DNA of 64,000 nt from NCBI GenBank assembly GCA_902728285.1, contig CACVBU010001140.1:40713-104712 (forward strand), given 5' to 3'. A program made the translations under genes and the position numbers. Source of the stretch: Clytia hemisphaerica. Lineage: Eukaryota; Cnidaria; Hydrozoa; Leptothecata; Clytiidae. The notes beneath the pieces were generated by a model. That model ran no database searches and was not told the origin of the DNA. It saw only the letters and a program-made list of their open reading frames with translations. The first letter of the stretch is position 1, and every line of letters starts with the position of its first letter. Of this stretch, positions 1 through 64,000 are shown piece by piece.

Positions 1-232
1 CATTACAATATGTAATATACCTGTTATACGTATAATATGGTTTCAAATATTTTCTGGTCTGCGTTATACACGGCGCAAACTGCGAAAGATCGATAAAAGC
101 ACATGGTTAAATTTTGATGTTTGAAATGGTTTTATATGGATGAAATTGCTTGAGAATTATGTTTTTGATAATTCTTTGTGTTTTCCAAACACTTTCCTCT
201 GCAATGACATTGATTAGAGTTAACCTGTCATC

Positions 233-278
233 ACTGACCTGTGACCTGTGACCTGCGACCTGTGACCTGTGACCTGCG
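233..278. repeat. short tandem repeat (TGACCTG)n
   Basis: Six to seven imperfect copies of the 7-base motif TGACCTG/CGACCTG run head to tail. It lies just upstream of the left target duplication of the MITE at 303-829. No gene is associated with it. Confidence 0.85.
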
Positions 279-302
279 TTTTACACTAACCGAATAAAAT
301 TC

Positions 303-829
303 TAGCCTGTGTATCCAGACTCAAAATTTCAGAAAAAAAAATCTTATCTGGTGTAACTAAAAATGTCGGGTACAGTTTGTTTGATACTGCCTGTGAGTGA
401 ACCCTTGTTGACAGACTATCAAAACCCAGGGCAGACACACATAATTAACTTACCATATAACCTCTTTTACAAACTCAAAAAACTTTCAAAACTACTTTAA
501 ACTACATCAAAACATCAGCCACATCAGGCCATATTTGAGGTATTTTCCATTTTGTTTAGAAATGAACCTGTGTTTTCATTTTCATTTGTTCATCTTTTTT
601 CACAAGGTCAGCTTTTTCCATAAATTATGCGCGCCCATAGAAAAATATAAAAAAATCCCCCGAATATTCTGCTTAGTGAGTGGGCGCTTTTTAACGAATT
701 AGGTGCACTCACATATGCAGGGAGAAATATCCCTGCAGGCATGTTAGTTGGACCAGACCGTAAACAAGAAAAATGATTTTTAAAGAACTAGACGGTAAAA
801 TAGTTTTTACGGTCTGCATATACAAGCTA
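303..829. mobile_element. MITE copy 1, TAGCCTG ends, 9-bp target duplication
   Basis: The block starts TAGCCTGTGTATCCAGAC and ends with an imperfect reverse complement finishing CAAGCTA. It is flanked by the direct 9-mer ATAAAATTC at 294-302 and 830-838. A diverged second copy lies at 48794-49340 in the same orientation. There is no coding capacity, so it is a non-autonomous DNA transposon. The 9-bp duplication would suit a Mutator-like transposase; that assignment is inference. Confidence 0.75.
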
Positions 830-865
830 ATAAAATTCATGTGGTTAATGTGAGTTAACAGTTAA

Positions 866-1716
866 TGCGAAGATCCAGAAATGACCATTTTCACTGTTCA
901 TGCCTTGCAACCATGATCAATCTAGTTTGAATTTGCCCATGAGCTGCATTTTAGTGCCATTAGCAGATTCCAGAATCAGTTTATATACTTTGAATAATTA
1001 CCATCAACTGCTCCAACTTGGGACTATCTGAAAAAACATGGGACGGCAATCGGCCACCATTTCACCGAACTTCCAAAGTCATTTGATTTGAGTTAGGGAA
1101 AGGCGTATTTAAAAATGCACGATTTCTATTTCGATTTTACAGTAAGTGAAAATACAGACCAGATATGCAACAGTCCCATGTTTCGACCAATCGTCCCAAG
1201 TTAGAGACGGTTGACGGTATGTGAGTCGAGTTTGAAAAATCAAGCCACCGCCTGTTTAATGCGACAGATCCAGAATTGACCATTTTATTTAATGTGTAGA
1301 ATCATGAAAAAAAGTCCCAATCTTGTTAAAGTTTACACATGAGCTGCATTTTAGTCTCCGCTAACAAATTCCAATAATCAGATTTGAAATAATTCTGTGT
1401 CGAGTTTGAAAAATCAAACCACCGCACCAATCGTCAAACGAGACAGATCCAGAAATAACCATTTTCACGCGTAGCCTCATGGAAAAAGTACCAATCTTGT
1501 TCCAATTTACACATGAGCTCCATTTTAGTGTCCATTACCAAATTCCAGAATCAGTTTACTTTTAATAATCATGTGTCGAGTTTGAAAATTATACCACGTC
1601 CCACCAGCAGCCACTGACCGTTGTTAGCGACAGATCCAGAAGTGACTGTTTTCTTGTGTAGCATCAAGGAAAAAGTTCCAATCTTATTCAAATTTACACA
1701 TGAGCTGCATTTCAGT
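866..1716. repeat. degenerate ~180-bp tandem repeat
   Basis: At least four diverged units start with a form of GACAGATCCAGAA (near 866, 1261, 1440 and 1629). Each contains a form of CACATGAGCTGCATTTTAGT, and most then share a block around ATTCCAGAATCAG. The last three units are about 180 bp apart; the first gap is about double that and holds other sequence. No reading frame is shared between units. The repeat type is not recognised. Confidence 0.65.
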
Positions 1717-2255
1717 TTATTTATTTCTATGTCAGAAGTCATTATTTCCTAAAAATAAAGTCTTTTCGAAAGCAATAAACTAAAAATAAAAGTGATTTTT
1801 AAGGTAGAATTTTCACTCATAAAACTTTATGAAAACTTGAGCAAAGACTATAAGATATGGCAGAATGTTGAAAAAGGTTTATAAAAGAAAATCATTACAA
1901 AATATCTTTGGTTTGAAAGTCTCTTGACCACTAAAGCAAAGAAAATGTTCAAGAAAGTATGAATCGACCTCCTCGCTTCGACCGCCATTTTGTTTTGTTT
2001 TGAAATTTGTTTTTGAAGGAGCGCGAAATCAGAAAATATATCATTTATAGCCAGTATCCGACTTTAGCAACCTTTTCCCTCTCCAAACGGCAAAATTAAA
2101 AAGTGTGTTACTATAGTTTCAAGCGCCGTTTCTACCAAAACGGACGGACAGACAGCGGAAGGACGCAACGGACGGAAAGTTGCAAATGAAAGGCCCTATC
2201 GCTAGCGCTGGGCCAATGATCTTTCTTTTAGTGACATCAGAATCAGACAAGAAAA

Positions 2256-2728
2256 TGAATGTTTGAATGATGTCATGTATAAGAATGTCAGAGCTAAGAT
2301 GTCAGTTTGACGTTAATTTAATGTCTTTTTTGAGACGTAATTTACAGACCCTGATAACGATGTCATATAGATATACGGTATTCAGACATCATAAAACAAA
2401 TATTAAAACAATATCTTTTCGATGTAACATTTTAGACGTTTTAAATATGTTGAAAAATGAACGTTTGAATGATGTCATGTATATGAATGTCAGAGCTAAG
2501 ATGTCAGTTTGACATTAATTTAATGTCTTTTTTGAGAAGTAATTTACAGACCCTGATAACGATGTCATATAGATATACGGTATTCAGACATCATAAAACA
2601 AATATTAAAACAATATCTTTTCGATGTAACATTTTAGACGTTTAAATATGTTTGAAAAATGAATGTTTGAATGATGTCATGTATAAGAATGTCAGAGCTA
2701 AGATATCAGTTTGACATTAATTTAATGC
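2256..2728. repeat. 202-bp tandem repeat, 2.3 copies
   Basis: Two full units (2256-2457, 2458-2659) and a partial third (2660 to about 2728) are nearly identical. Each starts with a form of TGAATGTTTGAATGATGTCA. Small ORFs across them only reflect the repeat. The low divergence suggests a recent local expansion. Confidence 0.85.
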
Positions 2729-2729
2729 C

Positions 2730-5700
2730 TTTAAAAACGAAAAACGACTTATTAAGTCTTTTCTATTTGGAAAATGCTCCATCCTTAAGCCACCACAAAT
2801 TTTACTTGTTTCCGCCGGTTGATAATCTTTTTCGAGTCAACCGGTCTCAAGAAAATGAATAAATTATTTTCGTTTTACAAACTTTCTCTAGATTTGGGAC
2901 ATTATTTGCATGGTCAAAGCTGTCTGGTCTGGTTTTGTTGATATAACAGTTGGTAAAACCCAAAATAGGTCTTTTCTTTCGTCACCCGGTAAGGTAGACA
3001 GGAAACCTGTCCTGTATTTTTATAATCTGATGTATACAGGACGGGTATGACCTGTGAACCAGTGGGAAATTCGCATTAAGCGCTGTCCTCACTTTTTAAA
3101 ATAAAAACCAAATTTCGGAAGTTGCGTTTTCTCCAAGAAAGTGCGACCAGTGAAAAAATAACAGAATTTGATTGGCTGTGTTTTCAACCGTTATTAGGAT
3201 CTGGGAAATTCAAACTATCAGCCCATACCATGCTATATATCTCGCCATCAGTATATAAAATAAGAAATTATAGCATGGATCTCCAGGCTACCGGTAACGC
3301 GGAGACGAAAAACTTTTAGGGATGGCCTATTACAATAAAAAAAATAAGGTTTTTGATTCACACTCTTTTTTTTAATAAGGGTGGTGCATTTTTGTTTTAA
3401 GATGATACTCTTAACTTTTTAGTCGAAATCATCCATAAGGCATTCTTAGGTTAAAATCAAAACCCTACCCTATATACGAAGGAAAATTAAAGAATTTTGT
3501 TGACGCTTTGTCAGTTTGGTCAGTTTAAGAAATGGGTGCTACACAGATTAAAAAGCTCTAAACTGGACATCCTTGCTTTTTGTTACAAAATTTTAGAATG
3601 GGCATATTCTTAGGACAATTCTAACTTTTTTGGCCAATTTCATCATGGCGTATTCTTATATAAAAAAGCGCGTAACCCCATGAACATAACTTTAGTTTTC
3701 CGCAATATTTCGAAATCGTGAGTAGAGTGGAAGATTGTTTTTCACCGCTATTGGTTTTACGTTTCATTTTTATACCTGCTGATAAAAAAGGTCATCCAAC
3801 CAAAAATCGTCTATTTTTTGAAGTAAAACTTGATTAGCTTCAGTTCTATACAGTAACTTTTGCACATGTTTATTTTTTAACTCAGATAGAATCAGATTCA
3901 AAATTATTTTCGAATCAGAGAGAGCAATGATTATTTGTCTTAATTAATTTCTTTCAATCATTTAGGATTGCGTTTTTTTTGCTAAATCTCGCTGCTCTCA
4001 ACCGATAACTACGATACGATAACGGCTAACTTGTTGAGAACTTTCCCAAACTGTCGTTATCAATCACACCCCTGCATCATAATCTGTTGAAAATGTTTAT
4101 GTCAGCTGAATCTAGTTTAGCGTACCGAATTGCAATTGTTCTGCTTCATGAAAATAAATAGATATGATACATTTTAATCGATACAATTTAACAGGATCAA
4201 AACCGCAATAAACATAGGGTTCCATTGGGTCTGTAAAAATGAAGCTCAGAATATTTACCACTTAACCTGGGTAAATGACAAGGTATAAGAGGTCCCTACT
4301 ATAACGCAGGGACCAGGTCAAATATTTTCATTTGCTTGTATTTACACATTTTGTATTCGAAAACATTAGCAGTTTTCTTATAGATATTAGCAGCGCTAAA
4401 ATAGGGTCGAAACCATAGTCTCTGTTTGGATATTTCTTTTTCTAATCCTGCAAAATTCATATGCTTTTTGGCAGATAGAATCTATTCGTTTTTTATTTTC
4501 TTGGTTCGAGCGAATATCATTTTCTTTTATTTTATTTTGCACACTATTTAAAAAGTGTTCCAAAATTGGCCGGTAGGCAGTTAGGTTTTGATGGAGATAA
4601 TACTCCGCAATGAGAAGTCTTTCTGTAATCACCACCATGCTCATTTACGGAATGAAGTTGGTCTCGAAATGAGGATATACTTATATATGATATACTAAAG
4701 CGTGCGATATAAAGTTTCAATTTTGTTGAAAACTGAAACTTTGATTGGATTTACTTTAAACTTTCCATGTTTGAATACCCCCTGCACAGCAAATAGAACC
4801 ACGATGACATTCCTGTCTCTGTGCCTCAGTGGGTACTAAAAGCTTAATGATATGAAAGTCAAGTCTTAAAACCCACAGGGTCAGGTGAAATTGTAATGTT
4901 TTTCTAGTGGGGTCAGAAAATTCTTTTATTGTTCTTTCATCATATTTTCAGTGGGTCGGATCTTTTTAAATCTTTGTTTTACCACTGGGGCGAGAGAAAA
5001 TATCCGATTTTCTACTAAGGTGACCATTTCCACACTGGGGCAAGCAAGTGGAACTTTTTGGGGAACTTTTCCACTGAGGTGACCAGTGGGGCGGGTCTCA
5101 ATGGTTCACAGGCACAGGAGTTTACGATATATAAAAAATTTAGGATAGCTCCAAATAGGTTTCTTCTTGGACTCCATTTAAGATACTCCTTATTTTAAGA
5201 TACACAAAAAGTATGACAGCGATGTGAAAACCAATATTTTCAGGTATTACTTTATTTTCTCTAGGTTAGGTGGAAACATTTTGTTTTACGATGAGTTTTG
5301 GGGGTTATATGTTAGGGAAGGGGTAAAAATGGTGCACATTATGTTAACTATTCTTCTATTCAAATTTTGAAATTCCAATTTAACACACATTGATTTTTGT
5401 GAACATTCTTGGAGCTAATCTAATTAAGTTTTGAGAAAACGCTCACATATTGGAAAGAAAATACGACAAAAAAAATAAGTCTGAAAAAGAATTTTCCAAA
5501 GATTTTAAAGATTTTTTATCTTTTAGGACATATTGCATTTTTAACACTAGCATTTTCGTTTTCGCTGTGGAGGCTCAAAATTGAAAAATGAAGCCTTTCC
5601 AATACAGAAAATATACACAAATATTTACAAAAAAGTACAAATCTTTTAAAATCGTGCCATGAAAACAGCTTGGGGTATTTTATTTCTTTATACAATTTAA

Positions 5701-6360
5701 ATTTAACGCACAGCTTCCGCCAGTTGTCTCCAGTAATCCAATTAACCAAATTTTAAGAAAAATTCACGAAAATTCTCTTGAAAGGTAAACTAACTAAGTT
5801 AACTACTTTAACTACTCTAAGTTCTAGATATAAAAAACAACATTAATATTGCAAAATAAAACTTTTTTGATTTATACTAAGCAGATATTCAATAGGTAAA
5901 AGTTGGTTATTTAGATTTATTAACCCGAGGTGATGTAATATCCAAAATTCATAATAAAAACCCCTCAAAATTATTTAACCTATTGATATGCCCTGTTGTT
6001 GAATCCTTCGTGAAGCCTGCGTGAAGCCTGAGTGAAGCCTTCTAAACCAAGGGATAATTTAAGCCCTCCCCCTAAAAAATGTAGATGAATTTACTCTGTC
6101 CCATTTATTTGCCCCTGAATGCTAGGTTTGTGGAGAATACAGTGTTACGATTTTTTAGGGGTCATGAAATAGTTACTTATGCCGTTGTATTCTTTTTAAT
6201 GTTTCCACTTTGCAAATGATAGTACGAGTTACAAGAAAAAGTGTATTTAAGCGTAGATACTAAACACCAAAACGGGTGGGAAACTAGTGGAGACGAATGC
6301 AAACGAGTGGAAACGAATGAAAAACAACTGGAAACACATGAAAACGAGTGCTAGGGGTAA
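2730..6360. other. no gene recognised
   Basis: AT-rich sequence with only short ORFs that show no domain, signal peptide or cysteine pattern. Around 4800-5120 there are several loose copies of a CACTGGGG/CACTGAGG motif, too degenerate to define as an element. I see nothing else supportable here. Confidence 0.5.
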
Positions 6361-6367
6361 AGATAAA

Positions 6368-6497
6368 TTGGCATTCGGGTTCTATTTGGGTTCTAATGGT
6401 GATCGGTGCCATATACTTGATGGACCTTTACGTTTTGGCGAAAATATTGTAAAAATGTTGTTTGGATAAAAAAATCTTTCGTCACTTTTTGCTCTCA
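6368..6497 (+). repeat. dispersed repeat, partner of 11405-11545
   Basis: This stretch (motifs GCATTCGG, CTAATGGTGAT, ATATACTTGAT, TTTACG, CGTCACTTTTTGCTC in order) reappears as its reverse complement at 11405-11545. The two copies lie on either side of the LINE at 7.4-11.2 kb. They are well diverged, so the pair is an old dispersed repeat and not LINE termini. Confidence 0.6.
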
Positions 6498-7620
6498 CTG
6501 AACAACTGGAAACATGAAAACAAGTGGAAACGAGTGCTTGGGGTTCATATCAAACTAATGAATTTTTTTCAAATGCCTCTTAAAACATTGTTAAAAACAG
6601 AATGCTGCTTTGATAACAGAATGGAAGTGGTTTTCTTTTTGATAGCAAGTACAAGCAGCTTTTCATTTGAAACCAAACCCAGCATTTCAGATACTTTTGT
6701 GTTTTGATGTGCTTTAAATGTTTTTCATGACAAAGATCGGTGGTTGCTTCAAAGCAGATATTCTTGATACTTCTTTTTAGGCCCATAGGTGGCAAAATAA
6801 AATGAATACTGCAAGGTCGTTTTAATACAAGGAAAGATTTTTTTCCTAATAAGACCTATCTGTGTTGCTTGCTTCCAATTTTGAAAACCTTCCTAGAGAA
6901 GAAAGATTTTAGCTTTTTGCATTCCAAACTATAACACTTTGCGATATAGGAGACAAAATTTACTTCCAGCGAGAGCGACCAATCTTGGTTTGTTTACGGT
7001 GTTTGTCACAGGAGTATTATCTAGATCACCCAGCTTTTTTATCCCAATCGAATAAACAAAGCTTTTCTCAACAATTGGAATTCGTTTGGGAATAAAACAT
7101 TTGTGTGCCATAATAGTCATAATATAAAATTTACTCCTCTGAAATAATAAGAAACTAATACCAGAGTTTGTTTTTGCAATGTTTTGTTTCAATTTGACTT
7201 AACTATTGAGGCAAGGTGAAGCGTGATGCTGTAGATCAAATCTGTGTTTTGACTGGGCTCGCCAACCTTTATGATTATAAAGGTACTGTCTGTTTATTGG
7301 AAAACTCCTTTCAATAAATTCAAATTCTTATGAGTCTGTTAGTGCTTTTCACTTTATATAAAATTGTCTCTTTAAATGTTTTGCTGTTCATTATTTGTTA
7401 TTAATTATTTATTATTATTTGGCCTTGTTTGGTCTACCATCGTCCGGGGTGATATCGAAAATGAGCAGTCGATATCTATAAAATGCTCCAGACGGACTTG
7501 CGTAATATATAGCCTATGGTAGTCAAGTCCACTCCAACCTTCTCGTGGTGGGGCTGTTTAAACCGATAGGAGTGGGCGAAAGGCGGGTCAACTGGCGCCA
7601 TAACCAGTGCTCCGGGCAGG

Positions 7621-8030
7621 ATAAGCTCGTTAGCGTTGCCAGCAGTTATCCTAGGAGAAGGAAAATCTCTGATTTCAAAACCCGGGTAGGATGAGCTCGT
7701 TAGTGTTGCCAGCAGTTATCCTAGGAGAAGGAAAATCTCTGATTTCAAAACCTGGGTAGGATGAGCTCGTTAGTGTTGCCAGCAGTTATCCTAGGAGAAG
7801 GAAAATCTCTGATTTCAAAACCCGGGTAGGATGAGCTCGTTAGTGTTGCCAGCAGTTATCCTAGGAGAAGGAAAATCTCTGATTTCAAAACCCGGGTAGG
7901 ATGAGCTCGTTAGTGTTGCCAGCAGTTATCCTAGGAGAAGGAAAATCTCTGATTTCAAAACCCGGGTGGGATGAGCTCGTTAGTGTTGCCAGCAGTTATC
8001 CTAGGAGAAGGGAAATCTCTGATTTCAAAA
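7621..8030 (+). repeat. six 70-bp repeats in the LINE 5' region
   Basis: Units start at 7621, 7691, 7761, 7831, 7901 and 7971 and are nearly identical. Each unit except the first, which has ATA, opens with ATG. The ATG begins a 22-codon ORF closed by TAG one base before the next unit. In unit 5 the TAG is TGG, so its ORF runs on into the main ORF. Unit 6 is cut off at AAAACC. In other LINEs such 5' monomers act as promoter units; here that role is inference. Confidence 0.9.
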
Positions 8031-11000
8031 CCAAACAACTTCTATCTCTTGGGGGTAGTCGTAGTGTCAAAGGCAGGTGTCAACATATCGACTCTCTGGC
8101 TTTGTTCACATTGCAGCTCTTTTGGTGCACTGCTCTGCGACAGAGCACTCCAAGGCAACGACAGATCCGGCCAATCATCGTTGCATCTCATCGGCTACAA
8201 GAAAACATGATAATGTCTCAAAACAGCACCAGGGTTGAAGCCCCTGAATTATCTCGTTCTATACTCATGTCTGATCGTGTCCAAAGGACTCGTAATGAAG
8301 TTGATATCCAAAACCCCTTTGGGAGGGTAAAGACTGATTTCAGAAAGAGAAAAGGACTCTTAAAACAAACCTCTTATGTGTTTATTGGTCAGCTCAACTG
8401 CCGCACCCTCAACTCTTTGTCTGCAAAAAAAGAGCTATCAATTATGGCCCTCAATTACAATATCTCAATCTGTGCTGTACAAGAACATAGAATAATGCAC
8501 TCCGCTGGTGACCCGCCTATATGCACCAACACTATAGGTCCATATACGCTCTTTACAGCCTCAGCTTGGAAGTCTTCAGTTAACGCGACAATTGGCGGTG
8601 TTGGGATTCTAGTCAAGTCGTCACTTCTCAGTCTAATACAATCAATCGACAAGATTTCGGATCGCATTGTGTCTATCACATTTAAAGGCAACCCAAAAAC
8701 AACAATCATCTCCTGCTATTCGCCTCATTCTGGCCACTCTGATCTTGAAGTCGAACAGTTCTTTGAACCCCTCACGAACCATCTAATATCTATTCCTCGT
8801 CACTCTTTCGTATCCGTTTGTGGTGATTTCAATGCCCATCTCAAAGGAGCTTTTTCGTACCATTCAGAAAACAACAGGAACGGTTCGTATCTACAGGACT
8901 TCATGAACGAATGCAATCTTCTCGCGTCTAATACTTGCTTTCAAAAGAGGAAAACTAGCCTCTGGACATGGAAATCACCTTCCAACCAGTTATCACAAAT
9001 TGACTATATTCTATGCCGAAAGCGCTGGAGAAATAGCATCCACGACTGCCAAGCCCACTCATCATCCGATCCCGTTGGATCAGATCATCGCATCGTCGTT
9101 AGCAAATGCAAATTGAGCCTTCGCTCTACCAAGAAGAAACCTTTAAATAGACTCAACTGGAATATACTAGAAAACCCCACCATTGCCACAGCTGTTAAAA
9201 ATGAAATTCAAACCAAATGGACTGAATGTACCACAAAAGATTATAAGCACTTCTCAGAAATCGGTATGGCTGCTTGTATGAACCACCTACCAGTCAAGAA
9301 AAAGACCAAGGACAGTGAACCCATATCAATAACAAACGCACGCAGACAGGTCCTACACTCCAAAGTTACCGACCTTCAGAGGAACCAGACCAATCTGAAA
9401 AACGTTTATGTCAGAGAAGAAGAAAGAAGGATAACTCATATACTCAACCAGGCAAACAAATCAGAATCTACTGATGGTCTAAGAAATGCTTGGAAACTTG
9501 TCAAGGAGTTAAGCGGGAAGAAAAAAGCAGCATCTGTCTCTATCAAAAGTGACGACCCAAAAAAGTCGTGGAAAGATCATTTTGAAACCCTTCTAAACAA
9601 TATTCCTGAAAACGTAAATGGCGAGACCAATGAAATTGATCCAGTGTTCCAATTGAACGAGGAAATCAATATTGATGACTTTACTCTTGAGGAAGTCAAC
9701 AAGGCACTTAAACAGATGAAAAACGGAAAAGCTGCTGGACTTGATGGTTTACCTCTGGAATTCTGGAAACTTGATTCTCTCAGTACCGTTCTTCTACACT
9801 TCTGCAATGCAACCCTAAACGGTGAGCGCCCAGATGAATGGGGCCTATCCTGTATTGTACCTGTGCCCAAAAAGGGTGATTTAACCAAAGTTGACAACTA
9901 TCGCGGTATTAGTTTAACTCAAGTTGCTGCCAAACTCTACAACAGACTAATATTAAACAGAATTCGCCCTGAGATTGATCAAAAGCTTCGTTTCAATCAA
10001 AATGGTTTTCGTCCGTCCCGATCGACATCATCACAAGTTCTTGCCCTTCGGCGCCTTGTAGAAGAAGTCAACAACCATAAAGTTGAAGCTGTATTAACAT
10101 TCATCGACTTTAAAAAGGCGTTTGATAGTGTTAACAGAGAGTCAATGTTCAAAATCCTCCTAGCCTACGGCATTCCAGATAAGCTTGTTAACGCAATCCA
10201 GATTATGTATACCAACAACAGAGCCAATGTAATGACATCTGAAGGAGAAACCGAATTCTTTGATGTCGTAACTGGTGTGCTTCAAGGTGATCCATTAGCA
10301 CCTTACCTTTTTATTATTGTGCTCGATTATGCTCTGAGGACAGCCATTACTTCTGAAGATGGATTCACTATTGAAAAACGCAGAAGTAGACGACATCATA
10401 CCGAGAAACTAGCAGATCTTGACTTTGCAGACGATATATCTCTTCTTAATGAAACAGTAGTCGAAGCTGAAAACCTCCTACACAAGCTAGAGATATCAAC
10501 TCAATCTATCGGTCTCTTTCTCAACGCTAAGAAAACCAAATATATGCACATCAACCCTACAACAAGCGATGGCATCCAATCTGTTAATGGTATCGCCCTG
10601 GAAAAGGTTGACGATTTCAAATACCTCGGAGCTTACACAAACTCTAACCATGACATAGAGATAAGACTTGCCCAAGCTTGGTCGGCACTTAATTCACTTG
10701 AGAAAATCTGGAAATCAGAAGCTTCACTCAGTATAAAAGTGCAACTCTTCAAGTCAACTGTCGAGTCCATCCTCCTATACTCCTGTGAATCATGGTCACT
10801 AACGTCTACTCTGACAAAGAAACTAGACGGGGCGTATACGAGAATGCTGAGAAAAGTCAAAAACATCCAGTCTAATGTCCACATTACTAACAAAGTGTTG
10901 TACGGTAAACTGCACCGATTGAGCAGTCTTATCCAGAAAAGAAGATTGCAGTTAGCAGGTCACGTCATCAGAGGAAATGAGCCGGCATCTAAACTTCTCC

Positions 11001-11164
11001 TTTGGCAGCCAACATTCTTAACAAAGAAGAGAGGTCGTCCACACAAGACACTACTCAAAGTCTTAGAACAAGACACTGGACTTGACAAAGGCGAGATGGT
11101 TCGTTTGGCGCACAACAGGGTCAGATGGAAAGACATGGTCATGTCATCACTTTCAAGTGGATGA
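7901..11164 (+). CDS. LINE polyprotein: AP-type endonuclease and reverse transcriptase
   Basis: The open frame is 1087 codons from 7901. The first ~40 codons are read from the 5' repeats, so the Met at 8207 (residue 103, giving 985 aa) is the more likely start. A basic linker follows. Endonuclease spans about residues 162-400: QLNCRTL, the acidic residue in QEHR, GDFNAH near 308, SDHRIV near 394. Reverse transcriptase spans about 590-870: GKAAGLDGLP, NGFRPSRST, FIDFKKAFDSV, GVLQGDPLAP, and the catalytic FADD at 842-845. The C-terminal part has the conserved LAGHVIR and KRGRPHKT segments. Such proteins nick target DNA and copy their own RNA at the nick. There is no internal stop, so the copy may be young and possibly active. 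It has no partner ORF1, as in RTE elements. Confidence 0.93.
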   Translation: MSSLVLPAVILGEGKSLISKPGWDELVSVASSYPRRREISDFKTKQLLSLGGSRSVKGRCQHIDSLALFTLQLFWCTALRQSTPRQRQIRPIIVASHRLQENMIMSQNSTRVEAPELSRSILMSDRVQRTRNEVDIQNPFGRVKTDFRKRKGLLKQTSYVFIGQLNCRTLNSLSAKKELSIMALNYNISICAVQEHRIMHSAGDPPICTNTIGPYTLFTASAWKSSVNATIGGVGILVKSSLLSLIQSIDKISDRIVSITFKGNPKTTIISCYSPHSGHSDLEVEQFFEPLTNHLISIPRHSFVSVCGDFNAHLKGAFSYHSENNRNGSYLQDFMNECNLLASNTCFQKRKTSLWTWKSPSNQLSQIDYILCRKRWRNSIHDCQAHSSSDPVGSDHRIVVSKCKLSLRSTKKKPLNRLNWNILENPTIATAVKNEIQTKWTECTTKDYKHFSEIGMAACMNHLPVKKKTKDSEPISITNARRQVLHSKVTDLQRNQTNLKNVYVREEERRITHILNQANKSESTDGLRNAWKLVKELSGKKKAASVSIKSDDPKKSWKDHFETLLNNIPENVNGETNEIDPVFQLNEEINIDDFTLEEVNKALKQMKNGKAAGLDGLPLEFWKLDSLSTVLLHFCNATLNGERPDEWGLSCIVPVPKKGDLTKVDNYRGISLTQVAAKLYNRLILNRIRPEIDQKLRFNQNGFRPSRSTSSQVLALRRLVEEVNNHKVEAVLTFIDFKKAFDSVNRESMFKILLAYGIPDKLVNAIQIMYTNNRANVMTSEGETEFFDVVTGVLQGDPLAPYLFIIVLDYALRTAITSEDGFTIEKRRSRRHHTEKLADLDFADDISLLNETVVEAENLLHKLEISTQSIGLFLNAKKTKYMHINPTTSDGIQSVNGIALEKVDDFKYLGAYTNSNHDIEIRLAQAWSALNSLEKIWKSEASLSIKVQLFKSTVESILLYSCESWSLTSTLTKKLDGAYTRMLRKVKNIQSNVHITNKVLYGKLHRLSSLIQKRRLQLAGHVIRGNEPASKLLLWQPTFLTKKRGRPHKTLLKVLEQDTGLDKGEMVRLAHNRVRWKDMVMSSLSSG

Positions 11165-11404
11165 TTTATGTACATGTATGTATTTGTTCGCGTAAATTTA
11201 ATTTTGTGAAAGAGAAATGCAAAACGATTTCACGAAAAGGCCGAAAATTTGCGTAAGTATATTTTGTCCGAATTTCGTGTACAAAAAGGCGGTAACAAAG
11301 GGAGGTGGAATTTTTTCATTTTCGTTTCCATTTTGTTTCAATTTTTGTTCAACTTCAAGGGGACTAAATAAAGTTAGTTTTAACGATTTTTAGTGGGAAA
11401 GCAA

Positions 11405-11545
11405 AATTGTTTTCGTTGAGCAAAAAGTGACGAGAAACTTTTTTATTCAAACATAATTTTCATACTTCTCAATGAAATATTTTTTCGCCGAGCGTAAAGG
11501 TGTATCAAGTATATAGCACCAATCACCATTAGAAACCGAATGCAT
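11405..11545 (-). repeat. dispersed repeat, inverted copy of 6368-6497
   Basis: The reverse complement matches 6368-6497 with scattered substitutions and small gaps. It lies between the 3' end of the LINE and the Penelope pair. No coding capacity. Confidence 0.6.
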
Positions 11546-11643
11546 CATCGCTATCTCTTATTTGTTGTTTTATCTGTCTGTTTAATTCTGTTTTTCTGCT
11601 TCTCAAAAAGGTGTTATTTTTATTTTTTCTTAACAGATTGATT

Positions 11644-14196
11644 ATCCAGATTCAGCTGACAATTTCAAATAATACAATATAAAAGAAAGTCCGAAAATGT
11701 TCATTTTGACTTTTCAATACATGAAAAACAACAAAGTGAGTTTTTTAAAATTACAATATTTCGTACTCAAAACTAGTACATCATTCAGGTAAAAGTTCTC
11801 TTACAAACGTGTCGATGAGTTTTATGTAAAAATCTTGCTAATTAAAATTAAAATTAGAAAATGTTCACTAGAGGATAAAACAATTAATCAATAAAATGTG
11901 GTGAATAGTAAACAATAGAAAAATATAAGACATGAGAACATAATTAGTCAAAATCCCAATGGAAAAAGAAAGGCTAAAACAAAGAGGCCTGAATAGGAGG
12001 CAAGACGATAGAAACGACTCAAGAGACAAAAATTAGACAAAACCTAGGAAAAAAGATATAAATCTCTTGAGGCTTTGAGGCCGTGGTTCAAAATAGGTGA
12101 TTTTCTTTTAATGTATAATGCTTCTTTTATAAGAAGAATGTTCCAGTTTGAGGCTGAATCAATGATCTTTGTATTGTTCTCTACGCAGTTTAGGTAGTAG
12201 TCTCTCGTTTCAGACTTTGTCAATTCACCAAGTCCATGATGTAGAAGATTGGTCATGTAACGCATTTCTTGGCAACTGGTCAGATGATCATAAATTGCAG
12301 TATTACATGACTTATTCTTATTAGAGGTGGCATGCTCCACACAACGCTCGTGAAGATTTCTATCTGTTTTACCAATATAGTCGGCACTACATCCAGGACA
12401 AGTAAAGTGGTAGACGACACTTGATTTTAAAAGACTTGGTGTTTTATCTTTCATATTTGTAAAAAATGATAACTTGTTTGTAGAATATATCACTTTAAAC
12501 TTTATTTTCTTGTCGGGCTGTACTGACCTTTTCAGCTTCTTTTCAAGTCTGTCAAGAAGTTGTTCACATTGGGTCCCATGATAGGTGGTCTTGATCCAAA
12601 TGGTGGTTTCAGTTTCACGATCTGTATCAGGTTCCTTTGATACAGTGTTTTGGAGAGTTCGGAAAATCAAACTTTTGCACACGTGTTGTGGGAAACCATT
12701 CCAAGATGCGATCTTCTTAATTAGAGTAAGTTCGTGTGGAAGTTTATTATCAGAAACATAAACGATTTGCCCTTGTGATTAAACTCCGTATCCATGAGGT
12801 TTTGTATCTCCATGGGGTGTGACTTTGAAAATTGATATACTGTCCAGTGTTTGTATCTTTTCGGTAGACAGACAGACCATCAGGAGAAATTTCGATATCA
12901 AGAAAATGTGGTGTTTCATTATCAAATCTATCAACAGTAAATTGAATGCTTTTATCGAAAGTGTTTAATTTTTGATGAATTCGATCGACGTCATTTGGTT
13001 TCACAAGGAGAAGCGTATCGTCTACATAGCGTCCGTAGAACTTAATTAATCCTTCATTTACAAGTGGCACAACAATAGACTTTTCAAGTTCGGTCATGAT
13101 AATATTGGCAAGAAGAGGACCCATCGAACTGCCCATACTTACACCGTCAGTCTGCTCGTAGAGTTGACCATTACAGGAGAAAACGGTTTTCGTGCAGGTG
13201 TCTTTAATTAGTTTTTTGAGAGTTGATCTTTTAAGGGTGGTAGCTATCTCTTCATCTTTGTAAACCCGGTCGAGAATGATTTTTATGGTGCGTTGAAGGG
13301 GGACGTTTGTAAAAAGCGATACGACATCAAACGATACTAGCACATAGCCTTGTTCAAAAAGTTCATTAGGTATGTTTCGAATCCTTGTTGTTGTTTCAAA
13401 AGAATCTTTCAAGGTAAATTCATTAATTGTCAATGGATTGAGAAGATTTGCAAGATACTTCCCAACATTGTAATGAGTCGATCCGGTCGTATCAATGATG
13501 GGTCGAAATTTTGGGATTCGTTGGTAAGTTTTGTGTGTTTTAGGTAATCCGTGTGCGCGGGCCGGTTTAGCGTGTTTTGGTCTCATGGTTTTGTAGTCAT
13601 CATCAGAAAGTTCATCACGACCGTTGAGAGTTTTTAAATATCGCTGTATTGTTTTCAGACGTGTATAGGTAGGATCAGTATCAATCTTTTTGAATTTTTT
13701 GGAATCAGAAAATAAAGAGTCCATAGACTTTTCGTAGTCAGCTATGTCGATTAGGACAACTCCATTACCTTTATCTGGTTTGAGGATTGCGACATTGCGA
13801 CGTAGTTCTTTTACGATTTTGATAGATTTTAGATCCTGGAAAATTCTTTTGTCTTCCATATCAATAATATTGAACGAGAAAGCGCGAATCGAGTTTTTGG
13901 CTCTTTCAACACTGCGAGGATCTGTTTTCAGTACTTTTGAACGGTAAAGTTGCGACCAGACATCTTCAGCAAGGGCAAATGTGTCGATTTCGTTTGGAAA
14001 GGTAGCTAAGCCATTTGATAGACCAAAACGTAACAGTTTGTGTTCGTCGTTCGTAAGAATATGCGAAGATAGATTGGTGATAATAACATTTGGATTTTGT
14101 GTGATTTTATTCAGTTTGTCTCGAGCAGCAAAAAGAATGTCAATTTTACGGTTTAGTTTTTCGTTTATTGGTTTGGAAAAGTTGTAGTGTGAACAC
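11644..14196 (-). mobile_element. Penelope-like element, left copy (minus strand)
   Basis: This is a 5'-truncated Penelope-like retroelement whose 3' end is at about 11644. From 11644 to about 14042 it is a nearly perfect reverse complement of the right copy. It carries about 154 bp more 5' sequence (14043-14196), which forms the centre of the palindrome. Its ORF is interrupted by a one-base insertion. Head-to-head and partial tandem arrangements are known for Penelope-like elements. Confidence 0.88.
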
Positions 14197-14201
14197 AACA
14201 C
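12044..14201 (-). pseudogene. Penelope-like reverse transcriptase/GIY-YIG, frameshifted
   Basis: The reverse transcriptase part reads 14201 to 12750 and the endonuclease part 12682 to 12044. Compared with the intact right copy, this copy has one extra A in the run at 12754-12756 (an extra T on the coding strand). That shifts the frame and gives a stop three codons later, separating the two enzyme domains. RT motifs are intact: SFDVVSLFTNVP, GVSMGSSMGP and the catalytic YVDD. There is no ATG at the 5' end; the frame runs open to the junction with the right copy, so the N-terminus is missing. The downstream part keeps the GIY-YIG-type TCPGCSADYIGKTDR segment. Confidence 0.9.
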
Positions 14202-16597
14202 AAACTGTTACGTTTTGGTCTATCACATGGCTTAGCTACCTTTCCAAACGAAATCGACACATTTGCCCTTGCTGAAGATGTCTGGTCGCAACTTTACCGT
14301 TCAAAAGTACTGAAAACAGATCCTCGCAGTGTTGAAAGAGCCAAAAACTCGATTCGCGCTTTCTCGTTCAATATTATTGATATGGAAGACAAAAGAATTT
14401 TCCAGGATCTAAAATCTATCAAAATCGTAAAAGAACTACGTCGCAATGTCGCAATCCTCAAACCAGATAAAGGTAATGGAGTTGTCCTAATCGACATAGC
14501 TGACTACAAAAAGTCTATGGACTCTTTATTTTCTGATTCCAAAAAATTCAAAAAGATTGATACTGATCCTACCTATACACGTCTGAAAACAATACAGCGA
14601 TATTTAAAAACTCTCAACGGTCGTGATGAACTTTCTGATGATGACTACAAAACCATGAGACCAAAACACGCTAAACCGGCCCGCGCACACGGATTACCTA
14701 AAACACACAAAACTTACCAACGAATCCCAAAATTTCGACCCATCATTGATACGACCGGATCGACTCATTACAATGTTGGGAAGTATCTTGCAAATCTTCT
14801 CAATCCATTGACAATTAATGAATTTACCTTGAAAGATTCTTTTGAAACAACAACAAGGATTCGAAACATACCTAATGAACTTTTTGAACAAGGCTATGTG
14901 CTAGTATCGTTTGATGTCGTATCGCTTTTTACAAACGTCCCCCTTCAACGCACCATAAAAATCATTCTCGACCGGGTTTACAAAGATGAAGAGATAGCTA
15001 CCACCCTTAAAAGATCAACTCTCAAAAAACTAATTAAAGACACCTGCACGAAAACCGTTTTCTCCTGTAATGGTCAACTCTACGAGCAGACTGACGGTGT
15101 AAGTATGGGCAGTTCGATGGGTCCTCTTCTTGCCAATATTATCATGACCGAACTTGAAAAGTCTATTGTTGTGCCACTTGTAAATGAAGGATTAATTAAG
15201 TTCTACGGACGCTATGTAGACGATACGCTTCTCCTTGTGAAACCAAATGACGTCGATCGAATTCATCAAAAATTAAACACTTTCGATAAAAGCATTCAAT
15301 TTACTGTTGATAGATTTGATAATGAAACACCACATTTTCTTGATATCGAAATTTCTCCTGATGGTCTGTCTGTCTACCGAAAAGATACAAACACTGGACA
15401 GTATATCAATTTTCAAAGTCACACCCCATGGAGATACAAAACCTCATGGATACGGAGTTTAATCACAAGGGCAAATCGTTTATGTTCTGATAATAAACTT
15501 CCACACGAACTTACTCTAATTAAGAAGTTCGCATCTTGGAATGGTTTCCCACAACACGTGTGCAAAAGTTTGATTTTCCGAACTCTCCAAAACACTGTAT
15601 CAAAGGAACCTGATACAGATCGTGAAACTGAAACCACCATTTGGATCAAGACCACCTATCATGGGACCCAATGTGAACAACTTCTTGACAGACTTGAAAA
15701 GAAGCTGAAAAGGTCAGTACAGCCCGACAAGAAAATAAAGTTTAAAGTGATATATTCTACAAACAAGTTATCATTTTTTACAAATATGAAAGATAAAACA
15801 CCAAGTCTTTTAAAATCAAGTGTCGTCTACCACTTTACTTGTCCTGGATGTAGTGCCGACTATATTGGTAAAACAGATAGAAATCTTCACGAGCGTTGTG
15901 TGGAGCATGCCACCTCTAATAAGAATAAGTCATGTAATACTGCAATTTATGATCATCTGACCAGTTGCCAAGAAATGCGTTACATGACCAATCTTCTACA
16001 TCATGGACTTGGTGAATTGACAAAGTCTGAAACGAGAGACTACTACCTAAACTGCGTAGAGAACAATACAAAGATCATTGATTCAGCCTCAAACTGGAAC
16101 ATTCTTCTTATAAAAGAAGCATTATACATTAAAAGAAAATCACCTATTTTGAACCACGGCCTCAAAGCCTCAAGAGATTTATATCTTTTTTCCTAGGTTT
16201 TGTCTAATTTTTGTCTCTTGAGTCGTTTCTATCGTCTTGCCTCCTATTCAGGCCTCTTTGTTTTAGCCTTTCTTTTTCCATTGGGATTTTGACTAATTAT
16301 GTTCTCATGTCTTATATTTTTCTATTGTTTACTATTCACCACATTTTATTGATTAATTGTTTTATCCTCTAGTGAACATTTTCTAATTTTAATTTTAATT
16401 AGCAAGATTTTTACATAAAAGTCATCGACACGTTTGTAAGAGAACTTTTACCTGAATGATGTACTAGTTTTGAGTACGAAATATTGTAATTTTAAAAAAC
16501 TCACTTTGTTGTTTTTCATGTATTGAAAAGTCAAAATGAACATTTTCGGACTTTCTTTTATATTGTATTATTTGAAATTGTCAGCTGGATCTGGATT
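14197..16597 (+). mobile_element. Penelope-like element, right copy (plus strand)
   Basis: It is homologous to the left copy from about 14197 to 16597, in opposite orientation. Its 5' end is truncated 154 bp further in than that of the left copy. Its ORF is open. The near identity of the arms, including untranslated 3' sequence, indicates a recent event: either one inverted insertion or gene conversion between arms. Confidence 0.9.
14382..16196 (+). CDS. Penelope-like reverse transcriptase with GIY-YIG endonuclease
   Basis: 604 codons from the first ATG at 14382; the frame is already open from about 14202, so this ATG is internal to the ancestral protein and the true N-terminus is lost. Reverse transcriptase covers about residues 20-350: LPKTHK at 105-110, SFDVVSLFTNVP at 176-187, GVSMGSSMGPLL at 239-250, catalytic YVDD at 278-281. 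The C-terminal GIY-YIG endonuclease covers about 480-595, with the CPGC pair at 487-490, YIGKT at 494-498, the R of NLHER and a following EH. In Penelope-like elements this endonuclease cuts the target and primes reverse transcription. The stop is followed by about 400 bp of 3' untranslated sequence. Truncation probably makes it non-autonomous. Confidence 0.93.
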   Translation: MEDKRIFQDLKSIKIVKELRRNVAILKPDKGNGVVLIDIADYKKSMDSLFSDSKKFKKIDTDPTYTRLKTIQRYLKTLNGRDELSDDDYKTMRPKHAKPARAHGLPKTHKTYQRIPKFRPIIDTTGSTHYNVGKYLANLLNPLTINEFTLKDSFETTTRIRNIPNELFEQGYVLVSFDVVSLFTNVPLQRTIKIILDRVYKDEEIATTLKRSTLKKLIKDTCTKTVFSCNGQLYEQTDGVSMGSSMGPLLANIIMTELEKSIVVPLVNEGLIKFYGRYVDDTLLLVKPNDVDRIHQKLNTFDKSIQFTVDRFDNETPHFLDIEISPDGLSVYRKDTNTGQYINFQSHTPWRYKTSWIRSLITRANRLCSDNKLPHELTLIKKFASWNGFPQHVCKSLIFRTLQNTVSKEPDTDRETETTIWIKTTYHGTQCEQLLDRLEKKLKRSVQPDKKIKFKVIYSTNKLSFFTNMKDKTPSLLKSSVVYHFTCPGCSADYIGKTDRNLHERCVEHATSNKNKSCNTAIYDHLTSCQEMRYMTNLLHHGLGELTKSETRDYYLNCVENNTKIIDSASNWNILLIKEALYIKRKSPILNHGLKASRDLYLFS

Positions 16598-16599
16598 AT

Positions 16600-18000
16600 T
16601 TAAATGAATCTTGTTACAATTTAGAATCAGTTTTGTCTTTCTTTCACAAGGTAGTGGAAGGGGGGGGATCTTCAAAATCTAATAAACAGGGGTGCCTAAT
16701 TTCTGGGGGGGGGGTTGAAAATTTCCTCTGAACCACCAAAATAAGGGAATTATACACTAAGACCAAGCTGCTTATAAAGCAATTCAGCTTATGATAGCTG
16801 AAAATATTCTCATAAACGGGGGTCCGGGAATTTTAAAAAAATTGACAAACGGGGGAGAGACGTTAATTCGTTCTTCTAAAATAGGACTTTGTCCTCACAA
16901 GGATTTATTGTACACTGGATATACAAGTACCTGGTTTTTGCTGATTTCTCATGTTCTAGCTATGTCCGCAGTAATGATATTATTGTTCACTCTCCTTCTC
17001 TGATTAAATGATTTTTCGATACATTTTAATTGCGTTTTATATAAAAAATAACTCATCCAATTCCCAAAAGAGACTTAAAACTTTCCTGTGAGAGTCAGAT
17101 TCTTCTATTTAATTGCCAATTATATGTCGTTATGACGTTTCAAGCTCTGAGAAAGATCCAAAAGACGTGTTGTGTATAAGAAATTGAATGTTGACACCGG
17201 AAATTTTCAAACTTCAACCACAAGAAAACCACCTTGCCACCATGTGCCTCCTAAAGATTTTCATATCACAGTGACACCAAGACACTCAAGTTTAGTGTTT
17301 GTTACTTTTAGCTCTTGTGGTAACAAGTTTGGAAAGATATTCCCAATTGAAAATCTCGTGTTACTATAAGCATTTTGTTTGATTTTTCTTGTCTAATGAT
17401 GTTTTTCTCACATTAGAGTTCACAAATGTATCCGGTTTGGTATTCTAGCCTTACTTTCAAAGTTTTTTCCCTGCAAAGGTACGAAATGAAAACGCTAGAG
17501 AACTTTTTTAAAATGAGATTAATAAACATTTTTCAAAATCGATACATTTGAGACGCCATGACAGTTGTCCTTTACGGACATAGCTAGAACATCAATTGTT
17601 TCTGAAACAAAGGAAATACAATGGTCGCTCTACTCCGTTTTATGAGTCATTTATCCAGTGTCTCTTATAATTCCTTGGTCCTCACTGACGCTTTTGTACC
17701 GTATCAATCTCATTCTAATTTTTTTTATTTGCTCATTCATTCTATGAACCAAAACTCATTAATTCATATCAACATTTCGGCAGTCAAAATAAATAATCTC
17801 TTTATAGTGTTGTACTACTCGTGGGAAAATGAACATATAATTCAAACTGAGAATTTCAATTGTATACTTATTGATTTCATGAATTATTATGATTGAACTC
17901 TGTCCAACATGGTTATAAAAATACTTATTTTTGATGGCTTAACGGAAGTAATCATAGCCAGACCTCTATGCATTATCTTTAAAAGCCCATTCAGAAAACA
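16600..18000. other. no gene recognised
   Basis: Short ORFs only. There are G-rich runs at 16660-16715 and otherwise ordinary AT-rich sequence. I see no domain, tRNA or clear inverted repeat. Confidence 0.5.
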
Positions 18001-18054
18001 GTTAAACTCTCTAATTCGAACTTGAGTGAGGAATATATTTATTGATTTCAAAGC

Positions 18055-18240
18055 CCCGAAGGAACTAGATCCAAGACTCTAGGATGGGAAATGAAGCCAT
18101 TTATTTCCCATTTTGGATACGGGACCCGTGGTGTTTTTCAAACAAAATTTCTAAATGCAGGGCTTCACTTTTTCTTGCTTTAAAAAGGTTGAAGATTGAC
18201 CTCTAGCCCCTTCGGGGCTTCAAACTCAATGGATGTATTA
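18055..18240 (+). repeat. dispersed SINE-like repeat, copy 1
   Basis: It shares an ordered set of blocks with 34470-34680 and, for the last part, 51018-51085. The blocks are GGAAATGAAGCCA, then GCTTCACTTTTTCTTGCTT, then AAAGGTTGAAGATT and CTCTAGCCCCTTCGGGGCTT. The tail can fold as CCCCTTCGGGG. A shorter relative of the tail is at 20668-20690. No tRNA head is recognisable, so SINE class is uncertain. Confidence 0.6.
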
Positions 18241-18700
18241 TGTTCGATTTACAATTCGAGAAGTTTGAAATCTTTTATAAGGATCTAACTTTAACAACCG
18301 TGAAGCTTGAATTAAAGAAAAATTTGAATGCTAGTTGAAATAAACGTACTCTTTCTTATTTCCCGGTCTTTCTTTTAAAGAATAGGTTCGCATCCTTGTT
18401 TGACGATGAGAATCACCTTATTGGGGTTCACTTTTAGAAAGATTCCAAAGTCGTTTGCAACAAAGATTATGGCTCGCCGAATTACTTTTTATTACCAACT
18501 TTTTTTTTCGACACCAACTTTTGTTTTTTGACATCAATTTTTTTTTCTGAAACCAACTTTTCGTTTTTTGCGACAAACCGAGTGTAGCACGGATTTTGCA
18601 CAATTCGTCTGAGATGATCTGAGGTTCGTCTCAATAATAGATTGTTTATGCATTTGTTATACCTTTATACTGATGTATTTTCTGGTCTTTCTGTCCTTGA

Positions 18701-19690
18701 AATGTGCATCTGAGACGTCTCAGGGCCCCTCAGACTTTTCGAGATTATCTAAGGTTCCTCTCAATTTTAAAGTCTTTCTGTCCTTAAAATGTGCATCTGA
18801 GACGTCTCAGGGCCCTCAGACTTTTCGAGATTATCTGAGGTTCGTCTCAATTTTAAAGTCTTTCTGTTCTTATAAATGTGCATCTGAGACGTCTCAGGGC
18901 CCTCAGACTTTTCGAGATTATCTGAGGTTCGTCTCAATTTTAAAGTCTTTCTGTCCTTAAAAATGTGCATCTGAGACGTCTCAGGGCCCTCAGACTTTTC
19001 GAGATTATCTGAGGTTCGTCTCAATTTTAAAGTCTTTCTGTCCTTAAAATGTGCATCTGAGACGTCTCAGGGCCCTCAGACTTTTCGAGATTATCTGAGG
19101 TTGGTTTCAATTTTAAAGTCTTTCTGTCCTTAAAATGTGCATCTGAGACGTCTCAGGGCCCTTTAACTTTTCGAGATTATCTGATGTTCGTCTCAATTTT
19201 ATTGTCCTCCTTTCCTTAAAATGTGCATCTGAGACGTCTCAGGGCCCTCAGACTTTTCGAGATTATCTGAGGTTGGTTTCAATTTTTAAAGTCTTTCTGT
19301 CCTTAAAATGTGCATCTGAGACGTCTCAGGGCCCTTTGACTTTTCGAGATTATCTGATGTTCGTCTCAATTTTATTGTCCTCCTTTCCTTAAAATGTGCA
19401 TCTGAGACGTCTCAGGGCCCTCAGACTTTTCGAGATTATCTGAGGTTGGTTTCAATTTTAAAGTCTTTCTGTCCTTAAAATGTGCATCTGAGACGTCTCA
19501 GGGCCCTTTGACTTTTCGAGATTATCTGATGTTCGTCTCAATTTTATTGTCCTCCTTTCCTTAAAATGTGCATCTGAGACGTCTCAGGGCCCTCAGACTT
19601 TTCGAGATTATCTGAGGTTCGTCTCAATTTTATTGTCTTACGAGATTATCTGATGTACGTCTCAGTCTTATGGTCATTTCTTTCTTTTAA
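18701..19690 (+). repeat. 86-87-bp satellite, about 11 units, dimeric higher order
   Basis: Units start near 18701, 18788, 18875, 18962, 19048, 19134, 19220, 19307, 19393, 19479 and 19565. Each contains the perfect palindrome TGAGACGTCTCA followed by GGGCCC and CTTTTCGAGATTATCTGA. From 19048 on, two variants alternate: A with TTGGTTTCAA and AAAGTCTTTCTGTCC, B with TTCGTCTCAA and TTGTCCTCCTTTCC. This gives a dimer of about 173 bp. ORFs on both strands here are repeat artefacts. Confidence 0.92.
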
Positions 19691-19829
19691 ATGAAGTTTT
19701 TCCAAAAATTGTGATTAGCCTATATTATATCAACTGTTTGTGAAGATACATGATCACTAAATTGTACAGTCAAATCATAACATTTAATTTCATTTTTTAC
19801 CAATAAAACCTGTTAAATCTACAATGAAA

Positions 19830-20180
19830 AAAGATCTCTGACGATCTGAGACGCTGCTTTCAAGGAAAGAAATAGTCAAAATTTGAAATAAACCTCAGAT
19901 GATCTCGAAAGATCTCAGATGATCTGAGATGTTGTTTTTAAGGAAATACATAGTCAAAATTTGAGACGAACCTCAGATGATCTCGAAAGATCTCAGATGA
20001 TCTGAGACGTCTGAGACGCTGTTTTCAAGGAAAAAAATAGTCAAAATTTGAGACGAATCTCAGAATGATGATCTCGAAAGATCCCAGATGATCTGAGACG
20101 TCTGAGACGCTATTTTTAAGGAAAAAATAGTCAAGATTTGAGATGAAATTTAGATGATCTCAGACGTCTGAGACGAATTA
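19830..20180 (-). repeat. related satellite in opposite orientation
   Basis: About four units of 78-90 bp hold GATCTGAGACG(TCTGAGACG)CTGTTTT, TAGTCAAAATTTGAGACGAA and CCTCAGATGATCTCGAAAG. The last is the reverse complement of CTTTTCGAGATTATCTGAGG in the array at 18701-19690. So the two arrays are diverged inverted relatives within one larger element. Confidence 0.8.
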
Positions 20181-20219
20181 ATCAAAATACGTGCCTAAGT
20201 GGACAAACCTCATGTTTTT

Positions 20220-20335
20220 TTCATACCATCTTTTCTCCGACACCAACTTTTTTTTTCTGACACCAACTTTTTTTCCAACACCATCAACTTTTTTCCGATA
20301 CCAACTTTTTTTCGAGACCCGGATACGAAACTTCT
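20220..20335 (+). repeat. short tandem CACCAACTTTTTTT motif
   Basis: Five or six copies of a ~20-bp unit, GACACCAACTTTTTTTT with small variation. The same unit in reverse complement makes up 20800-20930, and the forward form also occurs at 18480-18560. The ORFs drawn through it are low-complexity. Confidence 0.8.
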
Positions 20336-20989
20336 TTTTTACGAAGTCAACCTTTTTGGTTATTGTCTCGCCCACCCAACCTGATTAATATAATGTGTGT
20401 AAGGGGCTTTAACAAATTGCGCGCCATGAAGTGAAACTTTTCGAGATGGAATTGAAAAATAAAAAGCTGAAACACCAGCATGAATACTGACTGACTTTAG
20501 GACAAAGTCTGGAAGTTTGTTTTGGTTGAACTTGAAGTCATTCCTTATAGTTAAGTACTTTGTGTTTTATTTCAAATTTGGTTTGTGAGCTTTCTGTTTT
20601 TTTTAACTTCAACCCTACTTTTTTTCCAATGTTCACTTTTTTTACTTGGAAGAGCTTAAAGCACTCCACTTAGCCCTTCGGGCTTTACAGAAATCTGTGA
20701 TCAGATGCGCATGTGCATGTATTTACCGCTATATAAACGTAAAGGCCTTTTTACACTTTGAGTAATCAACGTTAGCAGGTAATCGAGACAAGAAAATAAA
20801 AGTTGGTAGGAAGGAAAAAAATGGTATCAAAAAAAAAGTGTGATATCGAAAAAAAAAGTTGGTGTCGAAAAAAAAAAAGTTGGTGTCGAAAAAAAAAGTT
20901 GGTGTCGAAAAAAAAGTTGGTAATAAAAAGTAATTCGGCGCGCCATAAAAGATTACAGGAGAGACTTTTTGGCTTTCAGAGTAAAAGTA

Positions 20990-22258
20990 ATATATATTGA
21001 AATTACTGGATTTTTCTGGTCTTTCTTTTATACATTCTCGTCCGTAGTTATTATTCACCCTGCATTTTTCAATGCAACTTTGTATAATGAAGAAACACCT
21101 TTCTTCTTATTTTTTCCTAACTTAATTGAGCCTACTTTAGTGTTTTTTAGTAAGTACTCAGCATGCAACAGGAAGCGGAAAGTGTTGACATTATGAGCTG
21201 TATAGAAATAGATATCGGTTATAATACTGAAAAGTTTATTAAATGGTTTTAACAATCAATATTCTATTTAAAATCAACACCGACAAAGCTCGGCAAGTAG
21301 TAATTAGCCGTTCAAGTCAACCATTGATTTTAAAATCACCTATAAAATACAAACCCTGGTTCAGGAAGTTGATCCATTTCCTGAATCATGTGTAAGTTTT
21401 CACCGACAATTGTATAATCCACACGTGTCTGTCTCCCTTGGCCCTATGGGGGTTTTTATTTTGGTTATTCTTTAGTATTGTTTACTACTACTGTGCTTCG
21501 GCTTTCGGCTTTTTATTTGTACTCGTTTTTGTGATATTTCTGTGAGAACAACATGGTCTGAACGTTACGTCACATTTTTAGAACTTATTCCCTTGTTTTT
21601 TAAACGATATTAGAGAGCTCATTATTAGACTGGCACGCCAGTCGGGCTGGAATGGTATCACGCGGGAAAAGTAAGCAAACGCCCGCCGCTTTTATGTTCC
21701 CGCCCTCTGACATGATTAATTAACAGACTAGTTTGCTAGTCGAGCTCATTATGTATGTGTGCTCTGTTTACTGAGGCTTTGATTTGGGCTAGATCATTAC
21801 TGCCGAATGTTAGCAATAAATAATACTCTTATTGTCCTCAACTTTGTGGGTCAAAACTCGCTATTATGGGAATGCTAAACAAACCTAAAGATTTGGATGT
21901 GTTAACTAGCCTGGATATTCAGAGTGTAAATAATATTCAAGTTGGATATTGGTTAGTAAAGCCTTGTTTGCCCTCATGTAAATGCAATGAGGTATTGCCT
22001 CTAGATACTTATTGTTGATGAATCTGGCATGGCATTTCCTTGTTCTTTAGTCTGTAAAGCAGCCTTTTTTATTAAGTCTTGGTATTTCCGTTCCCACCAC
22101 TTCGTCCGAACATGATGACATCATCGATTTCGTTGCTTGGTAACCAATCCTGACGTCCTGAAAATAGATACCATCAGTCTTGAATTATATGATCTTCCTA
22201 CGATATTCAAAAATGGACCGTATTGTGATCTTGAATTCAGTCATTTTTGTCAATTTCT

Positions 22259-22290
<32 letters not shown>

Positions 22291-22870
22291 TTAGCAGCCA
22301 TAATCTTATACCTTATGATGAGGACTGGCTTCTCCTTACAGAGGATGCCCGGTTTTGTAAGTGGTCTAGGAGTCGTCTCGTTAAAACCATCTTACGCTGT
22401 AGTTTATACTGCCTGCTAGATTGCGAGACACTAACAACACTAACAGTTTTTAGATCAAGTGCGGTAATCCGATGTGAGCCACTATGGGTCAACGCACTCT
22501 CACCTCATATGTATTCACTCAAATTATATCCTAAAATAACAGACTCGTCACAAGTGAAAAATTCTTATCATGGTTAAGGAATCATGAAAAAAGCTTCTTT
22601 GTCTACATTTTTGGGGAGCTTGGGAGATCTCCTTGTCATAATTGATTTTATGTCTCAAGTCAATCCTCTGTCATTCAAAAATTTGCTCTGCTAAAGATTT
22701 CTGCACGTGAGCTGAGGCCTTGTTTACGTCGTGTATGGCCAATTGCCAATAATCTACCATCCATCTACTTCTATTCAAAATACCGCTCTTTGAAGCCTAT
22801 TGTGTATGCAAATTAGTGGTTTTTTAAAAGTCAAAATCCACTTTCCCACCTAGATTAGTCGATTTCTCCA
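20990..22870. other. no gene recognised; (GTT)n microsatellite at 22257-22288
   Basis: The only long frame here (22137-22577) reads a poly-Cys or poly-Val run through about ten GTT units and has no other support. The rest is unremarkable. Confidence 0.5.
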
Positions 22871-22878
22871 TTATACCG

Positions 22879-22967
22879 ACCCAAATGACACACAACGTTG
22901 TTTCAACGTTTATCTAACGTTCACTACGTTAGATGAACGTTGAAACAACGTTTTGTGCCCGCTGGGG
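22879..22967. mobile_element. palindromic AACGTT MITE, copy 1
   Basis: A self-complementary element of about 90 bp: CACACAACGTTGTTTCAACG on the left and its complement on the right, with internal TCTAACGTT repeats. Four similar copies lie at 28524, 38558, 40941 and 53222. It is non-coding. Only the 28524 copy is cleanly bordered by TA on both sides. Confidence 0.8.
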
Positions 22968-22969
22968 AC

Positions 22970-25430
22970 ATACAATAGACTGTTCATTGGTATATCTTTG
23001 GTCAATGAATTCATTCTGGAAAGAAGGAAAAAATTTGTTTTGATATTGAGGCACTTTCACGTATCATGTCGCCAGTCGCACCTTAAAACCAGCAGGACAA
23101 TCTTCCCAACTCCTGAGAAGAAGAGATCTAAAACCTCTCGAATCTCCTTAAAAGGACATAAAGTATCTCCTCCGTGGAGAGGTTTGGTTCAAGTTTACCG
23201 CTTTGACTGTGCAATTGCTGTCTACAAAGGTCGGAAAATATAACTGATGTTTATAATTGGTAGCTAATAACCTATTTATTTATGTATTAGTCTTTTCCTT
23301 ACATCTTATACCTTCATTTAAATGCTTTTGATTGATCTTGTTAATTCTGTTGATGTTTTTTTCTACTTTTTTAAGATTTCCGCATGGAAGGATTTTATAA
23401 AAAACTACCTTCGATTTCCTATGGAGTTTGTGAGGTTTAGTTTCCTTGCCATAAGATAAGCTGCTGAGTATCTTTCTACACCCGCTTTCTTTGAGAGTGG
23501 TGGAGCAATGCCTCAAATCAGGGGATACGTGAATAAGAAAAAGCCTTTTTGCTAATTCTGACATTTTCAAAGCTATTCAAAGTCTTCAAAATCAACATAC
23601 GCTCCGTCTATCCATGAAGGGTAGCCATGGAGGCTAAGATAAGTGCATAGTACTGATGTCAGAACGCTTATTTAGTTGATGTGGTGATATTTGAGGATGA
23701 CTCTCCCTTTTTCGACCCCAACAAGCATATTTTTCAATTTCATTAACAACTTCAAGTTGTTCGGAATTTTGACCAGATTTAAGCGAAATTTCAACTAATT
23801 CTATACCAGACTAATGAGGGTGGTATGAATCGACTGGCCGTGAAACCTGCTAATTAATGATATCGAAAGACTGTCCAAAAGTCCTTGATTATACCGACTT
23901 CATGCTTGATGCTGGCGTTGGTCATTTTCCATTTTCTGTCATTATCACTGTGAAATCATTATACCTCTTATCGATCGAATGATTTCTTCATTTTCCATTT
24001 TCTGTTCATGACCAATAGAGCTGATCAAAAAATGATAATCTGAATTCAAAATCTTATATCCAAATCTCAATTTAAGATCTCAATTCAAAATCTGACTCAA
24101 ACTCTTATCACTGCTTACTGATAAACTTGCAGAATTATGTCATTTCAAATTCAACTACCATTACAAATATTCTCAAAAAGGTTTTTCCGGTGACACCATT
24201 TTTTACGGTTTTTATCGCAATTCTGGTAGTAAAAATCTTGATTTGTTTTTGATTTGTTTTTCACATTGTGTCCACTTCTCAGGCTCATTTTCAGATGGCT
24301 CTAGCAAAATAAGTCATGCAACCAAACTACATTTTCAGAAAGGGGGTCAGAAACGTTCGGTAAAATGCACTTGAAGAGTACCTTTTCACTACTCAAGAGC
24401 TGTACTGCACGGGTCCGATTTTGAACGCCATTTTTTAGCGGCACATGCCGTCGTTTAGAAATTGGGCATAAATAATGCATTGTATTCAAAGCAGACATCT
24501 CTAAGCTAGAGATCTCAGAGTAACTGTATCTAGAAGTTTTCCTGCCATCTCTATGAAACTATTCCATTCGCTCCTAAACTGACTGAGCGAGAAACTGTTA
24601 TATCCATTTCATGAATTGTAAATAACAAGTTTCAACCACCTGTGATCAGCTGGAGCACTGTTTCAGGAATTTTCTTTCGCAGTCAGAAGTAATTGAAAAC
24701 TGTGCCTTGATATGTTTGTCCATCTAACGTTAATTGATTTGATGTTCAGCTCTCGAATAACCTAGCCCCAATATAGACCAGCGATACTTCACCCATCTAA
24801 TCGCCCATCTAAAGTCAATCGAGTTGATACTCTGCTCTCGAAAACTTTTTTGTATCTTTGCTCAGTACATGCAGACCTACTTCATTGAAAAATAATCCAT
24901 TCGTCTTTGAACCTCGGGCATAAAATCATTCACGAGACCTTAACGAGGCTTTCAGGAAATAAGTCTAGCATACTGGGCGATCAATTTGATCATCTCGTTT
25001 GAACTGAAATAGACAACTAAAATTATTATTTATGACTTGCCCAAGTGAACGTTGAAAATCAACTGCCACGTCATATACAGACAGGGGTGCTTAAAATTTA
25101 AGGCTTTGCATTTGATGGACCCATCCACTGGCCTCTGAAGCTATGCTAAACTGCAATGTTCAGTAATGCATGCTCAAATGCTCGAGGTATTTCAGATGAC
25201 GTCAGTTCCTTTTATGTTACTTTGAATCATGGGAAAACTTCACATCTGATGACGTCATTTACCAGTGATATTGACGTCATTCCAGATATCTTTTGTTGCA
25301 CTCATTAGAGAGTCAATAATTATGTGTATACGTTTATTCTATTCATCAACCAACGACCGAACGTCCATAACAACATCCAAAACAGATCTTTTTAACGTTC
25401 ATTTAACGTTTTTCTCACGTGCATTTGACG
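22970..25430. other. no gene recognised
   Basis: Short unsupported ORFs only. Two similar stretches around 24718 and 24806 (CCATCTAA...CTCTCGAA) are a weak local duplication. Confidence 0.45.
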
Positions 25431-25435
25431 TCAAC

Positions 25436-25604
25436 AAAGGACATTCTTATTCCAGACACCCCCCTTATCAATTTTTAGGAAAATGCTTTTGCCCAAATTA
25501 TGCTCTGTATTAGCCTTATTTTCAAAAATGTTTCACCCAGAACACTTTAAGTTTTGCTTACTAAGTTCCAAGCCCCCCGTTTATTAGGTACCCGGGAGTA
25601 ATCG
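25436..25604. mobile_element. MITE copy, right part, relative of 29369-29629
   Basis: It shares ATTCTTATTCCA, AATTTTTAGGAAAATG, GTATTAGCC, TTTTCAAAAAT and the terminal TATTAGGTACCCGGGAGTA with the full element at 29369-29629. The left inverted repeat is missing. Non-coding. Confidence 0.7.
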
Positions 25605-26402
25605 TTAGCCTGTACCAAACTCTTCTTCGCAGGAAGAAATCCCACAGTAACTCAAAAAAGCAAATATGCGGTGTGAGGGTTGGTACAGGCTAACTAATCG
25701 TGGGCAAATATCCTGTTTATCTAAATCACATAACCTAGAAATACAGAAAGCTCACTCTATAGAGTTCCCTGTTACTCAAAATTTCATTTAACTACAATCT
25801 AAGCCCTTACCATTTTCCGCTTTTCCTTATTCGCTCTGGCAGATTTCCTTTTTCTCGAATAGTTCTGTGTTGCGAAGAATTTCCTAATGTTTGACAATGA
25901 TCGAAGCTGTTTGACTTTGGCCGGGACTTTTAGGTTAGATTCGAGTTTCTCGATTGTTTTTGTTGATGTAGTATAAAACTACCTTTCTACACATTGGGTT
26001 CATCTTAGGTTAAATTCAAATCAACAGTCTAAAACTTTTTAGGTTGTAATTATAGTATTTATTTATTTTTCATCTTTTTTTTGGCTCATAGATATAAACT
26101 TTTCGTTTTTAGGGTCTATTTACATTGTTAAACTATGATATATAAAATTTGAATTTTGTTATTTACAAAGGAAAAATTGAATTTAAATCAACTATTGTAG
26201 AATAATAATTAGCTATCTATTAAATTAGATACGATATTTTTCATCATCATCACCTCGTCAATCTAGATCCGAGAGGACGTAGGACAGAAAGATATTTTTA
26301 CAGTTCTTGCATTTTTACCACTTTTGACTGACTTTAGAAAGTTGATCGTTTGTGATTTTACGCTCCTTTGGCACGCATGTGCAGCACGATATCATTATAG
26401 TT

Positions 26403-26408
26403 TTTATT
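26403..26408 (-). promoter_or_regulatory. candidate polyadenylation signal AATAAA
   Basis: AATAAA on the minus strand, about 145 nt beyond the stop codon of the gene at 26552-26887. The position suits that transcript, but the motif is common in AT-rich DNA. Confidence 0.35.
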
Positions 26409-26551
26409 GGAGTTTTATCTGATCTTCAAACATTTGTCAATAGTGTGTTTTGGAGTCATCCAGGATACTGTCTGACGTTTCGTGACATTTCTCTGCTTCA
26501 TAGCAATCGAGGGGTTTAGACTCCAGCGTGACATATCCAGCCCATTTTTCT

Positions 26552-26887
26552 TTAGATCAGTGATTTGCTAACATTTTGTGCCCATCTTTTGAGCTTCAGT
26601 AATTCGACTGGTTTACAAACGTTCGGTTGATTACATACCATTTGATTTCGCACGCAAAACAAAGCGTTCGGGATAAATTCTTTTGTGCCTTTCGCTTTCT
26701 TTGCCAGACACTTAGTGAAAGCACCTTGACAGATACATTGACAATCTTTAGCTCCTTGCTCCCCAAAGCATTGTGGGTATGTTTCTTCCAATAGGAAAAG
26801 TGAATCATCCATCATGGGTTTTGATTGAGTGAGTGTGACCATACAGCATATGGTGGCCAGGATTGAGATTGTTGTATACGTGTTCAT
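26552..26887 (-). CDS. small secreted six-cysteine protein (single module)
   Basis: 111 codons from an ATG at 26887. A signal peptide covers about residues 1-22 (hydrophobic ISILATICCMVTL, then TQSKP). The mature part has C-x3-C-x6-C-x17-C-x6-C-x5-C, with one extra Cys inside the first C-x3-C and one just before the module. This closely follows the module of the cluster at 39-55 kb, so I place it as a distant member. Unlike them its signal peptide is not split by an intron. A 5'-untranslated intron is likely instead: donor CAAG|GTAAGG with the exon ending at 27296, acceptor TTCCAG|AAT with the exon starting at 26913. The protein is probably exported. Function unknown; I name no toxin or antimicrobial role. 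Confidence 0.8.
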   Translation of the reverse strand: MNTYTTISILATICCMVTLTQSKPMMDDSLFLLEETYPQCFGEQGAKDCQCICQGAFTKCLAKKAKGTKEFIPNALFCVRNQMVCNQPNVCKPVELLKLKRWAQNVSKSLI

Positions 26888-26912
26888 CTTGTTGGCGTGT
26901 TTGTTTGTTGAT

Positions 26913-27390
26913 TCTGGAAAATGGAAAATGAGAAATATTTAGAAGATTTGTATTTGATACTAATACCAAGGGGAAATGAGAAAGCTACTTTGACTTTAGT
27001 CACCCTGAATGTTTTCTACGCAAGGAATCGTCGACATAATTCCCAAAGCATCAAGAGAAGAATAAAAGAAGAATCTCTTAGAGGTGTTAGAGTTTTAGGC
27101 TCAGACCATACACAAGAAAACATTTCATATAGCCAGAGGAATTCCTCTGATATAGCTATGTAGGTTAAATGGATTCTCATTATTTCCTACTATAACAAAG
27201 AGCGCTCCGTCAAAATGTCACGTTGAATCGAAAAAAACTTGTCTCCTTTGAAGATGTTTCCTTTCTCACAATATTGAAGATTGACATATCCTTACCTTGC
27301 GAAATTGTTATGTTGCAAAGTTCCGTTCTCTCAGTTTTCTCTTGTTCGTCCTTTGGTTAACACTGTGCGCAGTAGAGAGTTTCTAGTAAA
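26913..27390 (-). other. 5' UTR exon and intron of the minus-strand secreted gene
   Basis: A proposed non-coding first exon runs from roughly 27390 to 27296, followed by an intron 27295-26914 (382 bp, GT-AG, strong GTAAGG donor and pyrimidine-rich acceptor). The first exon lies directly downstream of a TATA box. Confidence 0.55.
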
Positions 27391-27417
27391 TGAATAGCAA
27401 TCTCAGGTCTCAGCTCT

Positions 27418-27425
27418 CTTTTATA
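27418..27425 (-). promoter_or_regulatory. TATA box (TATAAAAG)
   Basis: TATAAAAG on the minus strand, about 30 bp upstream of the inferred transcript start and about 120 bp upstream of the proposed first splice donor. It supports the minus-strand gene model at 26552-26887. Confidence 0.55.
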
Positions 27426-27576
27426 ACAATCTCCCCTCTCGCTACCCCATGTATAGGTAAAAGATAAAAGGTATAGATAAAAGTCATAAAGTACTTAATC
27501 AGAGAGACAATGGATATTACTAAGCTGGATATTAAGGAGATAACTTGATAAGGCAAAGGGTTGAGTTTATAAGAAA

Positions 27577-27933
27577 TCGAAGTGTCTTGCGATTCATTCC
27601 AAATTTCTTTCATTATACTCCGTACGTAGCCTATATTAGACGTCACCCGCGTTTTTCTACGCAACTAACGTCTATTCCACTTTGCGACTTTTTCGAATGT
27701 TTTGAGCCCAGGTTTTTGAGCTCCAAACATTCAATTTTTTGACATCACTTAAACTTTCGAAGCTCCCGCAGTAGCAAGAAAATCGAATTTGCTTCAAAGG
27801 CTTCTATTTTCCGAAAATCATGAAAGTGGATCTCACCAAAGAAATCGATCAAAGGAATCGAGGAATCGATCTTGCGATGCATTCTAAATTTCTTTCATTA
27901 TATTCCGTGCGTAGCCTATACTAGACCCCCAAC
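27577..27933 (+). repeat. 70-bp repeat pair, 290 bp apart
   Basis: 27577-27647 and 27865-27933 share TCTTGCGATTCATTCCAAAT, TTTCTTTCATTATA and CGTAGCCTATA(T/C)TAGAC with few differences. They suggest a local duplication or two copies of one dispersed repeat. Confidence 0.7.
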
Positions 27934-27934
27934 C

Positions 27935-28065
27935 ACGTCATATCAAAAATTTTAAAATGTCATTTGATGTATCTCTAAAACTAAAGATTACGGAGCAAGA
28001 GTAAGTGGAGAAATCCAGGGAAAGAAGTGACTCCTACCTTCGTGTAGACATCTAAATAGAAGTTA
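27935..28065 (+). repeat. degenerate SINE body, relative of 30044-30245
   Basis: The blocks AAAATG(T/G)(C/T)A(T/C)TTGATG, AGTAAGTGGAGAAATCCAGG and CCTACCTTCG(T/G)GTAGA match the body of the SINE at 30044. The tRNA-like head is degraded beyond recognition. Confidence 0.55.
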
Positions 28066-28256
28066 ACCCTCGAACGCGGACGTAAACCTACTGTACTACT
28101 TCCTTATAAATTTTTAGAAGGATGTAGTATTGATATGGTATATGTACAATGATCCTTTCCAACTAGAGGTAATAAGTGATAGTCCCTTGAGCGTGTTAAG
28201 GTGGCTTTGAAACTTTTTTTCGGCTGTACTTTGATTTACCTGCTTCTCATAATAGT

Positions 28257-28430
28257 ATAGTACAATAATTCTCATAATCTCCACTCAGGGAGGGGGCACA
28301 AAATTGTCCGAGTTAAGGAAATTTCGAGTTATCGAGTAAGGTTTATGGCATTGACTTGAAAGAACGAAAATGTTCCACCAGTTAAGGAGATATTCGAGTT
28401 ATAGAGGTTCCAGTTAAAGAGACTGCACTA
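28257..28430. mobile_element. degenerate MITE with TCGAGTTA motifs
   Basis: Several copies of CGAGTTA(A/T) appear in a block ending AGAGACTGCACTATA. This resembles the pogo/Tigger-type MITE at 45598-45730 (GTTCGAGTTATGGAGACTCC). The left end is poorly preserved. Class assignment is inference. Confidence 0.4.
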
Positions 28431-28523
28431 TATAAACAAGATAGTATAGATTTTTGAGCACTATCATTGTTATCAATCGCTGATAGCGTTTTTGTTAGCA
28501 TTGTTGATGTACATTTTAATTGA

Positions 28524-28625
28524 TACCCAGCTGGCACACAACCTTGTTTCAACGTTAATCTAACGTTAGATGGACGTTGTGAACGTTAGATTAACGTTGA
28601 AACAACGTTGTGTGCCAGCTGGGTA
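28524..28625. mobile_element. palindromic AACGTT MITE, copy 2 (best preserved)
   Basis: A nearly perfect palindrome of about 100 bp from TACCCAGCTGG to CCAGCTGGGTA, bordered by TA on both sides. The TA border would suit a Tc1/mariner-type target duplication. The arms can form a hairpin on either strand. Confidence 0.85.
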
Positions 28626-29368
28626 CTGACTTTTATTTGCTTTTCTTTTGGCGACATTCGAATTAAGCATAAGCACAACTGTTCTTATAGTCAACACATT
28701 AAAAGGGATTAAAAGTTACAGACGGGAGATCTCACAGAATGTCGAATTAGCATCAAAGTGATAATCTGACGGATTAGGTTGCTTCGAGTTCGAGTTCTAT
28801 GCAGGCTTAATAAGGTATATATTTGCAAGTTTGTATTTTAGTAGAATCAGTTTGACCTTTAGGAAGAGATGCTTTGATTGTTCCATATTTGGTCATGTGA
28901 CTCGTATTGACCAAACTCCATTCTCATCGATGGCATCTGGTTCAAAAAACATTTCCAAAGATGATACAAGAATTTGTATTTTAGGGATGGATGACCTTAT
29001 TGAAAAGTTATGTTATGCTAATTGGTCTCCTACGTCATCAATGTACATAAATTTTACTATCTTTTGAGAAATTGGTCTAAAACAGTACTATGACCTTATC
29101 AAAATGTCATGCAAATTGGTGTGTTTTCTACCATTTTCGAAAGATTTATCTAACCTTTATTAGTCTCAATAAAAGCCGACATTGTTCTTCTAGGGATTTC
29201 TTATCACTTAAGTCTTTACCACTGGAATAAATAACGCTTGTTACACTTCCATACAAGGATACAAAGTATTTGATTAATCAGATTTATTTGACACGTATGC
29301 AAAGGAAAATATAGTCCTTCCAATTTGCGACTGTATTCGAAGGCGACCCGAAGGCACTCTCTTTCATT

Positions 29369-29629
29369 ACTCTCGGGTACCTAATAGCGCCGCCCCCCCC
29401 CCCGCTAATTAATTTTTCCAGGACATTCTTATTCCAACCCCCTCCCCCTGCTTATTAATTTTTGGGAAAATGTTTTTGAAAGTTCCTTCTTTTGCCCTAA
29501 TTCTGCTGTATTAGCCTCCTTTTCAAAAATTTTCGCTTATTAAGTTTTGAGATTTTTTCCAACCCCCCCCCCCCCCCCCCGCTTATTCCAATCCCCCGGC
29601 TATTAGGTACCCGAGAGTAGTTGTCTATC
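29369..29629. mobile_element. MITE with CTCTCGGGTACCTAATAG ends
   Basis: Left end ACTCTCGGGTACCTAATAG and right end CTATTAGGTACCCGAGAGT are complementary. The interior has long C runs (12 and 18 C) and a GCTTATT motif. A partial relative is at 25436-25604. Non-coding. Confidence 0.82.
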
Positions 29630-30043
29630 CAATGGTAGATTTAGTATAGTAGTGTTGCATAGGTCTACCGAAACTGAGGAAGCACTTTTTGAAAGTTGGG
29701 ATTTTTGCCCCCCCTTTTAAAAGTAAAGTATCTTTTTAAAAATGATGCAAGCGATACGAAAAGGAAAATTGTTGGATATTTTTCTCTATTTGGCTAAAAA
29801 CTGCTATTACTAAGGTGCAAAAAGCAAAAGGTGCCGAAATTATTTGTCGAAGGCGCCTTATTCCACCCCTTGCTTTTCGGTGCCACCCAAAAAATCGGCC
29901 GCTTATTGGAGGGGACAGTTCCCCCTCTGATTCTCCAGCCACCACGGTACTGATTTCTGCACTTACTTTTCTTTGTAAGACCCAAATTAGGGTTAGGTGC
30001 TGACATTCAGATTTGTGCTCCCATACTATCTGTGGTTAATAGC

Positions 30044-30245
30044 GACCGTAGTACAGTGGTAGAGCATCCGGCTACGGTTCGCAAGGTTGTGGGTTCAACC
30101 CCCAGCCGGGTCATACCAAAGATTCCCAAAATGGTACTTGATGCCTCTTTGCTTGATGCCCAGCAACTAAGAGAAGGATCAAGGGTAAGTGGAGAAATCC
30201 AGGGAGAAAGAGTGACGCTCTCCCCTACCTTCGGGTAGATAGCTA
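30044..30245 (+). repeat. tRNA-derived SINE, plus strand
   Basis: The head has a pol III A box (TAGTACAGTGGTAGAGCA) and B box (GGTTCAACCCC) at tRNA-like spacing. The body contains GTGGAGAAATCCAGG and CCTACCTTCGGGTAGA. Relatives: 27935 (body only) and a minus-strand copy at 38800-38900. The cloverleaf is imperfect, so this is a SINE head and not a working tRNA gene. Confidence 0.75.
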
Positions 30246-30319
30246 TCGAAAGAGGAGCCTTCGGGTCGCCTCCGACTGCGGTCGCAGACTTACTTACCTG
30301 TGGTTCACAGAGGTTCTGT

Positions 30320-30372
30320 GATTCAGACTAAAGAAGGGTTGAACCCACAATCTTACCCGCCGTAGCCGAATG
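30320..30372 (-). repeat. degenerate SINE head, minus strand
   Basis: GGGTTGAACCCACAATCTTA and CCGTAGCCGAATG match the reverse complement of the SINE head at 30044. It faces that copy and is truncated. Confidence 0.5.
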
Positions 30373-30379
30373 TCCTTCG

Positions 30380-31940
30380 CCCAAATATCGCCTTCTTTAC
30401 GACCTTTAATGTTGCTTCAATTTGTTTTAAGGACTTAGATGCCTTAAGATATTTGACTAGTTTTGAATTGGCTACGCCATATCTAACTTCGATTCGAGCG
30501 TAAAACACTTGTTGCGTGTAAGGGTTAAAATCCTGAAGCTTTCTATTATGTAGGCTAGTTATGGCAGCAAAAAAAGGACGGACGATTAAAAATTGAACAA
30601 ATGAATGAAAATGAGCTTGCTGTACGGCGCACATTTTGTTTTATAAGCAACTCCAGTTTTTGGGCCAGGGCTGGGGTTACTTAGCATTCTAGCTCATTTT
30701 GTGAAAAATTTGCTTTGACCACTCTTGATTTTATACCATATATTCTTATTGGAACAATAGCTATCGTTTGCCATGGTTATAATATCCAAAAAGCTTTTAC
30801 TTTACGAGATGGTGAAAAAATTGGCTAATTTGAGCCCTGGAGCATTTAACGACTTGGTTGCTTATAAAAAAAATGTGTCGAAAGTAGGATGTACTCAAGC
30901 CCACTCATTTGTTTTTCTTTTCAATGCTGGTCTCGTGCTTTGCTTAAATGTCGTTGTAAAATCTGTTTTATTAAGGGGACCGTTACCTATTAGATACGGT
31001 ATGTTCTAGGGGTTGGCTCAAACCAAAGCGTTTATTTTAGTCGGCCTGACGACTCAGAGATAAAATAGATTTTCATTACCAGACATTTTTTCTCCCTCGG
31101 GTACGCCTTAACGCTCTATGAAGCTATAGTTCTCTTTGAGTTGCTTGGTTAAAATAATTTAGGTTTTCGAGAATTGCATAATCCGCTATTTTAACGACCA
31201 CTCCGTTATGTCGGGAAGGCGGGCATCTTTCATAAAAGGAGTATTGGATTGTAGTTTCTCATTCTTTCAATTTTTAATCCTTGAATTAAATTATAATTAT
31301 GGCTGTTGTAACCTCCTTATTTTATGAGAAAGCCTTTTATGGAAATAGGTAGGCTCTCTAGGGTCCGTCATACGTTACTTAGCTTGAAAACCATATAAGA
31401 ATGTAGACTACACTTTTGTGCTTAACTTTGTAGTTTTTCGGAAAAAATCACCCCAATAGCATTTTATAATAACCTCACCCATTTTATGAAATTTTCCTGA
31501 AAAAGTGCCAAAAAGTGCCAAAACCTTCATTTTCCTAGGGTTTTTTGGGGGAAGTCACCCCGAAATCACTTAATATTGACCCGCCCCCATTTTATGGATT
31601 TTCTCCCGGTGTATCAGCCCCCCCTGCTTATTCCACCTACCCCTACAATTAAGCACAAAAGAGAAAGGCTTGTGTAGGATAGAGTTGAGGCTATATCAGC
31701 TTGAAATTCACTTGATGATTAGACTACGGTAGTAAACCACGTCGTTGTATTTCGCTACAGCTTACCTATTCAATGAACTCACTACGTTCACTGAATAAAA
31801 CTTTCCAAACATTTTATAAGCTGTTCAAGGAAACGCAGACGATGAGCTTGCTAGTCTACTTGATGATAAGGGTTCTGACTCGCCGTGCTAAATTCGTACT
31901 AATAAGGGGTTAAGGGCGAACTGAATGTTGCGACTTTGTA
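30380..31940. other. no gene recognised
   Basis: Unsupported short ORFs only. A perfect short palindrome, CATGTCAA around TATA, lies just beyond, at 31969-31990. Nothing else stands out. Confidence 0.45.
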
Positions 31941-32044
31941 TTCCTATATCTTAACCCTTTGCGTGCCCATGTCAAGTATATTTGACATGGACACGGAAAA
32001 GCCCTTTTTTTTGCCTTAAAATGGACAAAAAATAAGGTCGTTGA

Positions 32045-32125
32045 AAAGAAGGGGCAGAAGGCCAAGCGGTCAAAGGCTTCAGCGCCTCAAAACAGGGATT
32101 CTTGGTTCGAATCCCCACTTTTTTC
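32045..32125 (+). pseudogene. class II tRNA-like sequence (tRNA pseudogene or SINE head)
   Basis: An A box AGGCCAAGCGG followed at suitable distance by a perfect B box GGTTCGAATCC, then CCACTTTTTT, which is a pol III stop. GGGGCAGAAGGCCAAGCGGT resembles Leu/Ser tRNAs. The anticodon stem and acceptor pairing are poor, so I do not call a working tRNA. Confidence 0.5.
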
Positions 32126-32774
32126 AATGTTCCGTTCAGTTCATAGATAGCCGAGTCGGCTGGCCTTAGACCCCGTGAAAACAATCGAAAAACTGTCTAA
32201 AAGTCCTAAATTACTGGGTTATCCACGTAAAATATCGACTCTAAAAAAATTAAATTGATTAATGAATTGAATAATCAATAACTAGAAGGAGGGGTATTCT
32301 TTTTAATCCGAAAAATCCGTTTTTAAGTTAGTAAGGGACCGTAACTTTAAGCTTGTAAGGCGGGCCTGTCTTTTATCAGCAAATAGTTCTACTTCCTTGA
32401 CGGTCACGTAAATAGAATCTGTAGTTCATCCTTTTTTCTGTTTGTATATCCCGTTTATTCTTTTGATTTCGCTTTTATGTATACTGGCATATCGAGGCCA
32501 ACGCGTGCCAAGTTGGTGAATATTGAGATATTCAGTAGCTATGGTACCTCCTTCGTGATGTTTTAAATGTATTTACTCGACTATGAGTCATTCAGTTCAA
32601 ATTAAGTCAAGAGCAAATCCAGCACCAGTTGCAGATACGCTTAAGCTTTGTATTTCGGAATTTTCCATTTCTGTCACACTTTCTTCCGCCCATCTGCCTG
32701 GCCGTTCGCTCTCAACCTACTCATCACTAGACGATGTTATCGTCCGTACATTGATAGTAAAGACTTTAAAATAT

Positions 32775-32960
32775 TATACGCGCGGTATAGTTTACAGCCG
32801 TTATGGTGGCATACAGAAAAAATCGGTGGTAGAGGTTCGAAGAGACGACTGGCAAACTTTACCGGCTGTAAACCTTTTTTGGCAAAAAACCGTTTGTGAA
32901 TTTTCTTCGGTTTTGGGATTTTTTCTTAGATAGTGGTTCGTCTTAGACTATAACATAGTC
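32775..32960 (-). repeat. dispersed repeat, inverted partner of 46622-46800
   Basis: The reverse complement shares TATAGTCTAAGAC, ACCA(C)TATCTAAGAAA, TTTACAG(T/C)CGGTA and TTTGCCAGTCG in the same order with 46622-46800. The repeat is about 180 bp and non-coding. Class unknown. Confidence 0.65.
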
Positions 32961-33230
32961 AACCTGTTCACCAAAGCTATTGGCTGCCTGTTCAAACATC
33001 ATTTGCCTTTTAGTACCGCCCACATAGCGCTATCAAGCTAACGATCACTATCGTCCGGCGTTTTTATTGCCACTATATGTTCTGCTCCAAATAGGCCGAA
33101 AAATAGAATATTCGATCTCAATAAAACTGAGTACAATGCAATGCTTCGCCGCCAGGAAAAGTAGCCTTATCGTAATTCAATCTAGGTTTTACAAAAAAAC
33201 TCGATGACAACCAGTCAGTAATTAGCTAAT

Positions 33231-33785
33231 ACAGAGGAGTCTAACTCGAACCTCTCTGTTACTTGAATAACTCCTTAACTCGAACAAGTTTTCAGGTCCT
33301 TTCAGTTAATTTTACTCTATACCGGGTGGGCTAAAAAAAACAAGTCCAAATTTCAAATTAGGATGTTTGACGCACTATTCGTTTTTTTAGCTGGCATCTT
33401 TGGATAGAAAAAAATAAAGATATTATATTAATTCTGTGAAAGTTTGAGAAAGTTTCACGCATTCAAAAGAGAGTTAGAAGATATTTCAGGGACCTATCTA
33501 TTTTTAAATTGTTTAAAAATTGACGTCAAGTGAAAATATTATCAGAACAGGGGAGAAACTAAACAATACCATGAAATTTTTCGATGCTAAAACTTGGCAA
33601 AAAATCGGGAAAATACTTATAGAATAAAAGTGCAAAATCGTGATTGCACATCTTTTTTCGATCTATCGTCAATTAAGAATGAAATATGGACTTGTTTTTT
33701 TTTGCCCACCCGGTAACTCAAATTTCCATAACTCGAACAAATTTGTGTTCCCTGTGCGTGTTTGACTTATAAAAACTCCATTGTA
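33231..33785. mobile_element. pogo/Tigger-type MITE, split by a nested insertion
   Basis: Left part: ACAGAGGAGTCTAACTCGAA and following AACTCGAACAAG. Right part: TAACTCGAACAAAT and ACTCCATTGTA. The halves are separated by the element at 33322-33713. The class is inferred from similarity to 45598-45730. Confidence 0.6.
33322..33713. mobile_element. nested MITE, CCGGGTGGGC ends, TA target duplication
   Basis: The ends CCGGGTGGGC...AACAAGTCC and GGACTTG...GCCCACCCGG are inverted repeats of about 30 bp. TA (33320-33321 and 33714-33715) flanks both sides. It interrupts an older MITE. Non-coding. Confidence 0.85.
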
Positions 33786-34175
33786 TAGCCCTTCCCCTTT
33801 ACAGCTTCAAGCTACCTATGTTAGCCCTTCCCTTTTCATTCATTACTCAATATTTCTGCTGATATAAGCTACTAGAAATTTCATTCGTTGATGATTCTTT
33901 TCATCGCAATTTTCCATTTAAGGAATATAATTTGACATATGTTTTGGTCAATTAGTATACAAAACACGCAATATTTTGCTTCAAAATTTATTGTTATTTG
34001 AATTCATAATAAGGAAATAAACTTTTATTTTGGTTTCAAATTTTCAGTTAATCTGTAATAAAAAACTTTTTTGGACATGACGTAATACTTTTTTGGAATC
34101 TTCTTGAGTCACTACTTTCAACTTCCTTCCCCTTGGATTAGAGTCATTGAGCAGGGTTAGATTTGAAATTCTTGC

Positions 34176-34465
34176 ACTGGGTGAAATAAGAGATTTCCAA
34201 TCCTGGAAATATCTTGAAAATGTGATGTAAATATGGAAATATGACTTTTCTATATTTCCAAAGTTGTGGAAATACCATATTTCATGATATTTCCAAATCT
34301 GAGATATCATATTTTCAAGTTTTAGAATTGGAAATATCATGAAATATGGTATTTCCACAACTTTGGAAATATAAAAAAGTCATATTTCCATATCTACAAA
34401 AGTATATGGAAATATCATATTTTCAAGATATTTCCAGGATTGGAAATCTCTTATTTCGCCCAGTG
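34176..34465. mobile_element. long-hairpin MITE (290 bp)
   Basis: The left arm from CACTGGGTGAAATAAGAG and the right arm ending CTCTTATTTCGCCCAGTG pair along almost their whole length. The arms contain many GGAAATAT/ATATTTCC repeats, and the central loop is only about 30 bp. Non-coding. Confidence 0.88.
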
Positions 34466-34469
34466 TTGG

Positions 34470-34690
34470 GTTGGAAATGAAGCCACTTATTTTCCATCCA
34501 AACGCCACACAAACGCCAATCTGAAAGTAAAACCCTTCGCCAGATTCTGAAAAATATGAAAGTACTAGATTCAATCCGTCATTTTAAATGCGGTGCAAAT
34601 TTCAAATTTTCTTTTTTTCTTGCTTGAGAAAGGTTGTAGATTCCTCTACACCCCCTTCGGGACTTTAAACTCAATTATTAGAACCATTAG
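34470..34690 (+). repeat. dispersed SINE-like repeat, copy 2
   Basis: It shares GGAAATGAAGCCACTTATTT, TTTTTCTTGCTTGAGAAAGG and CCCCTTCGGGACTTTAAACT with 18055-18240, in the same order. It directly abuts the hairpin MITE at 34176-34465. Confidence 0.6.
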
Positions 34691-34699
34691 TTTAATCAC

Positions 34700-36530
34700 T
34701 GGCGCACAGTATATGTATTTAATGCTATCTAATATTCTAGTGGTGGATTGGCGGCCACCCTTGCTCAGAGTGGGCTTATTGGAGAGGGATTGTTGAGCTT
34801 TTGATGTGCCACATCCCCATTCGGCCCAATTTTTCTTGTGCGTAAGCAAGAAGATTCTGTGATTCGACCTGACAATCCCAAAAACAAGGGCTAAGTTCAG
34901 GCCTCCCGATTCTAGTTTCTTGACGCAGTCTGGCAAAATTCCATAACTCAAACTTTCCAGATGTTTAAAATTTCCCATTCTTCAGAGCTTTAGCGTGTCG
35001 GATAAAAATCCTACTCCAGTCACCGATAAGCTTCAATATGGTCAACTGAGTATGGGAACGGGGTCATTACAGTTTCATCTTGTCCACGGTCTAGATAAGA
35101 TGAAAGTATCGGTGTATTGGTGATCGATATTTGACACAGGTATTGGTTGGCCTTGGACCTCCCACACCACAGCAAAGAAATTATAAGAAAGAAAAAATCA
35201 GGACACACAAAGTTTATTATTTTCAAGATTACTTTAGAAAATATTAACGTCTGGATTCTAAAAATCCTCATATATTGTGGTGCCTCCTATTCTATATAGG
35301 CCTCGTTCCTCTACAGGACAAGTAAGTTAAGCTCATATCCAGTCCCTTAGTTATGGGTACAAGATCGAGCTATTATCTCTCGGCTAGTTTTAACTCTTAC
35401 AAACTTGACCTCTAAATATTAGAAAATCCCTTCTCTAATTGAAAAACAAACTTTCCGGGTGTGTTAGCGCCTCTCTTCTCTAAGAACAATATTCCATCAA
35501 CGTTAGAAAACCAAATCACCGATCATGTCTGGTGATTGTGCAATACTTAATCACTGTGTGTTTTGATTCTAAAGGATGATCATATTGAGTCACCTCCTCG
35601 TGGTTTTTTTTGCAGAAAACAAATATGAAAAATTAACCCTTGATGCGACTACAATTGGCGCCGAAATATATGGGCATTTTTGGGTATTTTAACGTTTTTC
35701 AGAATTTAAAGATCGGGCGAGAATTGCAGTTTCAGTACTTCCACTTTGTTTCATTGGATTTTTCGATTTGGGAGGGGTTAAGTGGCTTCTAGGCTATATT
35801 CTCAGCCTTATTGGAACATTTTTGAGCTTTTAGATCCTGAGATCCTAAAAGGTCCTAAGTGTTATATTTCATATTAAAACTCTGCTTTCCAACCGTACTT
35901 TGAAGCACTTAAAAATCACTTGTGGTTTTCAAATGTGAGGGAATTTCCGCTTTTGTGCCAAATATTACGGTGGGGATTGTAGTCTAGTAAATATGACATG
36001 TGTCAGATGGGGCTCCTAATCTCCTGTAAGATTGGCCAAAAATTCACCCCCTCCCCACAGCAATGCTCTTAAGTTTATTCCCCCTATTTGCGAATGATGC
36101 TTGGGTTTAAAAAATCCCCCCTCCTACTACATAGATGTATTTGTTTACCGCTATTTTTGCTTAAAATAAGCCTCATTTCCTGCGTATAGACTGATTCAGC
36201 AAAATCCAGTCAGACACTATCTTCAACCAAATCTCAAGCAAGCTGCCTGCTCCTAACTCACATAATTTTAACTCACTTTAACCCACGAAACAAAAACAAG
36301 CTTGAAACTATACACTGGTCCAAACGGGACCACCAAAAGCCTTGGAGCTAAGCAAGATGATACTAAACCATCCTGTACATATTATTTCTGCCATCTCTTA
36401 GAAAAATGGCTGATCATGGGTGAAAATGGCGGTCTACTAACGGTTTTTTTCTGCTTACTGATAGAACCAGATATTACCCTGAGATTTCCTTTTTTCAATT
36501 GCTTCCATCAGTCGCATAATTTAAGCCAAG
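34700..36530. other. no gene recognised
   Basis: Unsupported ORFs only, including a 110-codon minus-strand frame at 34646-34978 that overlaps repeat sequence. No tRNA, clear inverted repeat or domain is visible. Confidence 0.45.
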
Positions 36531-36534
36531 GATG

Positions 36535-36799
36535 TATGAGGCCCCCTAAGCGGTTTGCGTAATGACGTGATAGGGACTTTTTTGAAGCGTGATTACGTGA
36601 TTTGGAATTTTTTTCCGTAATTGCGTGATGAGAAGTTGAAACGTAATCGTGATTTGAAAACATTTTGAGCCGTGATACAAAATTTGGACTTTTTCACAGG
36701 GTGTGTGATTAGCCATTTTTTGGCTGATTTTCGTGATCGTGATTGAAAACAAAAAATTGCGTGATATCATGATCAGAGTTACCGCTGTGGGGCCTCATA
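36535..36799. mobile_element. MITE with TATGAGGCCCC ends
   Basis: Left TATGAGGCCCCCTAAGCGGT and right ACCGCTGTGGGGCCTCATA are complementary over about 20 bp. The interior holds repeated CGTGAT motifs on both strands. Non-coding. Confidence 0.82.
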
Positions 36800-37014
36800 T
36801 ATGGGGGACAAGGTTGGCTTAAATGTTTCTCTCTAGAAGATAATTCTATCATAATATCAATAGAAACCACATCTTAGAACATCATGATAGAAACCAATTC
36901 TTTTAGCCCAGTGGATAGTGATTTTTTTCTCCGTTACTTTCATTTACCCCTCATTTAGTCTTTAGTACTAGCCACCTTAAAATGTTCGAGAATTCAGTAT
37001 ATCTCATCAAAAGG

Positions 37015-37308
37015 AAAATGAGCTTTTCCAGAAAAAAAACATATATCCCTGTTGAGGAGGTCAATTTCCGTTCCAAGAAGATAAGGTTTAAGTATGTCGT
37101 GAAATTCCATAGGATGATACGAAAATCTGTCAAAAGTAACTGGAATTCCATGGGGGGGGGGTAACTTTTTAAAATCCTACAAAAATTCCAGAGGTATTTA
37201 AACCTAGAATTACCTAGAATCCTAGGGGGTTACAGCATTTCCAGCAACAAAGGGTCGAATCTCCTCAGCAGGGGTATACGGTTTTCTTTTGGAAAAGCCC
37301 AATGGTAA
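37015..37308. mobile_element. MITE with GGGCTTTTCCAGAAA ends, copy 1
   Basis: Left GAGCTTTTCCAGAAA...CCCTGTTGAGGA; right TCCTCAGCAGGGG...TTTTGGAAAAGCCCAAT. It has the same inverted ends as 38059-38400. A G run (37153-37161) and CCTAG repeats lie inside. Confidence 0.7.
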
Positions 37309-37472
37309 TACCCTACAATTTCAGGGCCATGATAACTTTAAGTTCATCCCTATTTGAAATTCAAGGAAAAAATTTCTAAAACCATCCCCACTGGGTTTTT
37401 CGAGTTTAAGAACAATAAAATTTCTAACTCCATTGGAATTTCGACCCACGGTAGGAAAAACTTTCACCGGGC

Positions 37473-37675
37473 TATACACCTTTTCGACCGTAGTCGCACG
37501 GTCAGGCGCGTGCCACTTTTATTTAATTTACCACCCTAAACTCGATCCAATCCTTTTTTTACACTTTTTTCTATTATCTTTAGGTGCGAAAAAAGGACTG
37601 GGACGGTTTTAGGGTGGTAAAACGGACAAAAACACCCGCGCAGCAATTGGCGGTTAGGGTCGAAAATGTGTATTA
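37473..37675. mobile_element. MITE with ACACCTTTTCGACC ends, copy 1
   Basis: Left TATACACCTTTTCGACCGTA and right TAGGGTCGAAAATGTGTATTA are inverted. The interior arms TTTACCACCCTAAA and TTTAGGGTGGTAAA also pair. A second copy is at 45769-45927. Confidence 0.78.
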
Positions 37676-38058
37676 GAAATGGTAGTTGTAGCTACGAGGT
37701 TCGAGTTGTGGTTCCCATTTTATGAATGCTTAACAGCCGGGAAATATAGTCACATTCATATGCAAAACGAACCGTAATGACAAAATGTCAATCTAAGATA
37801 TCTGAATTATTTTGCTACAACTCAATCGCTAGGAAGGAAATTTGTTTAAAAGGGATAATCTTTTAAGAGACTTTGAAGTTGAAACTAAGGCTTATGAATT
37901 AATCGATGACGCGTTTAAGCCTAAAATTTTCAAGTGTTTCTAGGTCCTAAATCAGTGAATTTTGAATGACGGTTGAAAGTGTGTGAAATAACGCAATAGA
38001 AAGTCTATTTAGTCTACAGATTCGTATAAAGCAAAACCCTCCAAACTCATTCTATCCC

Positions 38059-38400
38059 ATTGGGCTTTTCCAGAAATAGTTCGTGCCCCCCCCCCTGTTG
38101 AGGATATCGTATATCCAGGGGGTTAACGATTTTTGTTCAAAAGTGGATATCAAGGGGGTTAAATATCTACAAGGGAGCGGATATGTATCCAGGGGGTAAA
38201 GTGTCTTTTCAAGTAAAAAATACGATATCCAGGGGTAAGCATCTTTATAAGAGAGGATATCCAGGGGGTTGAGCATATTTTTAAAAAGTGGAGTCTTTAG
38301 TCTTTACTAATAAAGTAGGATATCCCGCAGGGGATTCGATACTTCGGAAAATCAATATCCTCAACAATGGGTGTAAAATTTTTTTCTGAAAAAGCCCAAT
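38059..38400. mobile_element. MITE with GGGCTTTTCCAGAAA ends, copy 2
   Basis: Inverted ends: ATTGGGCTTTTCCAGAAA with CTGTTGAGGATAT on the left, and ATATCCTCAACA with TTTTTCTGAAAAAGCCCAAT on the right. Inside, GGATATCCAGGGGGTTAA-type motifs repeat about five times. Non-coding. Confidence 0.82.
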
Positions 38401-38557
38401 CACGCATTCACGCAAACCGCTGATGAGTACTAGCACCAGCGCAAAACTTATTTTCTTATGATTATGTAATGGCAAATATTTTCCAAAATGCAAATATTTT
38501 GAATCTCAGTAAGAATTCCACGGAGATAATATTTGAATAACGGATTCTATTGCTGGT

Positions 38558-38660
38558 TACCCAGCTGGCACACAACGTTGTTTCAACGTTCATCTAATGT
38601 TCACAATGTCCATACAACGTTAAATGAACGTTGAAAAAACGTTGTGTGCCAGCTTGTTAG
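38558..38660. mobile_element. palindromic AACGTT MITE, copy 3
   Basis: From TTACCCAGCTGGCACACAAC to CGTTGTGTGCCAGCTTGTTA, palindromic with a few mismatches. Same family as 28524-28625. Confidence 0.82.
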
Positions 38661-38799
38661 GGGAACGCGAGATAAGACACGCCAATAACATCTTTATTAT
38701 GTTCATAAGCAAATTCTTAACAATAACAAAGTTTATCATCTCTTGTGTGTCTGCTGTTGGTTGTTGGGTATCAAGCTGAGTAGTATCAAGTACCAATTT

Positions 38800-38900
38800 C
38801 GTACTAATTACGAAGTCTTTGGTATGTCTTGGTCAGGGATTGAACCCACGACCTTGCGAACCGCAGCCGAATGCTCTACCTTTGCACTACGGTCAAGGAG
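38800..38900 (-). repeat. tRNA-derived SINE, minus strand
   Basis: The reverse complement reads GTAGTGCAAAGGTAGAGCAT (A-box region) and GGTCGTGGGTTCAATCCCTG (B box), with the same TACGGTTCGCAAGGT middle as the copy at 30044. The body continues to lower coordinates. Confidence 0.72.
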
Positions 38901-39178
38901 AGTGGGTGAGCTCTGGGAATTTGACTTATAGCTTGCTTTCTTATTAGACAGAAACCTTTTAAAGTCGTACACATTTGAAGTATTTTCCTTCATCAGGGAA
39001 TGCTGTATCTATCACGAAAGGATTTTGAATGAGTAAAGGTACTATTTGTTGAGAAAATAATTCATTATTGTTGTTAAGGTCTTTTCAACGTTTTTTGAAC
39101 GTTTTTTCAACATATTGTTGTTGCTTGGTAGGAGATTATTTTGTTGACAAATATGACGGAATTTGAGGGGTAAACACC

Positions 39179-39186
39179 TATATAAG
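39179..39186 (+). promoter_or_regulatory. candidate TATA box (TATATAAG)
   Basis: It lies about 100 bp upstream of the first coding exon at 39284, a spacing like that of the TATA box of the minus-strand relative. It supports the gene model at 39284-40262. Confidence 0.45.
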
Positions 39187-39283
39187 AGGAGTTGTGTCAA
39201 GGGTTTTGCAAAATATAGAACTTGTTTAGTGGTTTTTAACAGAGATTGGATATATACGTCGAGCTTTGTGATTGTACTTTAGA

Positions 39284-40262
39284 ATGGCTTGTTTCACGAG
39301 GTAAATATATGCGTAAATTTTAAACAATATCTTATGAGAAAAATGCTTTTAGTTACTTGCTTAGATCGGTTAGCTTCAGTCTTTTACAAAGTCTGCATCA
39401 ACTGCTTTTTCATTGCATTAGGGCATTAGGATTATTTTCCTAACTGTACTACAACTTATAGGTCCACACATTTCAATATGCATGCAATAAACTCTCTCAA
39501 CTTGAACCTCTATAATAACCAAAGTATTGCTCCTCTGAGCTTGAAAGTAGATCGAAATGCTCTCAATAACTCGAATTTTGTTCCTTGAAGATCGAATTAG
39601 AGAGGCAACAGTACTCTAAGAATTTCCTATATAATACTCTTTTGAAAAATAATATAAAAGAAAAGGTTAGTCTGCTTATTACTAAATAGGACATAATGGG
39701 GTAATAGGGTCTGTTAATCAAACGTCCAGTTTTAGAGTAGACGTGTGTTTAAAGCTTTGTAAAAAAAGCTGTATAACAAAAAGTGATGGGAACCTAGTTT
39801 TGTCTGGCACAACTTGTAAACATTTCTCGTATATTTCCTTTTATAGATTCTGCAAGTTTATGTTGTTGATGGCAATCGCCGGATCTTTCGTTTCTGCTTT
39901 CCCATCCAGCGGGCATCATTACGAGAAACCGGTCATCGATCGGACCTTTCCGTGCTTCAAAGAATGCGGAACATATTACGAACAATGCGTTAAAATATCG
40001 CGCTGCTTTCAATCCCGTATATCGAGCTAAGAAGCTGGACGAATGCGTCCAGAAAAGGACTTTCTGTGAAGCTTTAAAATGTAAAGACTACCTGTGCTGT
40101 ATGCGAAAGTGTGAAATAGCCGATAATCAATGTATGGAGACTTCGCACAAGAGTAACCAGCAAATGATTTTATGTATGCAACAAAATTCGCTGTGTCAGC
40201 ATAGTTGTACTGCACGAGAAATGGACCGTGAAAATGACCCACATCAGGTTTATCAAACGTAA
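39284..40262 (+). pseudogene. secreted two-module six-cysteine protein, frameshifted
   Basis: Exon 1 is 17 coding nt (39284-39300) ending AG|GTAAAT. The intron is 39301-39846, acceptor TTTTATAG|A, and exon 2 begins inside a signal peptide (MLLMAIAGSFVSA). The frame then gives the first half of a module, C-x3-C-x6-C, and stops at 40028-40030 (66 codons). The +1 frame, open from just after 39992, continues with C-x6-C-x3-C and a complete second module, C-x3-C-x6-C-x13-C-x6-C-x3-C, to a stop at 40260-40262. One extra base between about 39992 and 40026 explains this; the T run 40007-40009 is a candidate. It could be a real lesion or an assembly error. The same 17-nt exon occurs in the genes at 44.5, 47.8 and 52.9 kb. 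Confidence 0.78.
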
Positions 40263-40385
40263 TATTACAATGACCATGGATCCTCAGTGGTGGTACAAAT
40301 ACGAAGAGAAAATGACCCACATCAGGTTTATCAAACGTAACATTACAATGACCATGGATCCTCACTAGTGGTACAATACGAAGAG
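40230..40385 (+). repeat. 78-bp tandem duplication at the gene's 3' end
   Basis: 40230-40307 and 40308-40385 are nearly identical (GAAAATGACCCACATCAGGT...). The first copy contains the last codons and the stop of the frameshifted gene, so the duplication lies across its coding end. Confidence 0.88.
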
Positions 40386-40940
40386 ATCTAAAAGCCCTTG
40401 ATTGATCTCGTCTTTTGCATGATTTTGAATTATAATTCAAACATAAGACATGATCGAAATGGAAATAGTGACTAATATGACCAATATCTATTCCTTGGCT
40501 AAGGTGTTGGATACTTCTATTGGAGTCATGATATGGACCAGTTTTCGAGAAGAAGAAAGTTTGAATTTTGACAAAGGCGTCACTGGCAAAATGACCAGGC
40601 AAATGTCATTTTCAAGAGTTATGAACTCTTTGAAAAACGTCGAAAAAAAGTTTTCCAGGTGTTTTTGCAGCAAAGACGTTTGCAATCTATTAAAGATATA
40701 CATTGACGTTTTATATACGCAATATTGAACTATATTTGAAACATTTGACCTAAAAGATGCTCCAAATAGCTTTGAAAACAGGATAAGACACTGTGTTATA
40801 AGAAACATTATGTTTTTGAAGATAAATTGACGATAACAAGCAAGATATTTTCAAATTTTTAAGTTGTTTTGATTTGTCACTCCCATAACATCATTTGTTT
40901 TCTTTTTCAACATTATTGAATCTGTCTTGACCAATAAAAC

Positions 40941-41048
40941 ATCCAGAGCTATGCACTTTCACAAACGTTGCTTCAACGTTCTTCTAACGTTATATGGACG
41001 TTGTGAACATTAGATAAACGTTGAAACAACGTTATGTGCCAGCTGGGT
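40941..41048. mobile_element. palindromic AACGTT MITE, copy 4
   Basis: The left end is degraded (ATCCAGAGCTATGCAC). The core ACAAACGTTGCTTCAACG and the right end CGTTATGTGCCAGCTGGGT are recognisable. Confidence 0.72.
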
Positions 41049-41381
41049 TTTCACAAACGTTGAGAGAAGAATAGGTTTAGCCATTCGGAAATAAATTTTG
41101 TACCTTGTACTCTAATAATCAATTACTCGAATTCTAATGCTATTCTGGAGTCTAATTCCCAAAGCCACTTGCAACACTTTTTGTGAATTTACTGATATAT
41201 GGACGTGATACAATCTATTCGCGCGCGCTCTCAGAAATTATTTTTTGACGTGGCATGCTCCGAAAAATTCAACTGCTTTTAGACAACTGAGGAATTGTTT
41301 CCACAAAGGGCCACAAACAAAACAGAATGGTAACTTAACAAAATTCGAAACGAGAATGAAAAACAGAAAGATAATATTTAA

Positions 41382-41645
41382 TTATTGAAAGAAATGACAT
41401 TTAGCTTTAGACTTGAAAATAACGATAGATTGGGATTGACGGAGATCGTTGGGTAGATTATTCCAGACTTCAGTACCATTATGAAGAAACGTTTTAGAGT
41501 CATATTTGTTTCTTGTTTTTCGAACACGTAACTTGTTTTCCCTGGCAGCTCTGGTGTTCACACCTACTAGCTCCCCTTTTTCATTCCTGTTACCACAGAG
41601 AAAGAATCGTTTTGTGAGATAGAGGAGAAATTTTATTTCCTGCAC
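41382..41645 (-). pseudogene. LINE reverse transcriptase C-terminal fragment
   Basis: About 87 codons including NTRAARENKLRVRKTRNKYD, then a block with F, NGTEVWNNLPNDLR and FKSKAK near the stop. This R...F...G..WN.LP...R....FK order is the usual C-terminal tail after the reverse transcriptase in jockey/CR1-like LINEs. No catalytic motifs are present, so it is a 5'-truncated remnant. Confidence 0.7.
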
Positions 41646-41831
41646 TGTTCAATGTATGCTCTTTGCTGCTGAAGACAATACAAAATATCATTCGACCAAT
41701 TTCTTCTCAAGCACTTATCTGTTCTTTGGCTGCAGCCTTTTTGACTTTCATCACTCGTATTATCCCTCAACTGCTTTTGTAATGTTTACATTTTTTGTGT
41801 GAAACAGGGGTGTTAGAAAATTTATTTTTAG

Positions 41832-42200
41832 GAGCTCCCGGGGGGGGGGGTACTAGGGTTGGCGAATAATGAGGGGTATGTGCGGACGGAACCTCCGAAA
41901 ACCGACCCTTAGAGAGACTGATTTTTGCTGAAAAGGTGACCCTTAGAGAGACTTTTTGAAATGTTTTTTTCGATTTTTGAAAAAAGTCATACCCTTAGAG
42001 AGACTTTATTACAATTTTTTCTCTGGAAATCAAAACATTTCCTAAAAATCCTGAATTTTCCGACCCTTAGAGAGACTAATTTAAAACTTTCTGATTTTTC
42101 CGACCCTTAGAGAGACTTTGAAAGTTGAAAAACCGACCCTTACCGTCCGCACATACCCATCATCCATTTTTGCCTAAGTACCCCCCCCCCCCCGGGCTGT
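41832..42200. mobile_element. MITE with G/C-run ends and internal 16-bp repeats
   Basis: Inverted ends of about 60 bp: CCCGGGGG...TACTAGG and GGGGTATGTGCGGACGG on the left, CCGTCCGCACATACCCAT and TACCCC...CCCGGG on the right. Inside, GACCCTTAGAGAGACT occurs five times with spacers of differing length. A diverged copy is at 57202-57491. Non-coding. Confidence 0.85.
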
Positions 42201-42260
42201 AACTTTTTATCTAAAAAAAGATACGAAAAATCTGAACACATATTTGAAATCAGCAAGGTA

Positions 42261-42370
42261 GGTTTAAATATGTAAAAAAATTCATGTCATGATTTTTTAA
42301 AAAATAAAATCTTCATTTTGTTTATCTTCTTCTTCATTTTTCAATTTTTAAAAAATCTTTTATCTTTTAG

Positions 42371-42372
<2 letters not shown>
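42261..42372 (-). repeat. SINE tail segment, duplicate of 43690-43811
   Basis: About 112 bp from AGGTTTAAATATG to CTTTTAGATTA match 43690-43811 nearly base for base. Together with 43505-43690 it forms a SINE copy split by the LINE-ORF1 insertion. Confidence 0.82.
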
Positions 42373-42402
<30 letters not shown>

Positions 42403-42410
42403 TTAAAGGA
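42369..42410 (+). repeat. (TTTA)n tail
   Basis: About nine copies of TTTA. Read on the minus strand it is a (TAAA)n tail right after the short 3' untranslated part of the LINE ORF1 element, as expected for LINE-type retrotransposition. Confidence 0.85.
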
Positions 42411-43503
42411 TTGAGGTTCAAGGCGCGCCGTGGGCCTCTAAGAACCTATCTTTTTACAAACGCTTGTTGTTACAGTTTTCTTTAAGTATAATTTTGTTCT
42501 GGGGCTTCCCCTGACTTTAAATTGAATAGTTTTGTCTTTCATTTGAGCATTAAGCTCGCGTGCTCTCTTGCTAAATTCTTTGATTGTCAATCGTTCAATA
42601 ATTGTAAGGTCTTCTGTTGCTCGATAGGATGAAGGAGGGCCTTTTTATGTCGTGATGGTTCTCAAGACTTTGTTCTTGTCTTCTTCATTTTCGAAAACTA
42701 CCTTGATTGGTCGATACCTCCCTTCCTCCTCTCTCTCTTCCGTGAATACTCCAATCCTCTGTGTGTTTACAATTTTTATGTCCTTGATACCCAGTTGTAA
42801 TCCAAGGATTCTGTACTTTATGAATTTCTCGTCGTAGATTTTCGTTGTATTTTCGGGATCCTCCAAATTTTCTTTGATTCCATGGAGAATTAGATTGCAT
42901 GCTGTGGATCGTTGTTTGCCGACTGTTTCACTTCGAGCCATTTTCTCCACCTTATTTGATTGTTGATTCATCTGTTTGGATACAGCTTCAGCATAACTAA
43001 CCTCTTTCAGCTCTTGCTTCTTTTCGATTATGATGTTCTCGATCTTTGTTTCTATCTTCTTCTCGAGTATGCTCATCTTTGTTCCCAGGTTTTTTTTGAT
43101 TTCTTTTGTAATAACGTTGAGGTCATTTGATTTCAGTTGGGAGATTTCTTCATTTTGAGCTTTCATGATGTTTTCACATGCTTTAATTTCCGTTTGAAGT
43201 CCTTCGATTTTGGTGTTTCTGCATGTTTCAACTCGTTCCATCAGCTCTGGTGAGATCTTAACGCAACTTTGACATTGGAAACTTCTAGATTTAAACGTTA
43301 AGCAAATCTGTATTTGGTAGATTGGTAGCTGGGAACAGTTATAATGAACATCTCTATGGCACTTCCTGCAGGTCAGAGTGTCTTTTGGTGTTGTTTCTCC
43401 TCTAATAATGCATTTTGTTGGGGTGCAAACCTCATTTTCAAGCGGCAATTCTTGGTCATTTTCATCGATTTTTTCCTCCATTTTCCTTGCGAGATTCGCC
43501 ATT
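42373..43503 (-). mobile_element. ORF1-only LINE derivative
   Basis: On the minus strand the insert starts at the ATG of ORF1 (43502), contains ORF1 and about 30 nt of 3' sequence, and ends in (TAAA)n. No ORF2 is present. It interrupts one of two tandem SINE copies: the uninterrupted sister (43805-43825) reads AGATTAGTCTACTTGC across the insertion site. So this is a non-autonomous, half-LINE type copy. Confidence 0.72.
42438..43502 (-). pseudogene. LINE ORF1 protein: PHD finger, coiled coil, RRM-like domain
   Basis: Opens at 43502 and reads 285 codons to a TAA at 42645-42647. The same frame continues 68 more codons to a TAG at 42438-42440, so the TAA is probably a nonsense mutation. Residues 26-80 give a PHD-type zinc finger (Cys 26, 31, 45, 48, His 53, Cys 56, 77, 80). 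Residues ~85-175 are a charged coiled coil. About 195-285 form an RRM-like domain (NLILHGIKE, RPIKVVFENEEDKNKVL). Beyond the TAA come KEFSKRARELN and KVRGSPRTKLYLKK, the usual end of such proteins. ORF1 proteins bind the element RNA. Not a host gene. Confidence 0.82.
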
Positions 43504-43504
43504 A

Positions 43505-43690
43505 TTCTACTTGCATATATCTTTCCAACGGTGTTTAATTATCTAACAAAGCCTGGATGGGTGCTGAGAAAATGTCAAAAACTATTAAGCGTCCACATAC
43601 TTTTGAGAAAGACTTTAAGTAAGAAATTTTTGGTTTTGATCGGCTTGGGAATTGAACACACGAGCTCGTGCACCGTAGCTGGATGCTCTA
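43505..43690 (-). repeat. truncated SINE head/body, first tandem copy
   Basis: It shares TCTACTTGCATATATCTTTC, GGATGGGTGCTGAGAAAA and the B-box region (GGAATTGAACACACGAGCTC) with 43812-44020. It ends at GGATGCTCT and then joins the tail of the next copy. Its own tail is 42261-42372, on the other side of the ORF1 insert. Confidence 0.75.
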
Positions 43691-44025
43691 GGTTTAAATA
43701 TGTAAAAAAATTCATGTCATGATTTAAAAAAAAATAGGAAAAATCTTCATTTTGTTTATCTTCTTCTTCTTCATTTTTCAATTTTTAAAAAATCTTTTAT
43801 CTTTTAGATTAGTCTACTTGCATATATCTTTCCAACGGTGTTTAACTATCTAACATAGCATGGATGGGTGCTGAGAAAAGCTCAAAAACTATTAAGTGTC
43901 CACATACTTTTGAGACATACTTTAAGTACGAAGTTTTTGGTTTTGATCGGCTTGGGAATTGAACACACGAGCTCGTCCACCGTAGCTGGATGCTCTACCT
44001 TCATGCTATGCCAGCACCTCGAATA
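43690..44025 (-). repeat. tRNA-derived SINE, second tandem copy
   Basis: On the minus strand the head at about 44020 has an A-box-like ATAGCATGAAGGTAGAGCAT and a B-box-like GTGTTCAATTCCCAA, then a body and the TTTAGATT...CATGAATTTTTT tail. It differs from the SINE at 30044, so at least two tRNA-derived families are present. Confidence 0.72.
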
Positions 44026-44276
44026 AATGTCTCCCAACCATTCCTTAAACTAACTGGGTGTAAAATGACTGACAGTAAACATTGTTTCCATTTCGGGAAA
44101 GAAATTCAAGCCAATGGAACCTAATAGCTACCTTTGCCTGGAAGTGAGATAGCTTTGTCTTAGACATTACCTTCCAATATTATATGAATTATTTTCTCCT
44201 TTTTCCCGGACACACTGAATCTGGCCTGTTGGCAAACAATTGCCAGAACTAAAAATTACTGTCTCGTTTTATTTCA

Positions 44277-44527
44277 GTTTCCGTGTATATTTTGTCTCTT
44301 ACGCATTTCCTTTGATCGACATCCATCGAGTCCAAATAAAATAGGAAAGAGCTTTTGTTTGGTCTTGTTTGTTGAGAAAATAAGAAAGTTTATTAATATA
44401 AATTGGCTTGATTATCATCTTGTAACACTAGCGAAGGTAGCGTAATGATTTGATGAAAAATAAATTTTTGATTTGAATATTTATAAAGCACGCGTGGTAA
44501 TAAGGTTAAAATGATGCTGAAAAGCGG
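44277..44527 (+). promoter_or_regulatory. conserved upstream region of the 44.5-kb gene
   Basis: About 250 bp up to the first splice donor are homologous to 47619-47862 upstream of the paralogue: TTACGCATTTCCTTTG, CATCGAGTCCAAATAAA, TTTGTTTGGTCTTG, AAAGCACGCGTG and AAGGTTAAAATGAT. Conservation outside the coding exon marks the duplicated promoter and 5' UTR. TTATAAAG lies only about 30 bp before the ATG and may not be the TATA box. Confidence 0.6.
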
Positions 44528-45419
44528 GTAAAAATAATTTTTTTCATTTTACATCTAGAGTTTTTTTGCGAGATTTTAGTAGTAGGTATTATAATCATAG
44601 AGGTCGTATAATTAAGGATGTAATAGCCATGACATTCTTTTAATTTGATTAAGGTATCATCTTTGCAAAGGGAATAGGGACATTTTTAGCAAAAACATCG
44701 ATTTTTGAAGGTTAAAATGTTCTTAAGATGTTCTTATTTTCACTGCTTTGTGAGTATTTTTCTTAGAGTCCGTAGGTACTTGGGCAAAAAGGGGCACAGG
44801 GGTGTGATCCCGTCAGTCGGCAAGGGTAGTACCCCGGAACGTGTACCTACTACAAAGTTTGAAATAGAAATAAGAAATTTTCTTTATTGTTTTATATAGT
44901 GCATTTTTACTGGTATTCTTCGTTCTGCTGACTCAGCACATTACGTCATCAGCCAACATCAACAAATGTATAAAAAGGTGCAATGACGCTCAAGTAAAAT
45001 GTACCACTGGTCTCTTTGAAGATGAAAATGAGAGAAATTCGAAATGTTGGAATGCTTTCTGTAAATGTAAAGACGAATGTCCTAAAGTGTTTGATCAAAT
45101 TCCGACACCGACGCCGACGCCGTCAACGACACTAAGAAGACTCCCGCCTATGTTCAAATGGTACGATATTAGAAACAGTAGTCCGTTCAGTTTTTGGGGT
45201 AAATCATTGAAACGAAACAATCCTTGTCGAAAGAAATGTAGCGCAAATCAAGATCAATGTCTAGCCTTCTCACAATCATTCGGTGATCGCATGTCTTGTT
45301 TTCGAAGGAGAAGATTTTGTTTCAGAAAATGTAAAATCCCAAATTATATCAAAAGTTGTGATATCATAAATCTCATAACAGGTCGCCCATTTTGCAAGTA
45401 TCCCGGCTCTAGGGGCTAA
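44511..45419 (+). CDS. secreted protein with two six-cysteine modules
   Basis: Exon 1 is the 17 nt ATGATGCTGAAAAGCGG (44511-44527), donor GG|GTAAAA. The intron is 44528-44899 (372 bp), acceptor TATATAG|T. Exon 2 is 44900-45419. Joined they give 178 codons plus stop, in frame. A signal peptide runs to about residue 27 (hydrophobic AFLLVFFVLL, then THIxSSA type end). Module 1 is C-x3-C-x6-C-x14-C-x6-C-x3-C. A TPTPTPTP linker follows, then a basic stretch, then module 2, C-x3-C-x6-C-x12-C-x6-C-x3-C, and two more Cys near the end. It is presumably extracellular. Function unknown. It is paralogous to the gene at 47.8 kb in promoter, exon 1, intron and module 1. Confidence 0.85.
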
Positions 45420-45597
45420 TGGGATGCAGAGAATGACGAATTGAAAAGTTGAAAAGGTACAATTTTGAAAACATTGAATATTTTTATTAAGCTTTTGAAT
45501 GAGGCGCTGGCTGGGATTGACTAAAAATAATGAATCTTGAAAGAAAATACGATATTCAAAACATCGGAGTCCAGTTTTTTTTCAAATAGTCTTGTTA

Positions 45598-45730
45598 CAG
45601 TGGAGTCTCTTTAAATCGAACCTCGATAATTCGAATGTCTCCTTAATTCGAACAAGATTTCTGGGCTGGAAGTTTGAAATGCCGTATAAACCATACTCCT
45701 ATCAATGTTCGAGTTATGGAGACTCCACTA
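45598..45730. mobile_element. pogo/Tigger-type MITE (133 bp)
   Basis: Left CAGTGGAGTCTCTTTAAATC and right GTTATGGAGACTCCAC are inverted, and TA lies on both sides. TCGAAC/GTTCGA motifs are internal. Class from general knowledge of such ends; not verified. Confidence 0.72.
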
Positions 45731-45768
45731 ATATTTTTGTTAATAAATTTGACAGACATGGAAACCAA

Positions 45769-45927
45769 TACACCTTTTCGACCGTAGCCACCAATTGCCA
45801 CGCGGGCATTTTTTTGTCCACTTTATCCCACTAAAACCGTCCCAGTCCTTTTTCCCCACCTATAGACAATAGAAAAATGTGTCAAAAAAAATTAAATAAT
45901 TAAGTAGACTACGGTCGAAAAAGAGTA
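45769..45927. mobile_element. MITE with ACACCTTTTCGACC ends, copy 2
   Basis: Left TACACCTTTTCGACCGTAG and right CTACGGTCGAAAAAGAGTA are inverted. The interior CCACTAAAACCGTCCCAGTC matches the reverse complement of the copy at 37473-37675. Confidence 0.78.
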
Positions 45928-46621
45928 TGAAAAAACTGTTTAACTTAATATAATTTTTGTAGATGCTTTTCTGCTCTGCTTGATTGATTGTAATTGTTTA
46001 TACAGTCTGTCCCGTAAAAAGCGGACAAATTTTTATATAAAGTAAAATCCTTATAATTTATGCCAAATTTTATGACTTGTATACTTAATATTTTTATCTC
46101 AAAAACCTACTCAATAATCTTGGGAATTGAATATCTATTGACAATACAAAGAAATTGTAATCCGCCCAGTTTAGGTGTATTCTATACCCAGTCTAGGTGT
46201 CATAGGTTGAGTTTGACGCGAAGTGAGATGGTTTCGAAGAGCTTTGCATTGTAGGTCAATAGGTCTTTTTCCTACTATACCATTTACCCTCGAAAAGGGT
46301 TCATTTTGACGCCTCTGTCTCACAGCCCCGCTAAGAGGGGCTTTTTCTCACAGTTGGGATGAAAATTTCTTTCGAAATCTCAATGGCGATTGTTTTAAAA
46401 TGCAATTCTTTTCCTTGAGTTTTGAAGTTAGTTTCTCACCGGGGACTAAGTTTTGGCAAAAATTTTTCATTTTAGGTGGGGGTGGGGGTCCCACTTGTTG
46501 TGTGATACGGGTTGTATTATGTCTAATGAAGTTAACCAATGGTCAATCTTGTCTAATTCAAGAAAATGCTAACACCTGTTCTTCTTTCTTCTGAAAATCT
46601 TTACCTTTTTTTACTCAAATA

Positions 46622-46800
46622 GAATATGCTATAGTCTAAGACAAATCACCATCTAAGAAATAAGCCCAAAGCCAAAGAAATTTCGCAAACGGGCTTTTTG
46701 CCGAAAAGAGTTTACAGTCGGTAGAGTTTGCCAGTCGAAACTCTCCCCCGTTTTTTTTCCGTATACCGCCATAACACCACCCCGCCATATTTTCCCACCT
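46622..46800 (+). repeat. dispersed repeat, partner of 32775-32960
   Basis: The blocks TATAGTCTAAGACAAATCAC, GAGTTTACAGTCGGTAGAGT and TTTGCCAGTCG match the minus strand of 32775-32960. Confidence 0.65.
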
Positions 46801-46804
46801 TTAC

Positions 46805-46972
46805 ACTCATTGTAGGACTTTTATTATATTCGAATCTTTCTATAATTCGAACTTATTCCCAGTCCTCGTAAAGGAGAAACTTTTATAATGTACATTCCAT
46901 AACTCGGTTCTCTCTGAGATTCGAACAAACAATTTCCCGTTTGAGTTTGGATTAGCGAGAATCAACTGTATA
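46805..46972. mobile_element. degenerate pogo/Tigger-type MITE
   Basis: It has TTCGAATCTTTCTATAATTC and TTCGAAC on the left, and CATAACTCGGTTCTCTC, GATTCGAAC and GAGAATCAACTGTA on the right. Ends are imperfectly inverted. Similar to 45598-45730 and 33231-33785. Confidence 0.5.
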
Positions 46973-47253
46973 TTTTCTCTTTTTGGAGAGGAGAGGTTTA
47001 AGATGATTGTCCTCCCCCGACGAGAACACTACTATACTGTGCCACATTTTATCGTATCTTTGTTGTAATTTTTGAAAATTAAAAAGCTTGTAAATTAAAT
47101 ATGATATCACTTTTATCTAAAAACAAATTCTTTAACCCTTTTCCAGACAAATTTGAGTTTATATACCGGAGGATATCAAAGGCAACGATAGGAGAATTCG
47201 ACGCAAAGCAAAGTCGATACTTGATGTATGACTCGCCTTTGCTCACCTACACA

Positions 47254-47439
47254 GACGACGGTATTAGCGAGGTTAAGCAAGTGTTTATCTAGACCGTTCA
47301 ATGCGATATCGTTGGCCTGTACATAAGATTTCACTTGCATGGTTTGCTTTGTCAAGTTATGTACAGGCCTACGATATCACATTGAACGGTTAAATAAACA
47401 CTTGCTTAACCTCGCTATTTTGATGTTTTTGCCGTCGTC
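47254..47439. repeat. foldback hairpin between the two paralogues
   Basis: Arms 47254-47326 and 47357-47439 pair: GACGACGG, TAGCGAGGTTAAGCAAGTGT, ACCGTTCAATG, GATATCGT and GGCCTGTACATAA against their complements. The loop is about 30 bp. A small insertion lies in the right arm. It may be a foldback element or an inverted duplication. Confidence 0.85.
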
Positions 47440-47687
47440 AAGTAAAGTGGACGGTGATTTGGACGGCATGTCAACTTTGCTCTACACCGTCTCCTTCGAT
47501 TTATTTCGAATACATGCTCGCTTGTATGAGAAAGGATCATGTGGTGTAATCTAGGTCTTTCGGCACTGTTGGCAAAAGACTTTCAAGCCTACATGATATA
47601 ATGTCTCATAATGTTTCATTTTCCGTGTGTATTTTGTCTGTTACGCATTTCCTTTGGTCGACATCTCCATCGAGTCCAAATAAATAG

Positions 47688-47694
47688 TATAAAG
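47688..47694 (+). promoter_or_regulatory. candidate TATA box (TATAAAG)
   Basis: TATAAAG about 158 bp before the ATG at 47846, inside the region conserved with the 44.5-kb paralogue. The paralogue has a diverged AATAGGAAAG here. Weak evidence for the core promoter. Confidence 0.35.
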
Positions 47695-47845
47695 CCTTTG
47701 TTTGGTCTTGGTTGTTGTGATAATAAGAAAGTTTACGAATATACGAATTGACTTGATTATCGACATGTTAAACTAGTGAAGGTATGAGATGTAGTGGTTG
47801 ATTTATATGATTTTTATATAAAGCACGCGTGTTGATAAGGTTAAA

Positions 47846-49983
47846 ATGATCTCGAAAAGCAGGTAAGAATACTTATTTCAATCAGGGATATGTAATAGCG
47901 AAGCTGGATGAAGGACGAGAATTCCTTAGCGGATTGCTTCTTTGTCTTTTCTATTGTAAACTGTTCATAATAGAAATCCATCTCTGTCCCCTTGAGTGTT
48001 TATAAGAAAATTTTATAAGAAAAATGAAGCAGACAAAGTATTCATGCAGTACGTCTGTACATATTTTGCTATGATGTTCCCACTTTTCATCAAAATAATA
48101 TTTGCAGAAGATACCCCAAAAGCTTCTTTGTAAATGACATCTAATTTTATCAGTGTGTGTTATAAATTTGAGAAGCTTTCATGATTCCTCTTTAAAATTT
48201 TGGATGTAAATATTTTTACAAATATTGTTTCAATTGACTTTTTTCCATAATCAGACATACCGACTCGCTATCTGAAAATATCAGCTAGAAAGTGATGCAC
48301 CCCGCGGTGTAGCGCGGTATTTCAAATGAAAAAGTGATATTTATAATCTTACAGAAGAAATTTCTTATAACTTTACTAATGAAAACAATGTTTTTCTTTT
48401 TTTTTTTAATTGTCATTCGCCAATGTTTTACAGACCCTCTTAATAATCAAAAGTTTTTAATCGTGAAGGATAAATACAGAAGCAAAAAAATCCAAATTTC
48501 ACGAGTTTGTCATTAAAAAAGTTAATTTTCATTTCAAATTTTAATGTCAGGGTACAGAGACAGAACAAGGCTTTTTCAAAAGTGCGTTATCCAGCTCCGC
48601 TATTACATATCCCTGTTTCAATTAACGTGAAGTTTTTTGACTTGGGAACTTACCTTGTCTGTACACAAACCCGATATCTACGGCTAATTTCAAAATTCAT
48701 TGCCGTAGAGGGTCTGTTGTCATTGTCATTGTCGTACATTGTACTACGCTACGATAATCGTGAGATACACTCTGGTACAGAGTAGAACTTACCCAGACTC
48801 AAAATTTCAGAAAAAAACTCTTACCTCAACATACAAAGTTTATTCTAAAATTTTAGAGTCTGGTGCAACTAAAAAAGTCTGATACAATTTTGAATGACAC
48901 AGTCTGTGAGTGAACCCTTGTTGACAGAATCTCAAAACTTTGGAAACCCAGGCAGACACACATAATAACTTACCATAAAACCTTTTACAAACTCAATAAA
49001 CTTTCAAAACTACTTAAACTATATCCAAACGTCAGCCACAATCATAAAGGCTCATTCCATCAGCCATTTTGTTTAGAAATAAACCTGTGTTTTCAATTTC
49101 ATTTGTTTATCTTTTTTTTTGTCAGCTTTTTCCATAAATTATGCGCGCGCATCGAGAAATATCGAAAACCCTGCAAAAATTCCGCTCAGTGACTGGGCGC
49201 GTACTGACCAATTAGATACACTCGCATATGCAGGGACAAATATCCCTGCAGAGGAGTTGGTTGGACCAGACCGTAAACCAGAGACAAGATTATAAAAAAA
49301 CTAGATGATGAAATAGTTTACGGTCTGGGTATCCAGGCTAGAACTTACCGTAAGTCACTGCTTTCACATTGAAAATTTGCTGTATTTGTGGACAATGGGT
49401 CATTGCCGGTTGCCCATATGATAGCCATTGGAATGACAGTCTTTTAATTTTACATGCTTAAACGGCAGTCATCTTGGCAAAGGGAGGAGGGGAATGCTCT
49501 CATTTAGCTTAAGTTCTAATGATTGTCATCTTTTTGTGTTATAGTGCCTTATTACTGGTATTCTTCATACTGCTGACTCAGCACATTGTATCATCAGCAA
49601 ACATCAACAAATGTATAAAAAAGTGCAACGACGCTCAAGTGAAATGTACTACTGGTCCCTTTCAAGATGAAAGTGAGAGAAATTCGAAATGTTGGAATGC
49701 TTTCGGTAAATGTAAAGATGAATGCCCTAAAGTGTTTGATCAAATTCTGACACCGACGCCGACGCCGACACCGTCATCTAAAAGACGCGCGATCTTGATG
49801 AAAAAAGGGTCAAATATCAGAAAAAATTCGATCCGTTGGAATGTTGGTAAAAAGCACTTGAAGGGGAAGGAGTTAGGGAACAATTCTGGTCGAGGAGTTG
49901 TTACTTGCTTCGTTGGAGTTGGGAAGTGGCAAGTAGCTTTAGTTGAGATATTGAAAAAATTACTGGCAACCGAAAAAGAATAA
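47846..49983 (+). CDS. secreted protein with one six-cysteine module
   Basis: Exon 1 is the 17 nt ATGATCTCGAAAAGCAG (47846-47862), donor AG|GTAAGA. The intron is 47863-49544 (1682 bp), acceptor GTTATAG|T. Exon 2 is 49545-49983. Joined length is 151 codons plus stop, in frame. An ATG at 49519 is in frame with exon 2 but lies in the acceptor tract, so I prefer the spliced start. The signal peptide and module 1 (C-x3-C-x6-C-x14-C-x6-C-x3-C) nearly match the 44.5-kb paralogue. After the TPTPTPTP linker the two diverge: here a basic, Gly/Lys-rich tail with one Cys replaces module 2. The intron is longer than in the paralogue because it holds a MITE (48794-49340). AATAAA overlaps the stop (49979-49984) and recurs at 50175. 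Confidence 0.83.
48794..49340. mobile_element. MITE copy 2, inside an intron
   Basis: Diverged copy of 303-829 in the same orientation. The direct 9-mer GAACTTACC flanks it (48785-48793 and 49341-49349). The right end GGTATCCAGGCTA is intact. The left end lacks the first ~13 bp seen in copy 1 and starts at CAGACTCAAAATTTCAG. It lies within the intron of the 47.8-kb gene. Confidence 0.75.
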
Positions 49984-50430
49984 ACATACATCAAAAGTAC
50001 GATTTTGAAAGTAAATGTAATATGAGAGTAATGTATAACACATATAACACATATAATACATATAACACCTTATTTCCCTTAAACACGTGCGCTGAGAGCA
50101 TGAAAAGCCATTTCCACCGTCAATTCATATCCATTTAGATTTCCTGCATCACATTGAGTATAAATATAATTCTTAATAAAATGACCTGAGAACCATTATA
50201 TTTTACAATGCCATCAACATTTTTAAAAAAAGTGTCAATTCCAATATTGGAATATTCTTGTTTTCAAAACAGAAGTTTATGTTTCCGAATAGTCCAGGGA
50301 GAGTGTGCTAAAAATGAATACAATTGTGCATTTTTGACTAGAAAGCATGAAATTTGGTACAGTGGTACCTTAGGGGGTAAGAAATATTTTAAGCCTCTGA
50401 CCCACTTCGGGAACACCTGTTTGTGTATTT

Positions 50431-50930
50431 TACAGACCAGAATGCCTCCCAGGGAAGAAAAAAAATTTTTATCTTCAAAGCATGTCATATGATATATCGT
50501 TGGAAAGGTTTTCTCACACTGATTCTAAAAAACAAATGGACTGGGTCCGAGTTATGGGCTACTGAAGTAATTTACAGACCAGTCTGCATGCCCGAAAAAA
50601 TTTTTTATTTTTGTTCCAAAACATTTCATATCATATACCGTTGGAAAGGTTTTTTCACACTGATTATAAAAATCATCATGATATGTATCTCAAAATGGAC
50701 TGGGTCCGTGAAATAAGCCATAGGAGTAATTTACAGACCAGAACGGCTCCCGCGCATACAAAAAAATATTTTTATCTCCAAACCATGGCATACCATATAC
50801 CATTGGAAAGGTATTTTTACACTGATTCCAAAAAACATCACAACACGCATCTCAAAATGGACTGGGTTCGAGTTATAAGCCATGGGAGTATTTTACAGAC
50901 CAGAATGGCTCATGGTCCATAACTCGGACC
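50431..50930 (+). repeat. ~160-bp tandem repeat, three units and a partial
   Basis: Units begin at TACAGACCAG near 50431, 50573, 50732 and 50894 (142, 159, 162 bp). Each has a form of CATATACC(A/G)TTGGAAAGGT, CACTGATT and ATGGACTGGGTCCGAG. Short ORFs in all units reflect the repeat. A related CATTGGAAAGATAAT motif occurs at 55103-55415. Confidence 0.85.
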
Positions 50931-50989
50931 TAGTCCATAATTTCGAAAAAAAATATCACTCCAAAACAAAGAAATGGTTAGATTCAATC

Positions 50990-52900
50990 CGTTGTCAAAG
51001 ATACGATTCATATTTTAAGGCTTCACTTTTTCTTACTTGAGAAAGGTTAGAGATTCGCTTCTAGCCCTTTGGGCTTATCTTCATTGCGTGATACCGTACT
51101 TTTGATAAGCGTTATCAAAATCATAAAACAGCGAAGTAAAACGACTGGGTTTAAGTCTGGGTTAAAATCACTGACCATTAAAAACACCGGACCTCAGATA
51201 TCATACCCTTTTACACACTAGAAATGACTACACTACTTACAGATTTCTCGTGGAAGTGTGTCCAGTTTTGAAGTCGACTAGTTCAACATGTTGTTTTCAA
51301 ATTTATCTTGGATTTTCGAACGTAAGAATTTCAAAACATTTGAATTGTGCTGTTGACGACCAAAATTGAAAACATAATGGCAGACTAGTTAGCTCTAAAT
51401 TCGGGCAAGCTTCCTATATACGGGTAGCCCAATCCAATCAAGTAGTTAGATCAGTGCCCTTCAGTGCCCCTGACCAAGCTATATCCGCCATCTTTGGAAT
51501 TTTTTAAGTCATACCCGTAAAGCCATTGTAATGTTGAAACTTTGCCCGTTGACAAACGGGGCTAAATCAGTAGTCTGCAAGAGCAAAGTAGATCTAGCGC
51601 TCTCGATGCGGGTACCACTTTCAAAAAGACTCAATGCAAAATTTCTTTTGATAATTCTGCTTTTTCAGCATGAAAAAGAATATCTTTAACAGTTTAACTT
51701 TTGTAATTTTTCTATAGAAGTTTTTTGTTCTGCTTAATTTTTATGGTTTTTACTTATAGTAAAAATGTTAAATGTATGTATTAAGAATTTTGAAATATAT
51801 TGAACTATATCGAAAAATTGCAACAAAAAAATGAAAAATCCACTGTTAGAGAGTGACGACTTGAGGCTTTTTTGAATCTTTAAGATAACATTTTTCTATT
51901 TTGCAGAAGCAAAGTTTTCGAATTTCAAGAATGGAATCTATTCACTGAGATTAATTCGCTCCTAATTCTGGTATTTGCGTTCTGTTTCTTTCCTTTACAA
52001 GTTTCCTCACATTGATTTGTTGAGTACCGCCCCAACCCCTCCCCCCCCCCCCGGTGGAGAAGGTAAAATTGTGATCAGCAATGCACGAAAATACACATCA
52101 ATAAGAACCACCTTCTTGTTGCTGAGATGGAATCATGTTTAGAAAGGACGCGCTCGGTGTCAATCCCAATGTAAGACGAAGTTTTAACCTAAGATTTCGA
52201 CACAATTAAAGAATTTCAGCAAAAAGTGGAGGAAACTTTCAACACAGAAGTGTAAAAATTACAAAAACTTTTAGCCATGAATCATAATAAATGCTTCACT
52301 TCATCTTTCGGTGTAAACTTTGTTGGATATAATTTTCTTAAAATTTCATTTTTGGAAAAGATTGACCTTTTATTTTTTGTTCCCTAGATTTTTCTATATT
52401 TATATTATCATACACGCCTTTTTTATAAGAACCAGTAAATTTTGGTTGAGGCCGAGCTGGTTTAATTTTTTGAAAATTTTCAGACTTCTTACAATGTTCT
52501 TAATTTCTTTATTTAAAAACTTAACATGGGTTTAAATTCTGTTGAATTAAAATCGGTACTCCCTTAGTAATTTCTGAAATCTGGGGCTCAAGATTGTTCT
52601 TAATTTGTTCATAGGTTTTGGTCAATTTTCAGGCTTTTGTTCTTATAAAATTGTTCGTATAAAAAAGCGCATACGCGGAAATTTTTTCGTTTTCTTGCAA
52701 ATTTTTGACTCTGTTGGAAAACTTGGAATGTTGTTAGTTCACAGTCCGTGACGCATTTCATGATTTTTTTAAGGCTCTTTATAAACAAGAAAAATAACAT
52801 TATTCTCCACACTTTCGTTTACCGTGTAAACAGGTCTTTAGGATATAAATTTCTATGATTTTACACCCTATTTTACAAAAAGTACTACTGTTGCTGGGAC
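50990..52900. other. no gene recognised; partial SINE-like tail at 51018-51085
   Basis: 51018-51085 matches the tail of the repeat at 18055-18240 (GCTTCACTTTTTCTTACTTG, CTAGCCCTTTGGGCTT). The remainder, up to the next gene, is AT-rich with a C run at 52036-52052 and unsupported ORFs. Confidence 0.5.
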
Positions 52901-52916
52901 CAAGGAGAAGAAAAAA

Positions 52917-54915
52917 ATGGCACTCAAGCTAAGGTAATGAGTCTACTATATTTCAGTCTTAGAAAAATTTTCAAAACTTCGACCTACCTTCGACTTAGAG
53001 CCTTTTATCTATTTTATACGGTATAAATTCTGTATTGAAGAACTCGTTGAAGAAGGGAAACACCCCTGTCTCAGTGAAGGAAAATAAAAGAATTTCATCG
53101 GGTACTTACTTTTAATGACGTGAAAAAACTCAATAGGATGGTAAAATGTTTACCGCCAGACATCTTGATTAGGGAAAGGTTCTATTCTTCTTTAAGGGCG
53201 AGAGTATTGAGTTTTTGCTCTCCCAGCTGGCACACAACGTTTTTTCGACGTTCATCTAACGTTCACAACGTCCATATAACGTTAGATTAACGTTGAAACA
53301 ACGTTGTGTGCCAACTGGGCTCTTAAAGAAACCTGCAAATAAAACTCCATGTTCTTAATGTACTATTCAAACGTTTAGTATTTTAGCATCGTTACTGGTG
53401 GCATATTTGCTGATTCAGCATATATCATGCAGACTCGTTCCAGCCCCCTCATCTTCGACTTCGACACTTCCATCCAAGTCAGAGTATGTACCTGACCCAA
53501 TGGCGTCGAGAATCATGCCAACCCCAACACAATCACAAATTGTCCCTATACCTTACTCAACACGAGTTATGACAACTGAATTCGAAATTGATGATGGCAA
53601 AAGAACCGAAACTACATCCAGTGAAGCAAGCCCTGCTCGAAAAGCATCTACTGAAACAACAACAACTGAAGTCACAACCAGTGAAATGATGTCTACCGAA
53701 AATGTATCCACTGGAACGATATCACCACCCTTATCAGTGATTACCACTGAAATAAATACATATACTGAAATAACATCAACTGAAGTCACATCCAATGAGA
53801 CGACAACCGAAAATATAATCGCTGGGATGGTTCCCAGGGACGAGCTTGAATGTGTCGCATTTTGTCTTATTCTTCGAAAAACATCAAACCGAAAGACTGC
53901 TCAAGCATGTAAATACGAATGTTCACATAGATTCGTTCCCAGTCCCAAACCAACAGATTTTGACAAGTGTGAATCAGAATGTAAGGTAGAAAGAAAAAGG
54001 TGTGAAAACCCTGGCCCAGAAACTGAATTATTGGTCGATTGTGAAGAGGAAGATAGATTATGTAAAAGAACTTGTTTGGTACATTTCAAAGGAGATGGCT
54101 TTGAGAACAAATTCACCACGAATAATCCGTTGACCACAGATGAACACGAAAGTACAACTCCAGGAGATGAGTATGTGCAAACAACTGACGAATTATGTTT
54201 TACCGGATGTAAAGTCAAACAACGTATTTGCTTCACAATCAAAACTGAAGATTTCCAAGAAACTCTCCTGTGTATGCAAGCTTGTTCAGACACTTGCTTG
54301 CATCATTGTAAAGCGAAAAAAATTCCAGCCGTGAAGCCGACTACAAAAAGAATCCTTAGTACGTGTTTGACAGAGTGTAAAAAGGAGCAGGTTTCTTGTC
54401 TAGAAGTTGAATATCGCGACCCCATTATTTGTGTAAGAGCTTCAAATCTCTGCAAAGAAAAATGTAACCGAGCGACTACCATGTTGAAACGAACTAGTTC
54501 CGTAGTCAGGGGACTCGCGTTACAATCTTCCGGCAAGCTTCCACGATTAAAAATCTCTACCTCCGTATCTGACACCCGACAAGAGAAGCTAGGATCACTG
54601 CGATCGCTCAACCTTGTTGAATGGTTAACAAAAAGAAAAGGGCGGTCCTCGAAATCACCAATAAGTACAGCTACCTCAGAAAATGAAGAAAGATCATCCA
54701 CAGCAACACCACGCCTTTCAACGCCCTCATTCCACCAAAGTGTAGATTCAAACCCACTAGAAGAACAGTGCCTCGAACAATGCAGAAGAGAAAAGAGAAT
54801 TTGTTGGGTAGATTGGGAAGATTCTACCCTTTGTTTCCAACTCTTCAACTTGTGCAATGGGGATTGTAACTTTTTGTGTTGGCGGGGGGTAGAATTTAAG
54901 AATGAGGGGTACTAG
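52917..54915 (+). CDS. large secreted multi-module six-cysteine protein with mucin-like region
   Basis: Exon 1 is the 17 nt ATGGCACTCAAGCTAAG (52917-52933), donor AG|GTAATG. The intron is 52934-53378 (445 bp), acceptor GTTTAG|T. Exon 2 is 53379-54915. Joined length is 517 codons plus stop, in frame. The signal peptide is ILASLLVAYLLIQHISC-like, as in the paralogues. A Pro/Ser region and a long Thr/Ser/Glu-rich stretch (about 53580-53825) follow, probably O-glycosylated. Then come five cysteine modules: a reduced four-Cys one near 53850 (C-x3-C-x14-C-x3-C), then near 53968, 54196, 54363 and 54769, each C-x3-C-x6-C-x(9-13)-C-x6/7-C-x3-C. A Ser/Arg-rich spacer separates the last two. No transmembrane segment is evident. 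Likely an extracellular or mucus-associated protein; function unknown. Confidence 0.87.
53222..53320. mobile_element. palindromic AACGTT MITE, copy 5, inside an intron
   Basis: CCCAGCTGGCACACAACG on the left pairs with CGTTGTGTGCCAACTGGG on the right. It lies 58 bp before the exon 2 acceptor of the 52.9-kb gene. Confidence 0.85.
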
Positions 54916-55102
54916 TAAACTACTCGAACAAAAGTGTACCATAATTTGTGGAGTCAGTTAGGATAACAATTGTGCAAATCGTGACAAAATCGTAAAATTT
55001 TGCACAGTGGTCCAAAATGGTCTATAGATGAAAATTTTAAGGGGAGACAAGTGTCAAATGTCACCTGTCACTCCCTGTCAGCATTTGTTGACAAACAAAT
55101 AT

Positions 55103-55415
55103 GTCACTCCAAAACATGTCATATTATATACCATTGGAAAGATAATTGAAAACTGAACAACTTTTTTGCCTACACTAACTTCCGAAAATGTACTCAATAA
55201 GAGTAAAATCAAAATAAAGTTGGAAAAATGACGTCATCGTTTGAAATAAAATTTTTTCAAAACCAAAAGTGTTTCAAACTCCTACATATTATATATCGTT
55301 GAAAAGATAATTAAAATTCTGAACAACTTTCTTGCTTACAAAAATTACTGAAAATATACTCAATAAGAGTAAAATAAAAATAAGTGAAAAAATTGACGTC
55401 ATCATTCTTGGTATA
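55103..55415 (+). repeat. 165-bp direct repeat, two units
   Basis: Units share CATATTATATA(C/T)C(A/G)TTG, AAAGATAATT, CTGAACAACTTT, ACTCAATAAGAGTAAAAT and TGACGTCATC. The TTGGAAAGATAAT block resembles the ~160-bp repeat at 50431-50930. It lies directly downstream of the 52.9-kb gene. Confidence 0.78.
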
Positions 55416-55460
55416 ATTTGTTAAATTAGCTGGTGTCTTGAGTTCACAGATGTTGATTTA

Positions 55461-56003
55461 AGGGGCCGTCGACAAACGATTTTCCTTTTTCTTAACGGCC
55501 TGAGGCCGTTAAGGTTCAGACCCCCTCCCCCCCTACGTCTTAGCGGCCAAGAAAATTCTTCAAAAGTAAATACTTTCACTGGTCCATGGCCGCCATGTTC
55601 TTTCAATTCGTAATCCTCAAAGTTCTTCTTTTCGCACGGAAAAAACATGTGGTTTTGAGCCGTGACCTTTCAATTTTGAAACTCCAAGCCCCGCAGCAAG
55701 TCAGGGCGGGATGGGTGGAGCAAGGAGTCAACTGAGGCGGAGGGAAAAATTGCCGACTTTCGTCACGTGACCAGTCATTTTTCTTGTCGAAGCATTAATT
55801 GGTGACCGGGAATAAGGTGAATGTCGTGTGGTTGCTTTGGTCTTAGCCTTTCTTTACATGTTTCTACATTTTAGACTGATGAAATTTGTAAGTGAGACTT
55901 TCCTTTTTTTTTAAACTTTTTTAACAGCATTGCAGTGACCCCCTCCCACCCCTTACGGCCAGAAGCCGTTAAAAAAAAGGAAAATCGTTTGTCGACGGCC
56001 CCT
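55461..56003. mobile_element. MITE with AGGGGCCGTCGACAAACG ends
   Basis: Left AGGGGCCGTCGACAAACGAT and right ATCGTTTGTCGACGGCCCCT are perfect complements, extended by CCTTTTTCTTAACGG and its complement. It is 543 bp and non-coding. Its right end lies 9 bp from the next inverted-repeat element. Confidence 0.9.
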
Positions 56004-56012
56004 AAAAGTATT

Positions 56013-56693
56013 TAAAGTCTATTCGCGATAAGTGTGCACTCTTTTTTCATTTACCTATAACTTTTGAAGGAATTCTTCAATCTTTACAAATTTGGTATCA
56101 TCGGAAAGATATTAGTGAGTGGAACAATTTGAAATAAAAAATATTTAAAACAATTCTAAAAATGAAGATGAAAATGAAGAAGAAAAAAATGAAGATCTTG
56201 TAGATAAATGCTATAACTTTCATTTTCACTGGAGAGATTTTTTGATCTTAGGAGGTCATCACTTTGAAAAAATTTCATTAAAATGTTTATTCAATATAAA
56301 GTTATGATATAAAGTTGATAAGTGATTGACCCCAAAAAACAGCAAAAAACAGCAGAAAACAGCGTTTTTAGACGTCAATCAGCTTATAACTTTGTTTGAT
56401 ATCTTTTGACTGAATGATTATTTTTGAAATATTTTTTCACAGTGATAACGTTCGATAATCAAGGATTTACTTCAGTGAAAATGATAGTTATAGCACTTTT
56501 CTACTAGATCTTCATTTTTTTCTTTTGCGTTTTCATCTTCATTTTTAGAATTTTTTTAAATATTTTTTTATTTCAAATTGTTCCACTCACTTATATCTTT
56601 CCGATGATACCAAATTTGTAAAGATTGAAGAATTCCTTCAAAAGTTATAGGTAAAAGAAAAAAGAGTGCGCACTTATCGTGAATAGACTTTAA
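56013..56693. mobile_element. long foldback element (681 bp)
   Basis: Left arm from TAAAGTCTATTCGCGATAAG and right arm ending CTTATCGTGAATAGACTTTA pair over roughly 300 bp each, with few mismatches. A TATAACTTTG-rich loop lies in the middle. Arms contain GAAGATGAAAATGAAGA-type purine runs. Non-coding. Confidence 0.88.
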
Positions 56694-57201
56694 TAGTCTT
56701 ACTGACAATGATTTCCCTAATTAGCCGACTTCAATGTAAAAAAGCCTGTATTTGCACTTTCTAGAAGTGAATAAATTGATTACAAGACAAAATAGCCAAG
56801 AAGAAAGATCGTTTTTCACTAGAAACTGTCACAATAGAGAAAGTTTTCCAACATCGGCACAACAAAAGGCTATTATCCTAAAATGATGGTAATGTAGGAT
56901 TTAAGCCTCCGAAAATCGACCCCTGCTATTATTGGACCAGCATAGTTATGATGTATTGGGGAAAATATCGTAAACTTGTTGGCAGGGCTTTATTAGTATA
57001 TTGACATTTACACAGTAGCTGTTGATGTTCTGTTCCGTTATGAAAGTAAGTAGGATTCGTTTTATTAGAATAGCCTACGCGATGGCTTTCTACCTCGTAT
57101 CTTTTGAAATACCAACAAAATGTTTGGATTAGGTGCTTTAACTAAGCCTCATTTACAACTTTATTTACAATTAGATATTTTGCAAAGTCGCCTCAAATTA
57201 C

Positions 57202-57491
57202 TACTTGGGCGAAATGGATATCAGGTATGTGTGAGCCATAAGGATCCCTTCTCGAAAGTCTCTAAAAGGGGTACAAAAAACGATAAATTAGAAATTGGTT
57301 CTCTGAAGGGGTCCCAAACTTACAAAATATCAAAAATTGAGTCCCTCAAAAGGTCTTAAAATCTGGTCATCTGAGCTAAATATTGGAAAAATAATCTTTA
57401 AAGGGTCGCAAAAACGTCGAAATCAGTCTCTCAAAGAGTTCAACGAGTTCAACTTTGGCTCAGACATACCCTTTACCTCGCAAACCTAGTA
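57202..57491. mobile_element. diverged copy of the 41832-42200 MITE
   Basis: Left TACTTGGGCGAAATGGATAT then AGGTATGTGTGAGCC, right CAGACATACCC and CCTAGTA, match the ends of 41832-42200. Inside, TCTCTAAAAGGGG/CTCTCAAAG motifs are degenerate forms of its 16-bp internal repeat. Confidence 0.65.
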
Positions 57492-57499
57492 CCCTCCAG

Positions 57500-59040
57500 G
57501 TAGCTACAATACTATAGCAACTAATTCTACACCCCGTTCTCGCAGACCCGGTGGAAAAATTGGCCCGATATCGTCTCCCAGCAGCTCCCAGCCATAAAAA
57601 GCAAGGAAATATCGATCCCATCGAGTTTCAGTCCCTTTTTTTAAAGCCCATTGGCTGAAAAATATCCTAACATGTCTTTGAGAAGGGGGTGTAATTGAAT
57701 TACTGACTAAGTCTAAAAGCACTATCAGGACATCGTCAGCCTTAGAACTCCCAATAGTAAAATTGAAAAATATTTGTTGAGGGAGAGTCAAGATTAACCG
57801 GCGCAATGAAATTTCGTCACTTCTGAATTTTATCTTGATTTCAGAGATTTTTGTTAGATATTGAGTTGAAACTCGAGAAATTTGATGAAAAATAGCGAAA
57901 GAAAAGCATATTTTGCAGGAAAAGACTTGAAGATGTTGCAAACTAGCAGTTAGTCTGAATCACAGAATCTAAAGATGTCAGTAGCATATGATGCAGGTAA
58001 GTATACTCCAGTCGGCTAAAAATACCATACTTTAAGCCTTAACCTCCTAGCTGCTTCAGTCGAAAAAGTTGCAAAACTGAGAATTTGGTGCAGTTTTTCA
58101 GAGAAGTTTGTAAAAAAAGGAGTATACATTTTTTACATAAAAGTAAATTCACTTACTGATTGAAGAGTAAGACTATTTGCTTATGTTGAGAAACTTTCTC
58201 TATCATGGACAGTCGGGGTCAGGTGCTAAGGTTTGACAAATCATGGTATTGTCTGTTCAAATTGGGGTACTAACCTTTCTTAAGGCTCTGGCAGTTTTTA
58301 TCCGTATTTTCAAAATTTCCTTTCTTGTTCAAAATAGCAAATTTTTGAGTCAAAAAGAGAAAAAATATCTGAAACAATTTACTGTCCGCTCTCATTAAGA
58401 GAAAAAAACAATATTTTTCCTATTTTCTTCACCAGTCTTGGTCAAGTCAACACGCTACTGCAAAAAGCGTGGATGTGAAAGAAATTCTTAGGTGAATGGA
58501 GCACCTCATTCAAAGCAAATTCTTTTGATTAAAAACAAGAGCCGCAAAGATGCGGATAAATATTTCCTTTACAAATGTTAAAATAATAATTTATGTCCTC
58601 AAAAGATTTCAAAGTGCTTTAAATCTCAGATAACATCAAGCAACACAAGTCCCTAAGAATTTCAAAATTTCATTTATGTTATTGCCAGTATTTACAGGAT
58701 TATTCATAAGATGACTGTAGGTTCAAAGCTACGGATCACGGAATATATCCAAGCTGAACCCGACTGAGAACAACAATGCAGTAATCAAATAGGCTGGAAC
58801 TTTAATTTTCGTTAGGTGCGCACCGCCAATTAGAGTGTTGTTGAACACATCAAAAGACCTGATTATATAATTATTATTTTAAGCGCTGATTTCCAGAAAT
58901 ATTATATAGCCAAAAAGGGCAAATATTTAAAATGAAAGAATGACAAAAAGGAGAATATTTCACAGTAATAAAACCAAAGAAAATTTTATATATTTTCAAA
59001 ATGAGATGAAATATTTTGCATTATACTTTCATATATAAAA
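57500..59040. other. no gene recognised
   Basis: A 145-codon minus-strand frame (57504-57941) has no domain, ATG context or codon pattern I can support. The rest is AT-rich. Confidence 0.45.
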
Positions 59041-59043
59041 TAT

Positions 59044-59855
59044 CGGCAGGTCCAAAATGCATAAAACATAATGCATATTGCATAATGCATAATGCATAAT
59101 ATTTAGAAAATGTCAATTTTAGAGGCTATAATAAGGAGAATTTGAAAGATAATACTTTCAACAAAACAAATATACCATTTTCTACCAGAAAATAAAGGGT
59201 AGAAAGCTGTAAATTTGAATTTTGGATGATGAAGAAAATCCATGATCCACTGAAAATGCTTGTCGCCATTTTGATTTTCTTAGTTGTATTTTACAGAACG
59301 TAGTATAATGTAGAAAAAAAAACGAAAATATCTCCTCCGTATATTACTTTTCTAACTCGAAAACGTAAATTTTATAGCAAGATCTTTATTCTTTTCGAAC
59401 AATTGCTAATAAATTTCAACGGGTTTTCCCTTTTACAAAGCATTAACCATGATGTGAATGCTTTTTGTTAGATAAGCCAATATCCAGCCAATATAAATTA
59501 AAGAGCTTCCGGAAGCTAGATCAAAGAAAACAGACTTCGAATATTTATACATTCGAATGTTTATGTTTTCTTTGAGAAAGAAGAAGGGGGGAACCTTTCT
59601 GATCTGTTGTATCTTCTTATTATTTATGCTGACGGAAAACCCTTTGTTGTTATCGTTCGGATTCGAAAAGTAAATATTATGTCTGGGGAAATCCCTCTGA
59701 TTGGAATGTTTACAAGAAACTCTTCTAAAGAGGTTTTCGTGGTTTTAGCCTCTGCAAAGGAGAGTTTTAGAAAATATAAAATCGTTCTGTAAATTACACA
59801 ATACTATTATGCATTATGCAATATGCATTACGTTTTATGCATTTTGTACCTGCCG
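59044..59855. mobile_element. 812-bp inverted-repeat element with GCATAATGCAT ends
   Basis: Left CGGCAGGTCCAAAATGCATA and right TATGCATTTTGTACCTGCCG are inverted. The repeats continue through AACATAATGCATATTGCATA and its complement (arms about 55 bp). ATGCAT is itself palindromic and repeats several times. A 61-codon frame inside (59607-59792) has no support. Confidence 0.8.
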
Positions 59856-59859
59856 TATA

Positions 59860-61990
59860 AAATATTGTAAAAAACGTAAAAATTTAAAGTAACTTTTGGA
59901 GTTTTTTGAAATAATGTACGTGCTAAAAAGTAAAAATCTTTCAAAACAGGGAAACAATTTCATATTTTCCGACAGAATGCAAAAAAAAAAATCTCATTTT
60001 TATATATATACTGGGAAACATTTCATAATCTGAAAGAATGTCGATAGGAAAAAATTCCCCTAACAGAAGCCATTTTTTGATTTCCAAAAGCATGCTGCAA
60101 GAGCAAAAAATGTCACATACTTGGAAACAATCAAAATTTCCAAAAAAATGTCATAAAATAAAATAAATTGTCATGCAAGGAAATCACTTGAGTTTTCTTC
60201 ATTTTTTAAATGCATGTGGAAGAAAATGTCAAGTTCACGAAAAAAGTTTCTACGTTTTGAATGCACGTGTAAGAAAATCTCCAAATTTATCACAAAAGTT
60301 TCCACGTTTTAAATGTACATACCGTAGGTCGGGGAAACTTCGGACAGATTTTCAAGTTTTTTCTTTATTTCTCCTGGAATATGAAAAAAAAAAAAAGAAT
60401 CAACCAAACTTACTGTACATAACATTTGTGTTATTGTCTTTCAGAAAACAAACGTTACAAGTAAATCCGCCAGGTCATTATGAAAGAAACACCATCTCAA
60501 GTTCAGAAAGGTTAACTTCGTAAAATGTTAAACTTCGGAATGAATTGCCGTCACTCCAACGATCTACCATCATGACTGGATGCTGCGCCATTTCAAAACA
60601 AAAACATTGAATTTGAAGTGCTATTTGTTAAAAAATACCAAGAGACAAATTTGCGTGAGCCGAGAAATTAACGACATAAAGATACGGATTGCGCTTAATT
60701 GGTCATTAATTTTCTGGGCGTGCGATGGAAGTGTGAATAATAAAACTCATCAACCAATCATTAGTTTTTTGCACGTAATTTTTTATGGACGCTAAACACG
60801 TGATGAGAGGGTCTTCCTCAGAGTGAATTGGTGAAACAAACACGTTTTATAAGAACTTTTTCGATTAGACTGTCTCGTTTCCTTATGGTTACTATCATAT
60901 CGTTATATTTCATTAGATATTTTTCTTATTTTTCGCAGGACTTTCGGATGTTAAGTTCTAAATATTATTTTTTTTCGGAAGCCCATAAACTTTACCGACT
61001 TTCAAATAAAGTAGCAAACGGTCTTTTTAAAACACCCCTGTGTCGACTCCCGCTCCACTTGAAAAATTGGGCCGAGATTTCGTACCCGGTGGGGAAACAT
61101 CTTTTCAATTTCAACCTCGCATTAGAAAATTGAAAAAAGTACTTCAAAACACCCCAATAGATTTGATAAAAATTTCAACCCTATTTTTAGTGTTGTTTTG
61201 AGTGTGAAACATGGGTATTATAGAGATAAGCGAGAGAGCTAAATGTTCATTGTGAAAAAACTGTTTCAAGTTTTATTTTTTGCAATATGAGAATTTAGTT
61301 TTGATTCCCGTATTACATTATACATTCCCGTATTACGTATACATGCACTTTAGTGGTTTCAATGAATCAGGATCAAATCAGCAAAAAGCCATCGCCATCG
61401 CTGTGGACAAATGGCTGTTTCAAGTGAAATTTGATGTTCGCTAAAAATATCGCTTTAAATAACTTGAGTTACTGTTGACTTTATTCATATTCAACTTGAA
61501 TATACTAGGAGGTCACGGCTTTTTTCTACACAGCCAGCGGAATAATAAAACCCAGTCTTTGATGAGGTTTCCGATTTATCAAGAGATAGAAAATTGACTT
61601 TATATTCAACAGTAGACTACAATTTTGATTTAGATAATTGTTCGACGATGGACCAGGTGGACGTGCGAGGAAGTTAGCGCGATCAAGATCATGGTTAAAG
61701 TAACCCAATATACTACACAAGGCTTGCCTAATTTTTAGTAGTGAAAGAAATTGGAACGAAACGCCGTACTGTAAATCACGCATTAAATACTAATTAAATG
61801 TTTGTTACCAGTGGGACTACGGGCGGTTCACAAGTTCGTCGATGCAGGTTTTATAGATTAGATTAAAAAGAGATGAAAAGAAATAAATACAAAATACCTA
61901 CCGAGTAAGTAAGAACTTTAATGGTAGACTAGAAACATAATATTGTATCTCATTCTGCTTCATTACAGCTGTATATGTCTTACCTTACTT
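59860..61990. other. no gene recognised; minor 52-bp tandem repeat at 60208-60320
   Basis: 60208-60320 has two units and the start of a third (AATGCATGTGGAAGAAAAT, AATGCACGTGTAAGAAAAT). Other frames, up to 116 codons, run through it without support. Confidence 0.5.
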
Positions 61991-61995
61991 TAAAT

Positions 61996-62122
61996 AAGAC
62001 ACCCCTATCTCACAGTGGCCCCGGTGGAGTTTTTTTCCAACAGAGAGGATAAAAATTCCCATTGATTATTTTGCCAAATTTTCCAGTGGGGCTGGAGGAT
62101 CTGTGACACAGGGTGTATAAGC
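61996..62122. mobile_element. small MITE-like inverted repeat
   Basis: Left ACACCCCTATCTCACAGTGG and right GATCTGTGACACAGGGTGT are partly complementary. The interior also has GCCCCGGTGGA against CCAGTGGGGC. Loose relatives of the left end occur at 53065 and 62602 (AACACCCCTGTCT). Confidence 0.5.
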
Positions 62123-62779
62123 ACATACCATTTGACGGCTTTGAAATTTTTGAACTTATCGTCTTTTGATTTGAGTTAAAGGTTAAATGTTACGATTACG
62201 AAATTTAGTTTGTTAATTATATCGACTATATACACCCACTTACGGATTTAAGACGATAGAGCAAGTATGTCGGAAGCATACGAAGGAGTGCAACAATAGT
62301 TAAAGACAATGAAATTACAATTACAAATCTCTTGATCTAATAAGTTCGACAGGGTCTATAACCGCCTATAAACCCTCCAGTAACATAGTGATACAGAGGT
62401 TTCTTGAGTCAAAATGATTGTAAGCCAGCAGCTGTAAGAACCATCGGCTGTCATATCACCAAAGCGGCCTTTTTGCTAATGATATATTCGATTGTCAATT
62501 TGCAGTATTTTTTTCACCGGGGACACATTCATTAACATTAGGCAAAAAAGGAACAGGTAAACAGGTTCTATCACAACCATTCAATACAAAATGTTTAAGT
62601 GGAAACACCCCTGTCTTGACTACCGAGATGATAAAAATGTTTTTAAACTATTTTTAGCTATTGTTAAGGGGCTGAATGATGATAACTTAGGGGTAGTTTT
62701 CACATCAAAGCCACAATAAATTGATTATATTTATTTTGGAGAAATTCGGCACCTGGATCTGGCGAAATCACTGATCACT

Positions 62780-63423
62780 TTAGGCGTACAAACGAGCGCA
62801 AAGTTTTGCGAGGCCGAAATAGCGCAAAGTTTACGACAAACTTTCACGAATCGTTAATTTTAAAATTTTTAAACAAATGATGGCTTATTAAAGGAACAGA
62901 CAATTCTTGAATGAATTAGATTGCAACCTTTGTCTTTTGACTTGTGAATGAGGCTTTTTCAGGCTAAAAGTGCAATGAATCCGTGCGAATCTTATATTTA
63001 TTACAGCTTTTTACAGATTTTCTATTGCGTCAAAAACTTTTCGTCTGCATAAACTTTCGCGAATGGCCTGAAAGAGAAATTTCTTTTCTGCATAAACTTT
63101 CGCCAGCAGAATTTTTCGCGACTTTTGCCAAATTTTGGCCCTTTTTGGCGAAAGTAAATGTCTTTGAAAATTCTGAACAGGCCAAGTTTATGCTCGTAAA
63201 AATTTCTCAAAAGAATTAGAAATCTATAGAACCTCAAAATCGTAATAAATATCAAATTTTCGACATCATTTTATAGTTTAATGCCTGTTATAGTCGAAGA
63301 GCAACAGTCTTTATCGATTTAAGGTAATATTTTTTCCATTTTAAGGCAATTTTCATTCAAAAGTTCTCATTTATATCCAACGATTCGTGAAAGTTTCTGC
63401 TCGCGAAAGTTTGTACGCCTAAA
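62780..63423. mobile_element. foldback element with TTAGGCGTACAAAC ends
   Basis: Left TTTAGGCGTACAAAC and right GTTTGTACGCCTAAAA are inverted. Further in, AAACTTTCACGAATCGTT on the left pairs with AACGATTCGTGAAAGTTT on the right. CGCGAAAGTTT-type motifs recur throughout on both strands. It overlaps only unsupported ORFs. Confidence 0.78.
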
Positions 63424-63424
63424 A

Positions 63425-64000
63425 TACATACACTACTGTCACACCACCATGGAAAGAGCATGACAAACGCGTCTTCAAGTGTACCGGAGGCTCTTTAATT
63501 AGTTACCATAATCTTAGATTTAAATCATTAGAATTTGCATCAACATATTATGTGGATCAGATGGTGACTTACAAGCAAGCATTTTCAAGAATTGTTTTGA
63601 CATATTCTAATGTTCTAATGAAGAAAATCCACCATCATCGACTTCTAATAAAAAAGGGTTTTCCCTTTACCTTACTTTATACTATAAAGCACCAAATTAT
63701 CTGCCGTTTATCATCAATGCCTGGTGACGTCAGAACAAGTTCTATAATTGCTTCGAAATCACATTATGTTTCTCTTGGGATTCGTTTAAGAAGATCTTTC
63801 TCGGCTGACGGTAAAGCTATTCTCGCAGTGACTTTCTCGGCGAATTTATGGAGCAAACTTTGAAGAGCTATTGAAGATTGAGGAATGCATATTTTTAGCC
63901 CAAATAACTTTTAACGTGACATTCAATGTCTCCCTTTTCATCACGTAAATAAAATTATGATGTCGCCCGCTTTAGATATCCAAAATCTCTTTACAATGGA
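63425..64000. other. no gene recognised at window end
   Basis: A 103-codon frame (63552-63863) opens with a non-ATG codon and shows no domain. No splice-supported gene can be proposed from the visible sequence. Confidence 0.4.

Follow-up and report, generated by a model that had tools for sequence, protein, structure and literature searches.

The closest described counterparts of the modules reported here are the Hairpin Loop Peptides, described as secreted peptides whose six cysteines are placed mirror-symmetrically and whose models show two helices with three nested disulfides; the organisms given for them include fungi, aphids and four cnidarians (Zhu et al. 2026, PMC13357843). The aphid bacteriocyte-specific cysteine-rich peptide 3 (BCR3) is given as an 86 aa protein with a signal peptide and six cysteines in the pattern CX3CX6CX21-25CX6CX3C, and synthetic BCR3 is described as antimicrobial and as having permeabilised E. 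coli (PMC9604261, PMC6594739, PMC3574423). Among other hairpins, the plant alpha-hairpinins are presented as helix-loop-helix peptides with four cysteines and two bonds (PMC11591084), and acrorhagin I and U-GRTX-Esi20/21 as cnidarian disulfide-stabilised helical hairpins (PMC11896702).

Three further systems are relevant here. The PF1 proteins of Clytia are described as taxon-restricted, secreted, short and largely planula-restricted, with conserved cysteines and several homologous genes, and their authors propose a role in larval adhesion or defence (PMC12225738). Lapebie et al. 2014 (PMC4169000) describe 37 cnidarian-restricted transcripts, 13 of them with signal peptides (77-526 aa), and report endoderm defects after knockdown of the secreted WegIE2. 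Finally, the Hydra antimicrobial families (periculin, arminin) consist of genus-restricted paralogues that are often clustered and carry signal peptides, the periculins sharing exon structure, and they are reported to have no homologues in Clytia (PMC10945409).

Results

A cluster of four genes

We analysed a window of 64,000 nucleotides of Clytia hemisphaerica DNA, in which positions 39284-54915 of the plus strand hold four genes, each with a hydrophobic N-terminus followed by modules. The signal peptides and their cleavage sites were judged by eye and are putative. The features of the cluster are:

39284..39300, plus strand: gene 1 exon 1, start of the signal peptide with a phase-2 donor (17 coding nt; P0004 starts with the same residues)
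39847..40262, plus strand: gene 1 exon 2, remaining signal peptide and two modules (frame shifted in module 1 here, open in the C628 copy)
39953..40082, plus strand: gene 1 module 1, with six cysteines and x4 as the final spacing (contains the frame shift)
40098..40208, plus strand: gene 1 module 2, strict (motif match)
44511..44527, plus strand: gene 2 exon 1 (17 coding nt; agrees with P0006)
44900..45419, plus strand: gene 2 exon 2, TP-rich linker and two modules, 178 aa protein (model, P0006)
44967..45080, plus strand: gene 2 module 1, one extra cysteine besides the six in register (the extra cysteine also in P0007, from another source)
45225..45332, plus strand: gene 2 module 2, strict, net charge +8 (motif match)
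47846..47862, plus strand: gene 3 exon 1 (17 coding nt)
49545..49983, plus strand: gene 3 exon 2, one module, 151 aa protein (joined model)
49612..49725, plus strand: gene 3 module, strict (motif match)
52917..52933, plus strand: gene 4 exon 1 (17 coding nt; P0001 starts with the same residues)
53379..54915, plus strand: gene 4 exon 2, a stretch rich in Ser/Thr followed by five linker-separated modules (model, P0001)
53851..53922, plus strand: gene 4 module 1, with four cysteines, both C3 and C4 being absent (sequence)
53968..54075, plus strand: gene 4 module 2, strict (motif match)
54196..54309, plus strand: gene 4 module 3, seven cysteines, C4-x7-C5 (sequence)
54364..54465, plus strand: gene 4 module 4, strict (motif match)
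54769..54867, plus strand: gene 4 module 5, a strict copy when read in the open frame (P0001 stops just short of the last cysteine)

All four genes follow a common design, with a 17-nt coding exon, a phase-2 intron within the signal peptide and a single large exon. The joined models give proteins of 178 aa (gene 2), 151 aa (gene 3) and 517 aa (gene 4). Public protein searches, in which a match requires shared 5-residue words, returned nine proteins, all from Clytia and other ENA sources and none from Hydra. They include P0004 (144 aa) for gene 1, P0006 (identical to the joined model) for gene 2 and P0001 for gene 4, the latter an NCBI model of 502 aa whose C-terminus differs from that of our joined model; none of the nine matches gene 3. 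The joined models and these protein matches for three of the four genes bear out the initial annotation, which had described four plus-strand genes encoding signal peptides and modules in one, two or five copies, ten or so in all: genes 1 and 2 have two modules each, gene 3 has one and gene 4 has five, hence ten. No further cluster members emerged when 70 kb of contig C628 and 30 kb of contig C786 next to the window were scanned with a relaxed motif.

Reading frames and selection

The strict motif C-x3-C-x6-C...C-x6-C-x3-C, with a loop of 5-25 residues permitted, has six matches in the window, all on the plus strand and all within the cluster genes, and none in 200 simulated windows (first-order Markov). 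The reading frame of gene 1 shifts within the first module of the window copy; contig C628 carries a near-identical copy of the cluster region in which this frame is open and equals P0004, so that either an assembly error or a variant may account for the shift. Conversely, gene 4 is frame-shifted in the C628 copy and open in the window, each broken frame being intact on the other contig. Genes 2 and 3 arose by tandem duplication and are constrained, with an NG86 dN/dS of 0.075/0.261 over 73 codons and of 0.042/0.238 for the mature part. These ratios are well below 1, and the purifying selection whose lack, together with a lack of transcripts, had been named as an argument against the family is present in this pair.

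Variation of the module

The six strict copies in the window fit C-x3-C-x6-C-x(9-14)-C-x6-C-x3-C; when four genes elsewhere are added to the ten window modules, strict copies number 10 of 14, with loops of 9-15 residues. The constant C-x6-C-x3-C half noted previously is a property of the strict copies, but not of the first copy of gene 1 (x6/x4), nor of the first (without C3 and C4) or third (x7/x3) copy of gene 4. The middle loop, given earlier as 9-17 residues, does vary, although it spans only 9-14 in the strict window copies. The first copy of gene 2, with six cysteines in register plus an extra one, is likewise not strict. Mature chains, with signal peptides cut by eye, have odd cysteine counts in gene 1 (13) and gene 2 (15) which, together with the extra cysteines, make intermolecular bonds or an unpaired cysteine possible.

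The cysteine scaffold is kept between paralogue modules and the remaining residues are diverse. The 14 copies contain 5-18 charged residues per module, with GRAVY values from -1.19 to +0.06 (mean -0.47). Module net charge runs from -5 to +8; in gene 4, four modules out of five are neutral or acidic.

Family members beyond the cluster

Contigs C430 and C373 carry a further four genes, each encoding a single strict module. The family comprises at least eight genes in the genome, a lower bound that rests on searches with members other than the newest, L026 and L043. Scanning both strands gave one six-cysteine match in each of the four retained loci; eight weak genome matches (L007, L029, L031, L032, L033, L037, L038, L044), with no six-cysteine match on either strand, were rejected. 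The proposal of a lineage-specific family growing by tandem duplication agrees with the origin of the public matches, restricted to Clytia and other ENA sources in a 5-residue-word search, and with genes 2 and 3, but tandem duplication is only part of the story because four further genes occur on other contigs. Growth of gene 4 by simple internal duplication in place is unsupported by arm identities, which for module 3 are 6/18 to a C430 gene and 5/18 to the neighbouring module 4, values too low to exclude it.

All six cysteines are kept in the three pairs that compare a module with proteins from other sources. The C430b pair is identical at 36/38 positions within the module versus 102/192 outside it; in the two other pairs, conservation of the module does not clearly exceed that of the remaining sequence (29/37 vs. 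80/102 and 21/36 vs. 47/95). P0002 and its relative P0003, which are 78% identical, have basic sites (RQRR and RRKR) on either side of the module, and convertase-like sites bracket the single module of C430:500588. With an assumed cut, the peptide from C373:41094 is about 60 aa long and has a charge of +16.

Profile searches and described spacings

The Pfam search proposed in the initial annotation found no model above its cutoff for any member scanned. Sub-cutoff matches, each to one gene only, were taken as chance (Defensin_beta_2, RET_CRD, D-Glu_cyclase, Cauli_AT, Tox-PAAR-like, PARM, REV and DUF2706); RET_CRD (PF22540), for example, scored 19.6 bits against a cutoff of 26 (E 0.0011) in P0003 and was not matched in P0002. 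Among PDB sequences, a first module profile matched a zinc finger (E 0.22), then five fungal antifungal-protein chains (E 1.3-6.6), and a larger profile the zinc finger alone (E 0.12). Gene 4 by itself matched eight weak chains, the best being SRB7/Med21 (E 0.061-0.084, residues 220-268), not repeated by the module profiles. All these PDB matches, of module profiles and gene 4 alike, are taken as chance. The spacing belongs to no named domain insofar as no Pfam cutoff was passed and no PDB match is convincing, but it is not unprecedented, because BCR3 is listed with matching arms and the Hairpin Loop Peptides share the mirrored topology.

The mirrored six-cysteine positions are common to Hairpin Loop Peptides and the Clytia modules, of which 10 of 14 copies are strict, a likeness that concerns topology. 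As described, the former have a single module in about 85 aa including the signal peptide, whereas Clytia proteins have one, two or five; they are nearly uncharged and hydrophobic (GRAVY 0.965 in A. niger), in contrast to the charged, hydrophilic Clytia modules. Mature fungal chains are said to begin with Gly-Pro, which does not occur in the first ten mature residues of five Clytia members cut by eye. BCR3, compared by its listed pattern, resembles the Clytia proteins in signal peptide and arm spacing, but its loop is 21-25 residues long as against 9-15 in the ten strict copies. The four cysteines ascribed to alpha-hairpinins recur in one of the 14 Clytia copies, gene 4 module 1 (CX3C-x14-CX3C), whereas strict modules have six. 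The spacing is already known; what differs from these counterparts is the charged, hydrophilic and sometimes serial nature of the modules.

A putative helical hairpin

The mirrored cysteine spacing (4,7 / 7,4), the proline-free arms, the joint loss of C3 and C4 and a rough geometry together suggest that each module folds into a hairpin of two helices, with C1-C6, C2-C5 and C3-C4 as nested bonds. In 12 modules in register (10 from Clytia, 2 from other sources), the arms contain no proline in 215 non-cysteine residues and the loops four in 152. Gene 4 module 1, having lost C3 and C4 together, is left without an orphan cysteine only if C3 pairs with C4. In an ideal-helix model, antiparallel helices with the nested bonds reach 3.8 A at all three pairs, with a crossing angle of 13 degrees and an axis distance of 7.5 A, the smallest allowed; parallel helices with C1-C4, C2-C5 and C3-C6 fit this crude geometry equally well.

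Discussion

We favour a candidate role for these proteins as stable secreted recognition scaffolds. The genes probably represent a secreted family, present in Clytia and a few proteins from other sources, of disulfide-laddered alpha-helical hairpin modules used for recognition. Each module would consist of two antiparallel helices of about 12 residues each, connected by a variable loop. The cysteines would fix this scaffold and leave helix faces and loop free to vary between paralogues, and it is for this reason that the module could serve as a stable extracellular recognition surface. Of the single-module genes, C430:500588 would free a peptide by cleavage at the flanking sites, while genes with several modules in a row (at most five, in gene 4) would yield multivalent molecules. 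Because module net charge is so widely spread, the target is more likely to be a specific partner, such as a receptor or a protein of the matrix, of prey or of microbes, than membranes as a class.

The mirror-symmetric cysteine arrangement, reported from fungi, aphids and some anthozoans (which we take all four cnidarian species listed with Hairpin Loop Peptides to be), occurs here in a hydrozoan with a different surface chemistry and in serial copies. If the fold is as proposed, either the scaffold is very old and has been reused repeatedly, or this is a striking example of convergence; since Clytia permits gene knockdown, the role of the fold could be tested in the whole animal.

A possible but unlikely alternative is that the family consists of lineage-restricted antimicrobial or microbiome-controlling peptides, with the hairpin acting on bacteria as described for BCR3. 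The identical C3/C6...C6/C3 arm spacing and the activity of synthetic BCR3 point in this direction, as do the clustered, genus-restricted Hydra families with their signal peptides and common periculin exon structure, two strongly cationic members (gene 2 module 2 and the C373:41094 peptide) and the antifungal-protein chains in the first profile search. However, those chains are non-significant and absent with the larger profile, the Hydra families are reported without homologues in Clytia, and the strong conservation of the C430b module better suits a specific partner. A uniform cationic antimicrobial role is disfavoured because of the charge spread, which includes the neutral or acidic modules of gene 4.

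We also consider it unlikely, and somewhat more so, that the cluster genes are, or belong with, the published PF1 family, a group of short, secreted proteins with cysteines that is assigned to aboral neurosecretory cells of the planula. By description only, both are secreted, taxon-restricted, cysteine-conserving Clytia proteins with several homologous genes, but PF1 proteins are given as largely planula-restricted and as short, which the gene 4 product is not. We would also expect some Foldseek match for a plain helical hairpin. Should the two prove identical, the unexplained PF1 family would gain a structural reading and a genomic history.

Rather improbable is a function in developmental signalling, with gene 1 among the 'cnidarian-restricted' secreted transcripts altered by Wnt3 knockdown in Clytia gastrulae. 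The UniProt name of gene 1, 'Cnidarian restricted protein', is near the wording of Lapebie et al. 2014, and the convertase-like sites around the C430a module suit a released ligand, but the link depends on a database name and the paralogue sequences are highly diverse. A broader version, in which hydrozoan-specific helical-hairpin ligands are released as single-module hormones and as multivalent strings from paralogous genes, with at least one member downstream of Wnt3 in gastrulation, appears doubtful.

Equally doubtful are nematocyst or gland venom peptides, disulfide-stabilised helical hairpins like acrorhagin I and two sea-fan toxins. Cnidarian venoms do contain such hairpins, which as described would resemble the putative Clytia fold, and a kept scaffold with diverse residues would be in keeping with them. 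However, no acrorhagin chain was found among the PDB matches of profiles A1 and A5 (E up to 10), small venom peptides do not resemble chains of five modules preceded by a long stretch rich in Ser/Thr, and selection on genes 2 and 3 is purifying rather than diversifying. Lastly, the two frame shifts might suggest that the frames arose by chance or belong to decaying duplicates, with no protein made from them; this is extremely improbable given the simulations, the low dN/dS of genes 2 and 3, the open frame of each broken gene on the other contig and the database proteins that match three of the gene models.

Six-cysteine modules in the gene cluster and beyond

The four plus-strand genes at 39284..54915 belong to a real family of secreted proteins. 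The family is lineage-restricted and shows signs of constraint, and its members are built on a module whose six cysteines are arranged in mirror symmetry. A six-frame scan of the window (G000:C786:40713-104712, in a 417-Mb assembly) for the strict motif C-x3-C-x6-C-x(n)-C-x6-C-x3-C gave six matches, all on the plus strand and all inside genes 1-4; 200 windows simulated with a first-order Markov model gave none. With looser copies included, there are ten modules: two each in genes 1 and 2, one in gene 3 and five in gene 4. In gene 1, the final spacing of the first module is x4, and in gene 2 the first module carries an additional cysteine that is also present in P0007, a protein from another source. 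In gene 4, C3 and C4 are missing from the first module, and the third contains seven cysteines, with x7 replacing x6.

Protein searches of the same genome found four further Clytia genes:

C430:500588, one strict module; database protein P0002
C430:527777, one strict module; database protein P0008 is part of the product
C373:1107506, one strict module; database protein P0005
C373:41094, one strict module; no database protein among those returned

Together with the window genes, these bring the family to at least eight genes with at least 14 modules between them; 10 of these 14 are strict. Neither strand showed a module in eight other weak genome matches, which were not counted as family genes. 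The module of the C430:500588 protein is preceded by RQRR and followed by RRKR, as in its relative P0003 from another source, which suggests that it may be excised by a furin-like convertase; none of seven other proteins in the same scan has such a pair of basic sites around the module. The C373:41094 product would be about 60 residues long with a net charge of +16, given the assumed cut site.

Gene structure and assembly copies

All four window genes open with a coding exon of 17 nt that ends at a GT donor; a phase-2 intron then splits the signal peptide, and in all four the rest of the coding sequence is a single exon. Joined gene 2 is identical to database protein P0006 (178 aa), gene 1 as read on contig C628 is identical to P0004 (144 aa), and no counterpart of gene 3 (151 aa) was among the nine database proteins that the protein searches returned. 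The gene 4 protein as query returned one database protein, a Clytia hemisphaerica entry that NCBI names 'uncharacterized protein'. The start of P0001, the gene 4 database protein, matches that of joined gene 4. P0001 ends in NGDY, without the last cysteine of module 5, and the genomic frame runs on through that cysteine (window 54769-54915), a difference that is possibly a splice-model choice.

The same region lies in reverse on C628, where the two longest blocks are 99.7% and 99.6% identical to C786, and we interpret the pair as a single locus assembled redundantly, for example as an unmerged haplotype. The gene 1 frame is shifted inside module 1 in the window copy and open on C628; that of gene 4 is open in the window copy and shifted on C628. 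Because each broken frame is open on the other contig, neither gene is demonstrably dead, and near-identical copies with the frame broken in a different gene each look like assembly redundancy with small indel errors. Gene 1 carries a 78-bp tandem duplication at its 3' end (window 40230-40386), copy 1 holding the last codons and stop and copy 2 lying directly downstream.

Constraint and inferred shape

Over their shared first 73 codons, genes 2 and 3 differ with dN 0.075 and dS 0.261, and over the mature part with dN 0.042 and dS 0.238 (NG86). All six cysteines are kept in the compared module of each of three cross-source pairs. The module is clearly better kept than its surroundings in only one of these, C430:527777 with P0009 (36/38 identities in the module versus 102/192 outside); the corresponding values are 29/37 versus 80/102 for P0002 with P0003, and 21/36 versus 47/95 for gene 2 module 2 with P0007. 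Leaving aside the closely similar copies shared by genes 2 and 3, paralogous modules agree at no more than 6 of 18 non-cysteine arm positions.

Cysteines fall at 0, 4 and 11 in the first arm and at 0, 7 and 11 in the second, a pattern that would place them along a single helix face in one arm and along the mirror-image face in the other. Across 12 in-register modules (10 from Clytia, two from other sources), proline is absent from the arms (0/215 non-cysteine residues) and occurs in the loops (4/152). From these features we infer a two-helix fold. When the arms are modelled crudely as a pair of ideal helices, antiparallel pairing (C1-C6, C2-C5, C3-C4) gives 3.8 A at all three pairs, and parallel pairing (C1-C4, C2-C5, C3-C6) fits equally well by distance alone; that C3 and C4 are both missing from gene 4 module 1 speaks for the antiparallel arrangement. 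With signal peptides cut by eye, the mature products of gene 1 and gene 2 contain odd numbers of cysteines (13 and 15), which leaves room for intermolecular bonds.

Relation to known families and possible roles

The initial annotation recognised no named domain family, and this stands: no Pfam model exceeded its cutoff in the family members scanned, and PDB sequences gave no convincing match to gene 4 or to module profiles. Its further suggestion of an apparently undescribed module holds for the hydrophilic, serially repeated variant, which is new, but not for the cysteine arrangement. Among the matches listed in open-licence literature, the precedents are the aphid bacteriocyte-specific cysteine-rich peptide BCR3 and the Hairpin Loop Peptides (HLPs). 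BCR3 is tabulated as CX3CX6CX21-25CX6CX3C with unknown pairing (PMC9604261, PMC6594739, PMC3574423); most of the other papers listed for this spacing concern an unrelated motif of plant transcription factors. The HLPs, described in 2026 from fungi, aphids, four cnidarian species and others, have six mirror-symmetric cysteines, two modelled helices and three nested bonds (PMC13357843). We hold the Clytia modules to be the same kind of architecture, but do not class them as HLPs, because HLPs are described as almost uncharged and hydrophobic (PMC13357843), whereas the Clytia modules carry 5-18 charged residues with a mean GRAVY of -0.47. Pea aphid HLPs are 86 aa long (PMC13357843), as is BCR3, with its mirror spacing (PMC3574423); to judge from these descriptions, the two may be identical or related, but 'bacteriocyte' does not occur anywhere in the main text on the HLPs (PMC13357843).

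A stable secreted recognition scaffold is the role we prefer. An antimicrobial role is a live alternative, synthetic BCR3 having shown antimicrobial activity (PMC9604261, PMC6594739, PMC3574423), and so is a venom role, disulfide-stabilised helical hairpins also occurring in cnidarian venoms (PMC11896702). Larval adhesion and signalling are live alternatives too. Ramon-Mateu et al. (2025) describe PF1, a Clytia-only family whose members are short, secreted and share conserved cysteines, in aboral neurosecretory cells of the planula (PMC12225738); PF1 is a possible earlier description of the present family.

UniProt names gene 1 'Cnidarian restricted protein', and Lapebie et al. (2014) list 37 transcripts under nearly the same phrase in a Wnt3-knockdown screen (PMC4169000), so the database name offers a lead that gene 1 is among them. 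Signal peptides are reported for 13 of the 37 in the results text of that paper and for more than half in its discussion; one of the 37, WegIE2, is secreted, listed as Clytia-only, and gives endoderm defects on knockdown (PMC4169000). The matches listed in open-licence papers held no further description of genes 1-4 or their relatives.

Repeats and mobile elements

Two nearly identical retroelement frames in opposite orientation occupy window 12044-16196:

12750-14201 with 12044-12682, minus strand, retroelement frame
14382-16196, plus strand, retroelement frame with a reverse transcriptase domain (the frame scanned)

The C-terminal part of this retroelement resembles the GIY-YIG endonuclease of Penelope-like elements. 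At 7612-11164, six 70-bp tandem copies (7612-8032) lead into the start of a LINE-like frame of 1087 aa with endonuclease and reverse transcriptase domains, and a satellite with an 86-bp unit (about 11 copies) lies at 18685-19639. Short AACGTT-rich palindromic repeats at 40960-41045 and 53220-53320, similar and in opposite orientation, flank part of the cluster and appear MITE-like by eye.
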